Shown here in pieces: positions 1 through 63,861 of a stretch of DNA of 63,861 bases. Under the pieces are notes generated by a model. That model made no database searches. It saw only the letters and a list, made by a program, of their open reading frames with translations, and was not told the origin of the DNA. A program made the position numbers and the translations under genes. Location of the stretch: assembly GCA_003246335.1 (NCBI GenBank), contig QKAR01000033.1, positions 1 to 63,861 on the forward strand. The letters are read 5' to 3'. Source of the DNA: Spirochaetales bacterium (lineage in GTDB: Bacteria; Spirochaetota; Spirochaetia; Treponematales; Treponemataceae). How positions within the stretch are numbered: the stretch's first letter is position 1; each line of letters begins with the position of its first letter.

Positions 1-768
1 GACGCGCCGATCAATCACGGTAACTCCGGGGGACCCATCGTCGACGAGGCGGGCCGCGTGCAGGCGGTCGTCTTCGCGGGCATCGAATCATACGAGGGGC
101 TGAATTTCGCCATACCGATAGAGCTTCTTCGGGTTATCCTTCCGTCTCTCTACGCCGGCGGCGAGGTGACGCATCCATGGCTGGGCGCGTGGGGCAAGAG
201 CGCAACCCTTTCGGGCTCCTCGGAAAACGCCGGGGTTACGGTGGTGTACGCGCTGCCCGGAAGTCCCTGTCAAATCGCCGGCATTTCCGAGGGATCGGTC
301 ATTACCGCCATTAACGGCGCGCCGGTGAAGACGCTTGAGGAACTTCAGTCCGCAATCATCAGGGAGAGCCCCCGCACGATAGTGAAACTGACCGGTTTCA
401 GAATGGGCGAGGACGGGAAAATGGGGTCTCCTCGCGATTGGTTCGTGATGCTGGATTCCCGGCCGGAAAACCCGTCGAAGGATATTCTCGACCGCGATCT
501 CGAGAGCCGCGCGATGTTGCCGCTCTTCGGCCTTAACCTCGAGAAAGTCGGCTCGTCTAAAAAGTTCACGGTTTCCTCGATCATTCGCGGCGCGATCGCC
601 GATGAGTCGGGTTTTTCCACTCAGGACGTCGTTGAAATTCGCGACGTGAAAGTTGACGACGATAACGGTCTCGTTACGGTTCAGCTGATGACGAAAAAGA
701 GAAAGGCCGGGTACATGGACGCATACATCAGCCTCACGGCGTCTCTGGACAGTCCATCATATTTTTAA
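1..768 (+). CDS. HtrA/DegP-like serine protease, 3' part (5' end outside window)
   Basis: The reading frame is open from base 1, so the gene starts before the window. The first codons read DAPINHGNSGGPIV. GNSGGP is the catalytic-serine motif of S1C (HtrA/DegP) proteases, with the nucleophile Ser at visible residue 9. The His and Asp of the triad lie outside the window. After the end of the protease domain come a PDZ domain (about residues 65-135, with a hydrophobic 'GSVITAINGAPV' core) and a second, more diverged PDZ-like segment up to the stop. HtrA proteins act in the periplasm on misfolded envelope proteins. The GTG at 58 is internal to the catalytic domain and is not the start. lepA follows after 12 bp, so the two are probably co-transcribed. 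The family call is firm; the substrate is unknown. Confidence 0.88.
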   Translation, partial: DAPINHGNSGGPIVDEAGRVQAVVFAGIESYEGLNFAIPIELLRVILPSLYAGGEVTHPWLGAWGKSATLSGSSENAGVTVVYALPGSPCQIAGISEGSVITAINGAPVKTLEELQSAIIRESPRTIVKLTGFRMGEDGKMGSPRDWFVMLDSRPENPSKDILDRDLESRAMLPLFGLNLEKVGSSKKFTVSSIIRGAIADESGFSTQDVVEIRDVKVDDDNGLVTVQLMTKKRKAGYMDAYISLTASLDSPSYF

Positions 769-780
769 TATAGTGCGAAC

Positions 781-2586
781 ATGACAGACCCCCAGTATAT
801 CCGCAATTTTTGCATAGTCGCGCATATCGACCATGGTAAATCGACCCTATCCGATCGGCTCATAGAGAAGGCGAAGGTCGTCGACGAGCGGTTTTACCAC
901 GCGCAAATGACGGACAACATGGATATCGAGCGGGAACGCGGCATAACCATCAAAAGCCAGGCGGTGACGATTCCGTACGTCGCGAACGACGGGAACAGAT
1001 ATTTGCTTAATTTCGTTGATACCCCGGGACACGTCGACTTTACGTACGAGGTTTCGCGCGCGATCGCCTCGTGCGAGGGAGCTCTCCTTCTCATCGACGC
1101 GTCTCAGGGCGTCGAGAGCCAAACGCTCTCGAATATGTATCTCGCGCTTGAGCATAACCTCGAAATACTTCCGGTCATCAATAAGATCGACCTTCCGGCC
1201 GCCGACGTCCCGAGTTGCCTGCACCAGATCGATCATGACCTCGGGCTCGATTCCTCGACCGCAGTGGCGGTTTCCGCGAAAAAAGGCACCGGGGTCGACG
1301 AGCTTTTCGAGGCTATAGTCGCGCGAGTGCCGCCGCCAACCGGCCTCGCGACCGATCGGTTGAGCGCGCTGATTTTCGATTGCCACTACGACTCCTATCG
1401 CGGCGTCATCATCCATATCCGCGTATTCACCGGGCGCGTTCGCGCCGGGGATACGATTCGTTTCATGAACTCCGAGACCGAGTACAAGGTAGAGGAAACG
1501 GGCGTTTTCATCCTGAAGCTCGTACCGTCGGAGGAGCTCGCCGCCGGCGACGTCGGTTACATCATTGCCGGCATCAAGACCATCTCGGACGTGCGCGTCG
1601 GCGATACCATCACCAACGTGGACGATCCCATTGCCGCGCCGCTTCCCGGATTTAAGGCCGTTAAGCCCGTCGTATTCTCCTCGATTTATCCCATGGACAC
1701 GAACGAGTACGAGGAATTGAAGGAATCGCTCGAGAAACTTAAGCTTAACGACGCGAGCCTCTCGTGGGAAAAGGATTCTTCCATCGCCCTCGGCCATGGG
1801 TTTCGCTGCGGCTTTCTCGGGTTACTGCACCTGGAAGTCGTTCAGGAACGGCTCGAGCGCGAGTTTGACCAATCGGTTATTTTTACCGCGCCCTCGGTCG
1901 AGTATAAAATCCAGCTGAGAAACGGCGAGGAAATCCTTTGCGACAACCCGGCCGAATACCCCGACGAGGGAAAAATCGAGAGCTCGGAGGAGCCGTACAT
2001 AAAGGCGACGATCATCACGCCGGCGACCTATTTGGGAAACATCATGAGCCTGTGCGTCGAAAAGCGCGGGGCGCAGACGAATATGCAGTATCTCGACGAG
2101 AAGCGGGTGGAGATCACGTACGAAATGCCGCTCGCCGAGGTGCTTTTCGATTTCTACGACCGGCTTAAAAGCGTGAGCCGCGGCTACGCCTCGTTCGATT
2201 ACGAGCTCATCGGCTTTAGGCCGACCGATCTCGTGAAAATCGACATTCTAATCAACGGAAAATCGGTCGACGCCCTTTCTCAGCTGAGCTTTAAGGGAAA
2301 CGCCTACGACAAGGCCCGACACGTCTGTTCACAGCTGAAAGAGGAGATTTCCCGCGAGCAATTTAAGATCGCGATACAGGGCGCCATCGGGAGCCAAATC
2401 ATAGCCCGTGAGACGGTTAATCCCGTGCGGAAGGACGTCCTCGCGAAATGCTACGGCGGCGATATTTCCCGAAAGCGCAAACTCCTCGAAAAGCAGAAAG
2501 AGGGTAAGAAACGCATGAAGATGGTCGGCGACGTTGAGATTCCGCAGTCGGCCTTCCTCGCGGTGCTCAAGACGAAAGAGGATTGA
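781..2586 (+). CDS. lepA: Elongation factor 4 (LepA), ribosome back-translocase GTPase
   Basis: A 601-residue protein, the normal size for LepA. G-domain motifs are intact near the N terminus: AHIDHGKSTL (P-loop), the GITI switch, DTPGHVDF and NKIDLP. The EF-G-like domains and the LepA-specific C-terminal domain (KMVGDVEIPQSAFLAVL) follow. LepA is a cytosolic, ribosome-bound GTPase that remodels stalled or mis-translocated elongation complexes. The ATG at 781 gives the canonical N terminus (PQYIRNFCIVAHIDHGKST). No good Shine-Dalgarno precedes it, only AT-rich sequence after the upstream stop, which suggests translational coupling to the HtrA gene 12 bp before. No anomalies seen. Confidence 0.98.
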   Translation: MTDPQYIRNFCIVAHIDHGKSTLSDRLIEKAKVVDERFYHAQMTDNMDIERERGITIKSQAVTIPYVANDGNRYLLNFVDTPGHVDFTYEVSRAIASCEGALLLIDASQGVESQTLSNMYLALEHNLEILPVINKIDLPAADVPSCLHQIDHDLGLDSSTAVAVSAKKGTGVDELFEAIVARVPPPTGLATDRLSALIFDCHYDSYRGVIIHIRVFTGRVRAGDTIRFMNSETEYKVEETGVFILKLVPSEELAAGDVGYIIAGIKTISDVRVGDTITNVDDPIAAPLPGFKAVKPVVFSSIYPMDTNEYEELKESLEKLKLNDASLSWEKDSSIALGHGFRCGFLGLLHLEVVQERLEREFDQSVIFTAPSVEYKIQLRNGEEILCDNPAEYPDEGKIESSEEPYIKATIITPATYLGNIMSLCVEKRGAQTNMQYLDEKRVEITYEMPLAEVLFDFYDRLKSVSRGYASFDYELIGFRPTDLVKIDILINGKSVDALSQLSFKGNAYDKARHVCSQLKEEISREQFKIAIQGAIGSQIIARETVNPVRKDVLAKCYGGDISRKRKLLEKQKEGKKRMKMVGDVEIPQSAFLAVLKTKED

Positions 2587-2644
2587 TTCTTCCCTTAGCG
2601 CGCGGGCGTTGCCGTTCCCCGGGCGACGCGCTTCGGCCTGAGCG

Positions 2645-4321
2645 TTAGCGCATTTCTCCCAGCGCGATATCGATAGTTTTCAGGAAAAAATCGATTTCGA
2701 CTCGCACGCGCCGCAGGAAGGATACGTCGTCGAACTTAGGCGCGTGGCCGTCGGGAAAGTGCGCGAATAAATAATCGGCTTCGGCGATCGACTCGCGCAA
2801 CGATCGGTCGTCGACCGCGCTCTCGCCCGTAAGCGCCGAGCGAATCGTTTCCAACCTTTTTTTTTCTTCCGCTAAGAACGCGCATATTGTTTCGCGCGAG
2901 CCCGATTTGATTTGTCTCGGTGGTTCGTAACCGCCGCGGACGACTCTGCCGTCGGTTTCTCCTTCCGCGCGTCCGAATCGGTCGAGCAGAGAAGAGGCCT
3001 CTTGCTCCGAAATCCGAATCATGCCGCACTCGAGGCCTTCTTCGCCAATATCGAAAATACCCGCGGGGTGCGCGTTTCGAAACGAGGCCGCGCAGAGATC
3101 CGCGTATCCGGCGAGCGAGGGATTCGTGCGAACGGCCGCGCCGTTTTTGGCCGTCGCGACGGTCGCACCCTCGGCGAAATCGGGAACGACGGAAAGTATC
3201 GGCGCGACTCGGGAGGACGACCAACGTTCGCCCGCTGGCGCTTCCGCGCCGCGCGAATGCGAGTATCCCCGATTCCATGAAAAATCGAGACCGACCGCGA
3301 ATATCGGCGCCTCTGGCCTGGAAAGCTGGAGAGATAATCGTATCGCGGCGAGACCGACTGACCCGAGCGCGGGAATGATCGGGACATCGAGGTTGAGCGA
3401 GCGAAATCGCTCGAGATAGCGGAGCCGCGCGTATTGCGATAGAAAATAGGATCTGTCGCCGCCAGGCGCCGCAACGGTATCGGGTCTCGCGGTTAAATCC
3501 GCGAAGATGGGAACGCGATTTCCCCTGAACCCGATAAAGGCGCGTTCGATCCAAAATTGCGATTCAAGGAGAATGACCGCGTCCGGCGTGATGCCCGCCT
3601 CCGAAAGCGGGCGAAGCGCGGTATCGACCGCGAGAAGAAACACATCCTCGCGCCTTTCCCTCAGAAAGACGAGGGCTTTATCGAGCGACGGTCCCGCCCC
3701 CGCGACTGCGATCGGCAGCGACGCCTGACGGAAGCCGGTCGTCGCGAATTGGGCCAAGCCCGGGAGGTTCCTGAAAAAATTCCTCGCGTAGTTGCGGCCC
3801 AGTCGAATGAGAGTGACGCGGTTTTTCCAAAAGCGCGCGATATACTCGGCGAGAAGTCTCGCCGTCGATTCGTAAAATTCAGGGAACAACGCGACGCCGC
3901 CGGATAAGTCGACGCGAACGCAGCGGCGAAACGGCGGGAGGCCGAGAGAGTCAAGGTACTCCACGACGCGGGTCGGGCTATCGCTGCGAACGTATCGAAA
4001 CGCAGGATGCCGGATCGTCGTCCCGTCGCAACGCTCCAAAGATAGCGCCATAAGCCGCTCATCGCGCTCGACCGCGAGCGCGACGCATTTTTCCGGCAGA
4101 CGAGCGAGAAGCTCGGACAAACCGTATCCTAAAATCGGGGAAAAGCAAATGACGAGGGATTCTGGCTGGATCGTTACGGATGATGCGGCTACGACGGGCG
4201 CGCGCGCGGGATCGCGACTTGAGTATAGGTGTCGGCCTCCGAGGAGGACCGTCATCCCTTTGTCGGTCTCGACCACGACCGGCTGTTCGCCGGTATCGCG
4301 CTCGCCGTTTCCGTTGGACAC
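2645..4321 (-). CDS. DUF115 / MptE-like domain protein (Maf flagellin-glycosylation type)
   Basis: A 558-residue protein with no signal peptide or membrane segment. The centre (about residues 200-400) contains AVAGAGPSLDKAL, then LLAVDTALRPLSEAGITPDAVI, which is the nucleotide-binding signature of the DUF115/MptE-like superfamily. Members include 6-hydroxymethylpterin pyrophosphokinase and the Maf proteins that help attach nonulosonic acids to flagellins. Such genes are common in spirochaetes. It starts 4 bp after the stop of the SurA-like gene on the same strand, so the two are co-transcribed. The actual reaction here is not known; a role in sugar or flagellin modification is an inference from family members. 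Confidence 0.75.
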   Translation of the reverse strand: MSNGNGERDTGEQPVVVETDKGMTVLLGGRHLYSSRDPARAPVVAASSVTIQPESLVICFSPILGYGLSELLARLPEKCVALAVERDERLMALSLERCDGTTIRHPAFRYVRSDSPTRVVEYLDSLGLPPFRRCVRVDLSGGVALFPEFYESTARLLAEYIARFWKNRVTLIRLGRNYARNFFRNLPGLAQFATTGFRQASLPIAVAGAGPSLDKALVFLRERREDVFLLAVDTALRPLSEAGITPDAVILLESQFWIERAFIGFRGNRVPIFADLTARPDTVAAPGGDRSYFLSQYARLRYLERFRSLNLDVPIIPALGSVGLAAIRLSLQLSRPEAPIFAVGLDFSWNRGYSHSRGAEAPAGERWSSSRVAPILSVVPDFAEGATVATAKNGAAVRTNPSLAGYADLCAASFRNAHPAGIFDIGEEGLECGMIRISEQEASSLLDRFGRAEGETDGRVVRGGYEPPRQIKSGSRETICAFLAEEKKRLETIRSALTGESAVDDRSLRESIAEADYLFAHFPDGHAPKFDDVSFLRRVRVEIDFFLKTIDIALGEMR

Positions 4322-4325
4322 GGCG

Positions 4326-5801
4326 CTATTCGGTCAGGAAATATCTGAGGTAGGTCGTCATGAAATTGTCTTCAAATTTCTTGCTTTTGAAGAACGCCTG
4401 GGTCAGCGTGTTTTGCGACCATGAAGAAGCGTAGTAGCCGTAGAAGAGGGGGACCATTTCGAGCATCTGCTGATCGATGGCCTTTTCCTCGGTCGGTTGA
4501 AGCACGACTACGTTGTCCCCGAGCAGGATAGGATCGGAAACGTCGCCGACGGGAATGGAGAACGCTCCCTTGAAGAACGTCTCGCTTTTTTCGGCTCCGG
4601 CGAGTTCAGCGTTTTTGTCGACGGGTACGGGAGAGAGCGTGCTGACGTTGCCGTAATTAATGCCGAACGCCGCGGTCGTTTTTTTCTCGATGCCGGCGGC
4701 GGCGCAAGCGGCGTCAAAACCGGAGGCTTTCGCCTGAACGACGAAATCCTTCGCCTTGGCGGTAAAGTAATCCTCGACGGTTCCGCGCTCGTTGCTCTTC
4801 ATATATGCCGCGACGGCCTTCGCGGTTTCCGGATCGTCGAAATTAGGCTGAGCGGAATCAGCGTCGCATCGCACGATGGCGAAGCTCGAGCCGGCTTTTA
4901 CGACCGAGCTGATTGCCGACGGCTTCAGCGCGAGCACCGTCTCAAGATCCTTCGCGTCGGCGAAGAGCGCGTTCACGCTGTATCGGTATGAATCGGCGAG
5001 CTTACCCGCCGTATCGGTTCCCGCTCTGGTCGAATAGGTCGCCACGGCGTCGTCGAATTTAAGCTCGCCTTTCGCGAGCTTTTCCGCGACTTTTTTCGCC
5101 GTCGTCTCGGAGTCGAGAGTAATTACCGAGAGAGAGAGCTTCGCGAACTTATCCGCGTTCGCCTGCGAGGACTTGGCCCACGCGACCGCCTCCGATTCCG
5201 GGTAAGCTGAAACGGCGAAGCTTACGTACGAGAAGCTGCGCTCGGGGCTCGACATCGTCTTGATCAAATCGGTCTCTTTGCTGGAGGTTTTGAGGCCGTA
5301 GGTCCCGGTTTGCGTCCCGAGGACATCCTCGACGTAGCGCTGCGCGGTCAGATCCTCGGTCATCGATGCGCGGCGAGACGCGCGCGTCGACTCAGAGGTA
5401 TTCGCGTAGAGCTTCTCGGAATATTTTCCGTTTTCGTCCTGATAGAACGGCAGAAGGTTTTTGTTGACGATCGAGGCGGGAACCTTATAGCCGGCCGACT
5501 TGATTTCCTCGAGCATGGCGAGCCTGACGATCGCCGAGTTGAACGCGGACTGCATCACTTGGTAATGGTTATACTGAGTGACTTCCTGTCCTTGGCTTTG
5601 CAGTTGTTGGGAGATGGCCTGGATTTGGCGGAGAAAGAAACTGTCCTGGACGTATTCGATAGGGGTTCCGTTCCATTTGCCAAAAACGGGAGTCTGGGAT
5701 TTTGAGGAACCCCCGGCCGTGGGAATCGCGACGAATGTAACGACTGATAAAACGAAGATTAAAATTGCCCCAATCCACAGCATATTCTTTTTAGTTGACA
5801 T
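4326..5801 (-). CDS. SurA_N/PpiD-like membrane-anchored periplasmic foldase
   Basis: A 491-residue protein. An N-terminal hydrophobic stretch after a short basic start (residues 7-27) is a single membrane anchor or uncleaved signal. Then comes a SurA N-terminal-type helical chaperone region (about 45-200, starting GKWNGTPIEYVQDSFFL) and a middle segment (about 215-330) resembling a diverged parvulin prolyl isomerase domain (KVAEKLAKGELKFDDAVATY). The architecture fits PpiD/SurA-like folding helpers facing the periplasm. Whether the parvulin part is catalytic cannot be told by eye. It heads an operon with the DUF115 protein 4 bp downstream. The initiating ATG is preceded by AAGGAAG with good spacing. 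Confidence 0.75.
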   Translation of the reverse strand: MSTKKNMLWIGAILIFVLSVVTFVAIPTAGGSSKSQTPVFGKWNGTPIEYVQDSFFLRQIQAISQQLQSQGQEVTQYNHYQVMQSAFNSAIVRLAMLEEIKSAGYKVPASIVNKNLLPFYQDENGKYSEKLYANTSESTRASRRASMTEDLTAQRYVEDVLGTQTGTYGLKTSSKETDLIKTMSSPERSFSYVSFAVSAYPESEAVAWAKSSQANADKFAKLSLSVITLDSETTAKKVAEKLAKGELKFDDAVATYSTRAGTDTAGKLADSYRYSVNALFADAKDLETVLALKPSAISSVVKAGSSFAIVRCDADSAQPNFDDPETAKAVAAYMKSNERGTVEDYFTAKAKDFVVQAKASGFDAACAAAGIEKKTTAAFGINYGNVSTLSPVPVDKNAELAGAEKSETFFKGAFSIPVGDVSDPILLGDNVVVLQPTEEKAIDQQMLEMVPLFYGYYASSWSQNTLTQAFFKSKKFEDNFMTTYLRYFLTE

Positions 5802-5898
5802 AAAAAAACTTCCTTGACGCGGAGTCGATGTAATTGATTCAAGATACCATGGCCAATTGCCTCTGTCAACGCGAGTTCAATTTTACGCCGTTTCCCTA

Positions 5899-5927
5899 TT
5901 GACACTTTTTTACGGCTCAGATATATT
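5899..5927 (+). promoter_or_regulatory. Sigma-70 type promoter for tRNA-Asp
   Basis: TTGACA at 5899-5904 and TATATT at 5922-5927 are separated by exactly 17 bp. The tRNA starts 13 bp after the -10 box, as expected for a stable-RNA promoter. The -35 is a perfect consensus. Confidence 0.75.
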
Positions 5928-5939
5928 CAACTGCGTCAC

Positions 5940-6014
5940 GGGGGCGTAGCGAAGCTGGTTTATCGCGCCGGCCTGTCAAGCCGGAGATCGCGGGTTCAAG
6001 CCCCGTCGCTCCCG
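5940..6014 (+). tRNA. tRNA-Asp (anticodon GTC)
   Basis: A cloverleaf can be drawn by hand. The acceptor stem GGGGGCG pairs with CGCTCCC (one G-T). The anticodon arm is CCGGC-CTGTCAA-GCCGG with anticodon GTC, and the T arm is GCGGG-TTCAAGC-CCCGT. The discriminator base is G. The 3' CCA is not encoded; CTA follows. A consensus promoter lies upstream and a strong terminator directly downstream, so it is a single-gene unit. Confidence 0.95.
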
Positions 6015-6016
6015 CT

Positions 6017-6050
6017 AAGAGCCCGCCTGAATAAGGCGGGCTCTTTTCTT
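6017..6050 (+). terminator. Rho-independent terminator after tRNA-Asp
   Basis: An 11-bp stem (6017-6027 with 6035-6045; core GAGCCCGCC/GGCGGGCTC), a 7-base loop and a T-rich tail (TTTTCTTT). Confidence 0.93.
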
Positions 6051-6158
6051 TAGTGTCGAGTTAGCGGTTCGGAAAAACCGGCCGTAGCAGGGTCCGTCAA
6101 ACGGCATATAAAGCGGGATCCTGATAACATATTAGCCTTCTTTCGGGAAGGCGCATTA

Positions 6159-6230
6159 CGGGCAGTAGCGCAGGGGTAGCGCGCTTGGTTCGGGACCAAG
6201 AGGCCGCGGGTTCAATTCCCGCCTGCCCGA
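6159..6230 (+). tRNA. tRNA-Pro (anticodon CGG)
   Basis: The acceptor CGGGCAG pairs with CTGCCCG, including the C1-G72 pair typical of bacterial tRNA-Pro. The anticodon arm is CTTGG-TTCGGGA-CCAAG with anticodon CGG, and the T arm is GCGGG-TTCAATT-CCCGC. The discriminator is A and CCA is not encoded. It is separated from tRNA-Asp by a terminator, so it must use its own promoter somewhere in 6051-6158. I could not identify a convincing one there. Confidence 0.94.
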
Positions 6231-6232
6231 CT

Positions 6233-6271
6233 AAAAAGACCGATCGGCATAAGCCGGTCGGTCTTTTTTTT
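6233..6271 (+). terminator. Rho-independent terminator after tRNA-Pro
   Basis: The stem AAAAAGACCGATCGGC pairs with GCCGGTCGGTC plus a T8 run across an ATAA loop. The A-run on the 5' side could also let it act on the opposite strand. Confidence 0.92.
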
Positions 6272-6416
6272 GCGCTTCCAATCCGGGCGCGCGTGCGTTT
6301 GATCGCCGATCGGAGATCGAGGCGACGCCAGAAATGGCGCGGGAAGCGAAAACCCCGCCAGGAGGGAGACAACGGGGAATTGCCGCCGGGGCGTTCCGCC
6401 TAAGATTGCCGGTTGA

Positions 6417-7055
6417 TTAACCTATCGATCGGCGTTGGTTGAACCAGGGCGGGATTTCTTTTTTCGCCAACAGGGACCAGACTTCGCAGATTTGTTCCAT
6501 AAATTTTTGCCGATCGATTTTCACCGTTCGATTTTGATCGATGACGCAGAGTTGAAATACCGTCACCGAGATGTAGTAATAGCGATTCAGTTTATCGACC
6601 GTGTTGAAGCTTGAGTACTCGGTCGATTCGAACTGCGGAAAAAAACGGGCGAATATCGGCCTGAGAAAACCGATTCGCTCAATCTCGGTAAGGCCATCCT
6701 CGAAATACCGATTATAGTTCCTGAACATCAGCTTGAAGACGTCTCCGTTTTCCGCAACGAAAAAGTACATTGCCTCGGCCGCGACTAAGAGGGCGTCGAA
6801 GAGATCGGCGACGGCATAGGCGCGGCTTTCGATCAGGGAATTCAATCCTTGGTGATATAATTTCGTTCCCCGCTCAACAACCCGAAGGATGATTTCTTCC
6901 TTGCTTGGCAAATAGTTGTAGGCGGTTGTCTTTGATATCTTGAGCTTTGCGGCTAATTGGCGGGTGGAAAATGACGGAAAGCCTCCTCTCTTAATGAGCT
7001 CATACGCGCATTCCACGATAACGTCGTCATTTTCAACCGCGTGTTTTCTACCCAA
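6417..7055 (-). CDS. TetR/AcrR-family transcriptional regulator
   Basis: A 212-residue protein. The N-terminal TetR helix-turn-helix is clear: FSTRQLAAKLKISKTTAYNYL (about residues 30-50), then the usual PSKEEI turn into helix 4. The C-terminal ligand-binding half (about 60-205) is not assignable to a ligand. The start is a TTG codon (7055-7053) with an excellent Shine-Dalgarno GGAGG 6 nt before it; no ATG is available nearby. It is divergent from the chemoreceptor gene, and a perfect 19-bp palindrome lies in the shared intergenic region. It therefore probably represses itself and possibly the receptor. Confidence 0.9.
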   Translation of the reverse strand: MGRKHAVENDDVIVECAYELIKRGGFPSFSTRQLAAKLKISKTTAYNYLPSKEEIILRVVERGTKLYHQGLNSLIESRAYAVADLFDALLVAAEAMYFFVAENGDVFKLMFRNYNRYFEDGLTEIERIGFLRPIFARFFPQFESTEYSSFNTVDKLNRYYYISVTVFQLCVIDQNRTVKIDRQKFMEQICEVWSLLAKKEIPPWFNQRRSIG

Positions 7056-7117
7056 AATTCACCTCCAAAAAAAGCGCTGCCTATTTACATTATCTCCAAT
7101 AATTGTTATATCTCTAA

Positions 7118-7136
7118 ATATTGGCATTGCCAATAT
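7118..7136. promoter_or_regulatory. Palindromic operator candidate between tetR and the chemoreceptor
   Basis: ATATTGGCATTGCCAATAT is a perfect inverted repeat around a central T. It sits 62 bp upstream of the TetR start and 57 bp upstream of the chemoreceptor start. Size and symmetry fit a TetR-dimer site; the link to this TetR is an inference from position. Confidence 0.6.
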
Positions 7137-7193
7137 ACCTTTTGTTGTTTTTCCGCGTTTTTCAGCAGGTACACCTCTTTTTCTGGAGCTCGT

Positions 7194-9066
7194 ATGAAAA
7201 CGAACCGAAAATTCGGTATTAGCTTTAAGCTATCGTTATTTTTCAGCATCTTATCGGTTTCCTTGTTAACTCTGATCGCCGTAATCGCCTATAACATGGA
7301 AAAAAAGAATTCTACCGCGTTTATCTTGCAGCGTTTGGACATGAAAGTCAAAGACGCCTCCCATGATATCGAGTCCTGGTTTCAGGAACGCCAACGAATC
7401 GTGGATACGGTGTCCGTGGTTTTCGACTCCGAAAAAAAAAATGCGGGCTCTGGCGAACGAACCTCATAATCTCAATCCCTACTTGCAATATAAAGGGAAT
7501 GGAATCGAGTCGATCGTAAGTACGATATACGTCGCTACCGAGTCGAAAGACTTTTATATCGGCGACGATTGGTTGCCACCGGCGGGCTGGGACCCGACGG
7601 GACGCCCTTGGTACGCGAAGACGAAGGAAAATAAAAAGACCTCGTTCACCGACTATTATATCGACAGTAGCACGGGAAAAACCGCCATTTCCGTCGCGGC
7701 ACCGATTATCGACGATAAAAACGAATTTTTGGGCGTCGTTGGCACCGACATATACCTGGATGAAATCATCGAGAAAATTAATTCCTTTAGCGAGGAGAAC
7801 ATAGCGACCGCCGTCATCGCCGCGAATGGTCAAATCCTCGCGTTCCCCGACAAAAGCCTCTTAGGCACGGACATTAACGCCAATGCGGGATTGGTCAATA
7901 CGTGGAGGACGATCGCTTCCGAGAAAAACGGCATGCAGTATTACACCCTTAACGGCGTAAAAAAACTCATGACGTTCCGCCAAATCCCGGCCACGGGCTG
8001 GGAAGTGGTTTTTTTCGTCAATCTCGAGCTGGTCAACGCGCCGTTGCGAAAAATCGCCTTTCAATATTTCTTAATCATCATCGCGGCGATCGTCAGCGTT
8101 ATCATACTCTCGCGGCTTATCTCAAGCCTGTTTGCCCGCAGAATATACGCGGTTGCCCGCAATCTTGAGGCGGTATCGCAAGGTCGGCTTGATTTGGAGA
8201 TCGATGCCAAAATTCTTCGGGTGAACGATGAAATCGGCGATCTCGCCCATTCCCTTGAATCCATGATGCATCGCCTACGGGGTATCGTCGCCGACGTCAT
8301 TCAGGGCAGCTTAAACGTTTCTTCGAGTAGCGTACAGGTGAGCGATACCGCGAGCATGCTTAGCCAGGGATCGAGCGAGCAAGCTTCGGTAGCCGACGAA
8401 GTAATGAGTTCCATGGAGGAGATTAACGCGAATATCCAACACAACGCGGATAACGCTGCTCAAACGGAACGGATCGCGAAGAAAGCCGCCCAGGACGCCG
8501 AGTTAAGCGGAAAAGTCGTCTCGGAGGCCATGAACGCCATGAAGGATATCGCCCAAAAAATTTCCATTATTGAGGAGATCGCCCGCCAAACGAACCTTTT
8601 GGCGCTGAATGCCGCCATTGAGGCCGCGCGCGCGGGCGAGCAGGGAAAGGGTTTCGCCGTCGTCGCCGCGGAAGTGCGCAAACTCGCAGAGCGTTGCCAG
8701 GTCGCGGCATCCGAGATTGGTAGTCTTTCCATCGTCACCGTCGAAAGCGCGGTTCGCGCCGGGGACATGCTTACCGTTCTCGTGCCGGACATCACGCGCA
8801 CGGCGGAGCTGGTTCAGGAAATTAATTACGCAAGCGCGGAGCAGAGCGCCGGCGTAGAGCAAGTTAACACGGCGATTATGCAACTCAACCAGGTGATCCA
8901 GCAAAACGCGAGCGGTTCCGAGGAACTAGCCGCCACCGCGCACGAGTTGACGGACAACGCCCATGTCCTCGCCGATAAAATCTCCTTTTTCCAGACCGAG
9001 TCCGTGGTTACCGAACCCGCGGAGACGCGCGGCCCGAAACTCTTAAGCCGATCCTCGGCATCGTGA
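7194..9066 (+). pseudogene. Methyl-accepting chemotaxis protein, dCache_1 sensor, frameshifted at an A10 tract
   Basis: The ATG at 7194 starts a receptor with a first membrane helix (residues 17-37). After 83 codons the frame is lost in a run of ten A (7432-7441). Removing one A restores a single 623-residue protein: TM1, a dCache_1 periplasmic sensor containing [12 protein letters not shown] and [10 protein letters not shown]2 (about nt 8060-8130), HAMP, and an MCP signalling domain with the conserved hairpin tip [21 protein letters not shown]. No other lesion is visible and codon use stays normal on both sides. It could be a sequencing error, a recent knock-out, a phase-variable switch, or a gene read through by slippage on A10. 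CheW follows 10 bp downstream. Confidence 0.85.
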
Positions 9067-9076
9067 GGCGTTCGCG

Positions 9077-9526
9077 ATGACATCTGTTCAAAACGTGATC
9101 TTTCAGGTTGCGGAAGGTCGCTATGGGGTAGCGGTCGACTCCGTTCGGGAAGTTTTGGAAACGCGCCGAATCGCGAAAATTCCCGGCGCGGCGCCGAATG
9201 TGCTCGGGGTAATAAACGTGCGCGGCATGGCTGTCCCGATTATCGACTTGCGAAAAAAGCTTTACGGCGTATCCGTCGGGGCCACGGATAGTTCCGAGAT
9301 TCTCGTGCTGGAAGTCGGCGATTTCGGGCACGCGCGGTCGGTGGGTTTGTTGGTCGACTCCGTGCTTGGCGTTGAGCTTCACGACGAAACCGCGATCGAT
9401 GAAGTCCCGTGGGTGATGGGCGACGGTCGCGATTCGATGGTCGAGGGCATTTGCAAGACCGCGGCCGGCTTTACGATTCTGCTTAACGCGAACCAAATGT
9501 TCGCAGGCGAAAATTTCGGAGCGTAA
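9077..9526 (+). CDS. CheW chemotaxis coupling protein
   Basis: A 149-residue protein with the CheW beta-barrel pattern: FQVAEGRYGVAVDSVREVLE, then IPGAAPNVLGVINVRGMAVPIIDLRKKL, the conserved receptor/CheA interaction strand. The cytoplasmic adaptor bridges chemoreceptors and the CheA kinase. It lies directly behind the chemoreceptor (10 bp), so it may be a dedicated adaptor for that receptor. A terminator follows. A second CheW lies at 10811. CheW is called by fold; no CheA is in the window. Confidence 0.93.
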   Translation: MTSVQNVIFQVAEGRYGVAVDSVREVLETRRIAKIPGAAPNVLGVINVRGMAVPIIDLRKKLYGVSVGATDSSEILVLEVGDFGHARSVGLLVDSVLGVELHDETAIDEVPWVMGDGRDSMVEGICKTAAGFTILLNANQMFAGENFGA

Positions 9527-9570
9527 AACGACTTTCGCTCGCGGTGACGTCGCCAGTGTCAAATTTGTAT

Positions 9571-9599
9571 CCGGGCGGGCGTTTTCCGCCCGGTTTTTT
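9571..9599 (+). terminator. Rho-independent terminator after cheW
   Basis: CCGGGCGG pairs with CCGCCCGG across a 7-base loop and is followed by T6. It lies between two convergent genes (cheW and the TudS-like gene). Confidence 0.92.
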
Positions 9600-9602
9600 C
9601 GC

Positions 9603-10163
9603 TTACTTAGCGGCTTCGAGTATTTTTTTGAGGATAATTTCCGGTTGAATGTCCGGAAACGCGGTTTTGTCCTCGGAGATGTCCGTGAAGGGGAGCGTTA
9701 TTCCCGCATCGCCGCACATTTTCATCATCTCTTGCATGAAGACCGCCGGACCGTCGACGATGGCGATCGGCTCGACTGCTCGATCCAAGAGCGGCCCTCC
9801 CCACGCCTTGCTCGAGGGGTTTCGGTTTACGCCGCAGCAGGGGCTGAACGGAACGCCTAAAACCGCGTAAATTTTATCGCCTACTTTAACGTGTTCCGAA
9901 AGCTGATCGACGTAGGGTTGCAAAATCGAGCGGCAATGCCGTCTGAAACCGGGGTTATCGTATTGCTCGGTGACCGCTTCCCATCGGTTTAATCCGCAGC
10001 CGGTGGTTTCGGGGCAGGGAAGCTGAATGATGCCAAAGTCTTCGTTGACGAGCGGCACGATCAGCTCCTTGAACGCTCCCGGCATGCTCGCGTATGGGCG
10101 CACTCGGGCGTTTTGGTTTAAGTAACAATGGGCAACGACGACGATTTTTTTTCCGCGCTTCAC
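9603..10163 (-). CDS. TudS-related putative desulfidase (DUF523-like)
   Basis: A 186-residue cytosolic protein beginning KIVVVAHCYLNQNARV, with further conserved PCPETTGCGLNRWEA and VPFSPCCGVNR. The spaced cysteines match the thiouracil desulfurase (TudS)/DUF523 superfamily, whose studied members use a [4Fe-4S] cluster to remove sulfur from thiolated pyrimidines. The match here is to the larger TudS-related subgroup, and the substrate is unknown. The start is GTG (10163-10161) with AAGGAG 7 nt upstream. It is downstream of, and on the same strand as, the XRE regulator, separated by 110 bp with no clear terminator. Confidence 0.62.
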   Translation of the reverse strand: MKRGKKIVVVAHCYLNQNARVRPYASMPGAFKELIVPLVNEDFGIIQLPCPETTGCGLNRWEAVTEQYDNPGFRRHCRSILQPYVDQLSEHVKVGDKIYAVLGVPFSPCCGVNRNPSSKAWGGPLLDRAVEPIAIVDGPAVFMQEMMKMCGDAGITLPFTDISEDKTAFPDIQPEIILKKILEAAK

Positions 10164-10273
10164 GGGCGTCTCCTTTCGGTTGTCGGCGCATCCCGTATTC
10201 GGCTTCGCTGGGAACCCGGCGGTCTGCGCGCGGCAAAGTTATTTGGTTACCTTAAAAACGCGAACCGTCAGTG

Positions 10274-10546
10274 TCAAGGGTTTGCCGCGGCCGATACGCG
10301 CGCTCTCGACGATTTTAGCTCCGAGTCGGCGACGGGCTCGAAAAGTCGCGTGGCCGGTAGCTCAAGCGCCTGCGCAAGTCGTTCGATCATCGGGGCTGAA
10401 GGGAATTTCGTTCCATTTTCGATAAGCGCGATATAATTAGACGATGTTTTCGCTTTTGCGGCGAGCGCCGCTTGGGTTAGGTTTGCATGCTGTCTTTTTT
10501 TTCGAAGGTTGTATCCGAAAACATGTTTAATATCAGGGTGTTCCAT
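10274..10546 (-). CDS. XRE-family helix-turn-helix regulator
   Basis: A 90-residue protein that is almost entirely a Cro/CI-type HTH (about residues 10-66): YNLRKKRQHANLTQAALAAKA, then SNYIALIENGTKFPSAPMIERLAQAL. No effector domain is present. The start ATG has GAGG 6 nt upstream. It may regulate itself and the TudS-like gene behind it. The 264 bp in front of it (10547-10810) are very AT-rich and hold the promoter of the divergent cheW. Confidence 0.88.
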   Translation of the reverse strand: MEHPDIKHVFGYNLRKKRQHANLTQAALAAKAKTSSNYIALIENGTKFPSAPMIERLAQALELPATRLFEPVADSELKSSRARVSAAANP

Positions 10547-10675
10547 CGCGAACCTCGGAGCGTCAAAATATGGTGAGGGTATGATACAGTCAATACCGTA
10601 CTTTTGTACATGTTTTTTTATTATTTTAGATATTTTTGATATATATAACTTAGGTTATACCCTTTTTATTTTTAG

Positions 10676-10703
10676 TTGACTATTCGTATTGAGTTGATAC
10701 AAT
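10676..10703 (+). promoter_or_regulatory. Sigma-70 type promoter for cheW-cheY
   Basis: TTGACT at 10676-10681 and TACAAT at 10698-10703 with a 16-bp spacer, in an AT-rich region. The predicted transcript would have a leader of about 100 nt before the cheW start at 10811. Confidence 0.6.
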
Positions 10704-10810
10704 AACGTGTAATGCGGTGACGGTACGGTAATAGACGATCAATCGCGCTTGATGCCCAAGACGGTGCGGGCGCGCGGTTTTGCCGACGCTGAATACAAGG
10801 AATTTTAAAG

Positions 10811-11314
10811 ATGGCTGAAAATTCGCTTACGTCAAATCAGTATTTGACGTTCATGATGGGTGAAGAGCAATACGCGATTCCGGTAATCGCCATTCGAGAG
10901 GTGTTGGTAGTGCCGAGGGTGACGCGCATTCCGCGCATGCCCGCCTTCATGAAAGGCGTTGTCAACCTTCGCGGATCGGTGGTTCCCGTCCTCGATCTCA
11001 AGCTTAAATTCGGCATAGGAGAAACGATGGTCACGGACGAGACGTCGATTATCGTTCTGGAATTCCTCGCCGATCGTCTTGAAGGCTCGGAGACGATGAT
11101 CCATCTCGGAATATTCGCGGATACGGTAAAAAAAGTCGTCACGATCGACGATGCCGAAATCGGGCCGCCGCCAAAAATCGGTTCGGCTATCGAAACCGCG
11201 TTTATCGTGGGTATGGGCCGCGTCGACGATCAGTTCGTCATCATTCTCAATACTCACGAGATTCTCTCGGAACGCGACCTTGGCGCCGTCGCCGCGACGG
11301 CCGAGGAAGAGTAG
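10811..11314 (+). CDS. CheW chemotaxis coupling protein (second copy)
   Basis: A 167-residue CheW-domain protein with MGEEQYAIPVIAIREVL and MPAFMKGVVNLRGSVVPVLDL, the same conserved strand as in the other CheW at 9077. The two are only moderately similar, so they are not a recent tandem duplication. CheY follows 46 bp downstream in what looks like a two-gene signalling operon. In genomes with many receptors, such CheW-CheY pairs feed a central CheA elsewhere; none is present in this window. Confidence 0.93.
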   Translation: MAENSLTSNQYLTFMMGEEQYAIPVIAIREVLVVPRVTRIPRMPAFMKGVVNLRGSVVPVLDLKLKFGIGETMVTDETSIIVLEFLADRLEGSETMIHLGIFADTVKKVVTIDDAEIGPPPKIGSAIETAFIVGMGRVDDQFVIILNTHEILSERDLGAVAATAEEE

Positions 11315-11360
11315 TGGAACTCAGCACAAAATATCTTATTCAATACTATGGAGCGGAGCG

Positions 11361-11726
11361 ATGGGCAATTCTATTTTGATCGTGGATGACTCGATTTCGA
11401 TGCGTCAAAGCGTGCGATTCGTGCTTGAGCAAGAGGGTTTTTCCGTTACCGAGGCCGGTGACGGGATTGAGGGTCTCGCCAAGCAAGACGGCACGAAATT
11501 CGACCTCATGCTGACGGACGTTAACATGCCGAACATGGACGGGCTTTCGATGATTCGATCGATCCGCTCTGGCGGGATGAATAAATTCACGCCGATCCTG
11601 GTTCTTACCACGGAATCTCAAGGCGCCGTCGTCGAAGAGGGAAAAAAATGCGGGGCCACGGGGTGGATCGTCAAGCCCTTTACCCCGGAAAAGCTCGTTT
11701 CCACGATGCGCAAAGTGCTCGCCTGA
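11361..11726 (+). CDS. CheY-like single-domain response regulator
   Basis: A 121-residue receiver domain only. Acidic pocket residues (SILIVDDS), the phospho-acceptor Asp in LMLTDVNMPNMDG, the switch Thr in LVLTTES and the Lys in WIVKPFTPEK are all present, so it should be phosphorylatable. No output domain is attached. The start at 11361 (MGNSILIVDD) gives the standard receiver N terminus; upstream in-frame codons overlap the cheW gene and are rejected. Likely role: diffusible chemotaxis signal to the flagellar motor or an adaptation input. Confidence 0.94.
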   Translation: MGNSILIVDDSISMRQSVRFVLEQEGFSVTEAGDGIEGLAKQDGTKFDLMLTDVNMPNMDGLSMIRSIRSGGMNKFTPILVLTTESQGAVVEEGKKCGATGWIVKPFTPEKLVSTMRKVLA

Positions 11727-11863
11727 GACCGGACGGCGCGTGGGGCTAACGTTAGTTTTTTAATTTAATTAAATATTTTAGAGGTATAGAAACGATTGCG
11801 AAAACGAGTATAATGTCCTCAATATGATGCGTATCGTGCACGCCGGGATTGGCGGATAATTCC

Positions 11864-13486
11864 ATGAATTTTTCGCATTTGGGAAAACGATCGCGATACT
11901 CTCATCCGACGGTGATTCGGCGTTGGGATGATATCGTATTCTCCGCCGAATTTTCCTGTTCCTACGCCTTTCTCGAAGGCAATATTCTCCTCGTTCAGGG
12001 CATCGGTTTCCCGAACGAAGAGACCGAGCGGGCCTCAATCGCGTTCGGCCGTCGCATCGTCGAGGATTTAGCGTCGCCCGACTCGAAATACACCATGATC
12101 CAGGATTGGCGAAAATACCGGAACGCGACCTCGCGGGCCCGAAAGCTGTTCATGGACTCAGTGGTTACGAACGATCGGCTTGATCTTCTCGTGTTTTGCA
12201 ACACGAATTTTCCGCAGTCCATGAGCATTCGGCTCGGTAGGTCGCTCGGATTCCTCAAGGCGACGGTGTTTCTCGCCTCGACCTTTCACGACGCGGTCGG
12301 CGCCATCCAGTTCTATCGGGAACGCGGCGCGCTTCCTCCGGAAAAGTCTCTTTTTTTCGGGGCGAGGGTTTCTCCCATCGCGCGCTACACGGAGGAATTG
12401 CTCAATTACCTGGAAAACGTCGATTGGAAAACGGGAAAGCTCATCGGTTCCTATGAGGTAAACGTCCAAAACCCCCTGCTTCCGGTATTCGACACGATCA
12501 CGGTTATCCGCTCGGGCTTGGAGCAGACTTTTCAGGAGCGAGACCGCGCCGAGCGGGGCTTGCGCGACTATCAAAAAAACCTTGAGTCGCTCGTTCGCGA
12601 GCGGACGTTCGCGATGGAGGCGAGCGAGCGTCGGTATCGCCTGCTCTTGGCGCTCTCGCCCGCGCCCATCGCCGTGCTGACGCCTCAGCTCGACGTCGAT
12701 TATGTGAATGAAGCCTTTTACTCGGTGTTTGGGTACACGAAAGAGAGCCTTGCCGAGCGCGGCGGATTTCTTTCCGCGCTCTCGGCCGGCCCCGACGCCG
12801 AAGCCTCTCTGCGCGCGTTTCTTTCGGGCTTGCCCTTCGCGGAGCTTGACGTTGAGCTCCAATCGTTTTCCGGGAAGAACTCCTTCGTGCGCGTCTCGCT
12901 CAATTCCTTCGAGGACGCGCTCATCCTTTCGTTCACCGACATCACGGACCGTAAAAAATCCGAGGCCGTATTGGCCGAACTTTCCCGCACGGACGAGCTT
13001 ACGGGCATTCAGAACCGCCGCCAATTCGACGCCGTTCTCGCGCGCGAGCTGCAAAAGTACGCGCGGTCGGGCTCGCCGCTTTCGTTAATGATCCTCGACA
13101 TCGACCATTTCAAGAAAATAAACGACTCCCTCGGTCATCAGGCGGGAGACGCCGTGCTCCGCGAGCTGACCGCGCGGGTTTCGGCGCAAATTCGCGAGAT
13201 CGACTTTTTTTTCAGGATAGGCGGCGAGGAATTCGCCGTGCTCATGCCCGATACGGAAGAGTCTCTCGCGGCCGCCGTCGCCGAGCGATTGCGGGTTGAG
13301 GTTTCCGAGCGCGAGTTTTTCCTTGAGCCGACGAGCGTGCGCGTGACGATCAGCATCGGCGTCGCCTCGTCTTCGGAGAAAATCTCGACGCCCGATCGCA
13401 TTTTCGCCGCTGCGGACGCTCGGCTCTATCACGCGAAGCGTTCGGGCAGGAACCGGGTCGCCTGCCAAGACCCGCTCGATCGGTAA
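11864..13486 (+). CDS. PAS-GGDEF diguanylate cyclase with an uncharacterised N-terminal domain
   Basis: A 540-residue protein (ATG at 11864 with GGCGGA 7 nt before; a TTG at 11849 is the alternative). Residues 1 to about 235 form a soluble domain I do not recognise. A short coiled coil (ERDRAERGLRDYQKNLESL) and a PAS domain follow. The GGDEF domain is complete: RTDELTGIQNRR, DIDHFKKINDSLGHQAGD and the active-site loop GGEEF. An inhibitory I-site RxxD (REID) lies exactly five residues before GGEEF. It should make cyclic di-GMP from two GTP and be product-inhibited. No transmembrane segment is present, so it senses a cytoplasmic signal or partner. A PilZ protein, a c-di-GMP receptor, is encoded at 49264. 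Confidence 0.88.
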   Translation: MNFSHLGKRSRYSHPTVIRRWDDIVFSAEFSCSYAFLEGNILLVQGIGFPNEETERASIAFGRRIVEDLASPDSKYTMIQDWRKYRNATSRARKLFMDSVVTNDRLDLLVFCNTNFPQSMSIRLGRSLGFLKATVFLASTFHDAVGAIQFYRERGALPPEKSLFFGARVSPIARYTEELLNYLENVDWKTGKLIGSYEVNVQNPLLPVFDTITVIRSGLEQTFQERDRAERGLRDYQKNLESLVRERTFAMEASERRYRLLLALSPAPIAVLTPQLDVDYVNEAFYSVFGYTKESLAERGGFLSALSAGPDAEASLRAFLSGLPFAELDVELQSFSGKNSFVRVSLNSFEDALILSFTDITDRKKSEAVLAELSRTDELTGIQNRRQFDAVLARELQKYARSGSPLSLMILDIDHFKKINDSLGHQAGDAVLRELTARVSAQIREIDFFFRIGGEEFAVLMPDTEESLAAAVAERLRVEVSEREFFLEPTSVRVTISIGVASSSEKISTPDRIFAAADARLYHAKRSGRNRVACQDPLDR

Positions 13487-13494
13487 TTCCCCCG

Positions 13495-15399
13495 ATGAAG
13501 GAAATTCTTTTAATCGCCCCTTACGCCACCATGTACGACCTCGCCCGATCGATCATCGTTTCCCGCGGCTACGATAACGTCGAGACCGTGAAGGGCGACC
13601 TCGAGGACGGGTTACGCATCGCGACGCGGGCCGTCGACGCGGGCTGTAAGCTCGTCATTTCCCGCGGCGGCACTTTCTCCCTTATTAAGGCGAGCGTCGC
13701 CGTCCCGATCGTCGAAATACAGATGAATATTTACGACGTGGTCGCCAACCTTCGGCACGCGGCGAAAAAAAACGAGCCGCTCGCCATTATCGGATTCAGC
13801 AATATCATTTACGGGTACGACGTCATCAAGGAATTCGTCCCGCAGGTTTATATGGTGAACATCGACAGCGGCGAGCGCGTCGAGGATAAAATCCTCGAGT
13901 GCGCCGCCGACGGCGTCGATTCGTTCGCCGGCGACGCCGTCGTCTCGCGCGCGTGCGCCCGGCTCGGCTTTACCTGTTACCTTCTCGAAAGCGGCGAAAA
14001 CTCGATTTTGTCCGCCATCGAGGAGGCGCGCAGGATTCTCGAGGCCTCGAAGCGCGAGATCGAGCAGACGCGCCGCTATAAGACGCTCATCGACTACGTG
14101 CACGACGGCGTCATCGCGACCGACAGCGAAAACCGCGTGATCGTGTTTAACTCGGTCGCCCAGGAAATACTCGACGTCGCGCGCGAGGACGTCATCGGAA
14201 AGCCCGTCGACGGTATTCCGGGGACGGGCAACGTGTTTTCCGAGATCGCCCAGCGGAAGCTGATGGTCGACGAGCTTCGGCGCTTCAACGACGCCGACCT
14301 CGCGGTGAGCAACATTCCCATCGAGATACAGGCCGAGTCGCGCGGCTCGGTCGCCGTGTTTCAGGACGTGACGAAACTGCAAAACCTGGAGCGGCGCATT
14401 CGCGTGCAGCTCGCGAACAAGGGGTTCACTGCGCGCCACACCTTCGATTCCATCATTCACCGGAGTTCCGAAATCGCCGAATGCGTGTCAGTCGCCCGGA
14501 AATTCAGCCAATACGATTCGTGCATTCTGATCGAGGGAGAGTCGGGCGTCGGCAAGGAGCTCTTCGCGCAAAGCATCCATAACGAGAGTAAGCGCCATTC
14601 GGCGCCGTTCGTCGCGGTAAACTGCGCGGCCCTGTCGGGCTCCCTGATCGAGAGCGAGCTGTTCGGGTACGTGGAAGGCGCGTTCACCGGAAGCCGCAAG
14701 GGCGGTCAGGCCGGCGTGTTCGAGCTTGCCCACAAGGGAACGCTCTTTCTCGACGAAATAGGGGAGATACCCCTGGAATTGCAGGGGCGCCTATTGCGCG
14801 TTATCCAGGAGCGCGAGGTTATGCGCTTGGGCGACAATAAGGTAATCCCGCTTGACGTGCGGCTTATTTGCGCGACGAACCGTTCGTTGAAAGATATGGT
14901 TCACGCCGGCAAGTTTCGCCAAGACCTTCTGTATCGCGTAAACACGCTTTCGCTGTATATTCCGCCGCTCAATCGCCGTCGCGTCGACATCGAGGCGCTC
15001 GCTCCCCATTTCTTGCGGCTCTACTCGGCGCGGTACGGGAAGCGAATCGAGGGCTTTTCGGACGACGGAATCGATTATTTGCGTTCCTATGACTATGAGG
15101 GAAATATTCGCGAATTGCAGGGAATTATCGAACGGGCCGTCATCGTATGCGAATCCTCGGTTATGGGGAAAGCCGCGCTTGCGGGAGGCATCCTTCGCGA
15201 AACCGGCGGTCCTGACGCCATCGCTTGCGCCAACGCCTTGACCCAATTGTGCGCGGACGTTCCGACGCTCGCGGAGCTTGAACTGCGTTATCTGACGAAA
15301 ATTTTCGCCGAAACGGGCGAGTCGGTGACGAGAACGTGTGAAATTCTTGGCATTAATCGGACGACGCTCTGGCGCAAGTTAAAATCGAGACCAGAATAA
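13495..15399 (+). CDS. PrpR-N domain sigma-54-dependent transcriptional activator
   Basis: A 634-residue protein with four parts. A PrpR-type sensory domain (1 to about 170, starting KEILLIAPYATMYDLA). A PAS domain (about 195-310). A sigma-54 AAA+ domain with Walker A GESGVGKE, the sigma-54 contact loop GAFTGS (family consensus GAFTGA), Walker B GTLFLDEIGE and the R-finger region. A C-terminal Fis-type HTH (VTRTCEILGINRTTLWRKL). PrpR-N domains bind small organic acids or their CoA/phosphate derivatives. A perfect -24/-12 promoter lies 185 bp after its stop, in front of the four-carbon acid operon, so it is almost certainly the dedicated activator. It starts 8 bp after the diguanylate cyclase. 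Confidence 0.93.
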   Translation: MKEILLIAPYATMYDLARSIIVSRGYDNVETVKGDLEDGLRIATRAVDAGCKLVISRGGTFSLIKASVAVPIVEIQMNIYDVVANLRHAAKKNEPLAIIGFSNIIYGYDVIKEFVPQVYMVNIDSGERVEDKILECAADGVDSFAGDAVVSRACARLGFTCYLLESGENSILSAIEEARRILEASKREIEQTRRYKTLIDYVHDGVIATDSENRVIVFNSVAQEILDVAREDVIGKPVDGIPGTGNVFSEIAQRKLMVDELRRFNDADLAVSNIPIEIQAESRGSVAVFQDVTKLQNLERRIRVQLANKGFTARHTFDSIIHRSSEIAECVSVARKFSQYDSCILIEGESGVGKELFAQSIHNESKRHSAPFVAVNCAALSGSLIESELFGYVEGAFTGSRKGGQAGVFELAHKGTLFLDEIGEIPLELQGRLLRVIQEREVMRLGDNKVIPLDVRLICATNRSLKDMVHAGKFRQDLLYRVNTLSLYIPPLNRRRVDIEALAPHFLRLYSARYGKRIEGFSDDGIDYLRSYDYEGNIRELQGIIERAVIVCESSVMGKAALAGGILRETGGPDAIACANALTQLCADVPTLAELELRYLTKIFAETGESVTRTCEILGINRTTLWRKLKSRPE

Positions 15400-15419
15400 G
15401 CGTTGCATATTTCGACGGA

Positions 15420-15476
15420 TTGTTGAAAAAAACAACATCACGAATGTTTTATTTTGCATCATCTAAAAGTCTGCAA
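15420..15476. promoter_or_regulatory. Candidate upstream activator sites for the sigma-54 activator
   Basis: Two inverted repeats lie 110-165 bp ahead of the -24/-12 promoter, the usual distance for enhancer-like sites. They are TGTTG-A7-CAACA (15421-15437) and TTGCA-N13-TGCAA (15454-15458 with 15472-15476). Which one binds the activator cannot be told from the sequence. Confidence 0.4.
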
Positions 15477-15584
15477 GATGGGTTTATTTTACTCCTCGAT
15501 GATAATGTTTGTATCTGTTAAATAATGTAAAAAAACCGTAAGCTTTTCATCAGAAAACTCTTGATAATCTGCTGGTAAGGTTTT

Positions 15585-15600
15585 TGGCACGATTATTGCT
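15585..15600 (+). promoter_or_regulatory. Sigma-54 (-24/-12) promoter
   Basis: TGGCAC-GATTA-TTGCT matches the RpoN consensus TGGCAC-N5-TTGCW at every position, with GG and GC correctly spaced. Predicted start is near 15612, giving a leader of about 50 nt to the kinase gene. Adjacent to a sigma-54 activator gene. Confidence 0.9.
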
Positions 15601-15663
15601 TAATACCTTACGCCTGTATTCTGGGTTTGTTGCCCGGAAACGCATTTTTCTTGGAGCAGATTG

Positions 15664-16914
15664 ATGGTTATCATTGCAGATGACTTAACCGGCGCGAACG
15701 ATTCCGCGGTTCAGTTCAAAAAGAAAGGTCTTTCCTCGTTCGTGAAGGTTTTGTTCGACCAGGACGCTCCAAATGATATCGCCGAATCCTACGACGTGCT
15801 CGCCATTAATACCGATAGTAGGCCCCTTTCCAGCAAGGAAGCCTACGAGCGGGTGCTCAAGGCGACTCGATTGGCCGTACCCGGCGATCCCTCGAAAATT
15901 TATAAGAAGATCGATTCCGTTCTGCGCGGTAATCCCGACGCGGAACTTGAGGCGACGATGGATGCGGCTTCGTGCGATCTCGCCTTCGTCGTTCCGAGCT
16001 TTCCCGATAACGGCCGCTCGGTGGTCGACGGCGTTTTGACCGTCGACGATCGAAAAATCGACGCGGTTGGGCTGTTCGCGAAAGGAATGCGGCGAAAAGT
16101 GGTCGGCGTCGCGCTCGCGGACGTTCGCTCCGGCGCCGAGCGCCTTGCCGCGAAAATAGTCTCGGCCCGCGCGGAAGGCGGGAGCGTGTTCGTTTTCGAC
16201 GCGGAAACCGACGCGGATATCGCCGCGATTCGCGACTGCGCGCTGAAAATCCCCGAGTCCGCGATTCTTTGCGGGTCGGCAGGACTCGCGAAATTCCTCG
16301 TCGTCGGGGAAAAGTCCCGCTCGGCGGGTTCCCGGCGCGCTCTTTCGCTCGGCGGAAAGCCCATCCTTATCGCGATCGGCTCGCGTCACGAGTCGACCGC
16401 TACGCAGATTAAAAACGCGGTGAGTTTTTTCTCGATTCCCCTCGTAACGCTGGAATCGGCGCGCGTTTTATCCGGCGACGGCGCGGGCGCCGCCGACGCG
16501 GTTTTTTCCGCGGCTTGCGCGCATTTTGAGTCCTCGTCACCGATACTTATAGTCGCGGTCGACACGCTGTTCGGCAAGTACACGCCGGTGCTGCGAGAGA
16601 CCGAAAAAGACTACGAAGACGCGCGCCTGCTCGTCGAGGCGCTTAGCGCGGTAGTCGTGCGAATGTTCTCGAGTTTTTCGATTGGGGCCATCGTCTCCTC
16701 GGGAGGGGATACGTCCCTTGAAATATGCCGCGCTTTCGGCGTCTCGGGCATTGATCTTGAGGATGAAATCGCCCCGGGAATTCCCGCAGGAACCCTGATC
16801 GGCGGTCGCGCCGACGGAACGGCGATCGTGACGAAATCCGGAGGATTTGGGTCGCCCGACGCGATGATCCAAATCATCGAGTATTTGCAAAGGAAAGGAG
16901 TTTCCCAAAAATGA
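15664..16914 (+). CDS. Four-carbon acid sugar kinase (DUF1537; D-threonate/erythronate kinase type)
   Basis: A 416-residue protein. The N terminus MVIIADDLTGANDSAVQF is the signature of the DUF1537 family (OtnK/DtnK/DenK), which phosphorylates four-carbon sugar acids at O-4. The C-terminal nucleotide-binding domain has SSGGDTSLEICRAFG and GIPAGTLIGGRADG. Immediately downstream is PdxA2, its usual partner, which oxidises and decarboxylates the 4-phosphate to dihydroxyacetone phosphate. ATG 15664 is preferred over TTG 15661 because GGAG lies 7 nt before it. It is the first gene of the sigma-54 operon and overlaps the next gene by 4 bp (ATGA). D-threonate versus D-erythronate cannot be decided by eye. 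Confidence 0.88.
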   Translation: MVIIADDLTGANDSAVQFKKKGLSSFVKVLFDQDAPNDIAESYDVLAINTDSRPLSSKEAYERVLKATRLAVPGDPSKIYKKIDSVLRGNPDAELEATMDAASCDLAFVVPSFPDNGRSVVDGVLTVDDRKIDAVGLFAKGMRRKVVGVALADVRSGAERLAAKIVSARAEGGSVFVFDAETDADIAAIRDCALKIPESAILCGSAGLAKFLVVGEKSRSAGSRRALSLGGKPILIAIGSRHESTATQIKNAVSFFSIPLVTLESARVLSGDGAGAADAVFSAACAHFESSSPILIVAVDTLFGKYTPVLRETEKDYEDARLLVEALSAVVVRMFSSFSIGAIVSSGGDTSLEICRAFGVSGIDLEDEIAPGIPAGTLIGGRADGTAIVTKSGGFGSPDAMIQIIEYLQRKGVSQK

Positions 16915-18062
16915 GCTATCAAATACAGATTCCTGGCCGCATACACAGCGGCAACGGCAGCGTTTCCCGGCTCGCCGACATTTTCAGCCGGGACGGCGTG
17001 AAAAAAGCCCTTCTTTTTACCGATAAAGGCGTTCTCTCGACGGGTATCGCCAAGAGCGTTTTTGACGTCGCCGCCTCTAGCGGCGTCGAGCTCGAGGTTT
17101 TTGACGGCGTAATCGCCGAACCCTCGACGCACGACGTCGATCGCGTCATGCAGGCGGCCCGAAGCGCGAAGGCCGACATGCTGATCGCCCTCGGCGGCGG
17201 AAGCGTTATGGACACGGCGAAACTCGCGTCGGTGCTCATTGGAGCGACGTACACCGTGTATGATCTCGTGAAAGACCCGAGCCTCGCGCGAAAGACGATG
17301 CGCGCGGTGATGATCCCGACGACGTGCGGAACCGGCTCAGAGGCGACGTGCAACGCGATCGTCGCCATTCCCGAGGAAAGCACGAAAAAAGGCATCGTGA
17401 ACCCGGCCCTCATTCCCGACGAGGTTATCCTCGACGTCGGCATGATCGCGCGACTGCCGAAGGCCATCGTCGCCGCGACCGCCGTCGACGCGCTCGCGCA
17501 CGTCGTCGAGTGCTACACCTCGAAAAAGGCGACCCCGCTGAGCGACACGTACGCGATCGCCGGCGCGCGCCTTATTTTCCGCAATATCGAGAAGGCGTAC
17601 GCGAATGGCGACGATCTCGAGGCGAAAGAGGCGTTGCTCCTTGGCGCCTTTTACGGCGGCGTCGCGATTACCGGCTCGGGAACGACGGCGGTGCACGCGC
17701 TTTCCTATCCGCTCGGCGGCAAATACCACATCGCGCACGGCGTGTCGAACGCCATCCTGTTCGCGCCGGTTATGGCGGTGAACAAGGATTCCTGCCGCGA
17801 GCGGCTCGCCGAGCTGTGCGACGCGGTATATCCCGAGCTCGCGATTTCCTCCGCCGAGACGCGGGCGACGCACGTGATTAACCGCATCGCCGATATCGTA
17901 AAAAACACGGAAATACCGACGAGTCTCGCGAAATACGGCATAACCGATAAAGATCTCGATTTCCTCGTGGAGGCGGGAAGCCAGCAGCAGCGGCTATTGG
18001 TTAATAATAGAAAGGAATTGTCCCTCGACGATATCCGGGGCATTTACCGCAAGGTTATTTAA
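16911..18062 (+). CDS. Iron-containing (group III) alcohol dehydrogenase
   Basis: A 383-residue NAD(P)-dependent, metal-dependent dehydrogenase. The nucleotide-binding GGGSVMDTAK motif (about residues 95-104) and MIPTTCGTGSEAT are standard. Metal ligands are seen in DALAHVVE (Asp and His) and in the paired histidines of HALSYPLGGKYHIAHG. It reduces an aldehyde or oxidises an alcohol. In this operon it may convert a hydroxy-aldehyde precursor or product of the four-carbon acid, or dispose of reducing equivalents; the substrate is not visible. It is translationally coupled to the kinase (ATGA overlap), so it belongs to the same pathway. Confidence 0.9.
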   Translation: MSYQIQIPGRIHSGNGSVSRLADIFSRDGVKKALLFTDKGVLSTGIAKSVFDVAASSGVELEVFDGVIAEPSTHDVDRVMQAARSAKADMLIALGGGSVMDTAKLASVLIGATYTVYDLVKDPSLARKTMRAVMIPTTCGTGSEATCNAIVAIPEESTKKGIVNPALIPDEVILDVGMIARLPKAIVAATAVDALAHVVECYTSKKATPLSDTYAIAGARLIFRNIEKAYANGDDLEAKEALLLGAFYGGVAITGSGTTAVHALSYPLGGKYHIAHGVSNAILFAPVMAVNKDSCRERLAELCDAVYPELAISSAETRATHVINRIADIVKNTEIPTSLAKYGITDKDLDFLVEAGSQQQRLLVNNRKELSLDDIRGIYRKVI

Positions 18063-18082
18063 GGTCGGGGTAGGTAGAGAAT

Positions 18083-19135
18083 ATGGCAGAAGCAAAGCAA
18101 ATATTGGCGATTACCATGGGCGATCCCGCCGGGATCGGACCCGAGATTACCGCGATGGCGCTCGCCCGTCCGGAGACGTACAAAAAATGCAAGCCGCTCG
18201 TCGTCGGCGACGCGAAAGTCATGACGAAGGCGCTTGAGGCCGCGAAAGTGAGCGGCGTGAAGATTCGCCCGGTTTCCTCCGTCTCGGAGGCGAAGTTCGA
18301 GCCCGGCACCATCGACGTGTACGATCTCGCAAACGTCGATATGGCTCAGTTCGCGTACGGAAAAGTTTCCGCGATGGCGGGCAACGCGGCGTTCGAGTAC
18401 GTCGTGAAGGCGATCGAGCTCGCGATGGCGAACGAAGTCGACGGCACTATCACGAACCCGATCAATAAAGAGGCGATCAATCTCGCCGGCCATCATTTTT
18501 CCGGGCACACGGAGATTTACGCCGAGTATACCGGCACGAAAGATTACTCGATGATGCTCGCCGACGGGAACTTGCGCGTCGTGCACGTGTCGACCCACGT
18601 TTCGCTCCGCGAGGCGTGCGACCGCGTCAAGAAGCCGCGCGTCCTCAAAGTCATTCAAATCGCCGACGAGGCGTGCAAGAGCATCGGCATCGCCAAGCCG
18701 CGCATCGCCGTCGCGGGGCTTAACCCCCACGCGGGCGAGAACGGACTTTTTGGCCGCGAGGAAATCGAGGAAATTTCGCCCGCGATCGCCGAGGCCCGCG
18801 CCGCCGGCATCGACGCCATCGGCCCGGTCCCCCCGGACACGGTTTTCTCGAAGGCGAACGGAAAAATGTACGACATCGTCGTCGCCATGTACCACGACCA
18901 GGGGCACATCCCGCTCAAGGTGCTCGGTTTTCAGTACAATCCCGAAAAGGGAAAATGGAACGCCGTCAACGGCGTCAACATCACGCTCGGCTTGCCCATC
19001 GTGCGAAGTTCCGTCGACCACGGAACCGCGTTCGATCAGGCGGGAACGGGCTCTGCAACGGATTCAAGCTTGCTGAACGCCATCGACTATGGCGTTCGGT
19101 TGGCTGAGAATAGACATCACCAAGGAGGATTTTGA
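18083..19135 (+). CDS. PdxA2-type 4-phospho-threonate/erythronate dehydrogenase
   Basis: A 350-residue member of the PdxA family, with start MGDPAGIGPEI and metal-binding histidines in HHFSGHTE, GLNPHAGE and MYHDQGHIPLKV. PdxA proper makes the B6 precursor from 4-phosphohydroxythreonine. The PdxA2 branch, paired with DUF1537 kinases, oxidatively decarboxylates D-threonate or D-erythronate 4-phosphate to dihydroxyacetone phosphate and CO2. The neighbouring kinase and transporter support PdxA2 rather than vitamin synthesis. Its stop shares bases with the start of the TRAP binding protein. Confidence 0.88.
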   Translation: MAEAKQILAITMGDPAGIGPEITAMALARPETYKKCKPLVVGDAKVMTKALEAAKVSGVKIRPVSSVSEAKFEPGTIDVYDLANVDMAQFAYGKVSAMAGNAAFEYVVKAIELAMANEVDGTITNPINKEAINLAGHHFSGHTEIYAEYTGTKDYSMMLADGNLRVVHVSTHVSLREACDRVKKPRVLKVIQIADEACKSIGIAKPRIAVAGLNPHAGENGLFGREEIEEISPAIAEARAAGIDAIGPVPPDTVFSKANGKMYDIVVAMYHDQGHIPLKVLGFQYNPEKGKWNAVNGVNITLGLPIVRSSVDHGTAFDQAGTGSATDSSLLNAIDYGVRLAENRHHQGGF

Positions 19136-20169
19136 TGATGAAACGAATTATTGCGGTCGCTACGGCGGTCGTGGCCCTCGGCGGAGCGAGCTTTGCCGGC
19201 GGAAGCAGTGACGGAGCGGCGACCACCGCCAAGGCGCCGTCGAAGACCATCGTGTTCGCGACCCACTCGGTCGGAACCTCGAACTATAACATTTCCGTCG
19301 GACTCGGCCAGATGTGGACCAAGTACCTTCCCGCCGGATACCAAGTTGACGTTCAGCCCACCTCTCCCGGTGGAATGGGCGCTCCCTACCTCTTCGCGAC
19401 CGGATCGTCGGACATTTCGTTCGTAAACGGCGCCCCCGCGAAATGGGCGTATGAGACCGGAACCCTCGGTAAACCCGCCACGCAGGAATTCCGCGGCTTG
19501 GTCGGATCCCTTTCCGCCGTTTCCGCCGTTAACTTCATGACCGAAGCCTTCATGAAAAAGTACAACTGCACTTCCATCGAAGACGCCCTTCGCCGCAAGC
19601 TCCCGATCCGCATCGGCTGCAGCCCGAAAGGATCGATGGACGAGAAAGTCGTAGAACTCCTTCTCAGCCACTTCGGCGTTACCTACGCCGACGTTAAGAG
19701 CTGGGGCGGTGATGTCGTTCACGGCGGTGGATCGGACCTCGCTTCCATGGTCAAGGACGGAAAGCTCGACTACATGCTCGACCACACTTCCGCGCAGTCC
19801 TCGACGATGGTCGAAATCGCGATGACCTGCAAGGTTAAGTTCCTTCAGTGGGAAGACGCGACCCTCGATTGGTTCGGCACCCAGGGCTTCGAGCGCGTGG
19901 TTCTCCCCGCGAACTCGTTCTCCGGCCAGACCAAGGACGTTATCGACGCCGGTACCCCGGACTGCATCTACGTCAGCAAGAATATGTCAGACGATATCGC
20001 CTACGCCCTTACCAAGGGTATGTGCGAGAACCGCGACGCTCTCGTGAAGCAGTACTCTTCCCTCGCGCCCTTCGATCCGAAGACCGCGTGGATGCCTTCC
20101 AAGCTTGGTAACGTTCCGCTCCATCCGGGCGCAGAGCGCTACTATCGTGAAATGGGTTACATAAAGTAA
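19135..20169 (+). CDS. TAXI-family TRAP transporter solute-binding protein
   Basis: A 344-residue exported protein. The signal peptide MMKRIIAVATAVVALGG ends in ASFAGGSSDG; the lipobox cysteine is replaced by Gly, so it is predicted to be soluble in the periplasm. The mature part carries TAXI-family features (PGGMGAPYLFATGSSDISF, then HGGGSDLASMVKDGKLDY). TAXI proteins deliver ligands to fused 4TM/12TM permeases, as encoded next. ATG 19135 is chosen because AAGGAGG lies 6 nt upstream; it overlaps the PdxA2 stop. Two strong hairpins follow the gene and probably stabilise its mRNA. The ligand is presumably the four-carbon acid or a precursor. Confidence 0.92.
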   Translation: MMKRIIAVATAVVALGGASFAGGSSDGAATTAKAPSKTIVFATHSVGTSNYNISVGLGQMWTKYLPAGYQVDVQPTSPGGMGAPYLFATGSSDISFVNGAPAKWAYETGTLGKPATQEFRGLVGSLSAVSAVNFMTEAFMKKYNCTSIEDALRRKLPIRIGCSPKGSMDEKVVELLLSHFGVTYADVKSWGGDVVHGGGSDLASMVKDGKLDYMLDHTSAQSSTMVEIAMTCKVKFLQWEDATLDWFGTQGFERVVLPANSFSGQTKDVIDAGTPDCIYVSKNMSDDIAYALTKGMCENRDALVKQYSSLAPFDPKTAWMPSKLGNVPLHPGAERYYREMGYIK

Positions 20170-20176
20170 TACCTTC

Positions 20177-20241
20177 CCCGGAACCTTAGGTTCCGGGACT
20201 TCACCAGCCGCATGGCGGGCCGGATCGCGGTCAGGCCCGCC
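20177..20241 (+). other. Two intercistronic hairpins between binding protein and permease
   Basis: Hairpin 1 is CCCGGAACC-TTA-GGTTCCGGG (20177-20197). Hairpin 2 is GGCGGGCC...GGCCCGCC (20214-20221 with 20234-20241). Neither has a U-run, so they are not classical terminators. Such structures often protect the 3' end of a highly expressed binding-protein message within a transporter operon. Confidence 0.7.
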
Positions 20242-20272
20242 CACTGTAAGAAGACCGCTTTAGGAGTTTTGT

Positions 20273-22213
20273 ATGCCTTTCGAGAAAAAGATAGCGGCTG
20301 CGGTGAAGCAGTCCGAAGAAGAAAACGCCAAACCGAAACTTGAGACCTGGCGCTATGTCGTCATCGGAGTCGTTTCGGTCGTCTTCCTGCTTTTCCAGTT
20401 ATATAACGGAATGGTTCGGCCTTTTCCGACCATGATTTCGAACTCAACGCACCTTTCGCTCGCGCTTATCGTGACGTTCCTTTTCGCGCCACTCGCCAAA
20501 AAACATAAACAACCTTGGATGTGGGTGCTCGACGTCGCCATGATGATCGTCGCGGCTATCGTCGCGGTATATTTCATTAAGGATTTTGAGCGCCTTACCT
20601 ATCGCATCATGTCCGTCGACAAGATGCTTCCCATCGACCTTTTCTGCTCGCTCGGGCTTCTCGTGATTCTGCTCGAGTCCGTACGCCGCACGCTCGGCGT
20701 TCCCTTACTCGTGTTCATTCTCGTGTTTATCCTTTACGCGTTCGCGGGTCAGCACCTTTCCGGTCCGTTCCGCTACAGCGGCATGGCCTGGCAGTCGTTC
20801 GCCGAAATGCTCTCTCTTTCTCCCGACGGCATTTTCGGCTCGCCCCTTTCGGCTTCGGTTAACACGCTCTTCTATTTCTTGCTGTTCGGCGCGTTCTTCT
20901 CGACGTGCGGCGGCGGCCAGGTCTTGATCGACCTCGGCATGAAACTCAGCGATAAGACCGCCGGCGGTCCCGCGAAAGCCGCGGTCGTTTCCTCGTGCCT
21001 CATGGGCATGATTAGCGGAAGCGCGGTCGCCAACGTCACCACGACGGGCGTCTTCACCATCCCGCTCATGAAAAAAGCCGGGTACACGCCCGAGCAGGCC
21101 GGAGCGATCGAGTCGGTCTCGTCGACCGGCGGCCAGATCATGCCGCCGATCATGGGCGTCGGCGCGTTCATCATGGCCGAGATGATCGGCATTAGCTACG
21201 TGAAGATCGCGGTCGCCGCGATCATCCCGGCGCTCGCGTACTACGGCGCTGAATTCCTTCTCGTGCACTTCATCGCCAAGCGCCGCCAGATCGTGAACAT
21301 CGAGGGCGCCGCCATGAAATACGTGTCAGCCCCGATCGGGCCGCGCCTCTATCGCCTGATCCCGATCGTCGCCGTCGTCGTGCTCGTGTTCATCGGCGCC
21401 TCGCTTACCCGAGCCGCACTCGTCGGTACCGCGCTTTCGATCATCATCAGCGCGATTTCCAAAGAGACCCGCATGGGCCCGCGTCAGCTCCTCGACGCCC
21501 TGCTCGACGGTATTAAGCAGGCAGCGGCCATCGCGATCCCGACCGCCGCGTGCGGCATCATGATCGGCATCGTCGTCCGCTCCGGCGCCGCGAATAAGCT
21601 CACCGCGATCATCAGCCAGGTCGGCGGCTCGAACATCCTGTTCGCCCTCATCCTCGCGATGCTCGGCTGTCTCGTGCTCGGCATGGCCCTTCCGACCGTC
21701 GCCGCGTACCTGATCGCGAACATCCTGTTCTGCCCAACCATCATGGCCCTCGGCGTGCCGGTCCTCCCGGCGAACATGTTCATCTTCTACTTCGGCGTCA
21801 TCGCGCAGATCACGCCGCCGGTATGCCTTGCCTCGTTTACCGCGGCGGGTATAGCGGGCGCCAATAGCTGGAAGACGGGTTGGAACGCGTTCGTGTTCGC
21901 GATCGTCGCCTTCCTCGTGCCGTTCGTCTTCGTGTTCCAGCCCTCCATCCTGATGCAGGGCACGCCGCTCCAAATCCTCGGCACCACCGCGGTCATGGCG
22001 ATCGGCGTCTTCTTCCTCGCCGGCGGTATCGGCGGCTACATGTTCGGCGTCATGCATAGCTGGATCACCCGAGGTCTTTTGATCCTCTGCGCGATCCTCG
22101 TCATCGCCCCCGAAATGGTCACGAGCGTCGTTGGCATCGCCGGCGGCTGCGCGGTCGCCGTCGCGTACATCCTGATCGGCGTAAAAAACCGAAAGGCCGC
22201 CAAACCCGCGTAA
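20273..22213 (+). CDS. Fused TRAP transporter permease (4TM/12TM)
   Basis: A 646-residue integral membrane protein with hydrophobic segments throughout. The first four belong to the small DctQ-like part and the rest to the large DctM-like part; the fused form is the rule for TAXI systems. Conserved DctM-type pieces include GMISGSAVANVTTTG, SSTGGQIMPPIMGVGAFIMAE and GMALPTVAAYLIAN. It imports its substrate with a Na+ or H+ gradient together with the binding protein encoded 103 bp upstream. The start is preceded by TAGGAG with good spacing. Confidence 0.94.
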   Translation: MPFEKKIAAAVKQSEEENAKPKLETWRYVVIGVVSVVFLLFQLYNGMVRPFPTMISNSTHLSLALIVTFLFAPLAKKHKQPWMWVLDVAMMIVAAIVAVYFIKDFERLTYRIMSVDKMLPIDLFCSLGLLVILLESVRRTLGVPLLVFILVFILYAFAGQHLSGPFRYSGMAWQSFAEMLSLSPDGIFGSPLSASVNTLFYFLLFGAFFSTCGGGQVLIDLGMKLSDKTAGGPAKAAVVSSCLMGMISGSAVANVTTTGVFTIPLMKKAGYTPEQAGAIESVSSTGGQIMPPIMGVGAFIMAEMIGISYVKIAVAAIIPALAYYGAEFLLVHFIAKRRQIVNIEGAAMKYVSAPIGPRLYRLIPIVAVVVLVFIGASLTRAALVGTALSIIISAISKETRMGPRQLLDALLDGIKQAAAIAIPTAACGIMIGIVVRSGAANKLTAIISQVGGSNILFALILAMLGCLVLGMALPTVAAYLIANILFCPTIMALGVPVLPANMFIFYFGVIAQITPPVCLASFTAAGIAGANSWKTGWNAFVFAIVAFLVPFVFVFQPSILMQGTPLQILGTTAVMAIGVFFLAGGIGGYMFGVMHSWITRGLLILCAILVIAPEMVTSVVGIAGGCAVAVAYILIGVKNRKAAKPA

Positions 22214-22224
22214 GACTTTCTGAT

Positions 22225-22264
22225 TTCGCGAAGCGCGACCGTCATGACGACCGCGCTTCGCGAA
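22225..22264 (+). other. Long intercistronic hairpin between permease and DapA-family gene
   Basis: A 13-bp perfect stem (22225-22237 with 22252-22264; TTCGCGAAGCGCG and its complement). The loop itself contains the palindrome CGTCATGACG. No U-run follows directly. It may terminate partially, block 3' exonucleases, or be an RNase III site. Confidence 0.65.
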
Positions 22265-22306
22265 CCTCTTTTCGATTTTCCTCTTTTAACGCAAGGAGTC
22301 ACCAGT

Positions 22307-23197
22307 ATGGAAATCAAGGGTATAATTCCGCCCATTATCACGCCCATGTTCGAGGACGAGTCGGTTAACTACGACGAGCTTCGCAACCAAGTCCGCCGCC
22401 AGATCGACGGCGGCGTCCACGGCATTTTCTGCTTCGGCACGAACGGCGAATGCTATATTCTTTCCGACGACGAAAAACAGAAAATTCTCGAGACCGTCGT
22501 CGACGAGGTAAAAGGACGCGTGCCCGTATACGCGGGAACCGGCAGCGTCGGCACGAAAGACACGATTCGCCTGTCGCTCATGGCGAAGGAAGCCGGCGCC
22601 GACGTCCTTTCGATCATCTGCCCGTATTTCGCCGCAGCCTCGCAGGACGAGATTTTCGCGCACTATAAGGCAGTCGCCGAGGCCGTTCCCATGCCGATCG
22701 TCATTTATAACATTCCCGCTCGAACCGGCAACAGCATCGCCCCGGGAACGATCGCGAAGCTTTCCGCCATCGATAACGTCGTCGGCGCCAAGGACTCAAG
22801 CGGCAACTTCGACAACATGCTGCAGTACATCGAGCAGACGGCCGGCAAGGATTTCTCGATCCTTTCGGGCAACGACTCGCTCATCCTGTGGAACCTTTTG
22901 GCGGGCGGGAAGGGCGGCATCGCCGGTTGCGCGAACATCTATCCCAAAACCCTCGTCGGCGTGTACGAAAGCTTCATGAAGGGCGATCTCGTGAAGGCGA
23001 AGGAATATCAGGATTCAATCCGCGCGCTCCGCAATAATTTCAAGTACGGAAACCCGAATACCATCGTCAAAAAGGCGGTCAATCTGCTGGGTTATCCCGT
23101 CGGTCCCTGCCGCGCGCCGTTTAACTTCATTTCCGAAGAGGGTATCGCGGCGATCAAGAAGACGCTCGAAGCCGATACCGCGCGGGGCATGAGGTAA
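22307..23197 (+). CDS. DapA-family (dihydrodipicolinate synthase-like) lyase/aldolase
   Basis: A 296-residue TIM-barrel class I aldolase. The family signatures GTNGECYILSDDEK (pyruvate-binding site) and YNIPARTGNSI are present, as is the Schiff-base lysine in VVGAKDSSGNFD. The family includes DHDPS, N-acetylneuraminate lyase and keto-deoxy-sugar aldolases. Inside a sigma-54 catabolic operon it is more likely a catabolic keto-acid aldolase than lysine synthesis; its substrate is unknown. ATG 22307 is chosen because AAGGAG lies 8 nt ahead; longer in-frame starts run into the hairpin. The YhcH gene follows after 3 bp. Confidence 0.88.
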   Translation: MEIKGIIPPIITPMFEDESVNYDELRNQVRRQIDGGVHGIFCFGTNGECYILSDDEKQKILETVVDEVKGRVPVYAGTGSVGTKDTIRLSLMAKEAGADVLSIICPYFAAASQDEIFAHYKAVAEAVPMPIVIYNIPARTGNSIAPGTIAKLSAIDNVVGAKDSSGNFDNMLQYIEQTAGKDFSILSGNDSLILWNLLAGGKGGIAGCANIYPKTLVGVYESFMKGDLVKAKEYQDSIRALRNNFKYGNPNTIVKKAVNLLGYPVGPCRAPFNFISEEGIAAIKKTLEADTARGMR

Positions 23198-23200
23198 GGC

Positions 23201-23656
23201 ATGATACTCGCGAAAACCGACGACCTCGCCCGCTACGATAGCCTTTGCCCCAACTTCGCGGCCGCGTTCGCCTTTCTCGCCCGTACTGACCTCGCGACGC
23301 TTCCCGACGGAAAGCACGAAATCGACGGGAAAAACGCGTGGGCCGTGTTGAGCTCTTACGATACCCGCGATTACGGCGAAGGAAAGTTCGAGACCCATCG
23401 GGATTACATCGACGTGCAGTACTTGCTTTCCGGCGAGGAAATCATTTATTGGTCGGATTCCGCGACGATGAGCTCCACGGGATACAACGACGATACCGAC
23501 AAGGAAAACTACACCGACCCGGAATCACCGATCGGAATCTGCATGAGTCCGGGCGTCGCCATGGTGCTGTTCCCTCGAGATGCCCATAAGGCGAATTGCC
23601 GCGTGTCGGATATGCGCCGCGTGCGCAAAGTCCTGCTCAAGATTCGGATAGACTAA
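23201..23656 (+). CDS. YhcH/YjgK/YiaL (EbgC-like) family protein
   Basis: A 151-residue cupin-type protein. Recognisable parts are GKHEIDGKNAWAVLSSYDT, FETHRDYIDVQYLLSGEE, and the C-terminal MVLFPRDAHKANCRV. Characterised relatives bind sugars or sugar acids and sit in sialate, xylulose and related catabolic operons, some acting as anomerases or isomerases. As the last gene of the operon and only 3 bp behind the aldolase gene, it probably helps equilibrate a substrate form. A strong terminator follows. Confidence 0.85.
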   Translation: MILAKTDDLARYDSLCPNFAAAFAFLARTDLATLPDGKHEIDGKNAWAVLSSYDTRDYGEGKFETHRDYIDVQYLLSGEEIIYWSDSATMSSTGYNDDTDKENYTDPESPIGICMSPGVAMVLFPRDAHKANCRVSDMRRVRKVLLKIRID

Positions 23657-23674
23657 AAAAATCGTCCTCCTTTT

Positions 23675-23718
23675 AGCCGTTCTTATTCCGTTGCCCCGGG
23701 TAAGGACGGCTTTTTTTT
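23675..23718 (+). terminator. Rho-independent terminator of the sigma-54 operon
   Basis: An 11-bp stem AGCCGTTCTTA/TAAGGACGGCT (23675-23685 with 23701-23711) followed by T8. Separates the four-carbon acid operon from the malate dehydrogenase operon. Confidence 0.93.
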
Positions 23719-23843
23719 CGTTAAAAAGATAAAAAATATCAATAAAATACTATCTATATAATTTACACTAATGTTGAAAATTGCTATAGTGACCGCAACA
23801 AAAGGAAACGATACGTAGACTTTTAAGGAAAGGACGGTTGCAT

Positions 23844-24788
23844 ATGGGTAAGAAGGTCACAATTATTGGCGCAGGAAGCGTTGGATCCACGATTGCGTAC
23901 ACCATGGCGGTGAACGGTATCGCCTCCGAAATCGTTATGGTCGATATTAACGTCGAAAAAGCATTGGGCGAAGCCCTCGATATCCGCCAGGGAACCCCGT
24001 TTTGTCCCCCGGTTAATATTTACGCGGGAAGCTATGAGGACGCGAAACACTCCGATATCGTCATCCTTACTTCGGGAATGGCGCGAAAGCCCGGCATGAC
24101 CCGCCTCGATCTCGCCCAGACGAACGTCAACATCACGAAGCAAATCATCCCCGAAATCACGAAAGTCGCCCCTGACGCCGTATACGTCATCGTCGCGAAC
24201 CCGGTCGACATTCTGACCTATCAGTTCCATAAAACGAGCGGTTTGCCCGCGAACCGCATCGTCGGATCGGGAACCATCCTCGACACGGCCCGCCTGCGCG
24301 CGCGGCTCGCCGAGTACTACAAGATCAACCAAACGAACGTGCACGCCTACGTGTTCGGCGAGCACGGCGACAGCTCTTTCGTGCCGTGGTCGCTCGCGAA
24401 TATCTCGACGATCCCGATCGACGAGTATCACGAGTGCATTTCCCGCGACATCATCGTTCCCCCGCTCGTTCACGACGAAGTCGAGACGTACATCCGCAAG
24501 TCCGGCGGCAAGGTCATCGAGCGCAAGGGCGCGACGTTCTACGCGATCGCCGTATCCGTCTGCCATATCTGCAAGTGCGTGTTCAACGGCCTCGACACGA
24601 CGCTGACCGTCTCCACGCTCGCGGACGGCGAGTACGGCATTAGCGACGTGTGCCTCAGCACGCTCGCCACCGTCGGCGAGGGCGGGATCACCGGACGCAT
24701 CTCCGCGCCGCTCACCCCGACCGAAACCGAGTCGCTCCGCAAGAGCGCGGACGCCCTGAAGTCCGTCATCGCTCAGCTTAAGTTCTAA
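23844..24788 (+). CDS. Malate/L-lactate dehydrogenase family, probably malate-specific
   Basis: A 314-residue NAD-dependent 2-hydroxyacid dehydrogenase of the LDH/MDH superfamily: GAGSVGSTIAY nucleotide loop, VDINVEKALG, catalytic GEHGDSSF. In the substrate loop the sequence is SGMARKPGMTRLDL. Lactate dehydrogenases have Gln at the position of Arg81 (AxxQKPGETR), and Arg there is the classic malate/oxaloacetate determinant. With fumarase next door and a fumarate reductase in the same operon, malate dehydrogenase is the better call, although automatic tools may label it lactate dehydrogenase. ATG 23844 is preferred over TTG 23838. A TATAAT at 23757-23762 may be its -10 box. Confidence 0.82.
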   Translation: MGKKVTIIGAGSVGSTIAYTMAVNGIASEIVMVDINVEKALGEALDIRQGTPFCPPVNIYAGSYEDAKHSDIVILTSGMARKPGMTRLDLAQTNVNITKQIIPEITKVAPDAVYVIVANPVDILTYQFHKTSGLPANRIVGSGTILDTARLRARLAEYYKINQTNVHAYVFGEHGDSSFVPWSLANISTIPIDEYHECISRDIIVPPLVHDEVETYIRKSGGKVIERKGATFYAIAVSVCHICKCVFNGLDTTLTVSTLADGEYGISDVCLSTLATVGEGGITGRISAPLTPTETESLRKSADALKSVIAQLKF

Positions 24789-24806
24789 GGCGCTCCGGAG
24801 GATAGG

Positions 24807-26183
24807 ATGGAATACCGCATCGAGCACGACTCAATGGGCGAGGTCAAGGTACCCGCCGACAAATACTGGGCTGCGCAGACCGAGCGCAGCCACGAGAACT
24901 TCCGCATCGGCGTCGGCATCGAGACGATGCCCCGCGAGATTACGCACGCGTTCGGCGTCCTCAAAAAGGCCGCCGCGATGGCGAATAACGCGATCAAGCC
25001 CGAGAAGATGACCGCCGAGAAGCTCGCCGCGATCGGCGCTTCCTGCGACGAGGTCATCGCCGGCAAACTCAACGACCATTTTCCCCTCGTGGTGTGGCAG
25101 ACGGGCTCGGGCACGCAGTCCAACATGAACGCGAACGAGGTCATCGCGAACCGCGGCAACGAGATCGCCGGTTCGAAGCTCCTCCACCCGAACGACGACG
25201 TCAACATGAGTCAGTCGTCGAACGACACGTTCCCCACCGCCATGCACATCGCCGCGGTCGTCTCCATCGAGGACAAATTATTCCCGGCGATCGACGCGCT
25301 CGTCGCGACCTTCAAGCGGCTCGAGAAAGAGCACGAGGGAATCGTGAAAAGCGGCCGTACCCACTTGCAGGACGCGACCCCGATCACGTTCTCCCAGGAA
25401 ATTTCCGGATGGCGTTCCTCGCTCGAGCGCGACCGCGAACTCCTTGCGCTCTCGCTCCCGCCGCTCCACGAGCTCGCTCTCGGCGGAACCGCGGTCGGAA
25501 CCGGGCTCAACGCCCCCAAAGGCTTCGACGTAAAAGTCGCCGAGGCGGTCTCGACCCTGACCGGCAAGCACTTCGTGACCGCCGCGAATAAATTCCACGC
25601 GCTCACCAGCAAGGACGAGCTCGTGTTCGCTCACGGCGCCGTCAAGGCGCTCGCCTGCGACTGCATGAAAATCGCGAACGACGTTCGCTGGCTCGCGTCG
25701 GGCCCGCGCGACGGCCTCGGCGAGATCACGATCCCCGAGAACGAGCCCGGATCCTCGATCATGCCCGGAAAGGTGAACCCCACGCAGTGCGAGGCGCTGA
25801 CGATGGTCGCCGTTCAGGTCATGGGCAACGACGTCGCGGTCGGCATGGCCGCGAGTCAGGGAAACTTCCAGCTCAACGTGTTCATGCCCGTCGCGATCTA
25901 CAATTTCCTTCAGTCGGTCAGGCTCCTTTCAGAGGCGATCGTGTCGTTCAACGATAATTGCGCCGTGGGAATCAAGGCCGACCGTGACAAGATGCGCCAC
26001 AACCTCCATAACTCGCTCATGCTCGTGACCGCGCTCAATCCCTACATCGGGTACGAGAACGCCGCGAAGACGGCGAAGAAGGCGTTCAAGGACGGCGTGT
26101 CGCTCAAGGAAGCCTGCGTCTCCCTCGGATTCCTCACTGCAGAGAAATTCGACGAGGTGTTCCATCCCGAGCAAATGGCGTAA
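24807..26183 (+). CDS. fumC: Class II fumarate hydratase
   Basis: A 458-residue, iron-independent fumarase. The superfamily signature [15 protein letters not shown] is perfect, and [26 protein letters not shown] and [11 protein letters not shown] match the three active-site regions of FumC. It converts malate to fumarate (reversible) in the cytoplasm. It starts 18 bp after malate dehydrogenase and is followed 42 bp later by the Hdr genes, so it supplies fumarate to the reductase encoded in the same operon. Confidence 0.96.
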
Positions 26184-26225
26184 GGGCTCGACCCGAACGA
26201 AAACGAAATTAAGGAAGCATTGCGA

Positions 26226-27026
26226 ATGATTTACAGTTACTTTCCGGGCTGCACGCTCAAGACACAAGCCAAGGAGCTGGACGTCTACGCGCGGGAAAGC
26301 GCGCGGGCGCTCGGTTTCGAGCTCGAGGAAATCCCCGACTGGCAATGTTGCGGCGGCACCTATCCTCTGGTTAAGGACGAGATCGCGACGAAGCTGTCGT
26401 CGGTACGCGCCCTGGTCGCCGCGCGTGACGCGGGTCGGGACCTCGCGACCCTGTGCTCCGCGTGCCACAACGTCATTAAGCAAGTGAACGACGACATGAA
26501 AAACGACGCGGTGATTTCCTCCCGCGCGAACAATTACCTCTCGCTCGACGTGCCCTACGCGGGCGAGGCGAGCGTCGTCCATTATCTCGAGATCCTGCGC
26601 GACAAGGTTGGCTTCGGCGAACTCGCGAAAAAAGTCGTGAAGCCGCTCACGGGCCGGAAGATCGGCGCCTATTACGGCTGCCTCCTGCTTCGCCCCGGCC
26701 GCGTGATGGGAATGGACAACCCCGAGAACCCGAAAATTCTCGAGGACTTTATCCGGGCGATCGGCGCCGAGCCGGTCGTCTACTCGATGCGCAACGAATG
26801 TTGCGGCGGCTACGTGACGATCGAGGATAAGGCGCTCGCCGCGAAAAAAAGCGGCGCCGTGCTCGACGACGCGGCGGACTCCGGCGCCGACACGCTCGTG
26901 ACCGCCTGTCCCCTGTGCCTCTATAACTTGGGCAAGAACGTCGGGAGTCGCGACGTACGCGTCGTATATTTCACCGAGCTCCTCGCGGAGGCGCTCGGCG
27001 TGAAGGGGGAAGCCGTCCATGCATGA
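26226..27026 (+). CDS. hdrB: HdrB-like subunit (two CCG domains, heterodisulfide reductase type)
   Basis: A 266-residue protein with two complete CCG motifs: C9, C41-C42, C77, C80 and C152, C192-C193, C228, C231. In methanogen HdrB these hold two noncubane [4Fe-4S] clusters that reduce the CoM-S-S-CoB disulfide. No membrane segment, so cytosolic. HdrC overlaps by 8 bp. In bacterial Flx-Hdr complexes HdrB is the high-potential exit of the bifurcating machine. Here a fumarate reductase replaces DsrC as the obvious partner. ATG 26226 is used; TTG 26220 is closer to the AAGGA box and possible. No cofactor thiol is known for this organism, so the natural acceptor is uncertain. Confidence 0.88.
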   Translation: MIYSYFPGCTLKTQAKELDVYARESARALGFELEEIPDWQCCGGTYPLVKDEIATKLSSVRALVAARDAGRDLATLCSACHNVIKQVNDDMKNDAVISSRANNYLSLDVPYAGEASVVHYLEILRDKVGFGELAKKVVKPLTGRKIGAYYGCLLLRPGRVMGMDNPENPKILEDFIRAIGAEPVVYSMRNECCGGYVTIEDKALAAKKSGAVLDDAADSGADTLVTACPLCLYNLGKNVGSRDVRVVYFTELLAEALGVKGEAVHA

Positions 27027-27405
27027 CGATAACGAACGAGACGACATAATCAGGAGCGCGGGCGTCAACCCGCGCAAGTGCATGCTGTGCGGCAAGTGCT
27101 CGGCGACGTGCCCTTCGTACGAGGAGATGGAGTACCATCCGCACGAGTTCGTCAACATGGTCGAGCGCGGCGACATCGAGCCGCTGAAGAAATCGACATC
27201 GCTTTGGAAGTGCCTTTCGTGCTTCGCCTGCCTCGAGCGCTGCCCCCGCGGCGTCGACCCGGTGAAGTTCGTCGAGGCCGTGCGCGTTTCCGTCGTCAGG
27301 TCGGCCGGTCAGGATCATCTGCGGCCAGAAGCCATTCCGGAAATTCTTGACGAGACCCTGCCTCAGCAGGCGATCGTCAGCGCGTTCCGGAAATACAGGA
27401 AATAA
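27019..27405 (+). CDS. hdrC: HdrC-like ferredoxin subunit
   Basis: A 128-residue protein with two classical [4Fe-4S] motifs, C21xxC24xxC27xxxC31P and C65xxC68xxC71xxxC75P. No transmembrane part, as in soluble HdrC. It passes electrons between the HdrA flavin and HdrB. It overlaps hdrB by 8 bp and is followed by hdrA after 9 bp, so the three are translated together and presumably form the HdrABC core. Confidence 0.92.
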   Translation: MHDDNERDDIIRSAGVNPRKCMLCGKCSATCPSYEEMEYHPHEFVNMVERGDIEPLKKSTSLWKCLSCFACLERCPRGVDPVKFVEAVRVSVVRSAGQDHLRPEAIPEILDETLPQQAIVSAFRKYRK

Positions 27406-27414
27406 GGAACAACC

Positions 27415-29406
27415 ATGCAGAGAATTGGCGTATTTGTCTGTCATTGCGGAACGAACATCGCCGCGACGGTCGATGTTCACGCCGTCGCCGAGACGCTCAA
27501 GGGCGAGCCCGGCGTGGTGTTCGCGACGGACTATCAGTATATGTGCTCAGAGGCCGGGCAGAACATCTTGAAGGACGCGGTCAAGGAACATAACCTTACC
27601 GGCGCGGTCATTTGCTCCTGCTCGCCGCGCATGCACGAAAACACGTTCAGAAAGGCCGCGGCCCAGGCGGGCCTCAACTCATACCTCGTAGAGGTCGCGA
27701 ATATCCGCGAGCAGTGCTCGTGGATTCATAAGGACATCGCGCAGGGAACCGAGAAGGCGATAGCGCTCGGTAAGGCCGCCGTGGCGAAGGTTCACCTCAA
27801 CTCCCCGCTGCAGCCCGGCGAAAGCGCCGTAACGAAACGCGCCCTCGTCATCGGCGGCGGCATCGCCGGCATCCAGACCGCGCTCGATATCGCGGACGCT
27901 GGATTCGACGTCGACATCGTGGAGCGCGAGCCAACGATCGGCGGCAAGATGACTCAGATCGACAAGACGTTTCCGACGCTCGACTGCGCGGCGTGCATCC
28001 TGACCCCGAAAATGGTCGACTGCGCCCAGAACGAGAAAATACACATTCACTCGTACAGCGAGGTCGCCTCGGTGAAGGGTTTCGTCGGCAACTTCACCGT
28101 GTCCATCCGCAAGAAAGCCCGCTACGTCGACGCGACGAAATGCACCGGCTGCGGCGCCTGCGTCGAGAAATGCCCGCAGAAAAAAATCCCGAGCGAGTTT
28201 AACCTCGGGATGGCGAACCGCACCGCGGTGTACATTCCCTTCGCGCAGGCCGTCCCTAAAATCGCGACGATCGACGCGGAACATTGCACGATGATGAAGA
28301 CCGGAAAGTGCGGTATCTGCTCGAAAGTCTGCACCGCCGGCGCCATCGACTACAAGCAACAGGACACGATCATCGAGGAAAAATACGGCGCGATCGTCGT
28401 GGCCACCGGCTATAACCCGATCAAGCTCGACGAATTCGACGAGTTCGCCTATTCGCGGAGCAAGGACGTCGTCACGTCGCTCGAGTTCGAGCGCCTGACG
28501 AACGCCGCCGGCCCGACCGCCGGCAAGCTCCTTCGACCCTCCGACGGCAAGCACCCGCACACCATCGTGTTCGTGCAGTGCGTCGGGAGCCGCGACACCA
28601 CTGGCTGCGGCAAAGAGTACTGCTCGAAAATTTGCTGCATGTACACCGCGAAGCACGCGATGCTCACGCGGGAAAAATATCCTGACACCGACGTCTACGT
28701 CTTCTACATCGACATCCGATCGCCCGGGAAAAACTACGACGAGTTCTACCGTCGCGCGGTGGAGCAGTACGGTGTTCATTACATCAAGGGCATGGTCGGA
28801 AAGGTCGTGCCGAAGTCCGACGGTACCCTGCGCGTCCAGGCGTCGGACCTCATCATGGACCGACAGCTCGTCATCGACGCGGATATGGTCGTGCTCGCCG
28901 CCGCCATCGAGGCGGACAAGGGCGCGCGGCCCCTCGCGACGATGCTCACCGCGAGCATGGACACGAACGACTTCTTCACCGAGGCGCACGCGAAGCTTCG
29001 CCCCGTCGAGAGCCCGACCGCCGGCATCTTCCTTTCGGGCGCCTGCCAAGGCCCGAAGGATATCCCCGATACGGTCGCCCAGGCGGGAGCTGCAGCGAGC
29101 AAGGTCATCGGCCTTTTGGTCAAGGACAAGCTCCTCGGCAATCCCTGCGTAGCGCAGTCCGACGAGCTCATGTGCAACGGCTGCTCGCAGTGCGAGAAAG
29201 TTTGCCCCTACGGCGCGATAACCTACGTCGACAAGGAATTCAAGCAGCCGAACCGAACGGTGCTCGTCCGCCGCGTCGCGCAGGTAAATCCCGCGGTTTG
29301 CCAAGGCTGCGGCGCGTGCACGGTCACCTGTCCTTCCGGCGCGATGGACCTCAAGGGATTTTCCACGAAACAAATCATGGCGGAGGTTGACGCGATATGC
29401 CTGTGA
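27415..29406 (+). CDS. hdrA: HdrA-like flavin electron-bifurcating subunit
   Basis: A 663-residue HdrA of the full methanogen-type layout. The N-terminal cluster domain has C9HC11 and YMCSEAGQ, CSCSPRMHE and REQCSW. The thioredoxin-reductase-like FAD domain has GGGIAG (147-152) and TFPTLDCAACILTPKM. Ferredoxin inserts are at C243/246/249/253 and C291/299/302/306. Two C-terminal [4Fe-4S] motifs are at C587/590/593/597 and C629/632/635/639. HdrA holds the FAD that splits electrons into a high-potential branch (HdrC-HdrB) and a low-potential branch to ferredoxin. All cluster ligands I can check are present, so it should be active. Its 3' end overlaps flxD by 10 bp. Confidence 0.94.
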   Translation: MQRIGVFVCHCGTNIAATVDVHAVAETLKGEPGVVFATDYQYMCSEAGQNILKDAVKEHNLTGAVICSCSPRMHENTFRKAAAQAGLNSYLVEVANIREQCSWIHKDIAQGTEKAIALGKAAVAKVHLNSPLQPGESAVTKRALVIGGGIAGIQTALDIADAGFDVDIVEREPTIGGKMTQIDKTFPTLDCAACILTPKMVDCAQNEKIHIHSYSEVASVKGFVGNFTVSIRKKARYVDATKCTGCGACVEKCPQKKIPSEFNLGMANRTAVYIPFAQAVPKIATIDAEHCTMMKTGKCGICSKVCTAGAIDYKQQDTIIEEKYGAIVVATGYNPIKLDEFDEFAYSRSKDVVTSLEFERLTNAAGPTAGKLLRPSDGKHPHTIVFVQCVGSRDTTGCGKEYCSKICCMYTAKHAMLTREKYPDTDVYVFYIDIRSPGKNYDEFYRRAVEQYGVHYIKGMVGKVVPKSDGTLRVQASDLIMDRQLVIDADMVVLAAAIEADKGARPLATMLTASMDTNDFFTEAHAKLRPVESPTAGIFLSGACQGPKDIPDTVAQAGAAASKVIGLLVKDKLLGNPCVAQSDELMCNGCSQCEKVCPYGAITYVDKEFKQPNRTVLVRRVAQVNPAVCQGCGACTVTCPSGAMDLKGFSTKQIMAEVDAICL

Positions 29407-29840
29407 ACGACGCAACGCAATTTCGGCCCAAGATAGTGGCCTTCTGCTGTAACTGGTGCTCGTACGCGGGCGCCGACCTCGCGGGCACGAACCGCCTGAG
29501 CTACCCGGCCGACGTGAAGATCATTCGCGTGCCGTGCTCGTGCCGCGTGAACCCGCTATTCATCCTGCGCGCGTTTCAGCGCGGCGCCGACGGCGTCATC
29601 ATGTGCGGCTGCCATCCCGGCGACTGCCATTACACGAGCGGCAACTATTTCGCGCGCCGCCGCATGACGCTCCTTTTCTCCATGCTGAGCTATCTCGGCG
29701 TCGAGAAGGGACGAACCCGCGTCGAGTGGGTCTCTGCCGCGGAGGGCGCGAAGTTCGCCGCCACGATGAACGATTTCGCGGAAACCGTAGCTAAGCTCGG
29801 CCCGAACCGGAAACTGGAGGACCTCAGATGCAAAGCGTAA
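29397..29840 (+). CDS. MvhD/FlxD-like [2Fe-2S] linker subunit
   Basis: A 147-residue MvhD-family protein (hydrogenase iron-sulfur subunit) with CCNWCSYAGADLAG, VPCSCRVNP and MCGCHPGDCHY, the cysteines that bind its [2Fe-2S] cluster. In MvhADG-HdrABC the subunit links the electron-donor module to HdrA. Here no hydrogenase subunits follow. Instead Flx-type NADH modules are encoded, so the protein corresponds to FlxD. It overlaps hdrA by 10 bp and the next gene by 13 bp. Confidence 0.93.
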   Translation: MPVNDATQFRPKIVAFCCNWCSYAGADLAGTNRLSYPADVKIIRVPCSCRVNPLFILRAFQRGADGVIMCGCHPGDCHYTSGNYFARRRMTLLFSMLSYLGVEKGRTRVEWVSAAEGAKFAATMNDFAETVAKLGPNRKLEDLRCKA

Positions 29841-30805
29841 TGATCGAACGGGCGAAGGCCCTGCTCGCGGACGGCACCGTCGCGCGGGTCATCGGCTGGA
29901 AAGCAGGCGAGTTCGACTACGATCAGACTCCGGCGACTTTCTCGACGGCGGAGGAGCTTGACGCGGGATTCGTCTTCGACGATTTCTCCGCCGCGAACCT
30001 TTCGAAGTATCTCATTAAGGAAACGCTGAAAGAGGGCAAGACGCTCGTATTTCTCAAGCCCTGCGACAGCTACAGCCTCAATCAGCTGGTCTCCGAGCAC
30101 CGCATTAAGCGCGAGCGCGTGTACGCGATCGGCGTGGCGTGCGACGGGAAGCTCGACGCCGCTAAGGCGATAGAGTCCGGGGCCGAGGCCGCTACCTCCA
30201 TGAAAAGCGACGGCAAGAACGTGACGGCACAAACGCTCTACGGGACTAAAACCCTTCTCTTCGCGGACGCGCTCGCGGAGCGATGCGTTTCCTGCAAGAG
30301 CCGCGCGCACGTCGCCTGCGACGAGATCATCGGCGCGGAGGGCGAAAAGCGCGACGCCGGCCGATTCGACCTCGTCGCGAAGCTCGAGGCCATGAGCGAG
30401 GCTGAGCGCTTCGACTTCTGGCGCGGCGAGCTTTCGCGCTGCGTTCGCTGCAACGCGTGCCGCAACGTGTGCCCCGCGTGCACCTGCGAGAAATGCGTTT
30501 TCGACAACGACGCGTCGGGCGTCGCTCAAAAGGCCGCGGTCGTCCCGTTCGAGGAAAATATGTTCCATATCATCCGCGCGTTCCACGTCGCTGGCCGATG
30601 CACCGACTGCGGCGAATGCTCGCGCGTGTGCCCGCAGAATATACCGCTACACCTTCTGAACCGGAAGTTCATCAAGGATATCGACGAACTCTACGGCGAC
30701 TACCAGGCCGGCGAGGACGCCGAGGCGAAGGGGCCTCTCGGCTCGTTCAAGACCGACGACGTCGAGCCCTCGGTCGTTCACGCGCGCGAAGGGGGAAAGA
30801 AATGA
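29828..30805 (+). CDS. FlxC-like 4Fe-4S dicluster protein
   Basis: A 325-residue soluble protein. The N-terminal half resembles FdhB/FrhB-type beta subunits (KTLVFLKPCDSYSLNQLV). The C-terminal half has two ferredoxin motifs, CVRCNACRNVCP followed by CTCEKC, and CTDCGECSRVCP. Position between flxD and the AsrA-like flxB, as in the FlxABCD-HdrABC cluster described in Desulfovibrio vulgaris, supports FlxC. It probably moves electrons from FlxB/FlxA to the MvhD-HdrA entry. The gene overlaps flxD by 13 bp and flxB by 4 bp (ATGA), a sign of stoichiometric translation. Confidence 0.82.
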   Translation: MQSVMIERAKALLADGTVARVIGWKAGEFDYDQTPATFSTAEELDAGFVFDDFSAANLSKYLIKETLKEGKTLVFLKPCDSYSLNQLVSEHRIKRERVYAIGVACDGKLDAAKAIESGAEAATSMKSDGKNVTAQTLYGTKTLLFADALAERCVSCKSRAHVACDEIIGAEGEKRDAGRFDLVAKLEAMSEAERFDFWRGELSRCVRCNACRNVCPACTCEKCVFDNDASGVAQKAAVVPFEENMFHIIRAFHVAGRCTDCGECSRVCPQNIPLHLLNRKFIKDIDELYGDYQAGEDAEAKGPLGSFKTDDVEPSVVHAREGGKK

Positions 30806-31830
30806 CGGTAAAATTACCCGTAGCGAAACTGGACGATTTTTTCGCCGCTCTCTCCGCGAAAACCGCCGTGTATCTCCCGTCCGACAACTCGGCCGGTCAG
30901 TCGGAATTCCGTCGATGGGAATCCGGCGTGAAGCTTTCCTCCCGGCTCAACACGACCCGCAGCGCGAAGGATTTTTTCTTCCCGCAAACCGAGGATATCG
31001 TCGACTTCAACATGAAGGGCAAGACGATCGAGGTGATCGACCGGCGGACCGAATCCGAGGACTTCGTCGTGTTCGGCGCGCGCGCGTGCGACGTCGCGAG
31101 CTTCGCGATCCTCGACAGCGTCTACCTCGCCGACCCCGTGGACTCGTTTTACAAAAACCGCCGCGAGCACGGCGTAGTCGTTTCGCTCGCGTGCGCGAGG
31201 CCGGACTCAACCTGTTTCTGCCCGCTTTTCGGGATCGACGCGACGGAGCCCTCGGGCGACGTTACCGGATGGATCGCCGGCGAGGATCTCTACCTCAAGC
31301 CCAATACCGAAAAAGGAACGGACTTGGTCGCCTCTCTTGGCGCGGTCGCGTCCGAGGCGAAGGACCTTTCCGCCGTCGATAGGCAGAAGAAAGAGACCGG
31401 CGAGATACTCGCGCGCCTTCCGTTCGCGAAGCGCGACATGGGAAAGTTCGGCGGCGAGAAGCTCATCGAGCTTTTCAATTCGCCGAAATGGGCTGGCCTC
31501 TCGGAGGCCTGCCTCGGCTGCGGAACCTGCACTTTCGTGTGCCCGACCTGCCAGTGCTACGACATTCGCGACTTCGACAGCGGTCACGGCGTGAAGCGAT
31601 TCCGCTGCTGGGACAGCTGCATGTATTCGGATTTCACGAAGATGGCGCACGGCAACCCGCGCCTTACCCAAGTGGAGCGCTTCCGCCAGCGGTTCATGCA
31701 TAAGCTCGTGTACTATCCGTCCAACAACGGCGGAAAGTTCGGCTGCGTCGGGTGCGGCAGGTGCCTTAAGTCTTGCCCCATCAGCATGAATATCGTCAAG
31801 GTAATGAAAGCCCTTTCGGAGGAGAAATAA
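30802..31830 (+). CDS. FlxB-like 4Fe-4S protein (AsrA family)
   Basis: A 342-residue protein of the anaerobic sulfite reductase A family. It has an N-terminal domain with RACDVASFAILD and the Cys-rich FCPLFGI region, then two [4Fe-4S] motifs near the C terminus (CLGCGTCTFVCPTCQC and CVGCGRCLKSCP) with RCWDSCMYSDF between them, all standard for this family. With FlxA it forms the NAD(P)H-oxidising entry module. No siroheme subunit (AsrC) is encoded nearby, so this is not a sulfite reductase. The start ATG overlaps the flxC stop; the stop overlaps the flxA start (TAATG). Confidence 0.86.
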   Translation: MTVKLPVAKLDDFFAALSAKTAVYLPSDNSAGQSEFRRWESGVKLSSRLNTTRSAKDFFFPQTEDIVDFNMKGKTIEVIDRRTESEDFVVFGARACDVASFAILDSVYLADPVDSFYKNRREHGVVVSLACARPDSTCFCPLFGIDATEPSGDVTGWIAGEDLYLKPNTEKGTDLVASLGAVASEAKDLSAVDRQKKETGEILARLPFAKRDMGKFGGEKLIELFNSPKWAGLSEACLGCGTCTFVCPTCQCYDIRDFDSGHGVKRFRCWDSCMYSDFTKMAHGNPRLTQVERFRQRFMHKLVYYPSNNGGKFGCVGCGRCLKSCPISMNIVKVMKALSEEK

Positions 31831-32657
31831 TGGACGCCGATACTCTCATTCCCAAGGTCGCCGTGGTGACCGACATCAGGACAGAGACCCCCGACGTTAA
31901 GACGTTCCGCGTCGTCGGGACGGACGGGAAAAAACTCTTCGAGCACATTCCCGGCCAGTGCGCGATGCTTTCCGTTCCCGGCGTCAGCGAGGCGATGATT
32001 TCGATAACGTCCTCCCCGACGAACCGGGAGTTCATGGAATTCAGCGTGAAGAAATGCGGTTGCCTTTCCGGTTGGCTTCATGCCATGGAAGTCGGCCAGC
32101 AGATTACCGTGCGCGGCCCCTACGGCAACGGTTTCCCCGTCGAGACTGCGTTCAAGGGAAAGGACCTCCTTTTCATCGCCGGCGGCATTGGGCTCGCGCC
32201 GCTTCGCTCGGTCATCAATTACGTCCGCGACCATCGCGAGAACTACGGGAAAATCCGCATCGTGTACGGGTCCCGGTCGAAGGACGACCTCGTCGCCTAC
32301 CGGGAAATCGAGCAGGAGTGGATGGGAACGCCGAACGCCGAGGTTAACCTCACGATCGACAACGCGCAGGAAGGCTGGGACGGCCACGTCGGCTTCATCC
32401 CGAACTACGTGAAGGAACTTCAGCCCGATACCGGCATGACGGTCGTCATGTGCGGACCGCCGGTCATGATCAAGTTCACCCTCGCTGGCCTCAAGGAGCT
32501 CGGGTTCAAGGACACCCAGGTGTATACCACGATGGAGCTTCGCATGAAGTGCGGCGTCGGCAAATGCGGCCGCTGCAATATCGGCGACAAGTACGTCTGC
32601 AAGGACGGCCCCGTATTCCGGTTCGACGAGCTCGGCGAGCTCCCGAACGAGTATTGA
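31830..32657 (+). CDS. FlxA-like NAD(P)H/FAD-binding subunit (AsrB family)
   Basis: A 275-residue ferredoxin-reductase-type flavoprotein. The FAD-binding barrel (about 1-105) is followed by an NAD-binding half with LLFIAGGIGLAPLRSVI and VVMCGPPVMIKFT, and a C-terminal [2Fe-2S] site C241-x4-C246-xx-C249-x7-C257, the dihydroorotate dehydrogenase K/AsrB arrangement. It should oxidise NADH or NADPH and pass electrons through FlxB, FlxC and FlxD to HdrA. Which nucleotide is used cannot be read by eye. It closes the Flx set (order D-C-B-A) and is followed by frdB after 15 bp. Confidence 0.88.
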   Translation: MDADTLIPKVAVVTDIRTETPDVKTFRVVGTDGKKLFEHIPGQCAMLSVPGVSEAMISITSSPTNREFMEFSVKKCGCLSGWLHAMEVGQQITVRGPYGNGFPVETAFKGKDLLFIAGGIGLAPLRSVINYVRDHRENYGKIRIVYGSRSKDDLVAYREIEQEWMGTPNAEVNLTIDNAQEGWDGHVGFIPNYVKELQPDTGMTVVMCGPPVMIKFTLAGLKELGFKDTQVYTTMELRMKCGVGKCGRCNIGDKYVCKDGPVFRFDELGELPNEY

Positions 32658-32672
32658 CAGGAGATCTTAACT

Positions 32673-33347
32673 ATGGAAGACATGGTTCACGTTTATTTTT
32701 TCGGAAAGCAGTACGAGGTTCCCGCGAGCCTCACGATCATGAACGCGATGGAATACGCGGGATATCAGCTCGTCCGCGGTTGCGGATGCCGCAACGGTTT
32801 CTGCGGCGCGTGCGCGACGATTTACCGCATCAAGGGCGACGTTGCCCTTAACGCGTGTCTCGCGTGCCAGACCAAGGTCGAGGAGGGAATGTTCGTCGCG
32901 ACGCTCCCGTATTTCCCTCTCGTCAAGCAGCAGTACGACATCGAGAAGGTCAAGCCGACCGAGCAGATCATGATGCAGCTGTATCCAGAGATTTATTCCT
33001 GCGTCGGCTGCAACGCCTGCACGAAGGCCTGCACCCAGGAACTTAAGGTCATGCAGTACATCGCCTACGCGCAGCGCGGCGAGTACGAGAAATGCGCCGA
33101 GGCGTCGTTCGACTGCGTCATGTGCGGCGTATGCTCGTCCCGCTGCCCCGCGGGCATCTCGCATCCGCAAGTCGCGCTTCTCGCGCGCCGGTTGAACGGC
33201 AAGTATCTCGCTCCCAAGAGCGCGCATCTTGCCGACCGCGTTAAGGAAATCAACGACGGCACCTTCAAGGACCTCATCGCGGACCTGATGGGCAAGCCGC
33301 TCGCCGATATCAAAGAATTGTATAACACCCGGGAAATCGAGAAATAA
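32673..33347 (+). CDS. Fumarate reductase/TfrB-like iron-sulfur subunit
   Basis: A 224-residue protein. It has an N-terminal plant-ferredoxin [2Fe-2S] domain with RGCGCRNGFCGAC (C37, C39, C44, C47) and more Cys at 62 and 65, then two [4Fe-4S] motifs at C110/113/116/120 and C148/151/154/158P. Classical FrdB/SdhB end with a [3Fe-4S] site for quinones. Here both C-terminal sites have full four-Cys ligation and no membrane anchor gene follows, so quinol use is unlikely. Methanogen TfrB carries a fused HdrB-like CCG domain that is absent here; a free HdrB is encoded upstream instead. It feeds electrons to the flavoprotein encoded 11 bp downstream. Confidence 0.84.
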   Translation: MEDMVHVYFFGKQYEVPASLTIMNAMEYAGYQLVRGCGCRNGFCGACATIYRIKGDVALNACLACQTKVEEGMFVATLPYFPLVKQQYDIEKVKPTEQIMMQLYPEIYSCVGCNACTKACTQELKVMQYIAYAQRGEYEKCAEASFDCVMCGVCSSRCPAGISHPQVALLARRLNGKYLAPKSAHLADRVKEINDGTFKDLIADLMGKPLADIKELYNTREIEK

Positions 33348-33358
33348 GGAGACCCGAC

Positions 33359-34963
33359 ATGTACACGAACGAAATGCTTGAGTCCATGAAAAAGGTGGAG
33401 GCGGCCCGCAAGGCGAACGCCGACTTCGAGCCTCGGCGGATGACCGCCGACGAAAAGGACGCGCTCCTCTCGACGTACCATCCCGACTATAAGCAAAGCG
33501 AATTCGAGGTTCTGAAAATCGGGCCGAACAAGGGCGAGAAAGTTCCCCTTGAGCTCGCCGCCCTTCTGCAGGGAAAGAGCCGCGTCAATCCCGACGAGAT
33601 AGACCTTTCCAAGCCCGACTACGACGTCGACGTACTCGTTATCGGCGGCGGCGGCGCGGGGTCCTCGGCGGCGATCGAGGCGCATAACGCCGGCGCGAAC
33701 GTGATGATCGTCACGAAGCTCCGCATCGGCGACGCGAACACCATGATGGCCGAGGGCGGCATCCAGGCAGCCGATAAGCCGAACGACTCTCCGGCGATCC
33801 ACTATCTCGACGCCTTCGGCGGCGGGCATTTCGCCGCGAAGCCCGAGCTCCTTAACAAGCTCGTGACCGAGGCTCCCGAGGCAATTCAGTGGCTTAACGA
33901 CCTCGGCGTCGAGTTCGATAAGGCGAGCGACGGAACGATGATCACGACGCACGGCGGCGGCACGAGCCGCAAGCGCATGCACGCGGCGAAGGATTACTCC
34001 GGAGCCGAGATCATGCGCACGCTGCGCGACGAGGTCCTTAACCGCGGGATCCCCGTGGTGGATTTCACCGCCGCGATCGAGCTCATTCTCGACGATGCGG
34101 GCAACGCCGCCGGCGCCGTCCTCGTCAACATGGAAACGAAGCAAACCCTGATCGCCCGCGCGAAGACCGTCATCGTGGCGACCGGCGGCGCTGGGCGTCT
34201 CCACTATCAGGGTTTCCCGACGTCGAACCATTACGGCGCGACAGCGGACGGACTCGTGCTCGCCTATCGCGTCGGCGCGAAACTCCTTTACGCCGATACG
34301 CTGCAGTACCATCCCACCGGCGCGGCTTTCCCCTCGCAGATTTTCGGCGCCCTCGTCACCGAGAAAGTTCGCTCCCTCGGGGCGAAACTCGTTAACGCGG
34401 ACGGCGAGGTGTTTATGCACCCGCTCGAGACCCGCGACGTGTGCGCCGCCTCGATTATCCGCGAGTGCGACGACCGCAAGAAAGGCCTTGAGACCGGACA
34501 GGGACTCGGCCTTTGGCTCGACACCCCGATGATCGAGCTCAAGAGCGGCGAGGGAACCATCGAGAAGCGCATACCCGCGATGATGCGCATGTTCGGAAAG
34601 TACGGTATCGACATCCGCAAGGATCCGATCATGGTATATCCGACCCTGCACTATCAGAACGGCGGTATCGACATCGACGCGACGACCATGTCCGGCGTCA
34701 AGAACCTTTTCGTCGCGGGCGAGGCGGTCGGAGGCATTCATGGCCGAAATCGACTGATGGGAAACTCCCTTCTCGACATCATCGTCTTCGGGCGGGACGC
34801 CGGTAAGGCCGCCTCAGCAGCGTCGAAAAACGCCGCGCCCGGAAAGCTTTCGCTTGAGCATGTGCGGAAGTTCGAAAAAGAGCGCGCATCCGCCGGAATC
34901 GCGACGGACGTTCTTTCTCCGAAACTTCTCCCGAGTTACGCGCATCGGGACGGCGAGCTGTAA
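33359..34963 (+). CDS. Soluble fumarate reductase/TfrA-like flavoprotein
   Basis: A 534-residue FAD protein with no signal peptide, heme domain or transmembrane segment. The dinucleotide fold VIGGGGAGSSAA begins at about residue 94, after an unusual 88-residue N-terminal extension. The flavin and fumarate-site signatures are intact: MMAEGGIQAA, QYHPTGAAFP, LVTEKVRSLG, the RDVCAAS arginine, LHYQNGGID and GRNRLMGNSLLD. Together these supply the His, Thr/Glu and Arg residues that bind fumarate and deliver the proton in FrdA. Alternatives are succinate dehydrogenase direction or L-aspartate oxidase; the frdB partner and Hdr-Flx genes argue for fumarate reduction. The extension may dock it to the complex. 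Confidence 0.87.
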   Translation: MYTNEMLESMKKVEAARKANADFEPRRMTADEKDALLSTYHPDYKQSEFEVLKIGPNKGEKVPLELAALLQGKSRVNPDEIDLSKPDYDVDVLVIGGGGAGSSAAIEAHNAGANVMIVTKLRIGDANTMMAEGGIQAADKPNDSPAIHYLDAFGGGHFAAKPELLNKLVTEAPEAIQWLNDLGVEFDKASDGTMITTHGGGTSRKRMHAAKDYSGAEIMRTLRDEVLNRGIPVVDFTAAIELILDDAGNAAGAVLVNMETKQTLIARAKTVIVATGGAGRLHYQGFPTSNHYGATADGLVLAYRVGAKLLYADTLQYHPTGAAFPSQIFGALVTEKVRSLGAKLVNADGEVFMHPLETRDVCAASIIRECDDRKKGLETGQGLGLWLDTPMIELKSGEGTIEKRIPAMMRMFGKYGIDIRKDPIMVYPTLHYQNGGIDIDATTMSGVKNLFVAGEAVGGIHGRNRLMGNSLLDIIVFGRDAGKAASAASKNAAPGKLSLEHVRKFEKERASAGIATDVLSPKLLPSYAHRDGEL

Positions 34964-35055
34964 GAAACTAAATCGACGGGATCGGTCGCGCCGCTCGCGA
35001 CGCCCTTTCCCGCGATCTCAACCGCCATTCGCGCGGTGCCAATAAGGAGCCCACT

Positions 35056-35340
35056 ATGGTAATTGCAAGCATTTTAGAGACGCTCATGATCGTGTGTTTC
35101 GGCATCTCATGGCCGCTTTCGATCATGCGTTCCTATCGTTCCCGATCCACGAAGGGAAAAAGCCTCATGTTTATGTGCTTTATCCTCTTCGGCTATTTCT
35201 GCGGGCTCGCGTCGAAAATGATTTCGCATACGTACAATCTCGCGTTCTGGTTTTATTTCCCGAACATCGTCATGGTGTCCACCGATATCTGCCTCTATTT
35301 CCGCAATAAGAAAATAGAGGCAACGGCCGAGGGAAAATAA
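35056..35340 (+). CDS. Small three-helix membrane protein, PQ-loop/SemiSWEET-like
   Basis: A 94-residue protein with three hydrophobic helices (about residues 4-22, 36-55 and 60-82) and charged ends. The segment SWPLSIMRSYRSRSTKGKSL follows the PQ-loop pattern (P-x-n-basic-S-x-x-G-x-S) with PL in place of PQ. One 3-helix unit equals half a SWEET transporter, so a homodimer (SemiSWEET-like) is plausible. It follows the fumarate reductase gene by 92 bp and precedes the [2Fe-2S] protein by 11 bp, so it may export or import a C4 acid or simply be a hitch-hiker. No function is established for this type. Confidence 0.7.
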   Translation: MVIASILETLMIVCFGISWPLSIMRSYRSRSTKGKSLMFMCFILFGYFCGLASKMISHTYNLAFWFYFPNIVMVSTDICLYFRNKKIEATAEGK

Positions 35341-35351
35341 GGGAGGATCGT

Positions 35352-35603
35352 ATGAAAATAGAAATTTGCATGGGAAGTTCGTGCCACGTGAAGGGGTCCA
35401 AGACCGTCCTTGAATTGCTTCGGTCGCAGATCAAAGAGCATAAGCTCGAAAACAAGGTTCAGCTCGCCGGTTCGGTGTGCCTCGGTCAGTGCAAATCCGA
35501 GGGCACGAACATGAAAATCGACGGGGAAATCGTAACCGGGATAAACGCCGGCAATTTCTCGGAGTTTTTTAAGAGTCGCGTCCTGAGCCCGCTCGGAATC
35601 TGA
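35352..35603 (+). CDS. Thioredoxin-fold [2Fe-2S] protein (NuoE C-terminal-like)
   Basis: An 83-residue protein consisting only of the thioredoxin-like [2Fe-2S] ferredoxin fold found in NuoE and NADH-dependent hydrogenase subunits. The four ligands are in CMGSSCHVKG (C-x4-C) and CLGQCKSEG (C-x3-C). Full NuoE has an extra N-terminal helical domain, which is missing. It could be an electron carrier serving the Flx-Hdr-Frd proteins upstream. The start ATG has GGGAGG 6 nt before it. A strong terminator follows, so this is the last gene of the 12-kb operon. Confidence 0.84.
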   Translation: MKIEICMGSSCHVKGSKTVLELLRSQIKEHKLENKVQLAGSVCLGQCKSEGTNMKIDGEIVTGINAGNFSEFFKSRVLSPLGI

Positions 35604-35630
35604 TTTTTTCCCATTGACGTAATGGCGACG

Positions 35631-35662
35631 CGCGGTATCCTATCGGGTACCGCGTTTTTTTT
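35631..35662 (+). terminator. Rho-independent terminator of the mdh-fum-hdr-flx-frd operon
   Basis: A 10-bp stem CGCGGTATCC/GGGTACCGCG (one G-T pair), a 4-base loop and T8. It is the first strong terminator after 23718, consistent with one long transcript. Confidence 0.92.
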
Positions 35663-35751
35663 CGCTCCGGCGATTTCCGCCGGTTGACAAAGTGCCGCCG
35701 CGCCGAGAAAATCGAAGAGACGAACGCGCGAAAATCCGCGTGGAAGGAATT

Positions 35752-36606
35752 ATGATGCGTTTTACGAAAATGCAGGGAACGGGCAACGACTTCGTCGTCG
35801 TCGACGCGATTCATTCGGGCTTGCCGGCCGATCCCGGTCGTTTGGCTCTCTCGATTTGCGACCGTAAGTTTGGCGTCGGCGCGGATGGCCTCGTGTTTAT
35901 CGGTCGGGGAACCGACGGCGATTTTAGGATGGATATCTGGAATGCCGACGGAAGCCGGGCTGCCATGTGCGGAAACGCTTCTCGCTGCGTTGGCGCATGG
36001 CTTTGGGATCGCGGACTCGCCGCGGGAGAATCGTTCTCGCTGGAAACGGAAACCGGCCTCCGTAATTTGCGTCGCGTCGCGGCGGAAAGCGGCGGGGATC
36101 GAGAGTACGAGGTTGACATGGGCGCGCCCCGCTGGAGCGATTCCTGCCTTCCCGCCGTCTCCTCCGCCGGAAAAATGATCGAGTACCCGCTTGACGTAGG
36201 CGGAAGGATATTTTCGATAAACTGCGTTTCCATGGGAAATCCCCATTGCGTCGTTTTCGCCGACGAGCTTACCGACGCTCTCGTCACGGAGTGGGGCCCG
36301 CGCATCGAGCGCCACCCGATATTTCCCGATCGCGCGAACGTCGAGTTCGTGCGTCTCGTCTCGAGGACCGAGGCTCGCGTTCGCGTCTGGGAACGCGGCT
36401 GTGGCGAGACCTTCGCCTGCGGAACCGGCGCATCCGCGGTTTGCGCGGTCTCGGCCGAACTCGGGAAATCCGACGGCTCGCTCGATTGTTTCATGACCGG
36501 AGGGCGGCTTCGCCTCAGGCTTGAGCCGCGCTCGAACGGACAGACCGTGCTGATGAGCGGACCCGCGCGGGCGGTATTCGACGGCGATTATTTCTTGGAG
36601 GCTTGA
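35752..36606 (+). CDS. dapF: Diaminopimelate epimerase
   Basis: A 284-residue protein with the DapF signatures: MQGTGNDFVVVD at the start, FGVGADGL, and the two catalytic cysteines in SRAAMCGNASRCVG and ETFACGTGASAV. It interconverts LL- and meso-diaminopimelate for peptidoglycan (and lysine). Finding DapF together with an NlpC/P60 hydrolase and an S66 carboxypeptidase supports meso-DAP or related peptidoglycan chemistry. Many spirochaetes use ornithine instead, so this is informative. ATG 35752 with GGAAGGAA just upstream is preferred over the next ATG three bases later. The downstream gene follows after 1 bp. Confidence 0.96.
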   Translation: MMRFTKMQGTGNDFVVVDAIHSGLPADPGRLALSICDRKFGVGADGLVFIGRGTDGDFRMDIWNADGSRAAMCGNASRCVGAWLWDRGLAAGESFSLETETGLRNLRRVAAESGGDREYEVDMGAPRWSDSCLPAVSSAGKMIEYPLDVGGRIFSINCVSMGNPHCVVFADELTDALVTEWGPRIERHPIFPDRANVEFVRLVSRTEARVRVWERGCGETFACGTGASAVCAVSAELGKSDGSLDCFMTGGRLRLRLEPRSNGQTVLMSGPARAVFDGDYFLEA

Positions 36607-36607
36607 T

Positions 36608-37414
36608 ATGGGCGGAACACGGGTTGAGCTCGTCTGCGTAGCGCCGGTCGCGTCCCTTCGCAAGGAACCTGACCCGCGCGCCGAATTATCGGACGAGTGT
36701 TTTTCTGGAATGGACGCGATCTCCGTCGATCGTTCGGGCGTTTGGTCCTTGGTCGAGACCTGCTACGGTTATCGAGGATGGGCGTTGGCCGATAATTTCG
36801 CGAACGCGGCACCTTGGGCTCCCGATCGGCAGATCTCTCACGCCTTCGCCGACGTTCTCTCCGGCCCCTCGTATCAGTCCGGTGCGCTCGAGACGCTTCC
36901 AGCGGCCGCGCGAGTCAGGGCGACGGGAAAGGTTTCCGACGACTGGGTTGAGGTAGCGACGGCCTCCGGCCTAATCGGCTGGGTTCGCTCCGTTTTCGTC
37001 GAGCCGATACCGAGACGGGAGGCCGCGCTGGCCGACGAAGCGAAGCTCAGGAATTCCCTGGTCGCGACCGCTCGCTCGTTTCTCGGCGTCCAATATCGCT
37101 GGGGCGGCAAAACCGGCGCGGGAATCGACTGCTCGGGTCTTTGCTCCCTTTCGTATTTTTTAAACGGTATCGTGATTTTTCGCGACGCCGTGTTTAAGCC
37201 GGAGACATTGCGGGAGATTCCGCGTTCCGCGCTGAAGCCCGGCGACCTTCTGTATTTTCCCGGGCACGTCGGCATGTATCTCGGCGACGGCCGCGTCATT
37301 CACTCTACCTCTCCACTCAACGGCGTCGTCATCAACAGCCTCGACCCTTCTGCAGCCGATTACCGGGCCGTGCTCGACGAGCGACTTGAGCAATGCGGCT
37401 CGATATTTTGGTGA
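36608..37414 (+). CDS. SH3-domain NlpC/P60 cell-wall endopeptidase
   Basis: A 268-residue protein. Two bacterial SH3-like domains (about 8-65 and 70-135, containing VASLRKEPDP and DVLSGPSY) precede an NlpC/P60 domain with the catalytic Cys in GIDCSGL and the His in FPGHVGMYLGDGRVIHS. These enzymes cut the D-Glu/gamma-D-Glu to meso-DAP bond of stem peptides. I see no signal peptide, so it may act on imported muropeptides in the cytoplasm, like YkfC-type enzymes. That fits the dipeptide epimerase and Opp transporter encoded on the other strand. It is coupled to dapF (1 bp gap) and overlaps the next frame. Confidence 0.9.
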   Translation: MGGTRVELVCVAPVASLRKEPDPRAELSDECFSGMDAISVDRSGVWSLVETCYGYRGWALADNFANAAPWAPDRQISHAFADVLSGPSYQSGALETLPAAARVRATGKVSDDWVEVATASGLIGWVRSVFVEPIPRREAALADEAKLRNSLVATARSFLGVQYRWGGKTGAGIDCSGLCSLSYFLNGIVIFRDAVFKPETLREIPRSALKPGDLLYFPGHVGMYLGDGRVIHSTSPLNGVVINSLDPSAADYRAVLDERLEQCGSIFW

Positions 37415-37422
37415 GCCTCGGG

Positions 37423-38403
37423 ATGAAAGACCTTCTTCGCACTCAAGGCGGTTTAATCCGCCCCGCCGCGCTCAGGCGCGGACAGACGATCGGCCTCGTG
37501 GCACCGGCGAGTCCCTGCTGGACCGAGAACGGAATCGCGCGGTCGGCGCAGTATCTGGAGCGGCTCGGCTACCGCGTCGCGGTCGCGCCCCATTGCGCGG
37601 ACGCCGTCGGCTATCTCGCGGGCGCCGATCGCGACCGCGCGTCTGACTTAAACTCTTTTTTCGCGGACCCCGACATCGACGCGATTTTCTGTATTCGGGG
37701 CGGGTATGGGGCGTTGCGGCTGGTCGAGTTTCTCGACTGGGGCTTGATCGCCGCGAACCCGAAAATTTTCGCGGGTTATAGCGACATCACTACCTTGCAC
37801 GCGGCCATCGGCTCGCGCTGCGGTTTCGTCACCTTTCACGCCCCGATGCCGGTTTCCGACATGATCGATGGTTTTTCCGATTTTTCCGCCTCTTCGTTTT
37901 TCGCGGCACTTTCTGGCGCGCCGATTCCTTCCGGTAACCCTGAGGGTTTCGGTATGAGCGCTGTTTGTCCCGGCGTCGCGACTGGCGCCCTCTGCGGGGG
38001 AAATCTCTCTCTCGTGGCCGCGTCGCTCGGCACGCCGTGGGAGATCGACGCGAAGGGTAAGATCCTTTTTTTGGAAGACATAGGTGAGGAGCCATACAGC
38101 GTGGATCGCATGCTTACGCAGCTGCGTCTCGCGGGAAAAATCGACGAATGCGCGGGCGTTTTGCTCGGGGAGTGGACTGACTGCGAGTCCAAGGGCTCGT
38201 ATCGGGAAAGCGCGACGGTCGCGGAAATCCTTCGCGCCGAATTCTCATCGCTCGGAAAGCCTGCCATCGCGGGCGTGCGCGCTGGCCATTGCGACCCGAC
38301 GCTTACGTTGCCGTTTGGCGTTCTCGTTTCGCTCGAGGCCGACGAAGCGGGTATCGCTTCGTGGCGTTTCGAGGAATCTCCGGTAACCGAGTCAGGTTCC
38401 TAA
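37423..38403 (+). CDS. S66-family LD-carboxypeptidase (LdcA-like)
   Basis: A 326-residue enzyme with the S66 motifs: TIGLVAPASPCW near the start, IFCIRGGYGALRLVEFLDW, and the nucleophile Ser in KIFAGYSDITTLH. Late in the protein come FLEDIGEEPYSVDRML and the conserved His in RAGHCDPTLTLPFG. It removes the terminal D-amino acid from tetrapeptides during murein recycling. ATG 37423 gives a usual-length N terminus; ATG 37393, overlapping the previous gene by 22 bp, is an alternative. Its stop overlaps the convergent M55 gene by 4 bp. Confidence 0.9.
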   Translation: MKDLLRTQGGLIRPAALRRGQTIGLVAPASPCWTENGIARSAQYLERLGYRVAVAPHCADAVGYLAGADRDRASDLNSFFADPDIDAIFCIRGGYGALRLVEFLDWGLIAANPKIFAGYSDITTLHAAIGSRCGFVTFHAPMPVSDMIDGFSDFSASSFFAALSGAPIPSGNPEGFGMSAVCPGVATGALCGGNLSLVAASLGTPWEIDAKGKILFLEDIGEEPYSVDRMLTQLRLAGKIDECAGVLLGEWTDCESKGSYRESATVAEILRAEFSSLGKPAIAGVRAGHCDPTLTLPFGVLVSLEADEAGIASWRFEESPVTESGS

Positions 38404-39197
38404 AGCGTGAACAGCATGAACTTCAGCACGTCGACCCAATCGTTCGCGCGGTAGACGACTTCCTTCATTCCCTTCGCTTCCGCTCCGGGATAAAACGAGG
38501 CTTTATACGCCTTAAAGTGCTCATGAAAGCGAATAACGAGCTCGAAGCGGTCGGGGAGGGCGATGAGGCACTTGGAGACGTCGAGCGAGAGGGCTTTTTT
38601 TATTCCCTCGTATATCTTACGCTGGGCTACCGCGGGTTGGAGCGAGATCGATGCGTTTCCGAGCCCCTCGCTGACGGCGACCGCCGTGATGGACGGAACG
38701 AGCGCGCGCGCCGTTTCGCAGAGCATCGCGTCCCCGCTGACGAGCACGACCGGGACTCCGCGCCGCGCCGCCGTGTAGGCGTTCATCATGAACTCGCTCA
38801 TGAGCGCGCCGTTGAGCGATATATGGTCGTTCTTCGTGTCCATCGTGTGGGCGAGCGGATTTCCGTTCGTCGCGGCGGACGTGTGGTAGCCGATCATCGC
38901 GGCCGCGCCGAAAGACTCGTCAAGCCCGTCCATCATGCATTGCGGGCCGCGCGTCCATCCGCGCATAATCCTCGCCGCTTCCGGGAGCCGATCCGGCCTG
39001 ATGTTTCTCGCGGAGTCGTGCGCGTCCTTCACGAGGATATCCGTCACCCCTGAGTCGACCGCGCCGACGCAGGCGCTCCGTACCTCTTCGGTCATTTCGG
39101 ATGCGAAATACGGGTAGGCTTTATTGTCCGGGTCGGTTTCCGGCCAGCAGCAAACGCCGGCCGTCCCTTCCAAATCGGCGCTGATAAACAATTTCAT
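38400..39197 (-). CDS. M55-family D-aminopeptidase (DppA-like)
   Basis: A 265-residue zinc peptidase. The family starts with SxDxEG, seen here as MKLFISADLEGTAG, and the further metal-site histidines are in VKDAHDSARN, IGYHT and PLAHTMD. DppA of Bacillus removes N-terminal D-Ala from D-Ala-D-Ala and D-Ala-Gly dipeptides. ATG 39197 is used because AAGGAG lies upstream; an in-frame start 21 bp earlier lacks one. It is the last gene of the minus-strand operon that also encodes the dipeptide importer and dipeptide epimerase, so it probably hydrolyses imported D-amino-acid-containing murein dipeptides. Confidence 0.92.
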   Translation of the reverse strand: MKLFISADLEGTAGVCCWPETDPDNKAYPYFASEMTEEVRSACVGAVDSGVTDILVKDAHDSARNIRPDRLPEAARIMRGWTRGPQCMMDGLDESFGAAAMIGYHTSAATNGNPLAHTMDTKNDHISLNGALMSEFMMNAYTAARRGVPVVLVSGDAMLCETARALVPSITAVAVSEGLGNASISLQPAVAQRKIYEGIKKALSLDVSKCLIALPDRFELVIRFHEHFKAYKASFYPGAEAKGMKEVVYRANDWVDVLKFMLFTL

Positions 39198-39214
39198 TCC
39201 TGTTCTCCTTTTCG

Positions 39215-40000
39215 TCACTCTTCCGCGATTTTTTCGCCGCGGTTGAATCCCTTCGCGGCGTTCAATAGCTCAGCCGTGTACGGATCTTTAACGGTTTCGT
39301 TTCGAAGCTGCTCGACGGTAAGCTCCTCGACGACTTTCCCTTGGCTCATGACGCTCATCCGCTCGCAGAGGTGGCTCACGACGGCGAGGTTGTGGCTGAC
39401 GAGGATCATCGTCAATCCCAATTCCGCGCGAAGCCGCTGAAGTAGGTTGAGTATCTCTGCTTGGACGGAGACGTCGAGCGCGCTCGTGGGTTCGTCGAGG
39501 AGGAGAATCTCCGGCTTGAGGATGATGGCGCGCGCGATCGCGACGCGCTGTCGCTGGCCGCCGGAGAGCTGATGGGGATAGCGGAATTGATAGGAGCGGT
39601 CAAGACCGACGTCCTCGAGCGTGCGGAGAATCAGCGCGTCGGCGTCGCCGATATGGTTGATCCGTAAGGGTTCGCGAAGCGTCTCGTCGACCGTGTTTCG
39701 AGGATGGAGCGAACCGTACGGATCCTGAAAAACCATCTGCACGCGGCGGTGGAATTCCGCGCTTCGCTTTTTACCTTGCTCTTTCCCCGCGACGGCGATC
39801 GTGCCGCCGGTAACCTCGGTGACGAGTCCCGCGACTGCGCGAAGCACGGTGGATTTACCCGAACCCGACTCGCCGACGAGTCCGTATGCCTCGCCTTTTT
39901 TAACTGAGAAAGAAACTTGTTTTACCGCCTCGACCTTCCGGCCTTTCGGAGCGAACGTGACGCAGAGGTCGTTCGTTTCAAGCATTGGAGTGTCGCTCAT
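39215..40000 (-). CDS. Oligopeptide/dipeptide ABC transporter ATPase (OppF-like)
   Basis: A 261-residue ABC ATPase: Walker A GESGSGKST, Q-loop FQDPYGSLHPR, signature LSGGQRQRVAIARA, Walker B LLLDEPTSALD and the switch His in LVSHNL. Typical OppF proteins are about 320 residues and end with a Cys-rich oligopeptide-binding tail. Here the chain stops soon after YTAELLNAAKGF and has no such tail. Start ATG 40000 overlaps the OppD stop by 4 bp; longer in-frame translations are antisense-like and discarded. It powers import together with the OppD-like subunit. Confidence 0.93.
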   Translation of the reverse strand: MSDTPMLETNDLCVTFAPKGRKVEAVKQVSFSVKKGEAYGLVGESGSGKSTVLRAVAGLVTEVTGGTIAVAGKEQGKKRSAEFHRRVQMVFQDPYGSLHPRNTVDETLREPLRINHIGDADALILRTLEDVGLDRSYQFRYPHQLSGGQRQRVAIARAIILKPEILLLDEPTSALDVSVQAEILNLLQRLRAELGLTMILVSHNLAVVSHLCERMSVMSQGKVVEELTVEQLRNETVKDPYTAELLNAAKGFNRGEKIAEE

Positions 40001-40848
40001 CGCTGCGCCTCCATCCACGCGGGGTCGCGCGCGAGAACCGGGAGCGCGTCGCGCTTTCGCTTGATGTCCGGCATCGCGTCGAGAAGTCCGCGCGTGTACG
40101 GGTGTTTCGCCTCGCGGAGCCGGTCCGCGGCGCACTCTTCCATGACGCGCCCTGAGTACATGACGACGACTCGGTCGCAAAAGGACGAGACGAGCTCAAG
40201 GTCGTGAGAGATGAACATGAGGCCCATGTTGCCGACCTTAACGAGTTCGTCGAGGATCGAAAGCACCTGCATCTGCACGGTGACGTCGAGCGCGCTCGTC
40301 GGCTCGTCGGCGATCAGGAGGTCGGGTCCGAGCGCGACCATCATCGCGATCATTACGCGCTGTCCCATGCCGCCGGAAAGCTCGTGCGGCCAGGCGGAGA
40401 AAACCCGCTCGGGGTCGTGGATGCGAACGGCGTTAAGCGCGTCGATCGCTTTTTTCCCGGCGTCTTTTCGCGAAAGGCCGCGGTCGGCGGTACGGAAGGC
40501 CTCGGTAAGCTGCTTTCCCACGGTCATGACCGGGTTGAGCGAGTATTTGGGGTCCTGCATGATCATGGCGATGCGCTTGCCTCGGAGTCCGCGCATTTGC
40601 GCCTCGCCGAGGTTCAGCAATTCGGTGCCCTCGAACGAAAGTTCGTCCGCCGATACTTTTCCCGGTTTGTCGATGAGGCCGAGTATCGAGCGCCCGGTCA
40701 TGGATTTGCCCGATCCGGACTCCCCGACGATGCCGACTCGCTCTCCGCGCGCGATCGAAAGGTTTATTCCCTTTACCGCGTGCACGACCGAGGTCGGCGT
40801 CGTGAATTCAACCTTAAGGTTGCGTATGTTCAGTAAATTCTCAGCCAT
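39997..40848 (-). CDS. Oligopeptide/dipeptide ABC transporter ATPase (OppD-like)
   Basis: A 283-residue ATPase with Walker A GESGSGKSM, Q-loop MQDPKYSLNPVM, signature LSGGMGQRVMIAMM and Walker B LLIADEPTSALD. The PYTRGLLDAMPDI segment identifies the OppD/DppD branch. The Cys-containing C-terminal motif of most OppD proteins is absent, as in the OppF-like partner. It starts 3 bp after the OppC stop. Confidence 0.93.
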   Translation of the reverse strand: MAENLLNIRNLKVEFTTPTSVVHAVKGINLSIARGERVGIVGESGSGKSMTGRSILGLIDKPGKVSADELSFEGTELLNLGEAQMRGLRGKRIAMIMQDPKYSLNPVMTVGKQLTEAFRTADRGLSRKDAGKKAIDALNAVRIHDPERVFSAWPHELSGGMGQRVMIAMMVALGPDLLIADEPTSALDVTVQMQVLSILDELVKVGNMGLMFISHDLELVSSFCDRVVVMYSGRVMEECAADRLREAKHPYTRGLLDAMPDIKRKRDALPVLARDPAWMEAQR

Positions 40849-40851
40849 TGT

Positions 40852-41763
40852 TTAGCCCCTGTTTTTTGGATCGAGCACGTCGCGGATCCCGTCGCCGAGG
40901 AAGTTAAACCCGAGCGACACGATGCAAATGGCGAAACCCGGCATCGCCGCGACCCACCATTGATCGAGAAGAAAGCTTCGCCCGCTCGAGATCATGGCGC
41001 CCCATTCAGGGCTTGGCGGCTGCGCGCCGAGCCCGAGGAACCCGAGACCCGCGGCGGTCAAGATGATGCCCGCCATATCGAGGGTGACGCGCACGATGAC
41101 CGACGAGGTGCAAAGCGGTATGATCTGCCGCGCGATGATCCTGAACGCGGAAGCGCCCTGAAGCCGCACGGCGGAGATGAAGTCGCTCTGCCGGATCATG
41201 ATGGTTTCCGCCCGCGCGACGCGCGCGTACGGCGGCCAGGTCGTGATCGCTATGGCGATTACGGCGTTCTCTATTCCCGGCCCGAGCACCGAAACGAGGG
41301 CGAGCGCGAGAATGAGCCGCGGGAACGCGAGGAAGACGTCGGTAACGCGCATCAGTATCGTGTCGACGATGCCGCCGAAATAACCGGCGATCGTCCCGAT
41401 CGCGAGGCCGATCGGCGCGACGAGTATGGCGACGAGCACCACGATCGTGAGCGTAATCCTCGTGCCGTATAGGATTCTCGAAAGGATATCGCGGCCGAGC
41501 TCGTCGGAGCCGAGGATGTACCCGTGGGTTCCCGGCGCAGAGAGTCGCAAGTCAAGCTGTTGGGCGTACGGGTCCTGCGGAGCGATCGAGGGCCCTATAA
41601 TCGAAAGGACGACGAGGCAGAGTATGATGAGTAGCCCAGTCATGGCGAGCGGATTTTTGCTGAATAGCTTCCATCCGCGCCATGCCTTGCCGCACCTCGC
41701 CTGAAATCGCGACGCGGGCGCGTCGCTCATGAGCCAATCTATTAGCGTGTTTTTCTTTTCCAT
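40852..41763 (-). CDS. Oligopeptide/dipeptide ABC transporter permease (OppC-like)
   Basis: A 303-residue membrane protein with six hydrophobic segments. It has the N-terminal OppC_N helix (NPLAMTGLLIILCLVVLS), the LGSDELGRDILSRI segment typical of DppC/OppC, and the EAA loop around ARVARAETIMIRQSDFI. It forms the channel with OppB. The ATG overlaps the OppB stop by 1 bp. Confidence 0.94.
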   Translation of the reverse strand: MEKKNTLIDWLMSDAPASRFQARCGKAWRGWKLFSKNPLAMTGLLIILCLVVLSIIGPSIAPQDPYAQQLDLRLSAPGTHGYILGSDELGRDILSRILYGTRITLTIVVLVAILVAPIGLAIGTIAGYFGGIVDTILMRVTDVFLAFPRLILALALVSVLGPGIENAVIAIAITTWPPYARVARAETIMIRQSDFISAVRLQGASAFRIIARQIIPLCTSSVIVRVTLDMAGIILTAAGLGFLGLGAQPPSPEWGAMISSGRSFLLDQWWVAAMPGFAICIVSLGFNFLGDGIRDVLDPKNRG

Positions 41764-42794
41764 TAGCGTGCCCTCGGGTCGAAGCGTTTATAGAGGATGT
41801 CGGAGAGCAGGTTCAGCGCGATGAAGACGCAGCCGACCACGATGGTTCCGCCGAGCACGGCGTTCATGTCCCCGTTCAAGAGAGAGTTCGTGATATAAAA
41901 GCCGAGTCCGGGCCAGGAAAAAACCATTTCCGTGAGCACCGAGCCCTCGAGCAAAGATCCGTAGCTGAGCGCGACGACCGTGATGAGCGGGACGAGAGCG
42001 TTTCTAAGCGCGTGCCGCCAAATCACCGCTCGTTTCGACAGCCCTTTCACGCGGGCTGTCGTGATGTATTCCTGCTGAAGCTGCTCAATCATGAAGCTTC
42101 TCGTCATTCTGCTGATGTAGGCCATGCTAAAATACCCGAGCACGGCGGAAGGAAGTATGATGTGCGAAAACGCGTCGCGAAACACGTCAAATTGCCCGGC
42201 GAGCAGCGAGTCGATGAGCACGACGCCGGTGACCGACGGGACCATTCCCTCGAATAAAACGTCGAGCCTGCCGGGACCCGCTACGACGTTGAGCTTCGCG
42301 TAAAAAATGAGCAGTCCCATCAGGCCAAGCCAAAAGACGGGTACCGAGTATCCGATGAGGCCGACGACGCGGACTGCGTGGTCTCCGATTCCCCCGCGGT
42401 GAACCGCCGCGTAGACGCCGGCCGGGACGCCGAACAGCACGCCGAACATGAGCGCGATCGTCGCGAGCTCGAAGGTCGCGGGAAAGACGCGCTTGATGTC
42501 CGCGCTGACGGGATTCGAGGTCAGTATCGAATTTCCGAAATCGCCGTTGAGCACTTTCACGACGTAGATCGCGAACTGCTCGACCATGGGTTTATTGAGG
42601 CCCATTTCCTCTTTCGCCTGTTCATAGGCGTCTTGACTCGCGCGGTCGCCGACGGCCGCGAGCACGGGATCGATCGGTATGACCCTACCGATGAAGAACG
42701 TGACGGCAAGAAGCCCGAGGAACGTAACGCAAACGCTTGCGATGAGTTTTCCCAGGCCTTTCGCCCTTCGAAACGCGGCTTCGCTGTCGATCAT
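41763..42794 (-). CDS. Oligopeptide/dipeptide ABC transporter permease (OppB-like)
   Basis: A 343-residue membrane protein with the OppB/DppB features: an N-terminal helix followed by a long periplasmic loop containing MGLNKPMVEQF and the NSILTSNPVSADI segment. The EAA motif region is around YISRMTRSFMIEQLQQEYITTARVKG (read in pieces), with LVPLITVVALSYGSLLEGSVLTE near the end. It lies downstream of oppA, separated by a terminator-like hairpin that probably lowers permease expression relative to the binding protein. Confidence 0.94.
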   Translation of the reverse strand: MIDSEAAFRRAKGLGKLIASVCVTFLGLLAVTFFIGRVIPIDPVLAAVGDRASQDAYEQAKEEMGLNKPMVEQFAIYVVKVLNGDFGNSILTSNPVSADIKRVFPATFELATIALMFGVLFGVPAGVYAAVHRGGIGDHAVRVVGLIGYSVPVFWLGLMGLLIFYAKLNVVAGPGRLDVLFEGMVPSVTGVVLIDSLLAGQFDVFRDAFSHIILPSAVLGYFSMAYISRMTRSFMIEQLQQEYITTARVKGLSKRAVIWRHALRNALVPLITVVALSYGSLLEGSVLTEMVFSWPGLGFYITNSLLNGDMNAVLGGTIVVGCVFIALNLLSDILYKRFDPRAR

Positions 42795-42813
42795 GAAAGT
42801 CTACCGTCCTCTG

Positions 42814-42850
42814 AAAAAAATAAAGCCGGGACGGCCCGAAGGCCCCCGGC
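42814..42850 (-). terminator. Intraoperonic terminator-like hairpin between oppA and oppB
   Basis: On the minus strand GCCGGG...CCCGGC (42850-42845 with 42830-42825), with an inner GGCC/GGCC pairing, is followed by TTTATTTTTTT. It should terminate part of the transcripts after the binding-protein gene. Confidence 0.8.
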
Positions 42851-42864
42851 CGAAAACGAGAAAA

Positions 42865-44469
42865 TTATTGGAAAGAAATGTTGCGGTAATACACGTAGTC
42901 GGAGCTCGGCCCGACCTCGAAGCCGCTCATGTTCGCGCGCTCGGAAATAACCTGAATGTCCTGGAACATGATGACGAACGGGGAAGTCGCGAGATGCTCC
43001 TTCTGAAGCTCGGCGTACATTTGCTTTCGCTTCGCGGTATCGCTTTCCTTGAGGGCGTCCTCGGATTTTTTCGTCATCGCGGGGATATCCCACGAGTTAC
43101 GCCACGCGAGCAGCTTGTTCGTGCTCGTGTCGGAGTTGTCCGGGTTCCAGGCGAAGCCTTGGGTGTTCGAGTTCGGGTCGGCGTAATCGGGCGACCAGCG
43201 GCCGATGTAGATGTCGTGCTGGCGGGCGCGGTACTTAGTCAGCGTCTGCTTGTTGTCGCCGGGGATGATCTCGAGCTGGATGCCGGCCTGAGCGAAGGTG
43301 GCTTGGATCGCTTGGGCGATGACGTTCGTCGGGAAGTTGTTCGTCACGTCCATCGTGACCTTGAAACCGTTCGGGAGACCGGCTTTCGCGAGAAGTTCCT
43401 TCGCCTTGGCGACGTTGAGCGAGTAGGGCGCGTCGTTGATGGCGCCGAAGGAGTTCGCCGGAAGGAAGGTCTGATGCACGACGCTCGTGCCGTTCAAAAG
43501 GTTTTTCTCGATGCCGGCGTAATCGACGAGCCACTTGATCGCCTCGCGCACTTCGGGCTTCGCGAGGTTCGGGTTCTTCTGGTTGAGGCCGAGGTAATAG
43601 ATGGCTCCCTGCGGAACGCCGTGCACCTTGATCGCGGGATTCTGCTTAACGGCGAGGATATCCTGCGGGTTCAGGCTGCGCGCGACGTCGACGTCGCCTT
43701 TCTCGAGCATGAGCCGCTGGGATGAACTCTCGGCGACGTGCTTGAGCGCGACGCGCTTGATCTTCGACGGTCCGCGCCAATACTCGGGGAATGCGTCGAG
43801 CATGACGAGCTCGTTCGCTTTCCAGGTATTGAGCTTGAAGGGACCGGATCCCGCGTCGTTCGTCTTGAGCCACGCGTTACCGAAGTCTCCGTCAACCTCG
43901 TGCGACAGGGCGGTTTTCTTATCGACGATGGAACCGACGCCGGAACCCACGCAGTTGATGACGTAGCTCGGCGCGTATTTTTTGTCGGTGGTGAGCGTAA
44001 CGGTCGTTGCGTCAACGACCTTGACCGCCTGGTCGACGTTCTCCGGGGTGAGGCCAAGCTCGCCGATGATGAACGCGGGTCCCTTGTTCAGCTTGATAGC
44101 GCGCTGAAACGACCACGCGACGTCGTCCGCGGTGAGTACGTTGCCCGAATGGAACTTAACGCCGGTGCGAATTTTGAACGTGAAAGTCTTTCCGTCGGGA
44201 GAAACCGTCCAGCTTTCCGCGATACCGGGCTGGGGATCATCGATTTTGTCGATCGGGAAATAGACGAGCCGGTCGTAGATGTTGGAAACCATTTCCATGC
44301 CGGAAAGCTCGTATACTTCGCCCGGGTCGAAGGTGATGATATCGTCGATGTGCCAAGCCATGACGACCATGTCTTTTTTCGCCGCGGAGCCCGCGGCGTC
44401 TTTCGAGCCGTTCGCGAACAGGATTGCCCCTGCCGCGATGAGAACCAAGAGTGAAAATGCTTTCTTCAT
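42865..44469 (-). CDS. Peptide ABC transporter solute-binding protein (family 5, OppA/DppA-like)
   Basis: A 534-residue exported protein. The signal peptide MKKAFSLLVLIAAGAILFA is followed by NGSKD; no Cys lipobox, so it is predicted to be a free periplasmic protein. The SBP_bac_5 core is seen in YDRLVYF, GIAESWTVSPDGKTFTFKI, and FHSGNVLTADDVAWSFQRA. It binds peptides, probably short murein-derived ones given the neighbouring epimerase and D-aminopeptidase. ATG 44469 has GGAGG about 9 nt upstream, which is part of the longer in-frame start and favours the shorter form. Confidence 0.93.
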   Translation of the reverse strand: MKKAFSLLVLIAAGAILFANGSKDAAGSAAKKDMVVMAWHIDDIITFDPGEVYELSGMEMVSNIYDRLVYFPIDKIDDPQPGIAESWTVSPDGKTFTFKIRTGVKFHSGNVLTADDVAWSFQRAIKLNKGPAFIIGELGLTPENVDQAVKVVDATTVTLTTDKKYAPSYVINCVGSGVGSIVDKKTALSHEVDGDFGNAWLKTNDAGSGPFKLNTWKANELVMLDAFPEYWRGPSKIKRVALKHVAESSSQRLMLEKGDVDVARSLNPQDILAVKQNPAIKVHGVPQGAIYYLGLNQKNPNLAKPEVREAIKWLVDYAGIEKNLLNGTSVVHQTFLPANSFGAINDAPYSLNVAKAKELLAKAGLPNGFKVTMDVTNNFPTNVIAQAIQATFAQAGIQLEIIPGDNKQTLTKYRARQHDIYIGRWSPDYADPNSNTQGFAWNPDNSDTSTNKLLAWRNSWDIPAMTKKSEDALKESDTAKRKQMYAELQKEHLATSPFVIMFQDIQVISERANMSGFEVGPSSDYVYYRNISFQ

Positions 44470-44544
44470 TTTCTCTTCCTCCATTAATATCGTGAGCTAA
44501 CCGGCGGTTTTGCCCACCGGCGAATTCCTTGCGTGTGTCGCCGA

Positions 44545-45591
44545 TTACATTCCCGGCGCGTCTCGCGCGACGAGCGTTAGCCCTTCGCAGTCAAACCCGA
44601 ATCCCGTCGGGATTTCGTCGAGAAGGAACGGGACGTCGGCGTCGAGATAGGCGACGTTTTCGAGCGCGGAGGCGAGATGTACGACCGCAGAAATGCCAAT
44701 GGGGCTTTCCGCCATGCAGCCGAACATAAGTCCCATGCCGCAGGTTTTCGCGATCGCGGCGATCTCGAGGGCGCTCGAAATGCCGCCGCATTTCATCAGT
44801 TTAACGTTGACTATGTCGGCGGCGCGGGCCTCGGCGACCTTGAGCGCGTCCATCGGCGAGAATACGCTCTCGTCGGCGACGAGCGGGCAGGGAATGCGGT
44901 CCTTGATGAACCTGAGTCCTTCAATATCCGTTCTCGGCACCGGCTGCTCGAGAAAATCAAGCTCGATGCCGGCCTTGGCGCATGTATCCATGAACCGCAG
45001 CGCATCCCGCGCCGACCAGCCCTGGTTCGCGTCCACGCGGAGCGACGCCTTGACCGCCTTGCGGATCGACACGATGCGGGCGAAATCGTCCTCCACGCTT
45101 TGGCCGAGCTTAATCTTGAGCGCGGTCATTCCGTTCGCCTCGGCGCGCACGGCGTCGGCGGTCATCGCGGCCGTGTCGCGTAGCGATATCGTGAGATCGG
45201 TGGAAAGCGGTTTTCGCGAGCCGCCGAGAAAGGCATAGAGCGGAAGGTTCGCTTTCCGCGCGAAAAGGTCATAGAGCGCCATATCGACGGCGGCCTTCGC
45301 GCTCGTGTTTCCGACGATCGCCTTAGCCGCCGCGGCGGAAAGCGTGGTAAGCCCGTCGACCGCGCGCCCTACGATTTTTTTTTCGATAATCGCGACGGCT
45401 TCTTTAATGGAGGCAGCGGTATCGCCCGTGATCGGGGCTGTTGGCGCGGCGGCTCCATGGCCCTCAAGGCCTCCATCCGTCGTAATCGTTATGTGAATTC
45501 CTTCGATAGTATCGACGCGCCGCAAAGCGGTGACGAACGGTACTTTAAGCGGGAACTTTTTGTCTTCGATTTTTATGCCGGTAATGTTCAA
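44545..45591 (-). CDS. Dipeptide epimerase (L-Ala-D/L-Glu epimerase type, enolase superfamily)
   Basis: A 348-residue enolase-superfamily enzyme of the muconate lactonizing group. Catalytic lysines are in ALKIKLGQS (KxK) and NVKLMKCGG, metal ligands in RVDANQGW, FLEQPV and VADES. Near the C terminus is YLDADVPFLL, the DxD pair that clamps the dipeptide amino group in L-Ala-D/L-Glu epimerases. It converts L-Ala-D-Glu from murein to L-Ala-L-Glu. It heads the operon with the Opp importer and M55 peptidase. TTG 45591 with an upstream GGGG is my preferred start. ATG 45657 is in frame but would place the leader hairpin inside the coding region and has no ribosome-binding site. Confidence 0.88.
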   Translation of the reverse strand: MNITGIKIEDKKFPLKVPFVTALRRVDTIEGIHITITTDGGLEGHGAAAPTAPITGDTAASIKEAVAIIEKKIVGRAVDGLTTLSAAAAKAIVGNTSAKAAVDMALYDLFARKANLPLYAFLGGSRKPLSTDLTISLRDTAAMTADAVRAEANGMTALKIKLGQSVEDDFARIVSIRKAVKASLRVDANQGWSARDALRFMDTCAKAGIELDFLEQPVPRTDIEGLRFIKDRIPCPLVADESVFSPMDALKVAEARAADIVNVKLMKCGGISSALEIAAIAKTCGMGLMFGCMAESPIGISAVVHLASALENVAYLDADVPFLLDEIPTGFGFDCEGLTLVARDAPGM

Positions 45592-45616
45592 TCTAACTTC
45601 CCCAGGCGATGCCTTT

Positions 45617-45651
45617 AAAAAAAAACGTTGCCCGTGGTGAACAAGCAACGT
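45617..45651 (-). promoter_or_regulatory. Terminator-like hairpin in the leader of the dipeptide epimerase operon (attenuator candidate)
   Basis: Minus-strand ACGTTGC...GCAACGT (45651-45645 with 45631-45625) runs directly into T9 (45625-45617). It lies downstream of the likely promoter and upstream of the epimerase start, so it would stop transcription of the whole seven-gene operon unless it is antiterminated. A six-base GCCTTT earlier in the leader could pair with AAAGGC just after the T-run as an alternative fold. Confidence 0.62.
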
Positions 45652-45690
45652 CGTCATTAACGTTCAAAGGCGTAAGGATTCGCCAGTTGT

Positions 45691-45721
45691 ATATTTATTC
45701 ATTTTTTGCATATTTTGTCAA
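45691..45721 (-). promoter_or_regulatory. Candidate promoter of the dipeptide epimerase-opp operon
   Basis: On the minus strand a perfect TTGACA (45721-45716) is followed by an AT-rich stretch with ATAAAT/TAAATA at about 17-18 bp. The -10 is weak. It would give a leader of about 90 nt containing the terminator-like hairpin. Confidence 0.45.
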
Positions 45722-45779
45722 TGCGCGCTTACTGGTCGCGCCGTGTGATGACGCTTTGGGGTAGATTCGAGGATCATTC

Positions 45780-45808
45780 TTGACTCCTTTGACCCGCTTC
45801 GATATCTT
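45780..45808 (+). promoter_or_regulatory. Promoter of the tandem Rrf2 regulator genes
   Basis: TTGACT at 45780-45785, a 17-bp spacer and TATCTT at 45803-45808, ending 31 bp before the first Rrf2 start. Confidence 0.6.
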
Positions 45809-45839
45809 TATTAAGACAACGATATAACTAGGAGATGGT

Positions 45840-46271
45840 ATGAGAATATCGACCCGAGGCAGATACTCCCTGGAAGCGCTCCTCTACCTCGCCTTGTTGC
45901 CTGAAGGAAGTTTTGCGAGTACCCGATCTATTTCCGAGAACACGGGAATTTCCGATGGGTATTTGGAGCAATTGTTCATTCCCCTCAAAAAAGTCGGCAT
46001 CGTTCGCGGCATTCGCGGCGCGCAAGGCGGATATTTACCGGGGCTACCGCCCGCGGAAATAACCGTCGGCAGCGTTTTACGGGCGGTTGAGGGAACCATG
46101 GAGCCGGTAGCATGCCTTACCGCGGGAACTTGCCCTTCAGAGGGTGAATGCATAAGCCGCCATACCTGGTATGAACTCTATCGCGAAATGGCGGATTGCG
46201 TCGATTCTATCACGCTCGCGGACCTCGTCGCCGCGTATCGGAACGACGGACAGGAGAGTTTCGCGATATGA
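45840..46271 (+). CDS. Rrf2-family regulator with IscR-like cysteine triad
   Basis: A 143-residue winged-helix regulator. The Rrf2 start MRISTRGRYSLEALLYLA and the recognition region ENTGISDGYLEQLFIPLKK are standard. The effector loop reads ACLTAGTCPSEGEC, three cysteines spaced C-x5-C-x5-C, as in the [2Fe-2S] site of IscR. It should therefore sense Fe-S status, oxygen or iron. The ATG has AGGAG 6 nt upstream. It overlaps the second Rrf2 gene by 4 bp (ATGA). Confidence 0.92.
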   Translation: MRISTRGRYSLEALLYLALLPEGSFASTRSISENTGISDGYLEQLFIPLKKVGIVRGIRGAQGGYLPGLPPAEITVGSVLRAVEGTMEPVACLTAGTCPSEGECISRHTWYELYREMADCVDSITLADLVAAYRNDGQESFAI

Positions 46272-46702
46272 AGATATCCACGCGCGGACGCTACGGAATC
46301 CGCTTATTAATCGATCTCGCCGAACATGATACTGAGTCCCACGTTGCCTTGGCGAGTATCGCGGAACGTCAGGCGATTTCGGCGCGGTACTTGGAGCAAG
46401 TCGCCGTTATTTTGCGACGAGCGGGTTTTATCCGTTCCGTTAAGGGCGCTTCAGGCGGTTATACGCTCGCGAAAGCCCCCACCGATATTGTCGTCGGTGA
46501 CGTGCTCCGCGCTCTTGAGGGCGATATGCTCGTCGTTGATAATTTGCGCGCGGGTGAGACCGAGACTAAGTTGCAGTCTTGCATTCGAAAAACGGTCTAT
46601 GATCGCTTGAACGCTCGCGTCGCGACCGTCGTTGATCGCAAAACGCTTGCGTCGCTTTTAGGAACCGTTGATCCTGACGCTTCCTACATGTATTTCATTT
46701 AA
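46268..46702 (+). CDS. Rrf2-family regulator without Fe-S cysteines (CymR-like)
   Basis: A 144-residue Rrf2 protein (MKISTRGRYGIRLLIDLAEHD, ARYLEQVAVILRRAGFI, SVKGASGGYTLAK). The loop that carries the cluster in IscR has only one Cys (KLQSCIRK), so no cluster is expected. This is the CymR-type arrangement. In firmicutes CymR represses cysteine-biosynthesis genes together with CysK. Here cysK and metY follow immediately downstream, so a sulfur/cysteine role is a reasonable inference. It is translationally coupled to the triad-bearing Rrf2. Confidence 0.9.
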   Translation: MKISTRGRYGIRLLIDLAEHDTESHVALASIAERQAISARYLEQVAVILRRAGFIRSVKGASGGYTLAKAPTDIVVGDVLRALEGDMLVVDNLRAGETETKLQSCIRKTVYDRLNARVATVVDRKTLASLLGTVDPDASYMYFI

Positions 46703-46757
46703 AATAATTCGTTTTCACTAATTCTTACTAAAAACCTAAATTTTATATATAATATTA

Positions 46758-46789
46758 TTGACATTCGTTTTAAATTAGATGTATATAAT
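46758..46789 (+). promoter_or_regulatory. Promoter of cysK-metY
   Basis: TTGACA at 46758-46763. A TATATA box at 46782-46787 is 18 bp away and a TATAAT overlaps it at 46784-46789. The region is very AT-rich, as expected of a strong or Rrf2-regulated promoter. Confidence 0.65.
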
Positions 46790-46842
46790 ACCTATACAAC
46801 TACTAGGAAATAGTGGGTGGAAACGAAATAAAGGAGACTGAC

Positions 46843-47763
46843 ATGGCGAAAGTGGAAAAAATTACGGACGTGATCGGGAAAACGCCCCTCGTGCGGATCA
46901 ATCGACTCAACGAAAGCGAGGCTACCGTGTACGGTAAAGTGGAGAGTTTTAATCCCTTTAGTAGCGTCAAGGATCGTCTCGGGCTTGCGCTGATCGAGAC
47001 CGCCGAACGCGCGGGAAAAATAAACCGCGATACGGTTATCATCGAGCCGACGAGCGGCAATACCGGCATCGCGCTCGCCGCGATCGCGGCGGTCAAAGGC
47101 TATCGCGTCGTCCTCACCATGCCCGAAACCATGAGCGTCGAGCGTCGAAAACTCCTGAAAGCTTACGGCGCGGAAATCGTCCTAACCGAAGGCGCAAAAG
47201 GCATGTCCGGAGCCATCGCGAAGGCCGAGGAACTCGCCGCCGCGAATCCCAATTCCTTCATTCCCCAGCAATTCGCGAATCCCGCCAATCCCGAGGTGCA
47301 TCGCCGCACGACGGGCCCGGAAATATGGGAGGATACCGAAGGTTCGGTTGATATTTTCGTCGCGGCCGCAGGAACCGGCGGAACCGTCACCGGCGTCGGC
47401 GAGTATCTCAAATCGAAAAATCCCGCGGTGAAAGTCGTGCTCGTCGAGCCCTCCGGGTCCCCGGTTATTTCCGGCGGCCAGCCCGGCCCGCATAAAATTC
47501 AGGGAATCGGCGCGGGATTTATTCCCGAGGTTTTGAACCGAACGATTTTCGATGAAGTATACTTAACGGATGACGTCAAGGCGGGCACGATTGCCCGCCG
47601 GGCGGCGAAAGAAGAGGGCTTATTGATCGGCATTTCTTCCGGCGCAGCCCTTGAGGCGGCCTTGACGATCGCTAAACGTCCGGAAAATAAGGGAAAAACC
47701 ATAGTCGCTCTCCTTCCGGATAGCGGCGAACGATATCTTTCGACCTGGCTTTTTGAGGAATAA
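46843..47763 (+). CDS. cysK: Cysteine synthase A (O-acetylserine sulfhydrylase)
   Basis: A 306-residue PLP enzyme. The PLP lysine is in [16 protein letters not shown], the substrate loop [10 protein letters not shown], and the phosphate-binding [14 protein letters not shown]. It makes cysteine from O-acetylserine and sulfide. ATG 46843 has AAGGAGA 6 nt upstream. It is followed 10 bp later by metY; both are preceded by a CymR-like regulator. CysK also acts as a co-repressor partner of CymR in Bacillus, so autoregulation through complex formation is conceivable. Confidence 0.96.
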
Positions 47764-47773
47764 AGGAGTATAT

Positions 47774-49096
47774 ATGGCAAAGCGACCGCATCTTGAGACT
47801 TTGGCCGTCCACGGGGGACAAGTTCCGGATCCGACGACGCGTTCGCGCGGAGTTCCGGTCTGGCGTACCTCGGCCTATAATTTCGATTCCGCCGAGCACG
47901 GCGCGAACTTGTTCGCCCTAAAGGAACTGGGTTTCATATACACGAGACTCGGGGATCCGACCGGTGATATCCTCGAAAAAAGACTCGCCCTCCTCGAGGG
48001 CGGCGCCGCTGCGGTCGTCACCGCGTCGGGAACCGCGGCGATTCACTATACCGCGCTTACGCTCGCGCGAGCGGGCGACGAGTTCGTTTCCGCGCGAAAT
48101 CTGTATGGCGGCACGTACACGATGTTCACCGTTCTTTTGAAAGATCAGGGAATTACCGCCCACCTCGTCGACGCGCTTGACCCGGAAAACGTGCGGAAGG
48201 CGATTACCCCGAAAACCCGTTTCGTTTTCGTCGAAACCATCGGGAATCCCGCCCTCGACGTCGTTGATATCGCCGCGATAGCGAAAATAGCGCACGAGCG
48301 CGGCATCCCGCTCGTCGTCGACTCGACCTTCACCCCGCCGACGAACTATCGCCCGATCGATGACGGCGCGGATATCGTCATCCACTCCTTGAGTAAGTGG
48401 ATCGGCGGCCATGGATCGGCCATCGGCGGAGTCGTCATCGATTCTGGAAAATTCGACTGGAAAAAAGGCAATGTCCCGCAACTCACCGAGCCTGACGCCG
48501 CCTATCACGGCCTGCGCTGGGCGCATGACCTTCCCGAAGCCCTCCAGCCGGTCGCGTTCGCGTTTCGGTTCAGGACTGACCCGTTGCGGAACCTTGGCGC
48601 CTGCCTTTCTCCCGATAATTCCTGGATTTTCCTTCAAGGTCTCGAGAGCCTTCCGGTCCGGATGGCGCGTCATAACGAAAACGCGGCGAAAGTGGCCGAT
48701 TGGCTAAAAAAACACCCGAAAGTCGCGTGGGTTCGCTACCCGGGTCTCGGGGACGATGTTGGCCATTCTATCGCCGCTCGGCAATTTCGCGACGAATCGG
48801 GTAAAACAACCGGTTTCGGCGGTATGGTCGTATTCGGCATTAAGGGCGATGGAAAGGAATCTGGACGCGTAAAGGGTCAAAAGTTCATCGACGCGCTCGT
48901 GCTTTTCTCGAATCTGGCGAACGTCGGCGACGCGAAGAGTTTGGCCATTCATCCGGCGAGCACGACGCATTCCCAGCTTTCGGACGAGGAGCAACTTGCC
49001 GGTGGCCTTCCGCCCGATCTCGTGCGGCTCTCCATTGGCCTTGAGCACGTAGACGATATTCTCGAGGATTTGGACCAGGCTTTGCGCAACGCCTGA
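47774..49096 (+). CDS. metY: O-acetylhomoserine sulfhydrylase (MetY type)
   Basis: A 440-residue Cys/Met-metabolism PLP enzyme. Signatures are ALTLARAGDEFVSARNLYGG, EAALDVVDIAAIA-like core (seen as GNPALDVVDIAAIAKI), and the PLP lysine in HSLSKWIGGHGSAIGG. The length of about 430 and the IDDGADIVIHSLSKWI context match O-acetylhomoserine sulfhydrylase rather than the shorter cystathionine enzymes. It makes homocysteine by direct sulfhydrylation. ATG 47774 is chosen because AAAGGAG lies upstream. It is co-transcribed with cysK. Confidence 0.93.
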   Translation: MAKRPHLETLAVHGGQVPDPTTRSRGVPVWRTSAYNFDSAEHGANLFALKELGFIYTRLGDPTGDILEKRLALLEGGAAAVVTASGTAAIHYTALTLARAGDEFVSARNLYGGTYTMFTVLLKDQGITAHLVDALDPENVRKAITPKTRFVFVETIGNPALDVVDIAAIAKIAHERGIPLVVDSTFTPPTNYRPIDDGADIVIHSLSKWIGGHGSAIGGVVIDSGKFDWKKGNVPQLTEPDAAYHGLRWAHDLPEALQPVAFAFRFRTDPLRNLGACLSPDNSWIFLQGLESLPVRMARHNENAAKVADWLKKHPKVAWVRYPGLGDDVGHSIAARQFRDESGKTTGFGGMVVFGIKGDGKESGRVKGQKFIDALVLFSNLANVGDAKSLAIHPASTTHSQLSDEEQLAGGLPPDLVRLSIGLEHVDDILEDLDQALRNA

Positions 49097-49263
49097 TTGC
49101 CCTTTCCCCCCCATTCATCCATTTTGCCTGTCGCGAATCGAGAAAGTTTCGCCCAAACGAAAATTTTTCTTTCTTTTTTCGCGGTTGGGGGTAAAATAGA
49201 TGCAACACAAAATATGTCGGCCGCTCGGCGACTTATACTAAAATATTGATGAGGGGGGTGGGT

Positions 49264-49602
49264 ATGGGAGATGAACGGCGCCAACACGCGAGATTTTCTG
49301 TCAACCAGTGCGTGACTCTTTCTTTCGCTCATGAAGATTTCATTGACGCGACCGGGATGAATTTAAGCTACGGTGGCCTTCTTTTTCGCTCGACCGCGAC
49401 AATTGACCTCTATCAGAAAATTTTCGTCATGATCGACGTTCCTCAAGGCACCGTAAAAGCCGAGGGTATCGTCGTTCGCGTGGAGCAAAATTCCCCCGCG
49501 TCCGTGTATGGACTTAAATTCACCGATGTCGCCTCGGAATATCGTTCTATCCTTGAAGCTTACTGCGCCGAGTCAGGCTCGCAGGACGTTCCCATCGTTT
49601 GA
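49264..49602 (+). CDS. PilZ-domain protein (c-di-GMP receptor)
   Basis: A 112-residue single PilZ domain. The two c-di-GMP contact motifs are intact: RRQHARF (RxxxR) near the start and NLSYGG (N/DxSxxG) about 25 residues later. It likely binds the second messenger made by the GGDEF protein encoded at 11864 and acts on motility or surface traits. ATG 49264 follows a G-rich Shine-Dalgarno (GAGGGGGGTGG). The 3' end overlaps the convergent ttcA gene by 43 bp. Confidence 0.9.
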   Translation: MGDERRQHARFSVNQCVTLSFAHEDFIDATGMNLSYGGLLFRSTATIDLYQKIFVMIDVPQGTVKAEGIVVRVEQNSPASVYGLKFTDVASEYRSILEAYCAESGSQDVPIV

Positions 49603-50375
49603 GGCGTTTCCCGCCTTTCGGTTTGGCTCGAACGAAGCTCCAGGAGAAGATCCTTCGCGCCCGATGAGAGACCCGCCAGAATTCGCCGCTTCGTATGCCC
49701 TGAATTGCCGGTGAGCGCCGCGATTTTGGCGCGCATCGCCCGCCGTTCGGAATTATTTCCGTACGCGCAGGTACAGGTCGACTTGAGTATGTCGGCGGCG
49801 TCCGCGTATTCGATGATCTGCCGTTCCTCAAGCATGGCGAGCGGCCTAATGAGCGTTACCGGGTATTTTTCGTATTCGAGTTTCGCCGGCATTCCGATCA
49901 TTTCGCCTTTCTGCAAAAGATTCATGAAAAAAGTCTCGATGATGTCGTCGAGGTGGTGTCCCAGCGCTATTTTATTGTAGCCGCGTTCGGCCGCGTAGCG
50001 GAGCAACTCCGTTCTCCGTTGCGTCGAGCACCAGTAGCAGTTCATCTTTCGACCGGGCTTGAGCCGCCCGATTACGGGTACGCGCACGATTTCAAGCGGG
50101 ATTCCCCAATCCGAGAATCGCGCCGAAAGGACAGCGGTGTCGCAGGACGAAGGAAAATCCGCCGCTATATGCACCGCGATCAGCTCATATTTTTTTCCGA
50201 TCGCGCGGCGAACCGCCTGAAGCGCCCACGCGAGCGCGGTCGAGTCCTTTCCTCCGGACGCGGCGATAAGGACTCGATCCCCGTCCTCGATTAAGTTCCA
50301 GGTAAGCGTCGCGCGCGCGACTAGTTTCTTCACGACCGTTTCCGGGTCGGCTTTACGCAATCCTCGTTCGCTCAT
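49560..50375 (-). CDS. tRNA 2-thiocytidine biosynthesis-type ATPase (TtcA family)
   Basis: A 271-residue N-type ATP pyrophosphatase. The PP-loop is AASGGKDSTALAWAL. Two cysteines in NCYWCSTQRRTEL and the CTCAYG pair are those that hold a [4Fe-4S] cluster in TtcA/TtuA proteins. GHHLDDIIETFFMN is the conserved TtcA segment. It would thiolate a tRNA base, C32 in characterised TtcA. The C terminus overlaps the 3' end of the convergent PilZ gene by 43 bp. Confidence 0.9.
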   Translation of the reverse strand: MSERGLRKADPETVVKKLVARATLTWNLIEDGDRVLIAASGGKDSTALAWALQAVRRAIGKKYELIAVHIAADFPSSCDTAVLSARFSDWGIPLEIVRVPVIGRLKPGRKMNCYWCSTQRRTELLRYAAERGYNKIALGHHLDDIIETFFMNLLQKGEMIGMPAKLEYEKYPVTLIRPLAMLEERQIIEYADAADILKSTCTCAYGNNSERRAMRAKIAALTGNSGHTKRRILAGLSSGAKDLLLELRSSQTERRETPQTMGTSCEPDSAQ

Positions 50376-50420
50376 CGGTGGTGGATCGTATCAGAGGCGG
50401 GAATTTTATTCCAGTGACGG

Positions 50421-50461
50421 GCGGCGTGTTCAATCGGGCGACGCCCGATTGAAGACGCCGC
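50421..50461. repeat. Long perfect hairpin downstream of the lipoprotein gene
   Basis: GCGGCGT and ACGCCGC flank TTCAATCGGGC-GAC-GCCCGATTGAA. That gives 18 base pairs with one G-G mismatch and a 3-base loop. No T-run on either strand. It sits 4 bp beyond the lipoprotein stop (minus strand). It may be a REP-type element or an mRNA 3'-end stabiliser. Confidence 0.65.
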
Positions 50462-50465
50462 GAGG

Positions 50466-51095
50466 TTAGAGTTTTTGCAGGCTTGCGGCCAGCGCCTTTA
50501 AATCCATGATTTGCAGCGTTTTCGGGCCTTGCGCCCCGCGGAAATAGAAGTTCATGGTTTCTTTCAGGGTTTGTGCGCCATCGTCGTATACGTATTCAAA
50601 TCGGGCGCTTACGGTATCTCTCGTCGCTTTGATTTCTTCGTCGGTAAATTGCCCGCCTTGGAAGCTTCGCTTATGCTCGACGGTTTCACCGGTCGCGAAA
50701 ATAATAAAATCCAGGTATGAACTGGCTTTTTTGTCTTTCTTATCGTATTGCGCGAGCGCTTTTTGCAGGTAAGCGCTCAATTTCTTTGCGCTGTCCACGG
50801 AAATAATCACGCCGCCTGAAATTTCGTCAAACGTTTTCTTTCCAAAGCCGATCGTTCCTTCTCCGATAGCGATTCGATCGGTGTTTATTCGGTACACGAA
50901 AACGGCGGCATTCGGCTCGCTGATGCGCGTAGCCGTCGCCTCATCGGTGTCGACATGATCCGTTACCGTTCCAAAACGGTAAAAGCCGGCAAGGCCGAGG
51001 TCGGGTCGCGTCGCCGTTAACGTACACCCGCTCAAGGACACGAACGCCGCAGCGGCGGCGCCAATTACTTTGATCGATATTTTAGATATTTTCAT
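50466..51095 (-). CDS. Predicted lipoprotein of unknown function
   Basis: A 209-residue protein with a lipoprotein signal peptide: basic start, hydrophobic AAAAAFVSLSG, and the lipobox LSGC with lipid-accepting Cys24. The mature part is mostly beta-rich with no motif I recognise (TFDEISGGVIISVDSAKKLS). It is anchored in the envelope. Unlike the transporter binding proteins in this window, it has a genuine lipobox. No functional link to its neighbours is apparent. Confidence 0.72.
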   Translation of the reverse strand: MKISKISIKVIGAAAAAFVSLSGCTLTATRPDLGLAGFYRFGTVTDHVDTDEATATRISEPNAAVFVYRINTDRIAIGEGTIGFGKKTFDEISGGVIISVDSAKKLSAYLQKALAQYDKKDKKASSYLDFIIFATGETVEHKRSFQGGQFTDEEIKATRDTVSARFEYVYDDGAQTLKETMNFYFRGAQGPKTLQIMDLKALAASLQKL

Positions 51096-51195
51096 ATTTT
51101 TTTTTAGCTAACATACGCTTTCGTGTCAATCCTCACAGGTGGCTCCTTACGCGAAAAAACGTTTACTCGGCCCCCAATTCTTTACCGTATAGAAT

Positions 51196-51223
51196 TTGAC
51201 AGGCCCATTGGGTCGGTTATACT
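51196..51223 (+). promoter_or_regulatory. Sigma-70 type promoter of the redoxin-like gene
   Basis: A perfect TTGACA (51196-51201) and TATACT (51218-51223) with a 16-bp spacer. It places transcription start near 51230 and so supports the TTG start at 51252 rather than any upstream start. Confidence 0.75.
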
Positions 51224-51251
51224 TAAAATAGTCAAAATACGGGAGGCCAAT

Positions 51252-51845
51252 TTGAGGCTACAGGTACAGGATAAATTCGTCGATCTTCCCGCAATCGGAT
51301 CGCCCGCCCCCTTCTTCGAGGCGGTTTCGGTGTCTGGGTCAATTTCGTTTCCCGACCAATTTCTCGGAAGTTGGGTTATTCTCTTTGGCCATATGCCCGA
51401 GTTTTCGCCGCAAACGGAACAGGACTTATTGCTTCTCCGCTCGATCGGCGAGCAATATAAAAAGTTGGATTGCCGTTTAGTCGACGTATTTCCCGGCGAT
51501 ACCAACGCCTATATTCAAAGTTTTTACGATATCAAGGCAAAATACATGCCCTATGGATTGGACGGCTTTGAGAAACAGTTTTCCGTCGTCGACGACCGCG
51601 CTCATCACGTATCCCTTTTATATGGCATTTCTCCGTTGGATGAGTTGGCTTCCGATGAAGTCATCGGGTTTTTCGTGATCGACCCGCAAGGGCTGGTTCG
51701 CACGATCATCATGCATCATCCTGACGATGTTAAGAGAATTTTTGATGGGCTTTTGCGCGTCGTAATCGCGTTGCGCTCAAGCGACGCGCTTTTTTCCTCG
51801 GAGAAGAAGCTCCACGTATTAAATCGCGTCGCGATGCCGCTATAG
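51252..51845 (+). CDS. Peroxiredoxin-fold protein lacking the peroxidatic cysteine
   Basis: A 197-residue protein (TTG start, GGGAGG 5 nt upstream). It follows the AhpC/Prx6-like layout: FVDLPAIGSPAPFFEAVS, SWVILFGHMPEFSPQTEQDL, a VDDRAHHVSLLYGI segment and GFFVIDPQGLVRTI. In active enzymes the second motif is H-P-x-x-F-T-P-V-C-T. Here Thr55 stands at the cysteine position, and the only Cys in the protein (in KKLDCRLV) lies elsewhere. It is therefore not expected to be a peroxidase. It may be a sensor, a scaffold or a pseudo-enzyme. A consensus promoter precedes it. Confidence 0.75.
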   Translation: MRLQVQDKFVDLPAIGSPAPFFEAVSVSGSISFPDQFLGSWVILFGHMPEFSPQTEQDLLLLRSIGEQYKKLDCRLVDVFPGDTNAYIQSFYDIKAKYMPYGLDGFEKQFSVVDDRAHHVSLLYGISPLDELASDEVIGFFVIDPQGLVRTIIMHHPDDVKRIFDGLLRVVIALRSSDALFSSEKKLHVLNRVAMPL

Positions 51846-51995
51846 GCTATTACTTGGAGATATAACGTTTTTTTCAAAAAAAAACGTAAATTCCTATTGC
51901 TTTCATCGATTTTATTTGTTATTCTTAGTTAACAATTAGGCGAAATGAGAAAATATTTCGCTTGGAATAATGATTTTTTTAAGAGGAGTTTTTTG

Positions 51996-52664
51996 ATGCG
52001 CAAATCTGTTGGACGTTTACTCGCGATCTCTCTTGTCGGTCTCGCGGCGTTATCGCCACTGGGCGCCCAAAGCGTTAAAATCGACGCGCGTATGAATGTG
52101 CTTTCGAGCGATACCGCCGATTATCTGTCGTGGACGTTAGGCGGCAAGGCGACGAAAGATTCGTATGATGCCGCTTCGGGCGCAAGCCTTTCGGGCTCTA
52201 CGGGCGCTCTCGACGCGGTTCGCTACGACGCGGCCTCGTCGAAAAAAGCCGCGATTCCCGTGGCCTTGCGCGGGTTATTGTTATATCCGGTTTCGGATTT
52301 TGCCACGACCCAGTATGACGCCCTAACCGTTCAAGCGAACGGAAAAGCGCTCACTGTTCGGTATGTGCATCGCGGAACCGCTTATGAACTCACCACCGAT
52401 AAAAATGGGAAGTTTGACGTGCTTACCGGGGCGAAATCCGCCAAGTCTCTCGCCGATAACGTCGGCGGCGATTTTGTGCTGAAACCAGAATTCGTGAAAG
52501 CCGGCGCCGATCCAAAAAAAATGAGCAGCCTTGATTGGTCGAAAATCACCTTAGTTCCGGACGCGAAGGACCCCGCCGCGACGCGATGGTACGAGGGTTC
52601 TCTCGCTTTCGGATATAAGGCGGGTGTTTTGACGGTGAAGGGTACGCTGAACGAAAAGAAATAA
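51996..52664 (+). CDS. Exported protein of unknown function
   Basis: A 222-residue protein with a classical signal peptide (MRKSVGRLLAISLVGLAALS) and a probable cleavage after GAQ. The mature part is beta-rich and similar in feel to small periplasmic or outer-membrane-associated proteins, with no motif I can name. AAGAGGAG lies 8 nt before ATG 51996, and TTGCTT-N17-TATTCT further upstream could be its promoter. A bidirectional terminator follows. Spirochaete-type periplasmic proteins of this size are common, but no function is implied. Confidence 0.7.
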   Translation: MRKSVGRLLAISLVGLAALSPLGAQSVKIDARMNVLSSDTADYLSWTLGGKATKDSYDAASGASLSGSTGALDAVRYDAASSKKAAIPVALRGLLLYPVSDFATTQYDALTVQANGKALTVRYVHRGTAYELTTDKNGKFDVLTGAKSAKSLADNVGGDFVLKPEFVKAGADPKKMSSLDWSKITLVPDAKDPAATRWYEGSLAFGYKAGVLTVKGTLNEKK

Positions 52665-52686
52665 GCGGTTTCTGACGCTTAACGTG

Positions 52687-52717
52687 AAAAAGGCTGCCGG
52701 AGGGCAGCCTTTTTTTT
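52687..52717. terminator. Bidirectional Rho-independent terminator
   Basis: AAGGCTGCC-GGAG-GGCAGCCTT with A-rich 5' and T8 3' flanks, between convergent genes. It overlaps the last codon of the ABC ATPase gene by 1-2 bases. Confidence 0.92.
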
Positions 52718-53510
52718 ATACGTGGAGGAGCATTTGATCGCTCGTTAATTGCTTGTTCCGCACGTCGCGGAAGCGCTTGACGACGTCGTCGATGCCCAAT
52801 TTCGATTTCTCGTTCGCTCCGATTTCGAGGGCGATTTCCCCGGAATCCATCATAAGAAGGCGATTTCCGTACTCGATCGCGTGCGCCATGTTATGCGTAA
52901 TCATCATGACGGTGAGCCCGTAGCGTTCGGCGAACGATCGCGTGAGCCGCATGACGATCTCGGCGTTGCGCGGGTCGAGGGCCGCGGTATGCTCGTCGAG
53001 GAGGAGGAGGTCGGGCTCGGAAAGAACGGCCATGAGGAGGGTGAGCGCCTGGCGCTGGCCGCCGGAGAACTGCTCGACGTTGTCGGAAAGCCGGTTTTCT
53101 AAACCCATGTCGAGCTCTCGGAGCCGATCGCGGAAATACTCGCGGAGTTTCGCGTTCAGGCTTATTTTGAGGCTTTTATATCCCTTTTTATGGCAAATGA
53201 CCATATTGTCCTCGAGGGACATTTTTCCGGCGGTTCCGAGGAGCGGGTTTTGGAAAATGCGGCCGATGCGTTTCGCGCGCCGGTATTCGGGCACGTGGGT
53301 GACGTCCTCGCCTCGGATGGAAATCGTTCCGGCGGTTGGCGCGTACGTTCCCGCGATCACGTTATAGAGCGTGGATTTTCCCGCGCCGTTCGAGCCGATG
53401 ACCGTGACGAAATCGCCCTTACCGACCTCGAGCGACACGTTCGAGAGCGCGGTGTTTTCGTCGGGCGTGCCGGGATTGAAGACCATCGTGATATTTTTGA
53501 GCTCGATCAT
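52716..53510 (-). CDS. ABC transporter ATPase, ABC_sub_bind/TrpZ-like system
   Basis: A 264-residue ABC ATPase: Walker A GSNGAGKST, signature FSGGQRQALTLLM, Walker B LLLDEHTAALD and switch His in MITHNM. DEHTAALDP in place of DEPTSALD is characteristic of the ATPases in ABC_sub_bind (TrpXYZ-type) uptake systems. It starts 4 bp inside the end of the permease gene. The partner genes are the permease at 53507 and the binding protein at 54431. Confidence 0.92.
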   Translation of the reverse strand: MIELKNITMVFNPGTPDENTALSNVSLEVGKGDFVTVIGSNGAGKSTLYNVIAGTYAPTAGTISIRGEDVTHVPEYRRAKRIGRIFQNPLLGTAGKMSLEDNMVICHKKGYKSLKISLNAKLREYFRDRLRELDMGLENRLSDNVEQFSGGQRQALTLLMAVLSEPDLLLLDEHTAALDPRNAEIVMRLTRSFAERYGLTVMMITHNMAHAIEYGNRLLMMDSGEIALEIGANEKSKLGIDDVVKRFRDVRNKQLTSDQMLLHV

Positions 53511-54409
53511 TTTTTCGCCGCCTTCTTCCCGAAGAATTTACCGTTGCCGTATTTCGAGATAAACAGGCACGCGATGATCAGCACGCCGGTTATCATCTTC
53601 AGGTCGTTCGCCGTGAGGTGTATGACATAGCCCCACTGGCGGCCGGCAAACATGATCGCGCGGTAGAGGATCGAGCCGAGAATAACCCGGAACGTGAGCC
53701 AGCCGATGCGATTCGAGCGGATTAGGAATTCCCCGATCATGACCGAGGCGAGGCCCGCGACGACGGTTCCGGTTCCTGAGTTTACGTCGGCGAAGCCCTG
53801 ATACATGCACGCGAAGGCGCCGGAAACCCCGACGAGGCCGTTCGAGACGCTCACGCCGATGAGCTTGAGCACTTCGGGATTCATCGCCTGCGCCGTGATC
53901 ATCTGCGGGTTTGAGCCGAGCGCTCCGAGGGCGATGCCGAAATCGGTGTGGTAAAAAAGATTGACGAGCAGGAGGATGACCGCGGTAACGAGGATGAGAA
54001 AGGCGAGAATGGCGATCTCGCCGCTCAGGTACGGAGCGGCCGCGTCCCGAATGGAATCGAAAAGCGTATGCGCTTTGAGGAGCGAAAGGTTCGCGCGGTT
54101 ACCCATGACGCGGAGGTTAACGGAGTAGAGGATCGTCATGGTGAGGATACCGGCAAGCAGGCCGGGAATCTTGAGCTTCGAGTGGATGACGGCGGTAATA
54201 GCGCCCGCGCACGCGCCCGCGACGAATGCCACGAGAATCGCGAGTAAGGGGTGCACACCCGCGGTCAGGAGAATCGCCATGACGGCTCCCCCGAGGGGAA
54301 ACGAGCCGTCGACGGTCATGTCCGCGAAATCGAGTACGCGGAACGTCATAAAAACGGCGAGGGCCATGAGTCCGTAGACCAGGCCCTCGATTAAAATGCC
54401 CTGTATCAT
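53507..54409 (-). CDS. ABC transporter permease, ABC_sub_bind/TrpY-like system
   Basis: A 300-residue integral membrane protein with 8 or more hydrophobic segments. DFADMTVDGSFPLGGAVMA and the branched-chain-type permease core are seen. Permeases of this group belong to the LivHM-like fold and pair with TrpX/ABC_sub_bind proteins that import aromatic amino acids or related compounds. The substrate is not resolvable here. The gene overlaps the ATPase gene by 4 bp and lies 21 bp behind the binding protein gene. Confidence 0.92.
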   Translation of the reverse strand: MIQGILIEGLVYGLMALAVFMTFRVLDFADMTVDGSFPLGGAVMAILLTAGVHPLLAILVAFVAGACAGAITAVIHSKLKIPGLLAGILTMTILYSVNLRVMGNRANLSLLKAHTLFDSIRDAAAPYLSGEIAILAFLILVTAVILLLVNLFYHTDFGIALGALGSNPQMITAQAMNPEVLKLIGVSVSNGLVGVSGAFACMYQGFADVNSGTGTVVAGLASVMIGEFLIRSNRIGWLTFRVILGSILYRAIMFAGRQWGYVIHLTANDLKMITGVLIIACLFISKYGNGKFFGKKAAKK

Positions 54410-54430
54410 GCAGGCAAGTATACCGTCGGC

Positions 54431-55435
54431 TTACTTCGTAGTCAATTTACCGTTTTCATACACTTTCGTCGCGGCGGAAAGGACGTCCGCCGGGAACGTG
54501 ATGCCGCAGTTTTTCGCGGCGTCGAGGTCGATGAGGAAGTCGGTCTCGGACGGCTCGGTGATGTACTTGACGGGAATATCCGAAGGGGCGGTTCCCGAAA
54601 GGATTTTCGCGAGGATTTTGCCGGTGGCGCGGCCCGCTTTGTAGTAGTCGAAGCCGGACGCGATGAGGCAGCCGCCGTCTTGGGCGCTCGTGGTATCCAC
54701 CGAGAATACCGGTTTTTTCGCGGCTTTCGCGACGGCGACGAGGGCGGGAAGGGCCGAGTACACGGTGTTGTCCGTGGTGAGGTAAATGCCGTCGACGCGG
54801 CCGATGATGGCCTCGGTGGCCTGCTTTACTTCCGCGGAGTTGGAGATGGATTGGGTGACGAGCTTAATGCCGAGCTTTTTCGTCGCGGCCTCAAGGTCGG
54901 CGAGGGCCGACGCGGAATTCGCCTCGGAACTCGTATACACGTAGCCGAGCGTCTTAATTTTCGCGACGCGCGCGAACAAGGTGACTTGCGAAAGCACGTC
55001 GATCTTATCCGAAAGGCCGGTCACGTTGCCTTTGCCCATGTTGTCAGCGCCGACGAGGCCCGCGCCGACCGGATCGGTTACGACCGAGAAGACGACCGGG
55101 ATGTCCTTGATGGCGTTCGCCGCGGCGACCGCGGTCGGGGTGGCGATGGCGACGACGGCGGTATCTCCGTCGTTTTTGAATTTCGTGGCGATCTGCGTCG
55201 CGGTGTTAACGTCGCCGTTCGCGTTTTGAAGGTCGAACGTGGCCGTCACGCCCTGCGCGGCGAGCTCATCCTGAATGCCCTGCTCGACGGCGTCAAGCGC
55301 GGGATGCGCGACGATTTTGGAAATACCGATTTTTATGGTCTTCGGACCGGAGGCCGGCGCGTCTTTTTTTCCTCCCGCGACGGCAAGCGTCGCGGTAAGC
55401 GCGAGAATCGAAACCGATGCGATAATCTTTTTCAT
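54431..55435 (-). CDS. ABC transporter solute-binding protein (ABC_sub_bind, TrpX-like)
   Basis: A 334-residue exported protein. The signal peptide is MKKIIASVSILALTATLAVA followed by GGKKDAP; the lipobox Cys position is Gly, so a soluble periplasmic protein is expected. The mature part matches the ABC substrate-binding family: KIGISKIVAHPALDAVEQG, then TATQIATKFKNDGDTAVVAI, and GVLYTSSEANS-like sequence. ATG 55435 has GGGAG 6 nt upstream; longer in-frame starts run through the promoter and are rejected. First gene of the three-gene transporter operon. Confidence 0.93.
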   Translation of the reverse strand: MKKIIASVSILALTATLAVAGGKKDAPASGPKTIKIGISKIVAHPALDAVEQGIQDELAAQGVTATFDLQNANGDVNTATQIATKFKNDGDTAVVAIATPTAVAAANAIKDIPVVFSVVTDPVGAGLVGADNMGKGNVTGLSDKIDVLSQVTLFARVAKIKTLGYVYTSSEANSASALADLEAATKKLGIKLVTQSISNSAEVKQATEAIIGRVDGIYLTTDNTVYSALPALVAVAKAAKKPVFSVDTTSAQDGGCLIASGFDYYKAGRATGKILAKILSGTAPSDIPVKYITEPSETDFLIDLDAAKNCGITFPADVLSAATKVYENGKLTTK

Positions 55436-55456
55436 GTATGCTCCCTCTTTAGTGAC

Positions 55457-55474
55457 GTTACTATTTGTAGTAAC
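55457..55474. promoter_or_regulatory. Operator palindrome of the TrpXYZ-like transporter operon
   Basis: GTTACTATTTGTAGTAAC is a perfect inverted repeat (7-bp arms, 4-bp centre) lying directly downstream of the -10 box, over the expected transcription start. A repressor bound here would block initiation. It loosely resembles TrpR-type boxes (ACTAGT core), but no regulator gene is nearby. Confidence 0.65.
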
Positions 55475-55481
55475 AATAGGG

Positions 55482-55510
55482 ACTATAAACCGATGGCGTT
55501 TCATTGTCAA
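55482..55510 (-). promoter_or_regulatory. Sigma-70 type promoter of the TrpXYZ-like operon
   Basis: On the minus strand TTGACA (55510-55505), a 17-bp spacer and TATAGT (55487-55482). The start would be near 55475, at the palindromic operator. Confidence 0.82.
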
Positions 55511-55657
55511 GGAAATAGCGTTAAAAGGCAGCTTGATTAACCGTCGTACGGTTATCTGGGGGGTATAACTTTCGTTAAAACAAAACCTCATTTCTTGACT
55601 TTCGCTTTTTGGTACTGAACCCTTAAAACTAGCACATATGTAACAGGAGGTTAACAA

Positions 55658-56061
55658 TGGGTTTTTTGACATAGTCATCGGAGTATGAGTTCGGAATTAA
55701 GGACATCGACGCGCAGCACAAACGGTGGCTAGAAATTCTCAATAATTTCTACGATCACCTGTAAGACGAAAATATGAAAAACCATCTGAGCACGCTGGTC
55801 GCCGAGGCTGTCGACTACACGAAATTCCACTTTCGCGAAGAAGAGAAACTCATGCAAAGCGTCGGATACGGCGACCTTGAGGCTCAAAAGAACATGCATC
55901 GCGACATCGCCGCGAAAATCGAAAATTTCCAGAAGAAAGTGGAAGACGGCGAACCGGTGCTATCGGTAACCTTGACCAATGAGTTCAAGAGTTGGTTCCG
56001 AAACCATATTCTCGTCGAGGATAAAAAATACGTCGGTTTAGTGCGCCAGGCGCATAAATAG
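55658..56061 (+). pseudogene. Bacteriohemerythrin pseudogene (frameshift and in-frame stop)
   Basis: Compared with the intact paralogue directly downstream, this copy has two lesions. The start ATG 55658, with a perfect AGGAGG, runs out of frame in a T6 run; one extra T would restore GFFDIVIEYEFGIKDIDAQH. A TAA stop at 55762 then interrupts the frame where the paralogue has a sense codon. The downstream part from ATG 55774 stays open to 56061 and keeps the His ligands in KFHFREEE, MHRDIAAK and FRNHILVEDKK. It lacks the first ligand, which lies in DAQHKRW. A truncated 95-residue product could be made but would not bind the di-iron centre properly. Confidence 0.85.
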
Positions 56062-56082
56062 GCGCGTAGGAGGGAGGGGACT

Positions 56083-56493
56083 ATGGGCTTTATGGAGTGG
56101 TCTACCCAGTATGAACTCGGGATTCCCGAGATCGACGAACAGCATAAAAAATGGCTTGAGCTTCTTAATCAGTTTTACGACGGATTATCGAGCGATAACG
56201 TTGAGCTTTTGTTGCCGCAAATGATCGCGGAAGCGAGCGATTATGGGAAATTTCATTTTGGGGAAGAGGAAAAATTCATGGAGCGGATCGGTTATCCGAA
56301 ACTTGACGAGCAAAAAGCCCTACACCGCGACATCGCGGCGAAAATATCCACGTTTCGAGAAAAAGTCGAACGCGGACAACCGCTGATGTCGCTGTCGGTG
56401 ACGAACGAGTTCAAGGCGTGGTTTCGCGAGCATATCCTTATCGAGGATAAAAAAATCTCGGAATACTACCATTCTCGCGCCGCCGGCCGCTAA
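56083..56493 (+). CDS. Bacteriohemerythrin
   Basis: A 136-residue four-helix hemerythrin. All di-iron ligands are there: His in DEQHKKWLEL, His and Glu in KFHFGEEEKFM, His in LHRDIAAK, and His/Asp in FREHILIEDKK. It carries O2 (or NO) on a non-heme di-iron site; in motile anaerobes it serves oxygen sensing or scavenging. It lies 21 bp after the broken paralogue and shares about half of its residues, so the pair arose by tandem duplication. The 3' end overlaps the convergent zwf gene by 4 bp. Confidence 0.93.
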   Translation: MGFMEWSTQYELGIPEIDEQHKKWLELLNQFYDGLSSDNVELLLPQMIAEASDYGKFHFGEEEKFMERIGYPKLDEQKALHRDIAAKISTFREKVERGQPLMSLSVTNEFKAWFREHILIEDKKISEYYHSRAAGR

Positions 56494-57992
56494 CCTCGCG
56501 CCTCCCTTTTCTTTATGATCCGGGGCAGGGTACACACGATGTGTGTATCGGTGAGCCAAGAGACGCCGCTTTCCTCTATCAATAGGTCGGCGGCGTTCGG
56601 GCCCCACGAATTATTCTCGTAAACCGCAAGGGGAAAATCGGGAGCCTTCCAGGCGTTAAGGATGGGTTCGGTGACGTTCCAGCAGGAGATAACCTCTTCG
56701 TCGGTGGCGAAGAGGGTTTGGTCACCGCGAATCGCGTCGAAGAGCACGCGGGCGTATGCGTCGTTTTGATTCAGCGCGAGTTTTTCGTCATAGCAAAAAT
56801 CGAGCTGAACCTGCTCCAGATCGTTCGTGAAGCCTGGCTGCTTAATCGAGAGGTCGATCACGATTCCCTCGTTTGGCTGAATGCGGATCGTTAAATGATT
56901 TCGGTTCTCGGGATGCAGGGTGCCGGCGTACACGAGCGTGATCTCGGTAACTTTTTGCGCGAGCGCTTTGCCTGTCCGGATAAAAACGGGCACGCCGCGC
57001 CACTCTTCGGTATCGATGGAAAGACGGACCGCCGCGTACGTTTCGGTTTTTGACTCGGGGTGGCCCGTTTCGTCGCGGTACGTGCGATATTGCCCGCGAA
57101 TCGCGTGCCGTTCCATGAGTTCGGGACTCGGCGGCTTTATCCTCGAAAGGATGGCTTCCTTTTCCCGATGGATGTCCGCCGCGCTCATCGACGCCGGCCG
57201 CTTCATCGTGACGAGGGCCAGGAGCTGAAGGAGGTGGCTCTGCACGAGATCGCGCAGGGCTCCCATGCCCTCGTAAAAAGCCGTGCGGCCCTCGATGCCG
57301 ATTTCTTCGGCGGCAGTAATCATGATATGGCTGATGTGCTCGCGGTTCCAGGTGCGGCAAAATAGCGGGTTCTCGAACCGGAACGCGAGAATGTTCTGCG
57401 CCGTTTCTTTCGCGAGATAATGGTCGATGCGGAAAATTTGCGATTCGTCGAATCGCGCCGAAATGTCGCCGATTAACCGCCTCGCCGAGGCGAGATCGAA
57501 ACCAACGGGCTTTTCGATAAGGAAGCGCGATTCGCGGACGCCGCGCTCGTTGACGTTGATGTCGCTCTCGCCGAGACGAGCCGTGACCGCCGCGAAAAGC
57601 GTCGCCGGTATCGCGAGATAGAATAGTCGGTTCATCGGCTTACCCGATTCGCGCTCCGCGGCGGAGAGGGCGTCGCGGAGTTTACCGTAATCCGCGGGGT
57701 CCTCGATGTTCATGCCGAGGACGGAAAATATCCCGTGATCCGAGCCGGTTTCCGACCCGAAAAATAACTCAAGGACGCGCGATGTATCGGGATCGTCGAC
57801 CGGGATTTTCGCCTTCAATATCGCGCGGACGTCGGTAACCGTCGTCCCGCGCCGCGAAATCCCGATGATGCGGAAATCCTCGGGCAGCGCGCGCGCCTTC
57901 GCGAGATTATAGAGTGAAGGGAGTAGTTTCCGCTTCGAGAGGTCTCCGGTGAGACCGAATATAACGAGTATCGTTCCCGCTGACACGACCAT
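56490..57992 (-). CDS. zwf: Glucose-6-phosphate 1-dehydrogenase
   Basis: A 500-residue enzyme with the G6PD signatures: FGLTGDLSKRKLLPSLYNLA (dinucleotide-binding), EKPVGFDLASAR, and the active-site segment RIDHYLAKE. It makes 6-phosphogluconolactone and NAD(P)H. ATG 57992 with GGGG 6 nt upstream is preferred; a GTG at 58007 overlaps the gnd stop (GTGA) and is the alternative. Last gene of the pgl-gnd-zwf operon. Confidence 0.95.
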   Translation of the reverse strand: MVVSAGTILVIFGLTGDLSKRKLLPSLYNLAKARALPEDFRIIGISRRGTTVTDVRAILKAKIPVDDPDTSRVLELFFGSETGSDHGIFSVLGMNIEDPADYGKLRDALSAAERESGKPMNRLFYLAIPATLFAAVTARLGESDINVNERGVRESRFLIEKPVGFDLASARRLIGDISARFDESQIFRIDHYLAKETAQNILAFRFENPLFCRTWNREHISHIMITAAEEIGIEGRTAFYEGMGALRDLVQSHLLQLLALVTMKRPASMSAADIHREKEAILSRIKPPSPELMERHAIRGQYRTYRDETGHPESKTETYAAVRLSIDTEEWRGVPVFIRTGKALAQKVTEITLVYAGTLHPENRNHLTIRIQPNEGIVIDLSIKQPGFTNDLEQVQLDFCYDEKLALNQNDAYARVLFDAIRGDQTLFATDEEVISCWNVTEPILNAWKAPDFPLAVYENNSWGPNAADLLIEESGVSWLTDTHIVCTLPRIIKKREARG

Positions 57993-58003
57993 GTATCGCC
58001 CCG

Positions 58004-58912
58004 TCACTTTTGCCCGTTAATGGCATGACCCCCGAATTTATTCCGCATCGCGGCAAGCAGTTTCGTCGCGTAGTTCGTTTCGCCTTTTTGGCTGCGGAGC
58101 CGCACGTCAAACGATTCCTCGATTACGGGAAGCGGAATCTTCAAATCTTTCGCCGTCTCGATCGTCCAGCGGGCTTCGCCCGACTCGGAAACGTAACCTG
58201 TTATACCGTTCATCTCGGGGTTTTCGGCGACGGCCTCGGCGGTGAGCCGATTCAGGAGCGACTCTATTATGCTTCCGTGCTGCCATACTTCGCCGGCGGC
58301 CGCGAGGTCGATGCCGGGGATGGGGCCTTCCTTGAGCATGCGATAGCCCTCGGCATAGGCTTCCATGACGCCGTACTCGATGGCGTTATGCACCATTTTC
58401 GTGTAGTGGCCGCTCCCGCTCGCGCCGAAATGATGCCAGCCTCCCGGGGGCGCGAGCGCGTCGAGGATCGGCGCGAGCGATCGAACCGCCTCGCCTTCGC
58501 CGCCGGCCATCATCGCATAGCCGCTCTCGAGGCCGAGAATTCCTCCGGAGGTTCCGACGTCGACCATTCGGACGTTTTTTTCGGCGCAGCGAGCCGCGCG
58601 TTTTTGCGTCAGTCGGTAGTCGGAATTACCGCCGTCGACCACGATCGAACGCGGGGGCAGGAGGGGGAGAAGTGCGTCCAATTCGGCGTCGACGAAATTG
58701 GCCGGGATCATGAGCCATATGGAGAGATCGCCGTCGCCCCTCAGTTTTCTGACTAAATCGGCTCGGTCTAAGGCCGCTTCAGCGCCGGATTTCACCGCGG
58801 CGGCGACCGCGTCTCGGTTAAGATCGAGCACGATAACTCGATGGCCCGCCTTCAGTATCCGGGAGACCATGTTGGCTCCCATCTTCCCTAAGCCGATAAA
58901 CCCAATGTCCAC
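58004..58912 (-). CDS. gnd: 6-phosphogluconate dehydrogenase, decarboxylating (short type)
   Basis: A 302-residue enzyme of the short, usually NAD-preferring type (the classical form is about 470). The Rossmann motif is GFIGLGKMGANM. VDVGTSGGILGLE, and the substrate-site SGHYTKMVHNAIEYG with catalytic Lys and His, are conserved. It forms ribulose 5-phosphate, CO2 and NAD(P)H. It lies between pgl and zwf, giving the whole oxidative pentose phosphate branch in one operon. Confidence 0.95.
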   Translation of the reverse strand: MDIGFIGLGKMGANMVSRILKAGHRVIVLDLNRDAVAAAVKSGAEAALDRADLVRKLRGDGDLSIWLMIPANFVDAELDALLPLLPPRSIVVDGGNSDYRLTQKRAARCAEKNVRMVDVGTSGGILGLESGYAMMAGGEGEAVRSLAPILDALAPPGGWHHFGASGSGHYTKMVHNAIEYGVMEAYAEGYRMLKEGPIPGIDLAAAGEVWQHGSIIESLLNRLTAEAVAENPEMNGITGYVSESGEARWTIETAKDLKIPLPVIEESFDVRLRSQKGETNYATKLLAAMRNKFGGHAINGQK

Positions 58913-58927
58913 TTTCGTCCTCCTTTC

Positions 58928-59653
58928 CTATTCGTTGGGCAACGCGTCGGTAAAAACGACGGTCTCCCGCGCCCGCTTTAAAAGTTGCGCGGGCTGCGCG
59001 GCAATGGGCGCCTCCCGCTCAAGAGTCGCGAGCGCCGCCCTCTTTTCGGAACCGGCAGCGTACGCGACCGCGTAATCGATATACCGGAAAAAAGGCGGCG
59101 CGACGGTGATTCGCGTGAATCGGTCCGTTACGTACCCTGCCGCGAATCGCCCTTCGTCCTCGGCTGTCTCCACGCTCAACGGGCTTCCGGGGAGTATGCC
59201 CGCCGTGTGGCCGTCGCTACCGATCCCGAAAAGCCCGACGATATAGAGTCGTTCCGCCTTTTGGCGCGCTACCGCGCCTTTCAGGAATCCGTCGAATGCG
59301 TCAATCGCCGCGGTGAAAGAATTTTCACGTATCTCGCGATCGACTAAAACCGGGCGCGCGTTTACGGAGCATTCGTCGAGGCCGAGGTCGATGAGCCGCT
59401 GCCAGTTGGAGTCGCCGTGGCCCGCCGGCCCGAAGCGCTCGTCGATGAGCGAAAGACTCAACGATTCACTCAAGGGCGTCGCCCCGCGGCCGATCAGCCG
59501 TTTCGCGTCTTCGCAGACGCCGACGGCGATGCCCGCGGTCGATCCGCCGGAAGCCAAAAGCAGAACCGGCAGGCCGAGCCCGATTTGTCTGAGAATCCTC
59601 GAGGTGACCGCGTCGCGCGCGGTTTGCGGCGAATCCGTCCTTACGATACGCAT
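58928..59653 (-). CDS. pgl: 6-phosphogluconolactonase (DevB type)
   Basis: A 241-residue member of the DevB/SOL family. The sugar-phosphate site is seen in LLASGGSTAGIAVGV and LSLIDERFG, and the conserved GIGSDGHTAGILPGS carries the catalytic His. It hydrolyses the lactone made by Zwf. First gene of the pgl-gnd-zwf operon, 15 bp before gnd. Confidence 0.94.
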   Translation of the reverse strand: MRIVRTDSPQTARDAVTSRILRQIGLGLPVLLLASGGSTAGIAVGVCEDAKRLIGRGATPLSESLSLSLIDERFGPAGHGDSNWQRLIDLGLDECSVNARPVLVDREIRENSFTAAIDAFDGFLKGAVARQKAERLYIVGLFGIGSDGHTAGILPGSPLSVETAEDEGRFAAGYVTDRFTRITVAPPFFRYIDYAVAYAAGSEKRAALATLEREAPIAAQPAQLLKRARETVVFTDALPNE

Positions 59654-59808
59654 AGACTTAGTATACGAAGGAATTCGGGAAAAGGTGAGAAAAATCGCGC
59701 GATTCGTAAAGACTCTCGGTCTCTATAACGGGCCCTGCCGTCGATTAAACGCTAGAGGTTTCGGACGTGGGCTGGGGATGTATGTCCCCCTGACGGGGGA
59801 GTAGATCG

Positions 59809-60180
59809 TCAGCGGTGCTTTTTTTCTTGCTTTGGCTCCTTTTCCGCTTTCGGCGCAATCGAGTACGATTTACCGTTAAACGTTACGTTAGTCAATTTGA
59901 GGAAAACGTACTCCGGGGCAATCTGGGTTGGTTGGGCATAACCCTCTGCTTTCACTCCAGCGCCTTCCTTTAAACCGTCGACGAAACCCACAAGGTGTTG
60001 GATGCCTTCAAGATAGTACGTTTTACCGTTCTCTTTGACGGCGATATGGTCGTTGAGATAGACCAGATTGCCGCTTACCTGGACGAGTTGTCCTACCGAG
60101 ATTGTCGTTTGCGACGATTGCGCAAAGACACCCCCGCAGACGAACGCCGCGAGCATTAGGACGATTCCTAATTTTTTCAT
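59809..60180 (-). CDS. Small exported protein of unknown function
   Basis: A 123-residue protein with a signal peptide (MKKLGIVLMLAAFVCGGVFA, probable cut before QSS) and a lysine-rich tail (KEPKQEKKHR). The mature region is beta-rich and could be an OB-fold. No family assignment. Its ATG has AAGGAG 6 nt upstream. Divergent from the LysR gene. The 155 bp downstream of it (59654-59808), before pgl, hold only a small CCCCC-TGAC-GGGGG hairpin. Confidence 0.65.
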   Translation of the reverse strand: MKKLGIVLMLAAFVCGGVFAQSSQTTISVGQLVQVSGNLVYLNDHIAVKENGKTYYLEGIQHLVGFVDGLKEGAGVKAEGYAQPTQIAPEYVFLKLTNVTFNGKSYSIAPKAEKEPKQEKKHR

Positions 60181-60369
60181 GTATACTCCTTACGCGCGTC
60201 GTCGTGTTACTTCATTGAAATCGCGTCGCGCGTATCAGTACTATGCCGATCTCCTCGGGTTTTTCGATTAAGCCCTGGTAAAGATCGGGTAAAGACTCCC
60301 GAGCATTCTCAAATGGGATCGGATTCATTACACTGAGGCAAGCACTCTGATCCCAAAAGGAACGCAATC

Positions 60370-61266
60370 ATGGAAATTCGACAATTACGGTATTTCGTCG
60401 GACTCGCCGAAGAGGAAAATTACCTTAACGCCGCCGAGGAAATGTTCGTATCGCAATCGCAGTTATCGAAAAAAATCATGCAGATGGAAGAGGAATTGGG
60501 GATCCAGCTCGTCGATCGGAGCAAGCGGAAAATCGCGATTACCGAGGCTGGGCAGATAGTGCTCGATTATGCGGAAGACATTCTTGTCGCGTACACCAGC
60601 ATGATACGCGAATTGGAATCCCTGAAGCAGGCGCAGGAACCGCCGCTTACCGTGGTTGCGTTGCCTGTCCTCGCGCCGTACAACATTCCCGCGCTCCTCG
60701 GGAAATTTCGCGCTGTCGCCCCGAATATGGAAATCAGTCTCAAGGAATCGGAAGGCATCGTTATCCTTTCCGAACTTTCGCGGGGCAATTCGGAGCTGGG
60801 TCTCATGCGCGATATCTACATAGATCAAAGTCAGTTCTGTTTTATTCCCGTTTGCGAGGATGAGATCATCGCCGTAGTCGCGGAGTCACATCCGCTCGCG
60901 GGCCGCGAGTCGATCGACCTGACGGAATTGCGCGCCGATCGTTTTATCCTTCCCGATCAGCAAACGCTCCTCCATCAGTACTATGTCGACTTATGCCGGA
61001 AAAGCGGCTTCTCCGCTGACATCGCGTACACCAGTTCCCATACCGAGGAGATTCTCGAGATGGTCGCGTCGGGCATGGGCGTGTCGCTCATGATGAAGGG
61101 CGTCGTGTCGTACATGCGCAAGGAGACCGTGCGCTGCGTTCCTCTTTCCACGCGCGTTTCGTCGCACATCGGATTCGCCTGGCTTCGTTCAGCCCGATTG
61201 AGCCCGCGGGCGAAACGCTTTACCGATTTCCTAGCCGCCAATTTTTCGGCGCAGTCCGATTCATAG
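60370..61266 (+). CDS. LysR-family transcriptional regulator
   Basis: A 298-residue LTTR. The N-terminal winged HTH is MEIRQLRYFVGLAEEENYLN with QSQLSKKIMQMEEELGIQLV, and the periplasmic-binding-type effector domain follows (about 90-290). The gene meets the ubiD-type gene head-on, overlapping it by 6 bp. It is the most likely regulator of the ubiD-ubiX-lpdD operon, where aromatic acids would be the inducers. A degenerate ATTCTCAAATGGGAT at 60305-60319, ahead of its start, resembles the palindromes upstream of lpdD. Confidence 0.92.
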   Translation: MEIRQLRYFVGLAEEENYLNAAEEMFVSQSQLSKKIMQMEEELGIQLVDRSKRKIAITEAGQIVLDYAEDILVAYTSMIRELESLKQAQEPPLTVVALPVLAPYNIPALLGKFRAVAPNMEISLKESEGIVILSELSRGNSELGLMRDIYIDQSQFCFIPVCEDEIIAVVAESHPLAGRESIDLTELRADRFILPDQQTLLHQYYVDLCRKSGFSADIAYTSSHTEEILEMVASGMGVSLMMKGVVSYMRKETVRCVPLSTRVSSHIGFAWLRSARLSPRAKRFTDFLAANFSAQSDS

Positions 61267-62730
61267 CGGGCGAATCGGGAACCGGCTCATGTCCGGCTCC
61301 ATGAAGCGAGCCCGCTGAAATCGCTCCTTGAGATGCCAGGGAACCGTGCAGTCGAATACCGTCTTGCAACTTACGCCGGTATCACGGATAAGCGGATTAT
61401 ACGCCGGCGATTCCGACGGATCGAGCGGATGGCAGCGGATTCCCGGAATGAACACGGTATCGACGTCCCCTTGGTAACGCGTGTTCAGCGCCCAAAGAAC
61501 GTCGTTCGTGTCGAACGGGTCGACGTCTTCGTCGACGAGAATGACGTGCTTGAGCTCCGAATACGCGGAGAGCGCGATCAGCGCTGCTTGCCGCTGGCGG
61601 CCTTCGTCGCTCGGCTGGCTTTTTTTAAACTGCATGACGGCCAGGTATTTTCCACCGCCCGAGGGATGGGCGTACACGTTGAGAAGCCGTCCCGGCATTG
61701 CGCGGTCGACCGCCTGCATGATGCTCGCCTCCGTCGGGATGCCGACGAGATTCACGTGTTCCTCGCTCGGCCCGATGCATGTCTGCATGATCGGGTTTCG
61801 CCGGTGCGTGAGGGCGGTTACCCTGATGACGGGAACGTCGCGCGCGGCGGGACCGGTGTAGCCGGGAAATTCCGGCATCGCCTTTCCCGATTTCGTGTTG
61901 TGGTCCTCGTCCATCCGCAATCCCGGCACGAGCTCTCCTTCGATTACGTATTCCGCGTGCGCGATCGCCTTCTCTTCGATGGATACGCATTTTACCAGAT
62001 CGACCGCCTCGCCGCGCAGACCTCCGGCCACCAACAGCTCGTCGTATCCGAGCGGCGTCGTCGGCGGCTCGAAGCAGGTCGCGATGGATATGGCCGGGTC
62101 GATGCCGATGCTGATCGAGATCGGCAGCGGCTTTCCCGCCTCTTCCGCTTTCTTTCTGAATATTTCCAGGTGCCGCGCTCCGGGCGTGAAAAACATCGTG
62201 ATCTCGGTCGGTCCCTGTACGCATAGGCGATGGATGGTGATGTCCGATTCTCCCGTTTCGGGATCCGAGGCGTAACAGTGCCCCAGCGTGACGTACGGAC
62301 CCGCGTCTTCCGGCGTGTTCGTCGGGATCGGCATCAGTTTCCGCAAATCGAATCCGGGATCGCTTGCGCGATGGACCTCCTCCTGGCACGGGGCTTCGGA
62401 CGACGGTACGGTAATCGGCGGTATCGGCCGCTCCAACGCGTCGGTGAGCACCCTGCCGACTTTTTCTGGCGTCGTGCCGAGCAGGGCCGAAACGCGTTTT
62501 CTGCTTGCGAAGAGTCCGATGAGAACCCTGCTCCCCGGATGGCCCTTTATCGCGTTGAACATCAGCGCGGGGCCGAGCTGTGTCGGTCGCATGACCGTTC
62601 CGCCGGCTCCGATATGGCGATATACGCCGGAAAGTTCCGCTATCGGGTCGACTTGTCCGTCGGTTTGGGCTATTTGGCCTTCCTCTTTTTGAAGCAGTTC
62701 GATTGCGCTCCGTAAGTCTTTAGTTTTCAT
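61261..62730 (-). CDS. UbiD-family (prenyl-FMN dependent) decarboxylase
   Basis: A 489-residue UbiD-family protein. The family motifs TVMRPTQLGPALMFNAIKGHPG, GEAVDLVKC and the SPAYNPLIRDTGVSCKTVFDCT region near the C terminus are present. UbiD enzymes use prenylated FMN to (de)carboxylate aromatic or alpha,beta-unsaturated acids. With UbiX and an LpdD-like protein next door this resembles the bacterial gallate/hydroxybenzoate decarboxylase sets (LpdBCD, BsdBCD) rather than ubiquinone synthesis. ATG 62730 is the best N terminus (MKTKDLRSAIELL) although the AGGAAA box is rather far. The longer frame is rejected. Confidence 0.92.
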   Translation of the reverse strand: MKTKDLRSAIELLQKEEGQIAQTDGQVDPIAELSGVYRHIGAGGTVMRPTQLGPALMFNAIKGHPGSRVLIGLFASRKRVSALLGTTPEKVGRVLTDALERPIPPITVPSSEAPCQEEVHRASDPGFDLRKLMPIPTNTPEDAGPYVTLGHCYASDPETGESDITIHRLCVQGPTEITMFFTPGARHLEIFRKKAEEAGKPLPISISIGIDPAISIATCFEPPTTPLGYDELLVAGGLRGEAVDLVKCVSIEEKAIAHAEYVIEGELVPGLRMDEDHNTKSGKAMPEFPGYTGPAARDVPVIRVTALTHRRNPIMQTCIGPSEEHVNLVGIPTEASIMQAVDRAMPGRLLNVYAHPSGGGKYLAVMQFKKSQPSDEGRQRQAALIALSAYSELKHVILVDEDVDPFDTNDVLWALNTRYQGDVDTVFIPGIRCHPLDPSESPAYNPLIRDTGVSCKTVFDCTVPWHLKERFQRARFMEPDMSRFPIRPL

Positions 62731-62753
62731 GATGCCGGGAAATTTCCTTTTTT

Positions 62754-63323
62754 TTAGGTTTCTGCCGTGCCGTTCCATCGAGCGGCGTTCTGCGATTTGA
62801 TACCGAATAGATCGAGAATCTTCATTACGTGATGGGCGATGAGGTCTTCTATGCTTGACGGGTGGGTGTAGTACGCCGGCATCGGCGGGACGATGCGAAC
62901 TCCGATTCGCGACAGCTTGAGCATATTCTCCAGATGTATCGCGTTGAGCGGCGTCTCCCGGGGGCACAGCACGAGAGGCCTCCCTTCCTTGATGCACACG
63001 TCGGCGCTTCTCGCGATGAGATTGTCGCAAAAACCGTGCGCGATCGACGCGAGCGTTTTCATACTGCAGGGGAGGACGATCATGCCGTCCGTTTGGAACG
63101 AGCCGCTGGAAAGGGCCGCCGCCAAGTTAGCGTTTGAATACGTTCGATCGGCGAGCCGCGCGACGTCTTCAGCCAAGAGGCCCATTTCTTCCTTAAGCGT
63201 CGTAATAGCCCATGCGCTCATGACCACGTGCGTCTCAATATCTTCGTGAAGCCTCAGTTCTTCCAGCAGCCTGACGGCGTGCGCGATGCCGGTCGCGCCG
63301 GTAATTCCTATGATTAGTTTCAT
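62754..63323 (-). CDS. ubiX: UbiX-family flavin prenyltransferase
   Basis: A 189-residue protein with the UbiX signatures: LIIGITGATGIAHAVRLLEEL, VLPCSMKTLASIAHGFCDNLI, and PLVLCPRETPLNAIHLENMLKLS. It makes prenyl-FMN from FMN and dimethylallyl phosphate for the UbiD-type partner. The start overlaps the stop of the LpdD-like gene (ATGA). It lies 23 bp ahead of ubiD. Confidence 0.95.
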   Translation of the reverse strand: MKLIIGITGATGIAHAVRLLEELRLHEDIETHVVMSAWAITTLKEEMGLLAEDVARLADRTYSNANLAAALSSGSFQTDGMIVLPCSMKTLASIAHGFCDNLIARSADVCIKEGRPLVLCPRETPLNAIHLENMLKLSRIGVRIVPPMPAYYTHPSSIEDLIAHHVMKILDLFGIKSQNAARWNGTAET

Positions 63324-63703
63324 GGCATTTCCTTTTCATACCCGGCGAAAAGCGCGCTTTTGCCCGCGACTTCGCGCGCGAGCGTCGCGCTCAACTCGAG
63401 GATCGTCCGAATTTCCTCGGCCGTGATATCATCGAGATGCACTCCCGCCGATACGAGCACCGTCCCGTCGACGCGCGGCCCGAGTTCCCGCAAAAAAATA
63501 TCGACGATCGCGCGATCTCGATGAGCTGGGAGGTCGCGAGAGAACTGGACGTCGCCGGCGATGGCGCAGCCCATTGCCCCGATGTGTCGCCGATTTCCGC
63601 CCGCGACGATAACGCAAACGTCGCTTCCCGCGCCGAGCGCGCGCGCCTCAAGCTCGATTCGTCCGCTCGATATCGTATATTTCTCGAAAACTTCCGCTTC
63701 CAT
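63320..63703 (-). CDS. LpdD-like prenyl-FMN decarboxylase accessory protein
   Basis: A 127-residue small protein with GGNRRHIGAMGCAIA and AGVHLDDITAEEIRTIL. It fits the small third subunit (LpdD type) that accompanies UbiX/UbiD in aromatic-acid decarboxylase operons and is thought to help load or handle prenyl-FMN. It is the first gene of the operon. No strong Shine-Dalgarno precedes the ATG. The family call rests on size, motif feel and operon partners. Confidence 0.75.
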   Translation of the reverse strand: MEAEVFEKYTISSGRIELEARALGAGSDVCVIVAGGNRRHIGAMGCAIAGDVQFSRDLPAHRDRAIVDIFLRELGPRVDGTVLVSAGVHLDDITAEEIRTILELSATLAREVAGKSALFAGYEKEMP

Positions 63704-63760
63704 TTCGCGATCATACTATCAGCGCTCTTCTTCCGGGAGCAATTCGAGATTTCCGTTGAA

Positions 63761-63828
63761 GTATTCTGTAATGGAATAAGTCCTGGATAAATCGAGCTTA
63801 GGCGGGGATGTATTCCTTTTTGGAATAC
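63761..63828. promoter_or_regulatory. Two matching 19-bp palindromes upstream of the lpdD-ubiX-ubiD operon
   Basis: GTATTCTGTAATGGAATAA (63761-63779) and GTATTCCTTTTTGGAATAC (63810-63828, perfect). Both have the form GTATTC-N7-GAATA and are 49 bp apart start to start. They include T-N11-A LysR-type symmetry (ATTCC-N5-GGAAT). The spacing is close to an integral number of helical turns (4.7). Candidate regulator sites for this operon or for a gene beyond the window. The last 33 bp of the window hold nothing else I can identify. Confidence 0.6.
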
Positions 63829-63861
63829 GTCAGCCCTAAACCAGAATTGACGGGACGAAAT

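Follow-up and report, generated by a model that had tools for sequence, protein, structure and literature searches.

A conserved malate dehydrogenase-fumarase-Hdr-Flx-Frd operon from a Spirochaetales bacterium: a predicted NADH-driven, ferredoxin-coupled soluble fumarate reductase

Results

The window (the whole stretch of DNA analysed, 63,861 nucleotides; contig QKAR01000033.1 of a Spirochaetales bacterium) contains 13 co-directional genes on the plus strand, mdh-fumC-hdrBCA-flxDCBA-frdBA followed by the genes of a PQ-loop-like membrane protein and of a thioredoxin-like [2Fe-2S] ferredoxin (Table 1); gene starts were picked by comparison with homologues. The first eleven genes (MDH to FrdA) overlap or are separated by no more than 42 bp, and a gap of 92 bp separates frdA from the PQ-loop-like gene. 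An earlier sequence-only reading had named MDH, FumC, HdrBCA, FlxDCBA and FrdBA on one strand in this order, and all were present as described; it had counted 12 genes where 13 were found. Of the two strong terminators that it had placed around the operon, the downstream one was recovered by the scan, and the upstream one was a hairpin read by eye only, missing from the scan because its loop exceeds the limit of 8. Terminator-like sites were as frequent as expected (19 found, 18.2 expected), so it is its strength that speaks for the downstream terminator; the promoter-like site carries little weight, 7 such sites having been found against 4.7 expected.

Table 1: Features of the operon and its boundaries (positions in the window).
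Feature	Position	Strand	Basis
Terminator-like hairpin, long loop, T-run, closes upstream gene	about 23675..23718	+	by eye
Promoter-like site TTTACA-17-TATAGT, TG before -10	23762..23790	+	consensus scan only
LDH/MDH-family dehydrogenase, predicted malate dehydrogenase	23844..24788	+	Arg at LDH-102 position
FumC, class II fumarase	24807..26183	+	TIGR00979 712 bits, cut-off 665
HdrB, two complete CCG domains	26226..27026	+	PF02754; 8rvv_B E 5.8e-32
HdrC, two [4Fe-4S] motifs	27019..27405	+	family match, motif reading
HdrA, predicted bifurcating FAD subunit	27415..29406	+	5odc_A E 1.7e-206, residues 3-660
FlxD (MvhD/FlpD family)	29397..29840	+	PF02662 182.7 bits
FlxC, Fe-S protein	29828..30805	+	family match
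FlxB, sulfhydrogenase-beta/AsrA-like	30802..31830	+	NF040829, PF17179
FlxA, FAD/NAD-binding entry subunit (AsrB/HydG-like)	31830..32657	+	PF00175, PF10418
FrdB-like subunit, one [2Fe-2S] and two full [4Fe-4S] motifs	32682..33347	+	family match, motifs
FrdA-like flavoprotein, 87-aa N-terminal extension	33359..34963	+	PF00890, residues 91-471
94-aa PQ-loop-like membrane protein, candidate succinate exporter	35056..35340	+	PF04193 18.4 bits, cut-off 22
83-aa stand-alone thioredoxin-like [2Fe-2S] ferredoxin (NuoE C-terminal type)	35352..35603	+	PF01257 31.5 bits, cut-off 24.8
Terminator, 11-pair stem then T-run	35630..35655	+	terminator scan

Eighty named loci were compared, 64 holding all nine core genes and 16 cut by a contig end; a search of other genomes for the same gene order had been proposed by the sequence-only reading, and order and strand of the nine genes proved identical in 80/80 as far as the contigs reach, one locus being that of Ruminococcus flavefaciens FD-1. 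The loci are related to each other and so do not count as independent events. Within the window's family the same 30/49 genomes carry both FlxD and FrdA. The sequence-only reading would have been refuted by genomes in which hdr-flx and frd are never linked, a condition that does not apply: the genes lie ≤4.3 kb apart in 27/30 of these carriers, 11–12 kb apart in 2/30 (FrdA to FlxD) and on separate contigs in 1/30. In a phylum sample of 296 genomes FlxD was present in 34/34 FrdA carriers, and 31/296 had FlxD-family matches without operon-type FrdA.

FlxA, FrdB and FrdA are neighbours wherever the sequence of the 80 loci extends far enough, as would suit a plain NADH:fumarate reductase in which FlxAB feed FrdAB directly and HdrA is non-bifurcating or belongs to another reaction; this is quite unlikely, since hdrB, hdrC and hdrA occur in 64/64 loci with full room, and L032 and L033/L131, which are divergent, have them too. 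L033 (seemingly without HdrB) and L034 (seemingly without any Hdr) would, as Hdr-poor variants, have favoured the direct transfer; both were dropped, because more of the contig (L131) revealed HdrC-HdrB-HdrA further upstream of L033, and the sequence immediately 5' of the flxC part of L034 is a stretch of N.

The product of the first gene exceeded the cut-offs of two NCBIfam L-lactate dehydrogenase models (NF000824, 353.8 bits, cut-off 339; TIGR01771, 333.9 bits, cut-off 303.55). Gln at position 102 is the rule for L-lactate dehydrogenase; here Arg aligns with the Gln of solved lactate dehydrogenases, which speaks against such an enzyme. The malate-type Arg was found in 39/39 operon homologues of the first gene among the 80 loci and in 12/12 treponeme operon copies, that of the window included; Gln stands at this position in three paralogues outside the operon. 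Owing to this Arg in the specificity loop, and despite the NCBIfam scores, the gene is taken to encode probably a malate rather than a lactate dehydrogenase, as the name MDH given earlier implied. A fumarase gene was present in 57/61 loci with room for it.

All seven HdrABC and FlxABCD subunits are encoded together, as had been claimed (family matches; locus and 80-locus comparison). HdrA aligns with its methanogen counterpart over the full length, and every alignable locus (70 to 72) keeps the Cys residues of its CxxCxxCxxxC motif; the ten noncubane-cluster Cys of HdrB are kept in 65/65 alignable loci. The best NCBIfam models of HdrB are the SdhE anchor (139.6 bits) and HdrB (125.9 bits), both below cut-off; otherwise families of membrane anchor subunits matched nothing within the operon. 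A membrane protein, the PQ-loop-like one, is nevertheless encoded 3' of frdA.

FrdB retains Cys 36, 41, 44 and 62 in 109/109 and Cys 107, 110, 113, 117, 145, 148, 151 and 155 in 111/111 loci that align. Against the TfrB model FrdB matches 19–92 only, so a TfrB with a C-terminal CCG domain is not what frdB encodes; HdrB separately matches 266–487. The best NCBIfam match of FrdA is TfrA (330 bits, cut-off 718), and every NCBIfam match of FrdA falls below the model cut-off. Its catalytic positions are unchanged in 112/112 homologues; we take them to be E. coli His232, Thr244, Glu245, Arg287, His355 and Arg390. Arg359 is presumably E. coli Arg287, as judged from its 'RD' motif, its invariance and the general pattern of the family; the HMMER alignment with E. 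coli FrdA leaves the two 'RD' motifs unaligned, and the AlphaFold model is poor there (pTM 0.79; 113 residues below pLDDT 50, active-site segments poor).

The fold does not discriminate between fumarate reductase and L-aspartate oxidase (best match 1kf6_A, TM 0.63; 1knp, TM 0.62), which, with the poor model at the active site, counts against the fumarate reductase identity. NadB models match FrdA as well (264 bits). L-Aspartate oxidase (NadB) is a single-subunit enzyme with no known FrdB-type partner; FrdB adjoins FrdA on its 5' side in 79/80 loci, the 80th being at a contig end, the TfrA score is higher than that of NadB, and fumarase is a regular neighbour. That FrdA is an L-aspartate oxidase or another enoate reductase is thus extremely improbable.

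The position of the FAD-linking His of FrdA is Asn in 111/112 homologues. In E. coli FrdA, loss of this His is reported to abolish succinate oxidation and to leave fumarate reduction. The substitution speaks against reverse operation, i.e., succinate oxidation driven by reduced ferredoxin with formation of NADH (confurcation); flavin bifurcation is in principle reversible, yet this direction is very improbable, also in view of the exporter-family genes and the phosphoenolpyruvate carboxykinase (PEPCK) gene described below. In the FrdA tree (63/111 rows, after removal of near-copies and of roughly half the clostridial sequences; quick method, LG+G4) the treponeme label needs at least 2 changes on the starred branches, and transfer of the gene between phyla is likely.

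An AspT-family carrier gene was found 3' of frdA in 66/113 loci and a PQ-loop protein gene in 20, both together never; a PEPCK gene lies downstream of the operon in L050. The small thioredoxin-like ferredoxin gene occurs in 16 other loci. The succinate exporter SucE1 belongs to the AspT family according to the relevant part of PMC9527358, and the alternation of the two genes hints at a succinate exporter of small size, for which the PQ-loop-like protein is a candidate.

DsrC (PF04358) was found in 0/15 genomes, E. coli alone matching among 14 control genomes, in line with the earlier statement that DsrC is missing. UbiA is needed for quinone synthesis; neither the window's genome nor 11 family relatives gave a match (0/12), and over two genome sets it was found in 1/15 and 1/14 (2/29), the controls matching in 14/14. 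This agrees with the claim that no quinone is needed, and the quinone of a quinol:fumarate reductase (FrdABCD, FrdABC, SdhABE) is not expected here. RnfC was found in the window's genome and exceeded the cut-off in 14/15 and 10/14 genomes (24/29); 4/14 gave no match at E 1e-80, and in the genome G221 nothing passed the cut-off.

Discussion

Malate dehydrogenase and fumarase would convert oxaloacetate into fumarate. FlxA would accept hydride from NADH, and FlxB, FlxC and FlxD would carry the electrons to the FAD of HdrA, where they would be split: one branch via HdrC, HdrB and FrdB to FrdA, fumarate being reduced in the cytoplasm, the other via the ferredoxin-like clusters of HdrA to ferredoxin, which Rnf may reoxidise with pumping of ions. 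The summed reaction yields −17.9 to −48.8 kJ/mol, as estimated from redox potentials. That oxaloacetate is converted to succinate by the operon, with energy saved at the last step by ferredoxin-coupled, NADH-driven fumarate reduction, is given a probability of roughly 0.7; such a soluble fumarate reductase is the best-supported reading of the genes, and a prediction. Bifurcation, as proposed in the sequence-only reading, gained support from co-occurrence, gene order, intact catalytic and cluster residues, and from the window's genome, where RnfC but neither DsrC nor UbiA was found; the complex and ferredoxin reduction stay predicted. We infer complex formation, electron route, bifurcation and direction from the genes.

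Ferredoxin-coupled fumarate reduction is favoured by the matching of FrdB and HdrB to different halves of TfrB, where such parts are fused, and by the AspT-like carriers together with the PEPCK gene. Against it count the noncubane-cluster Cys of HdrB, all of which suit a disulfide acceptor equally, the FlxD-family matches without FrdA, the distant FrdA-FlxD pairs, and the genomes without RnfC. Methanogen TfrAB is alike in TfrA and in the two TfrB halves; the window differs in having the CCG part as a separate HdrB, and Flx and HdrA in addition.

Flx-Hdr might instead reduce a small or protein disulfide, with FrdAB drawing on the thiols like methanogen TfrAB, through a thiol pool and with no complex. 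Both noncubane cluster sites of HdrB and the TfrA match of FrdA fit this scheme; a DsrC-like protein is named as an alternative route in a section of PMC11636981, and work cited in PMC10920352 reportedly has DsrC of Desulfovibrio interacting with Flx-Hdr. It is nonetheless unlikely: FrdB lacks the match to the CCG part of TfrB, DsrC was not found in the 15 genomes, and among the conserved operon genes none codes for a known carrier of thiols, the small thioredoxin-like ferredoxin perhaps excepted.

Returning to ferredoxin-coupled reduction, we hold as a tentative extension, with the odds somewhat against it, that the noncubane clusters of HdrB relay electrons into fumarate reductase instead of serving disulfide cleavage, and that the PQ-loop protein is a minimal succinate exporter repeatedly replacing the AspT/SucE-type carrier. 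A relay of this kind, if real, would give an HdrA bifurcation complex a terminal acceptor other than a thiol, namely fumarate.

The NADH dehydrogenase/heterodisulfide reductase FlxABCD-HdrABC of Desulfovibrio vulgaris is said to have been described by Ramos et al. in 2015; the window has the same seven subunits of the same families, but differs in FrdAB standing 3' in the operon and in a genome where no DsrC-type disulfide partner was found. A 2019 preprint by Koendjbiharie and van Kranenburg is reportedly tied to the 'succinate operon' of Pseudoclostridium thermosuccinogenes. In the pertinent sections of a 2020 paper on this organism (PMC7282089) ferredoxin-coupled fumarate reduction by that operon is assumed; the idea is thus already in print and not new here; the sequence-only reading had not been aware of a soluble NADH-dependent fumarate reductase with a full HdrABC-FlxABCD set. 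As described in those sections, the operon holds fumarase, seven Flx-Hdr genes, two frd genes and a possible transporter (PMC7282089); it is listed from fumarase on, and the window adds the malate-type dehydrogenase gene at the 5' and the PQ-loop-like and [2Fe-2S] ferredoxin genes at the 3' side. The likeness is one of gene content as given there, the P. thermosuccinogenes locus being outside the 80. In tubeworm symbionts, according to parts of PMC6315080 and PMC11636981, tfrAB is interspersed with flxABCD-hdrABC, Hdr-Flx feeding a thiol:fumarate reductase is discussed, and direct shuttling is proposed; the modules are the same, and lie there in a reductive TCA cluster with korABCD, here beside malate dehydrogenase and fumarase. 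The tfrAB genes were the exception to co-expression of the symbiont cluster (PMC11636981, in the part on expression), which counts against ferredoxin coupling. A literature search of open-licence papers found no biochemical proof of a Flx-Hdr fumarate reductase.

Conclusion

Beyond the published idea, the gene order at 80 loci, the co-occurrence of FlxD and FrdA, the survey of DsrC, UbiA and RnfC, and the conservation of residues were added; the idea itself is testable in cultivable carriers of the operon. Fermentation in gut and rumen yields succinate as a main product, and the operon was found in many gut bacteria that apparently lack quinones. A soluble ferredoxin-coupled enzyme, if true, would explain fumarate reduction in the mostly UbiA-less carriers, R. 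flavefaciens FD-1 included, and would raise their energy yield. Operon FrdA occurs in 49/245 genomes sampled from the order of R. flavefaciens and in 30/49 of those sampled from the window's family, so that such an enzyme would matter for modelling the flow of hydrogen and succinate.

Operon layout and gene assignment

The operon (Table) would encode an NADH-driven cytoplasmic fumarate reductase, coupled to ferredoxin by bifurcation at HdrA. Its source is a draft genome of 3.05 Mb (163 contigs, 91% complete). Assignment by Pfam and NCBIfam, from the first gene to the 13th: malate/lactate dehydrogenase, FumC, HdrB, HdrC, HdrA, FlxD, FlxC, FlxB, FlxA, FrdB, FrdA, PQ-loop-like protein, thioredoxin-like [2Fe-2S] ferredoxin. 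For the redox subunits, FrdA, HdrB and HdrA among them, many of the NCBIfam scores were under the model cut-offs, so the subunit names denote family resemblance. A terminator was found 3' of the operon by scan, and a hairpin with a T-run was read by eye 5' of it. The sequence-only reading had placed twelve co-directional genes between two terminators; the co-directional run between terminators stands, and the count is corrected to 13, since the end coordinate of that reading is the end of the 13th gene. To judge from their families, the genes upstream may take up and degrade sialic acid or another acid sugar.

Table. Coordinates of the features discussed
Feature	Sequence	Coordinates	Strand	Content
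Upstream genes	window	15661-23656		acid-sugar kinase family (PF07005/PF17042), TRAP membrane protein (PF06808), DHDPS/NanA-family aldolase, YhcH-family protein
Operon	window	23844-35603	+	13 genes, all in the same direction
Small ferredoxin gene	window	35352-35603	+	last operon gene; stand-alone thioredoxin-like [2Fe-2S] ferredoxin, 83 aa
Spirochaete variant	L032	4227-11763		FumAB, 809-aa HdrA-type protein (HdrA2-like) carrying a FlxD match, HdrC, HdrB, FrdB, FrdA
Region past AspT-like gene	L096	12993-19135		by eye: Rex-like gene, two small [2Fe-2S] proteins, ferredoxin-rich protein, genes resembling [FeFe] hydrogenases of the sensory and the catalytic kind

Conservation of gene order

Named prokaryote genomes were scanned with FrdA alignment A1; at least 592 stretches matched, and 588 of those listed encode a relative. 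The best 80 of these at least 588 loci were searched for the same gene order, as the sequence-only reading had proposed: the hdr-flx-frd core was collinear throughout, the nine genes hdrB-hdrC-hdrA-flxD-flxC-flxB-flxA-frdB-frdA having, as far as present, a single order and strand (80/80). All nine were present in 64 of the best 80 loci, and the other 16 were without only genes past the contig end. Among the roomy loci of the best 80, fumC was found in 57/61 and the dehydrogenase in 39/61. MAGs under the labels Clostridia, Oscillospiraceae or Ruminococcus make up the majority of the best 80, and for many the title points to an animal gut; named strains are Ruminococcus flavefaciens FD-1 (L083) and Treponema socranskii (L114). 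FrdA (E 1e-120 or better) was found in 49/245 genomes sampled from the order of R. flavefaciens. The window's family includes Treponema: FrdA of genome G268 is identical to that of a Treponema MAG (L038), and FrdA of G209 to that of T. socranskii.

Co-occurrence, 296 genomes of the window's phylum: FrdA (E 1e-80 or better) in 34, a FlxD-family match in 65; FlxD was present in 34/34 FrdA carriers, and 31 FlxD genomes were without FrdA. In the window's family both sets are the same 30 of 49 genomes; the genomes share kinship, and these counts are not independent events. The FrdA-FlxD distance is 3.5–4.3 kb in 27/30 family carriers, 11–12 kb in G081 and G282; the genes lie on separate contigs in G284.

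Divergent architectures: no FlxABC match was found in L032 (Table). Locus L033, taken together with L131 from the same contig, carries HdrC-HdrB-HdrA, extra HdrA modules, then FlxD, FlxC, FlxB, FlxA, FrdB, FrdA. HdrB is present in both readable architectures (L032; L033/L131); L034 contains three 100-base N runs, one immediately 5' of its flxC part. Adjoining flx-frd, the expanded cluster of L033/L131 has an FrhB-type domain besides its multiple HdrA modules, and FlxD is matched twice. On the FrdA tree treponeme copies occupy two or more positions amid clostridial copies, a placement that suggests transfer between phyla. The operon of L095, a MAG labelled Bacteroidaceae, falls within a clostridial branch, perhaps through a binning error.

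Conserved residues

FrdA was compared with 112 other loci (two genomes taken twice, one further pair with identical FrdA). The positions that we equate with E. coli His232, Thr244, Glu245, Arg287, His355 and Arg390 were kept in 112/112 each. The site aligned with the FAD-linking His, which we take to be His44 in E. coli numbering, carries Asn in 111 loci and His in one; without this His, E. coli FrdA reportedly loses succinate oxidation and retains fumarate reduction. An N-terminal extension of 87 aa was predicted with pLDDT block means of 78–94. The FAD-domain match stops at residue 471 of 534, which suggests that the protein lacks the helical domain found at the C-terminus of SdhA/FrdA. Fold search with the model gave E. 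coli FrdA on top by E-value (TM 0.63), L-aspartate oxidase (1knp) being equal (TM 0.62).

FrdB: the [2Fe-2S] Cys were kept in 109/109 loci, all eight Cys in its pair of CxxCxxCxxxC motifs in 111/111; by the motif rule that tells a [4Fe-4S] cluster from the quinone-side [3Fe-4S] cluster, the second motif is predicted to be of the [4Fe-4S] type. HdrB: 10/10 CCG Cys were kept in 65/65 loci. HdrA: the Cys of four CxxCxxCxxxC-type motifs were kept in every aligning locus (70 to 72), and two further Cys are variable.

First gene: its product scored above two NCBIfam L-lactate dehydrogenase cut-offs, and 59 of the 60 solved structures among the matches listed are labelled lactate dehydrogenase (the remaining one is an unnamed protein). 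Residue 102 decides the substrate (Gln, lactate; Arg, malate). Arg was found in the product, in 39/39 operon homologues (within the best 80 of at least 588 loci) and in 12/12 treponeme operon copies, the window's included; three treponeme paralogues outside the operon have Gln, and neither residue occurs at this site in the paralogue from the window's genome (32% identity). By this residue the gene most likely encodes a malate dehydrogenase, misnamed lactate dehydrogenase by automatic models.

Genes past frdA

Up to 1.5 kb past frdA was surveyed by tblastn in 113 loci: AspT-like carrier – 66; PQ-loop-like protein – 20; both – 0; neither – 27 (five of these with less than 1.4 kb of sequence past frdA). 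With identical FrdA merged, the counts were 65/110, 18/110 and 0 for both. PF06826 was matched by 3/3 AspT-like proteins examined; the Pfam match of the PQ-loop-like protein was under cut-off. The PF06826 family, that of the aspartate:alanine exchangers, includes the succinate exporter SucE1 (PMC9527358). A PF03547-family carrier was found past frdA in L095, and PEPCK in L050. The AspT-like or PQ-loop state changes nine times on the FrdA tree (48 scored rows, 31 and 17), and two genomes of a single genus differ, the carrier being present in G200 (L005), the PQ-loop protein in G268 (L003); this alternation suggests that both may do the same job.

The small [2Fe-2S] ferredoxin had matches in 16 other loci; its gene sits after a Rex-like gene in L035, L045 and L096 (by eye). 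Rex is a repressor sensing NADH.

Electron route, energetics and precedents

Standard potentials are +33 mV (fumarate/succinate), −320 or −280 mV (NADH) and −420 or −500 mV (ferredoxin). The reaction of 2 NADH, fumarate and 2 Fd(ox) was computed from these values at −17.9 to −48.8 kJ/mol, so bifurcation by the predicted complex would be energetically allowed. In the fumarate branch electrons would pass from HdrB to FrdB, because methanogen TfrB is one protein whose halves match the separate FrdB and HdrB of the window's operon, because the top NCBIfam match of HdrB is the SdhE subunit of fumarate reductase (139.6 bits, under cut-off), and because HdrB adjoins FrdB in L032.

The sequence-only reading was not aware of a soluble fumarate reductase with a full HdrABC-FlxABCD set; one was proposed for Pseudoclostridium thermosuccinogenes (PMC7282089). 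As described in that paper, its operon, like the window's, holds fumarase, Flx-Hdr (seven locus tags) and fumarate reductase (two) genes, with a possible succinate transporter; under CO2 limitation expression was about 4-fold up, significance not being reached for every subunit. Ferredoxin coupling is there an assumption credited to an earlier proposal. H2 addition nearly stopped succinate formation, which its authors find fitting; Na2S, given to lower the redox potential, acted in the other direction, a result that they call confusing. CRISPRi has been published for P. thermosuccinogenes (PMC9044749). The same modules are discussed for tubeworm symbionts in PMC6315080 and PMC11636981, tfrAB expression having diverged from the rest of the cluster (PMC11636981). 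In the literature searched (limited coverage; a 2019 preprint may include some) no print record was found of the operon in R. flavefaciens or treponemes, of its malate-type dehydrogenase or of the exporter alternation. Given the P. thermosuccinogenes and tubeworm symbiont precedents, the window's operon is a further, well-conserved example of a kind already proposed.

Genome context

Two sets were searched. The first comprised 15 genomes: that of the window, 11 relatives from its family and three distant carriers. The second comprised 14 genomes behind named loci, R. flavefaciens FD-1 included. DsrC, stated to be absent in the sequence-only reading, was found in neither the window's genome nor the 14 others of the first set (0/15). 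Quinone synthesis requires a UbiA-family prenyltransferase; UbiA was matched in 1/15 (distant carrier G003) and in 1/14 (R. flavefaciens MAG G303), was not found in R. flavefaciens FD-1 or in the window's genome, and was matched in 14/14 control genomes. RnfC was over cut-off in 14/15, the window's genome included (exception: G221), and in 10/14 (E 1e-80; not in MAGs G297, G299, G300 and G306); weak matches occur in 12/14 controls, and only those over cut-off were counted. With RnfC present and UbiA unmatched, quinol-linked fumarate reduction is unlikely in the window's organism, and its gene content indicates that an outlet for reduced ferredoxin exists, by which this would be usable.
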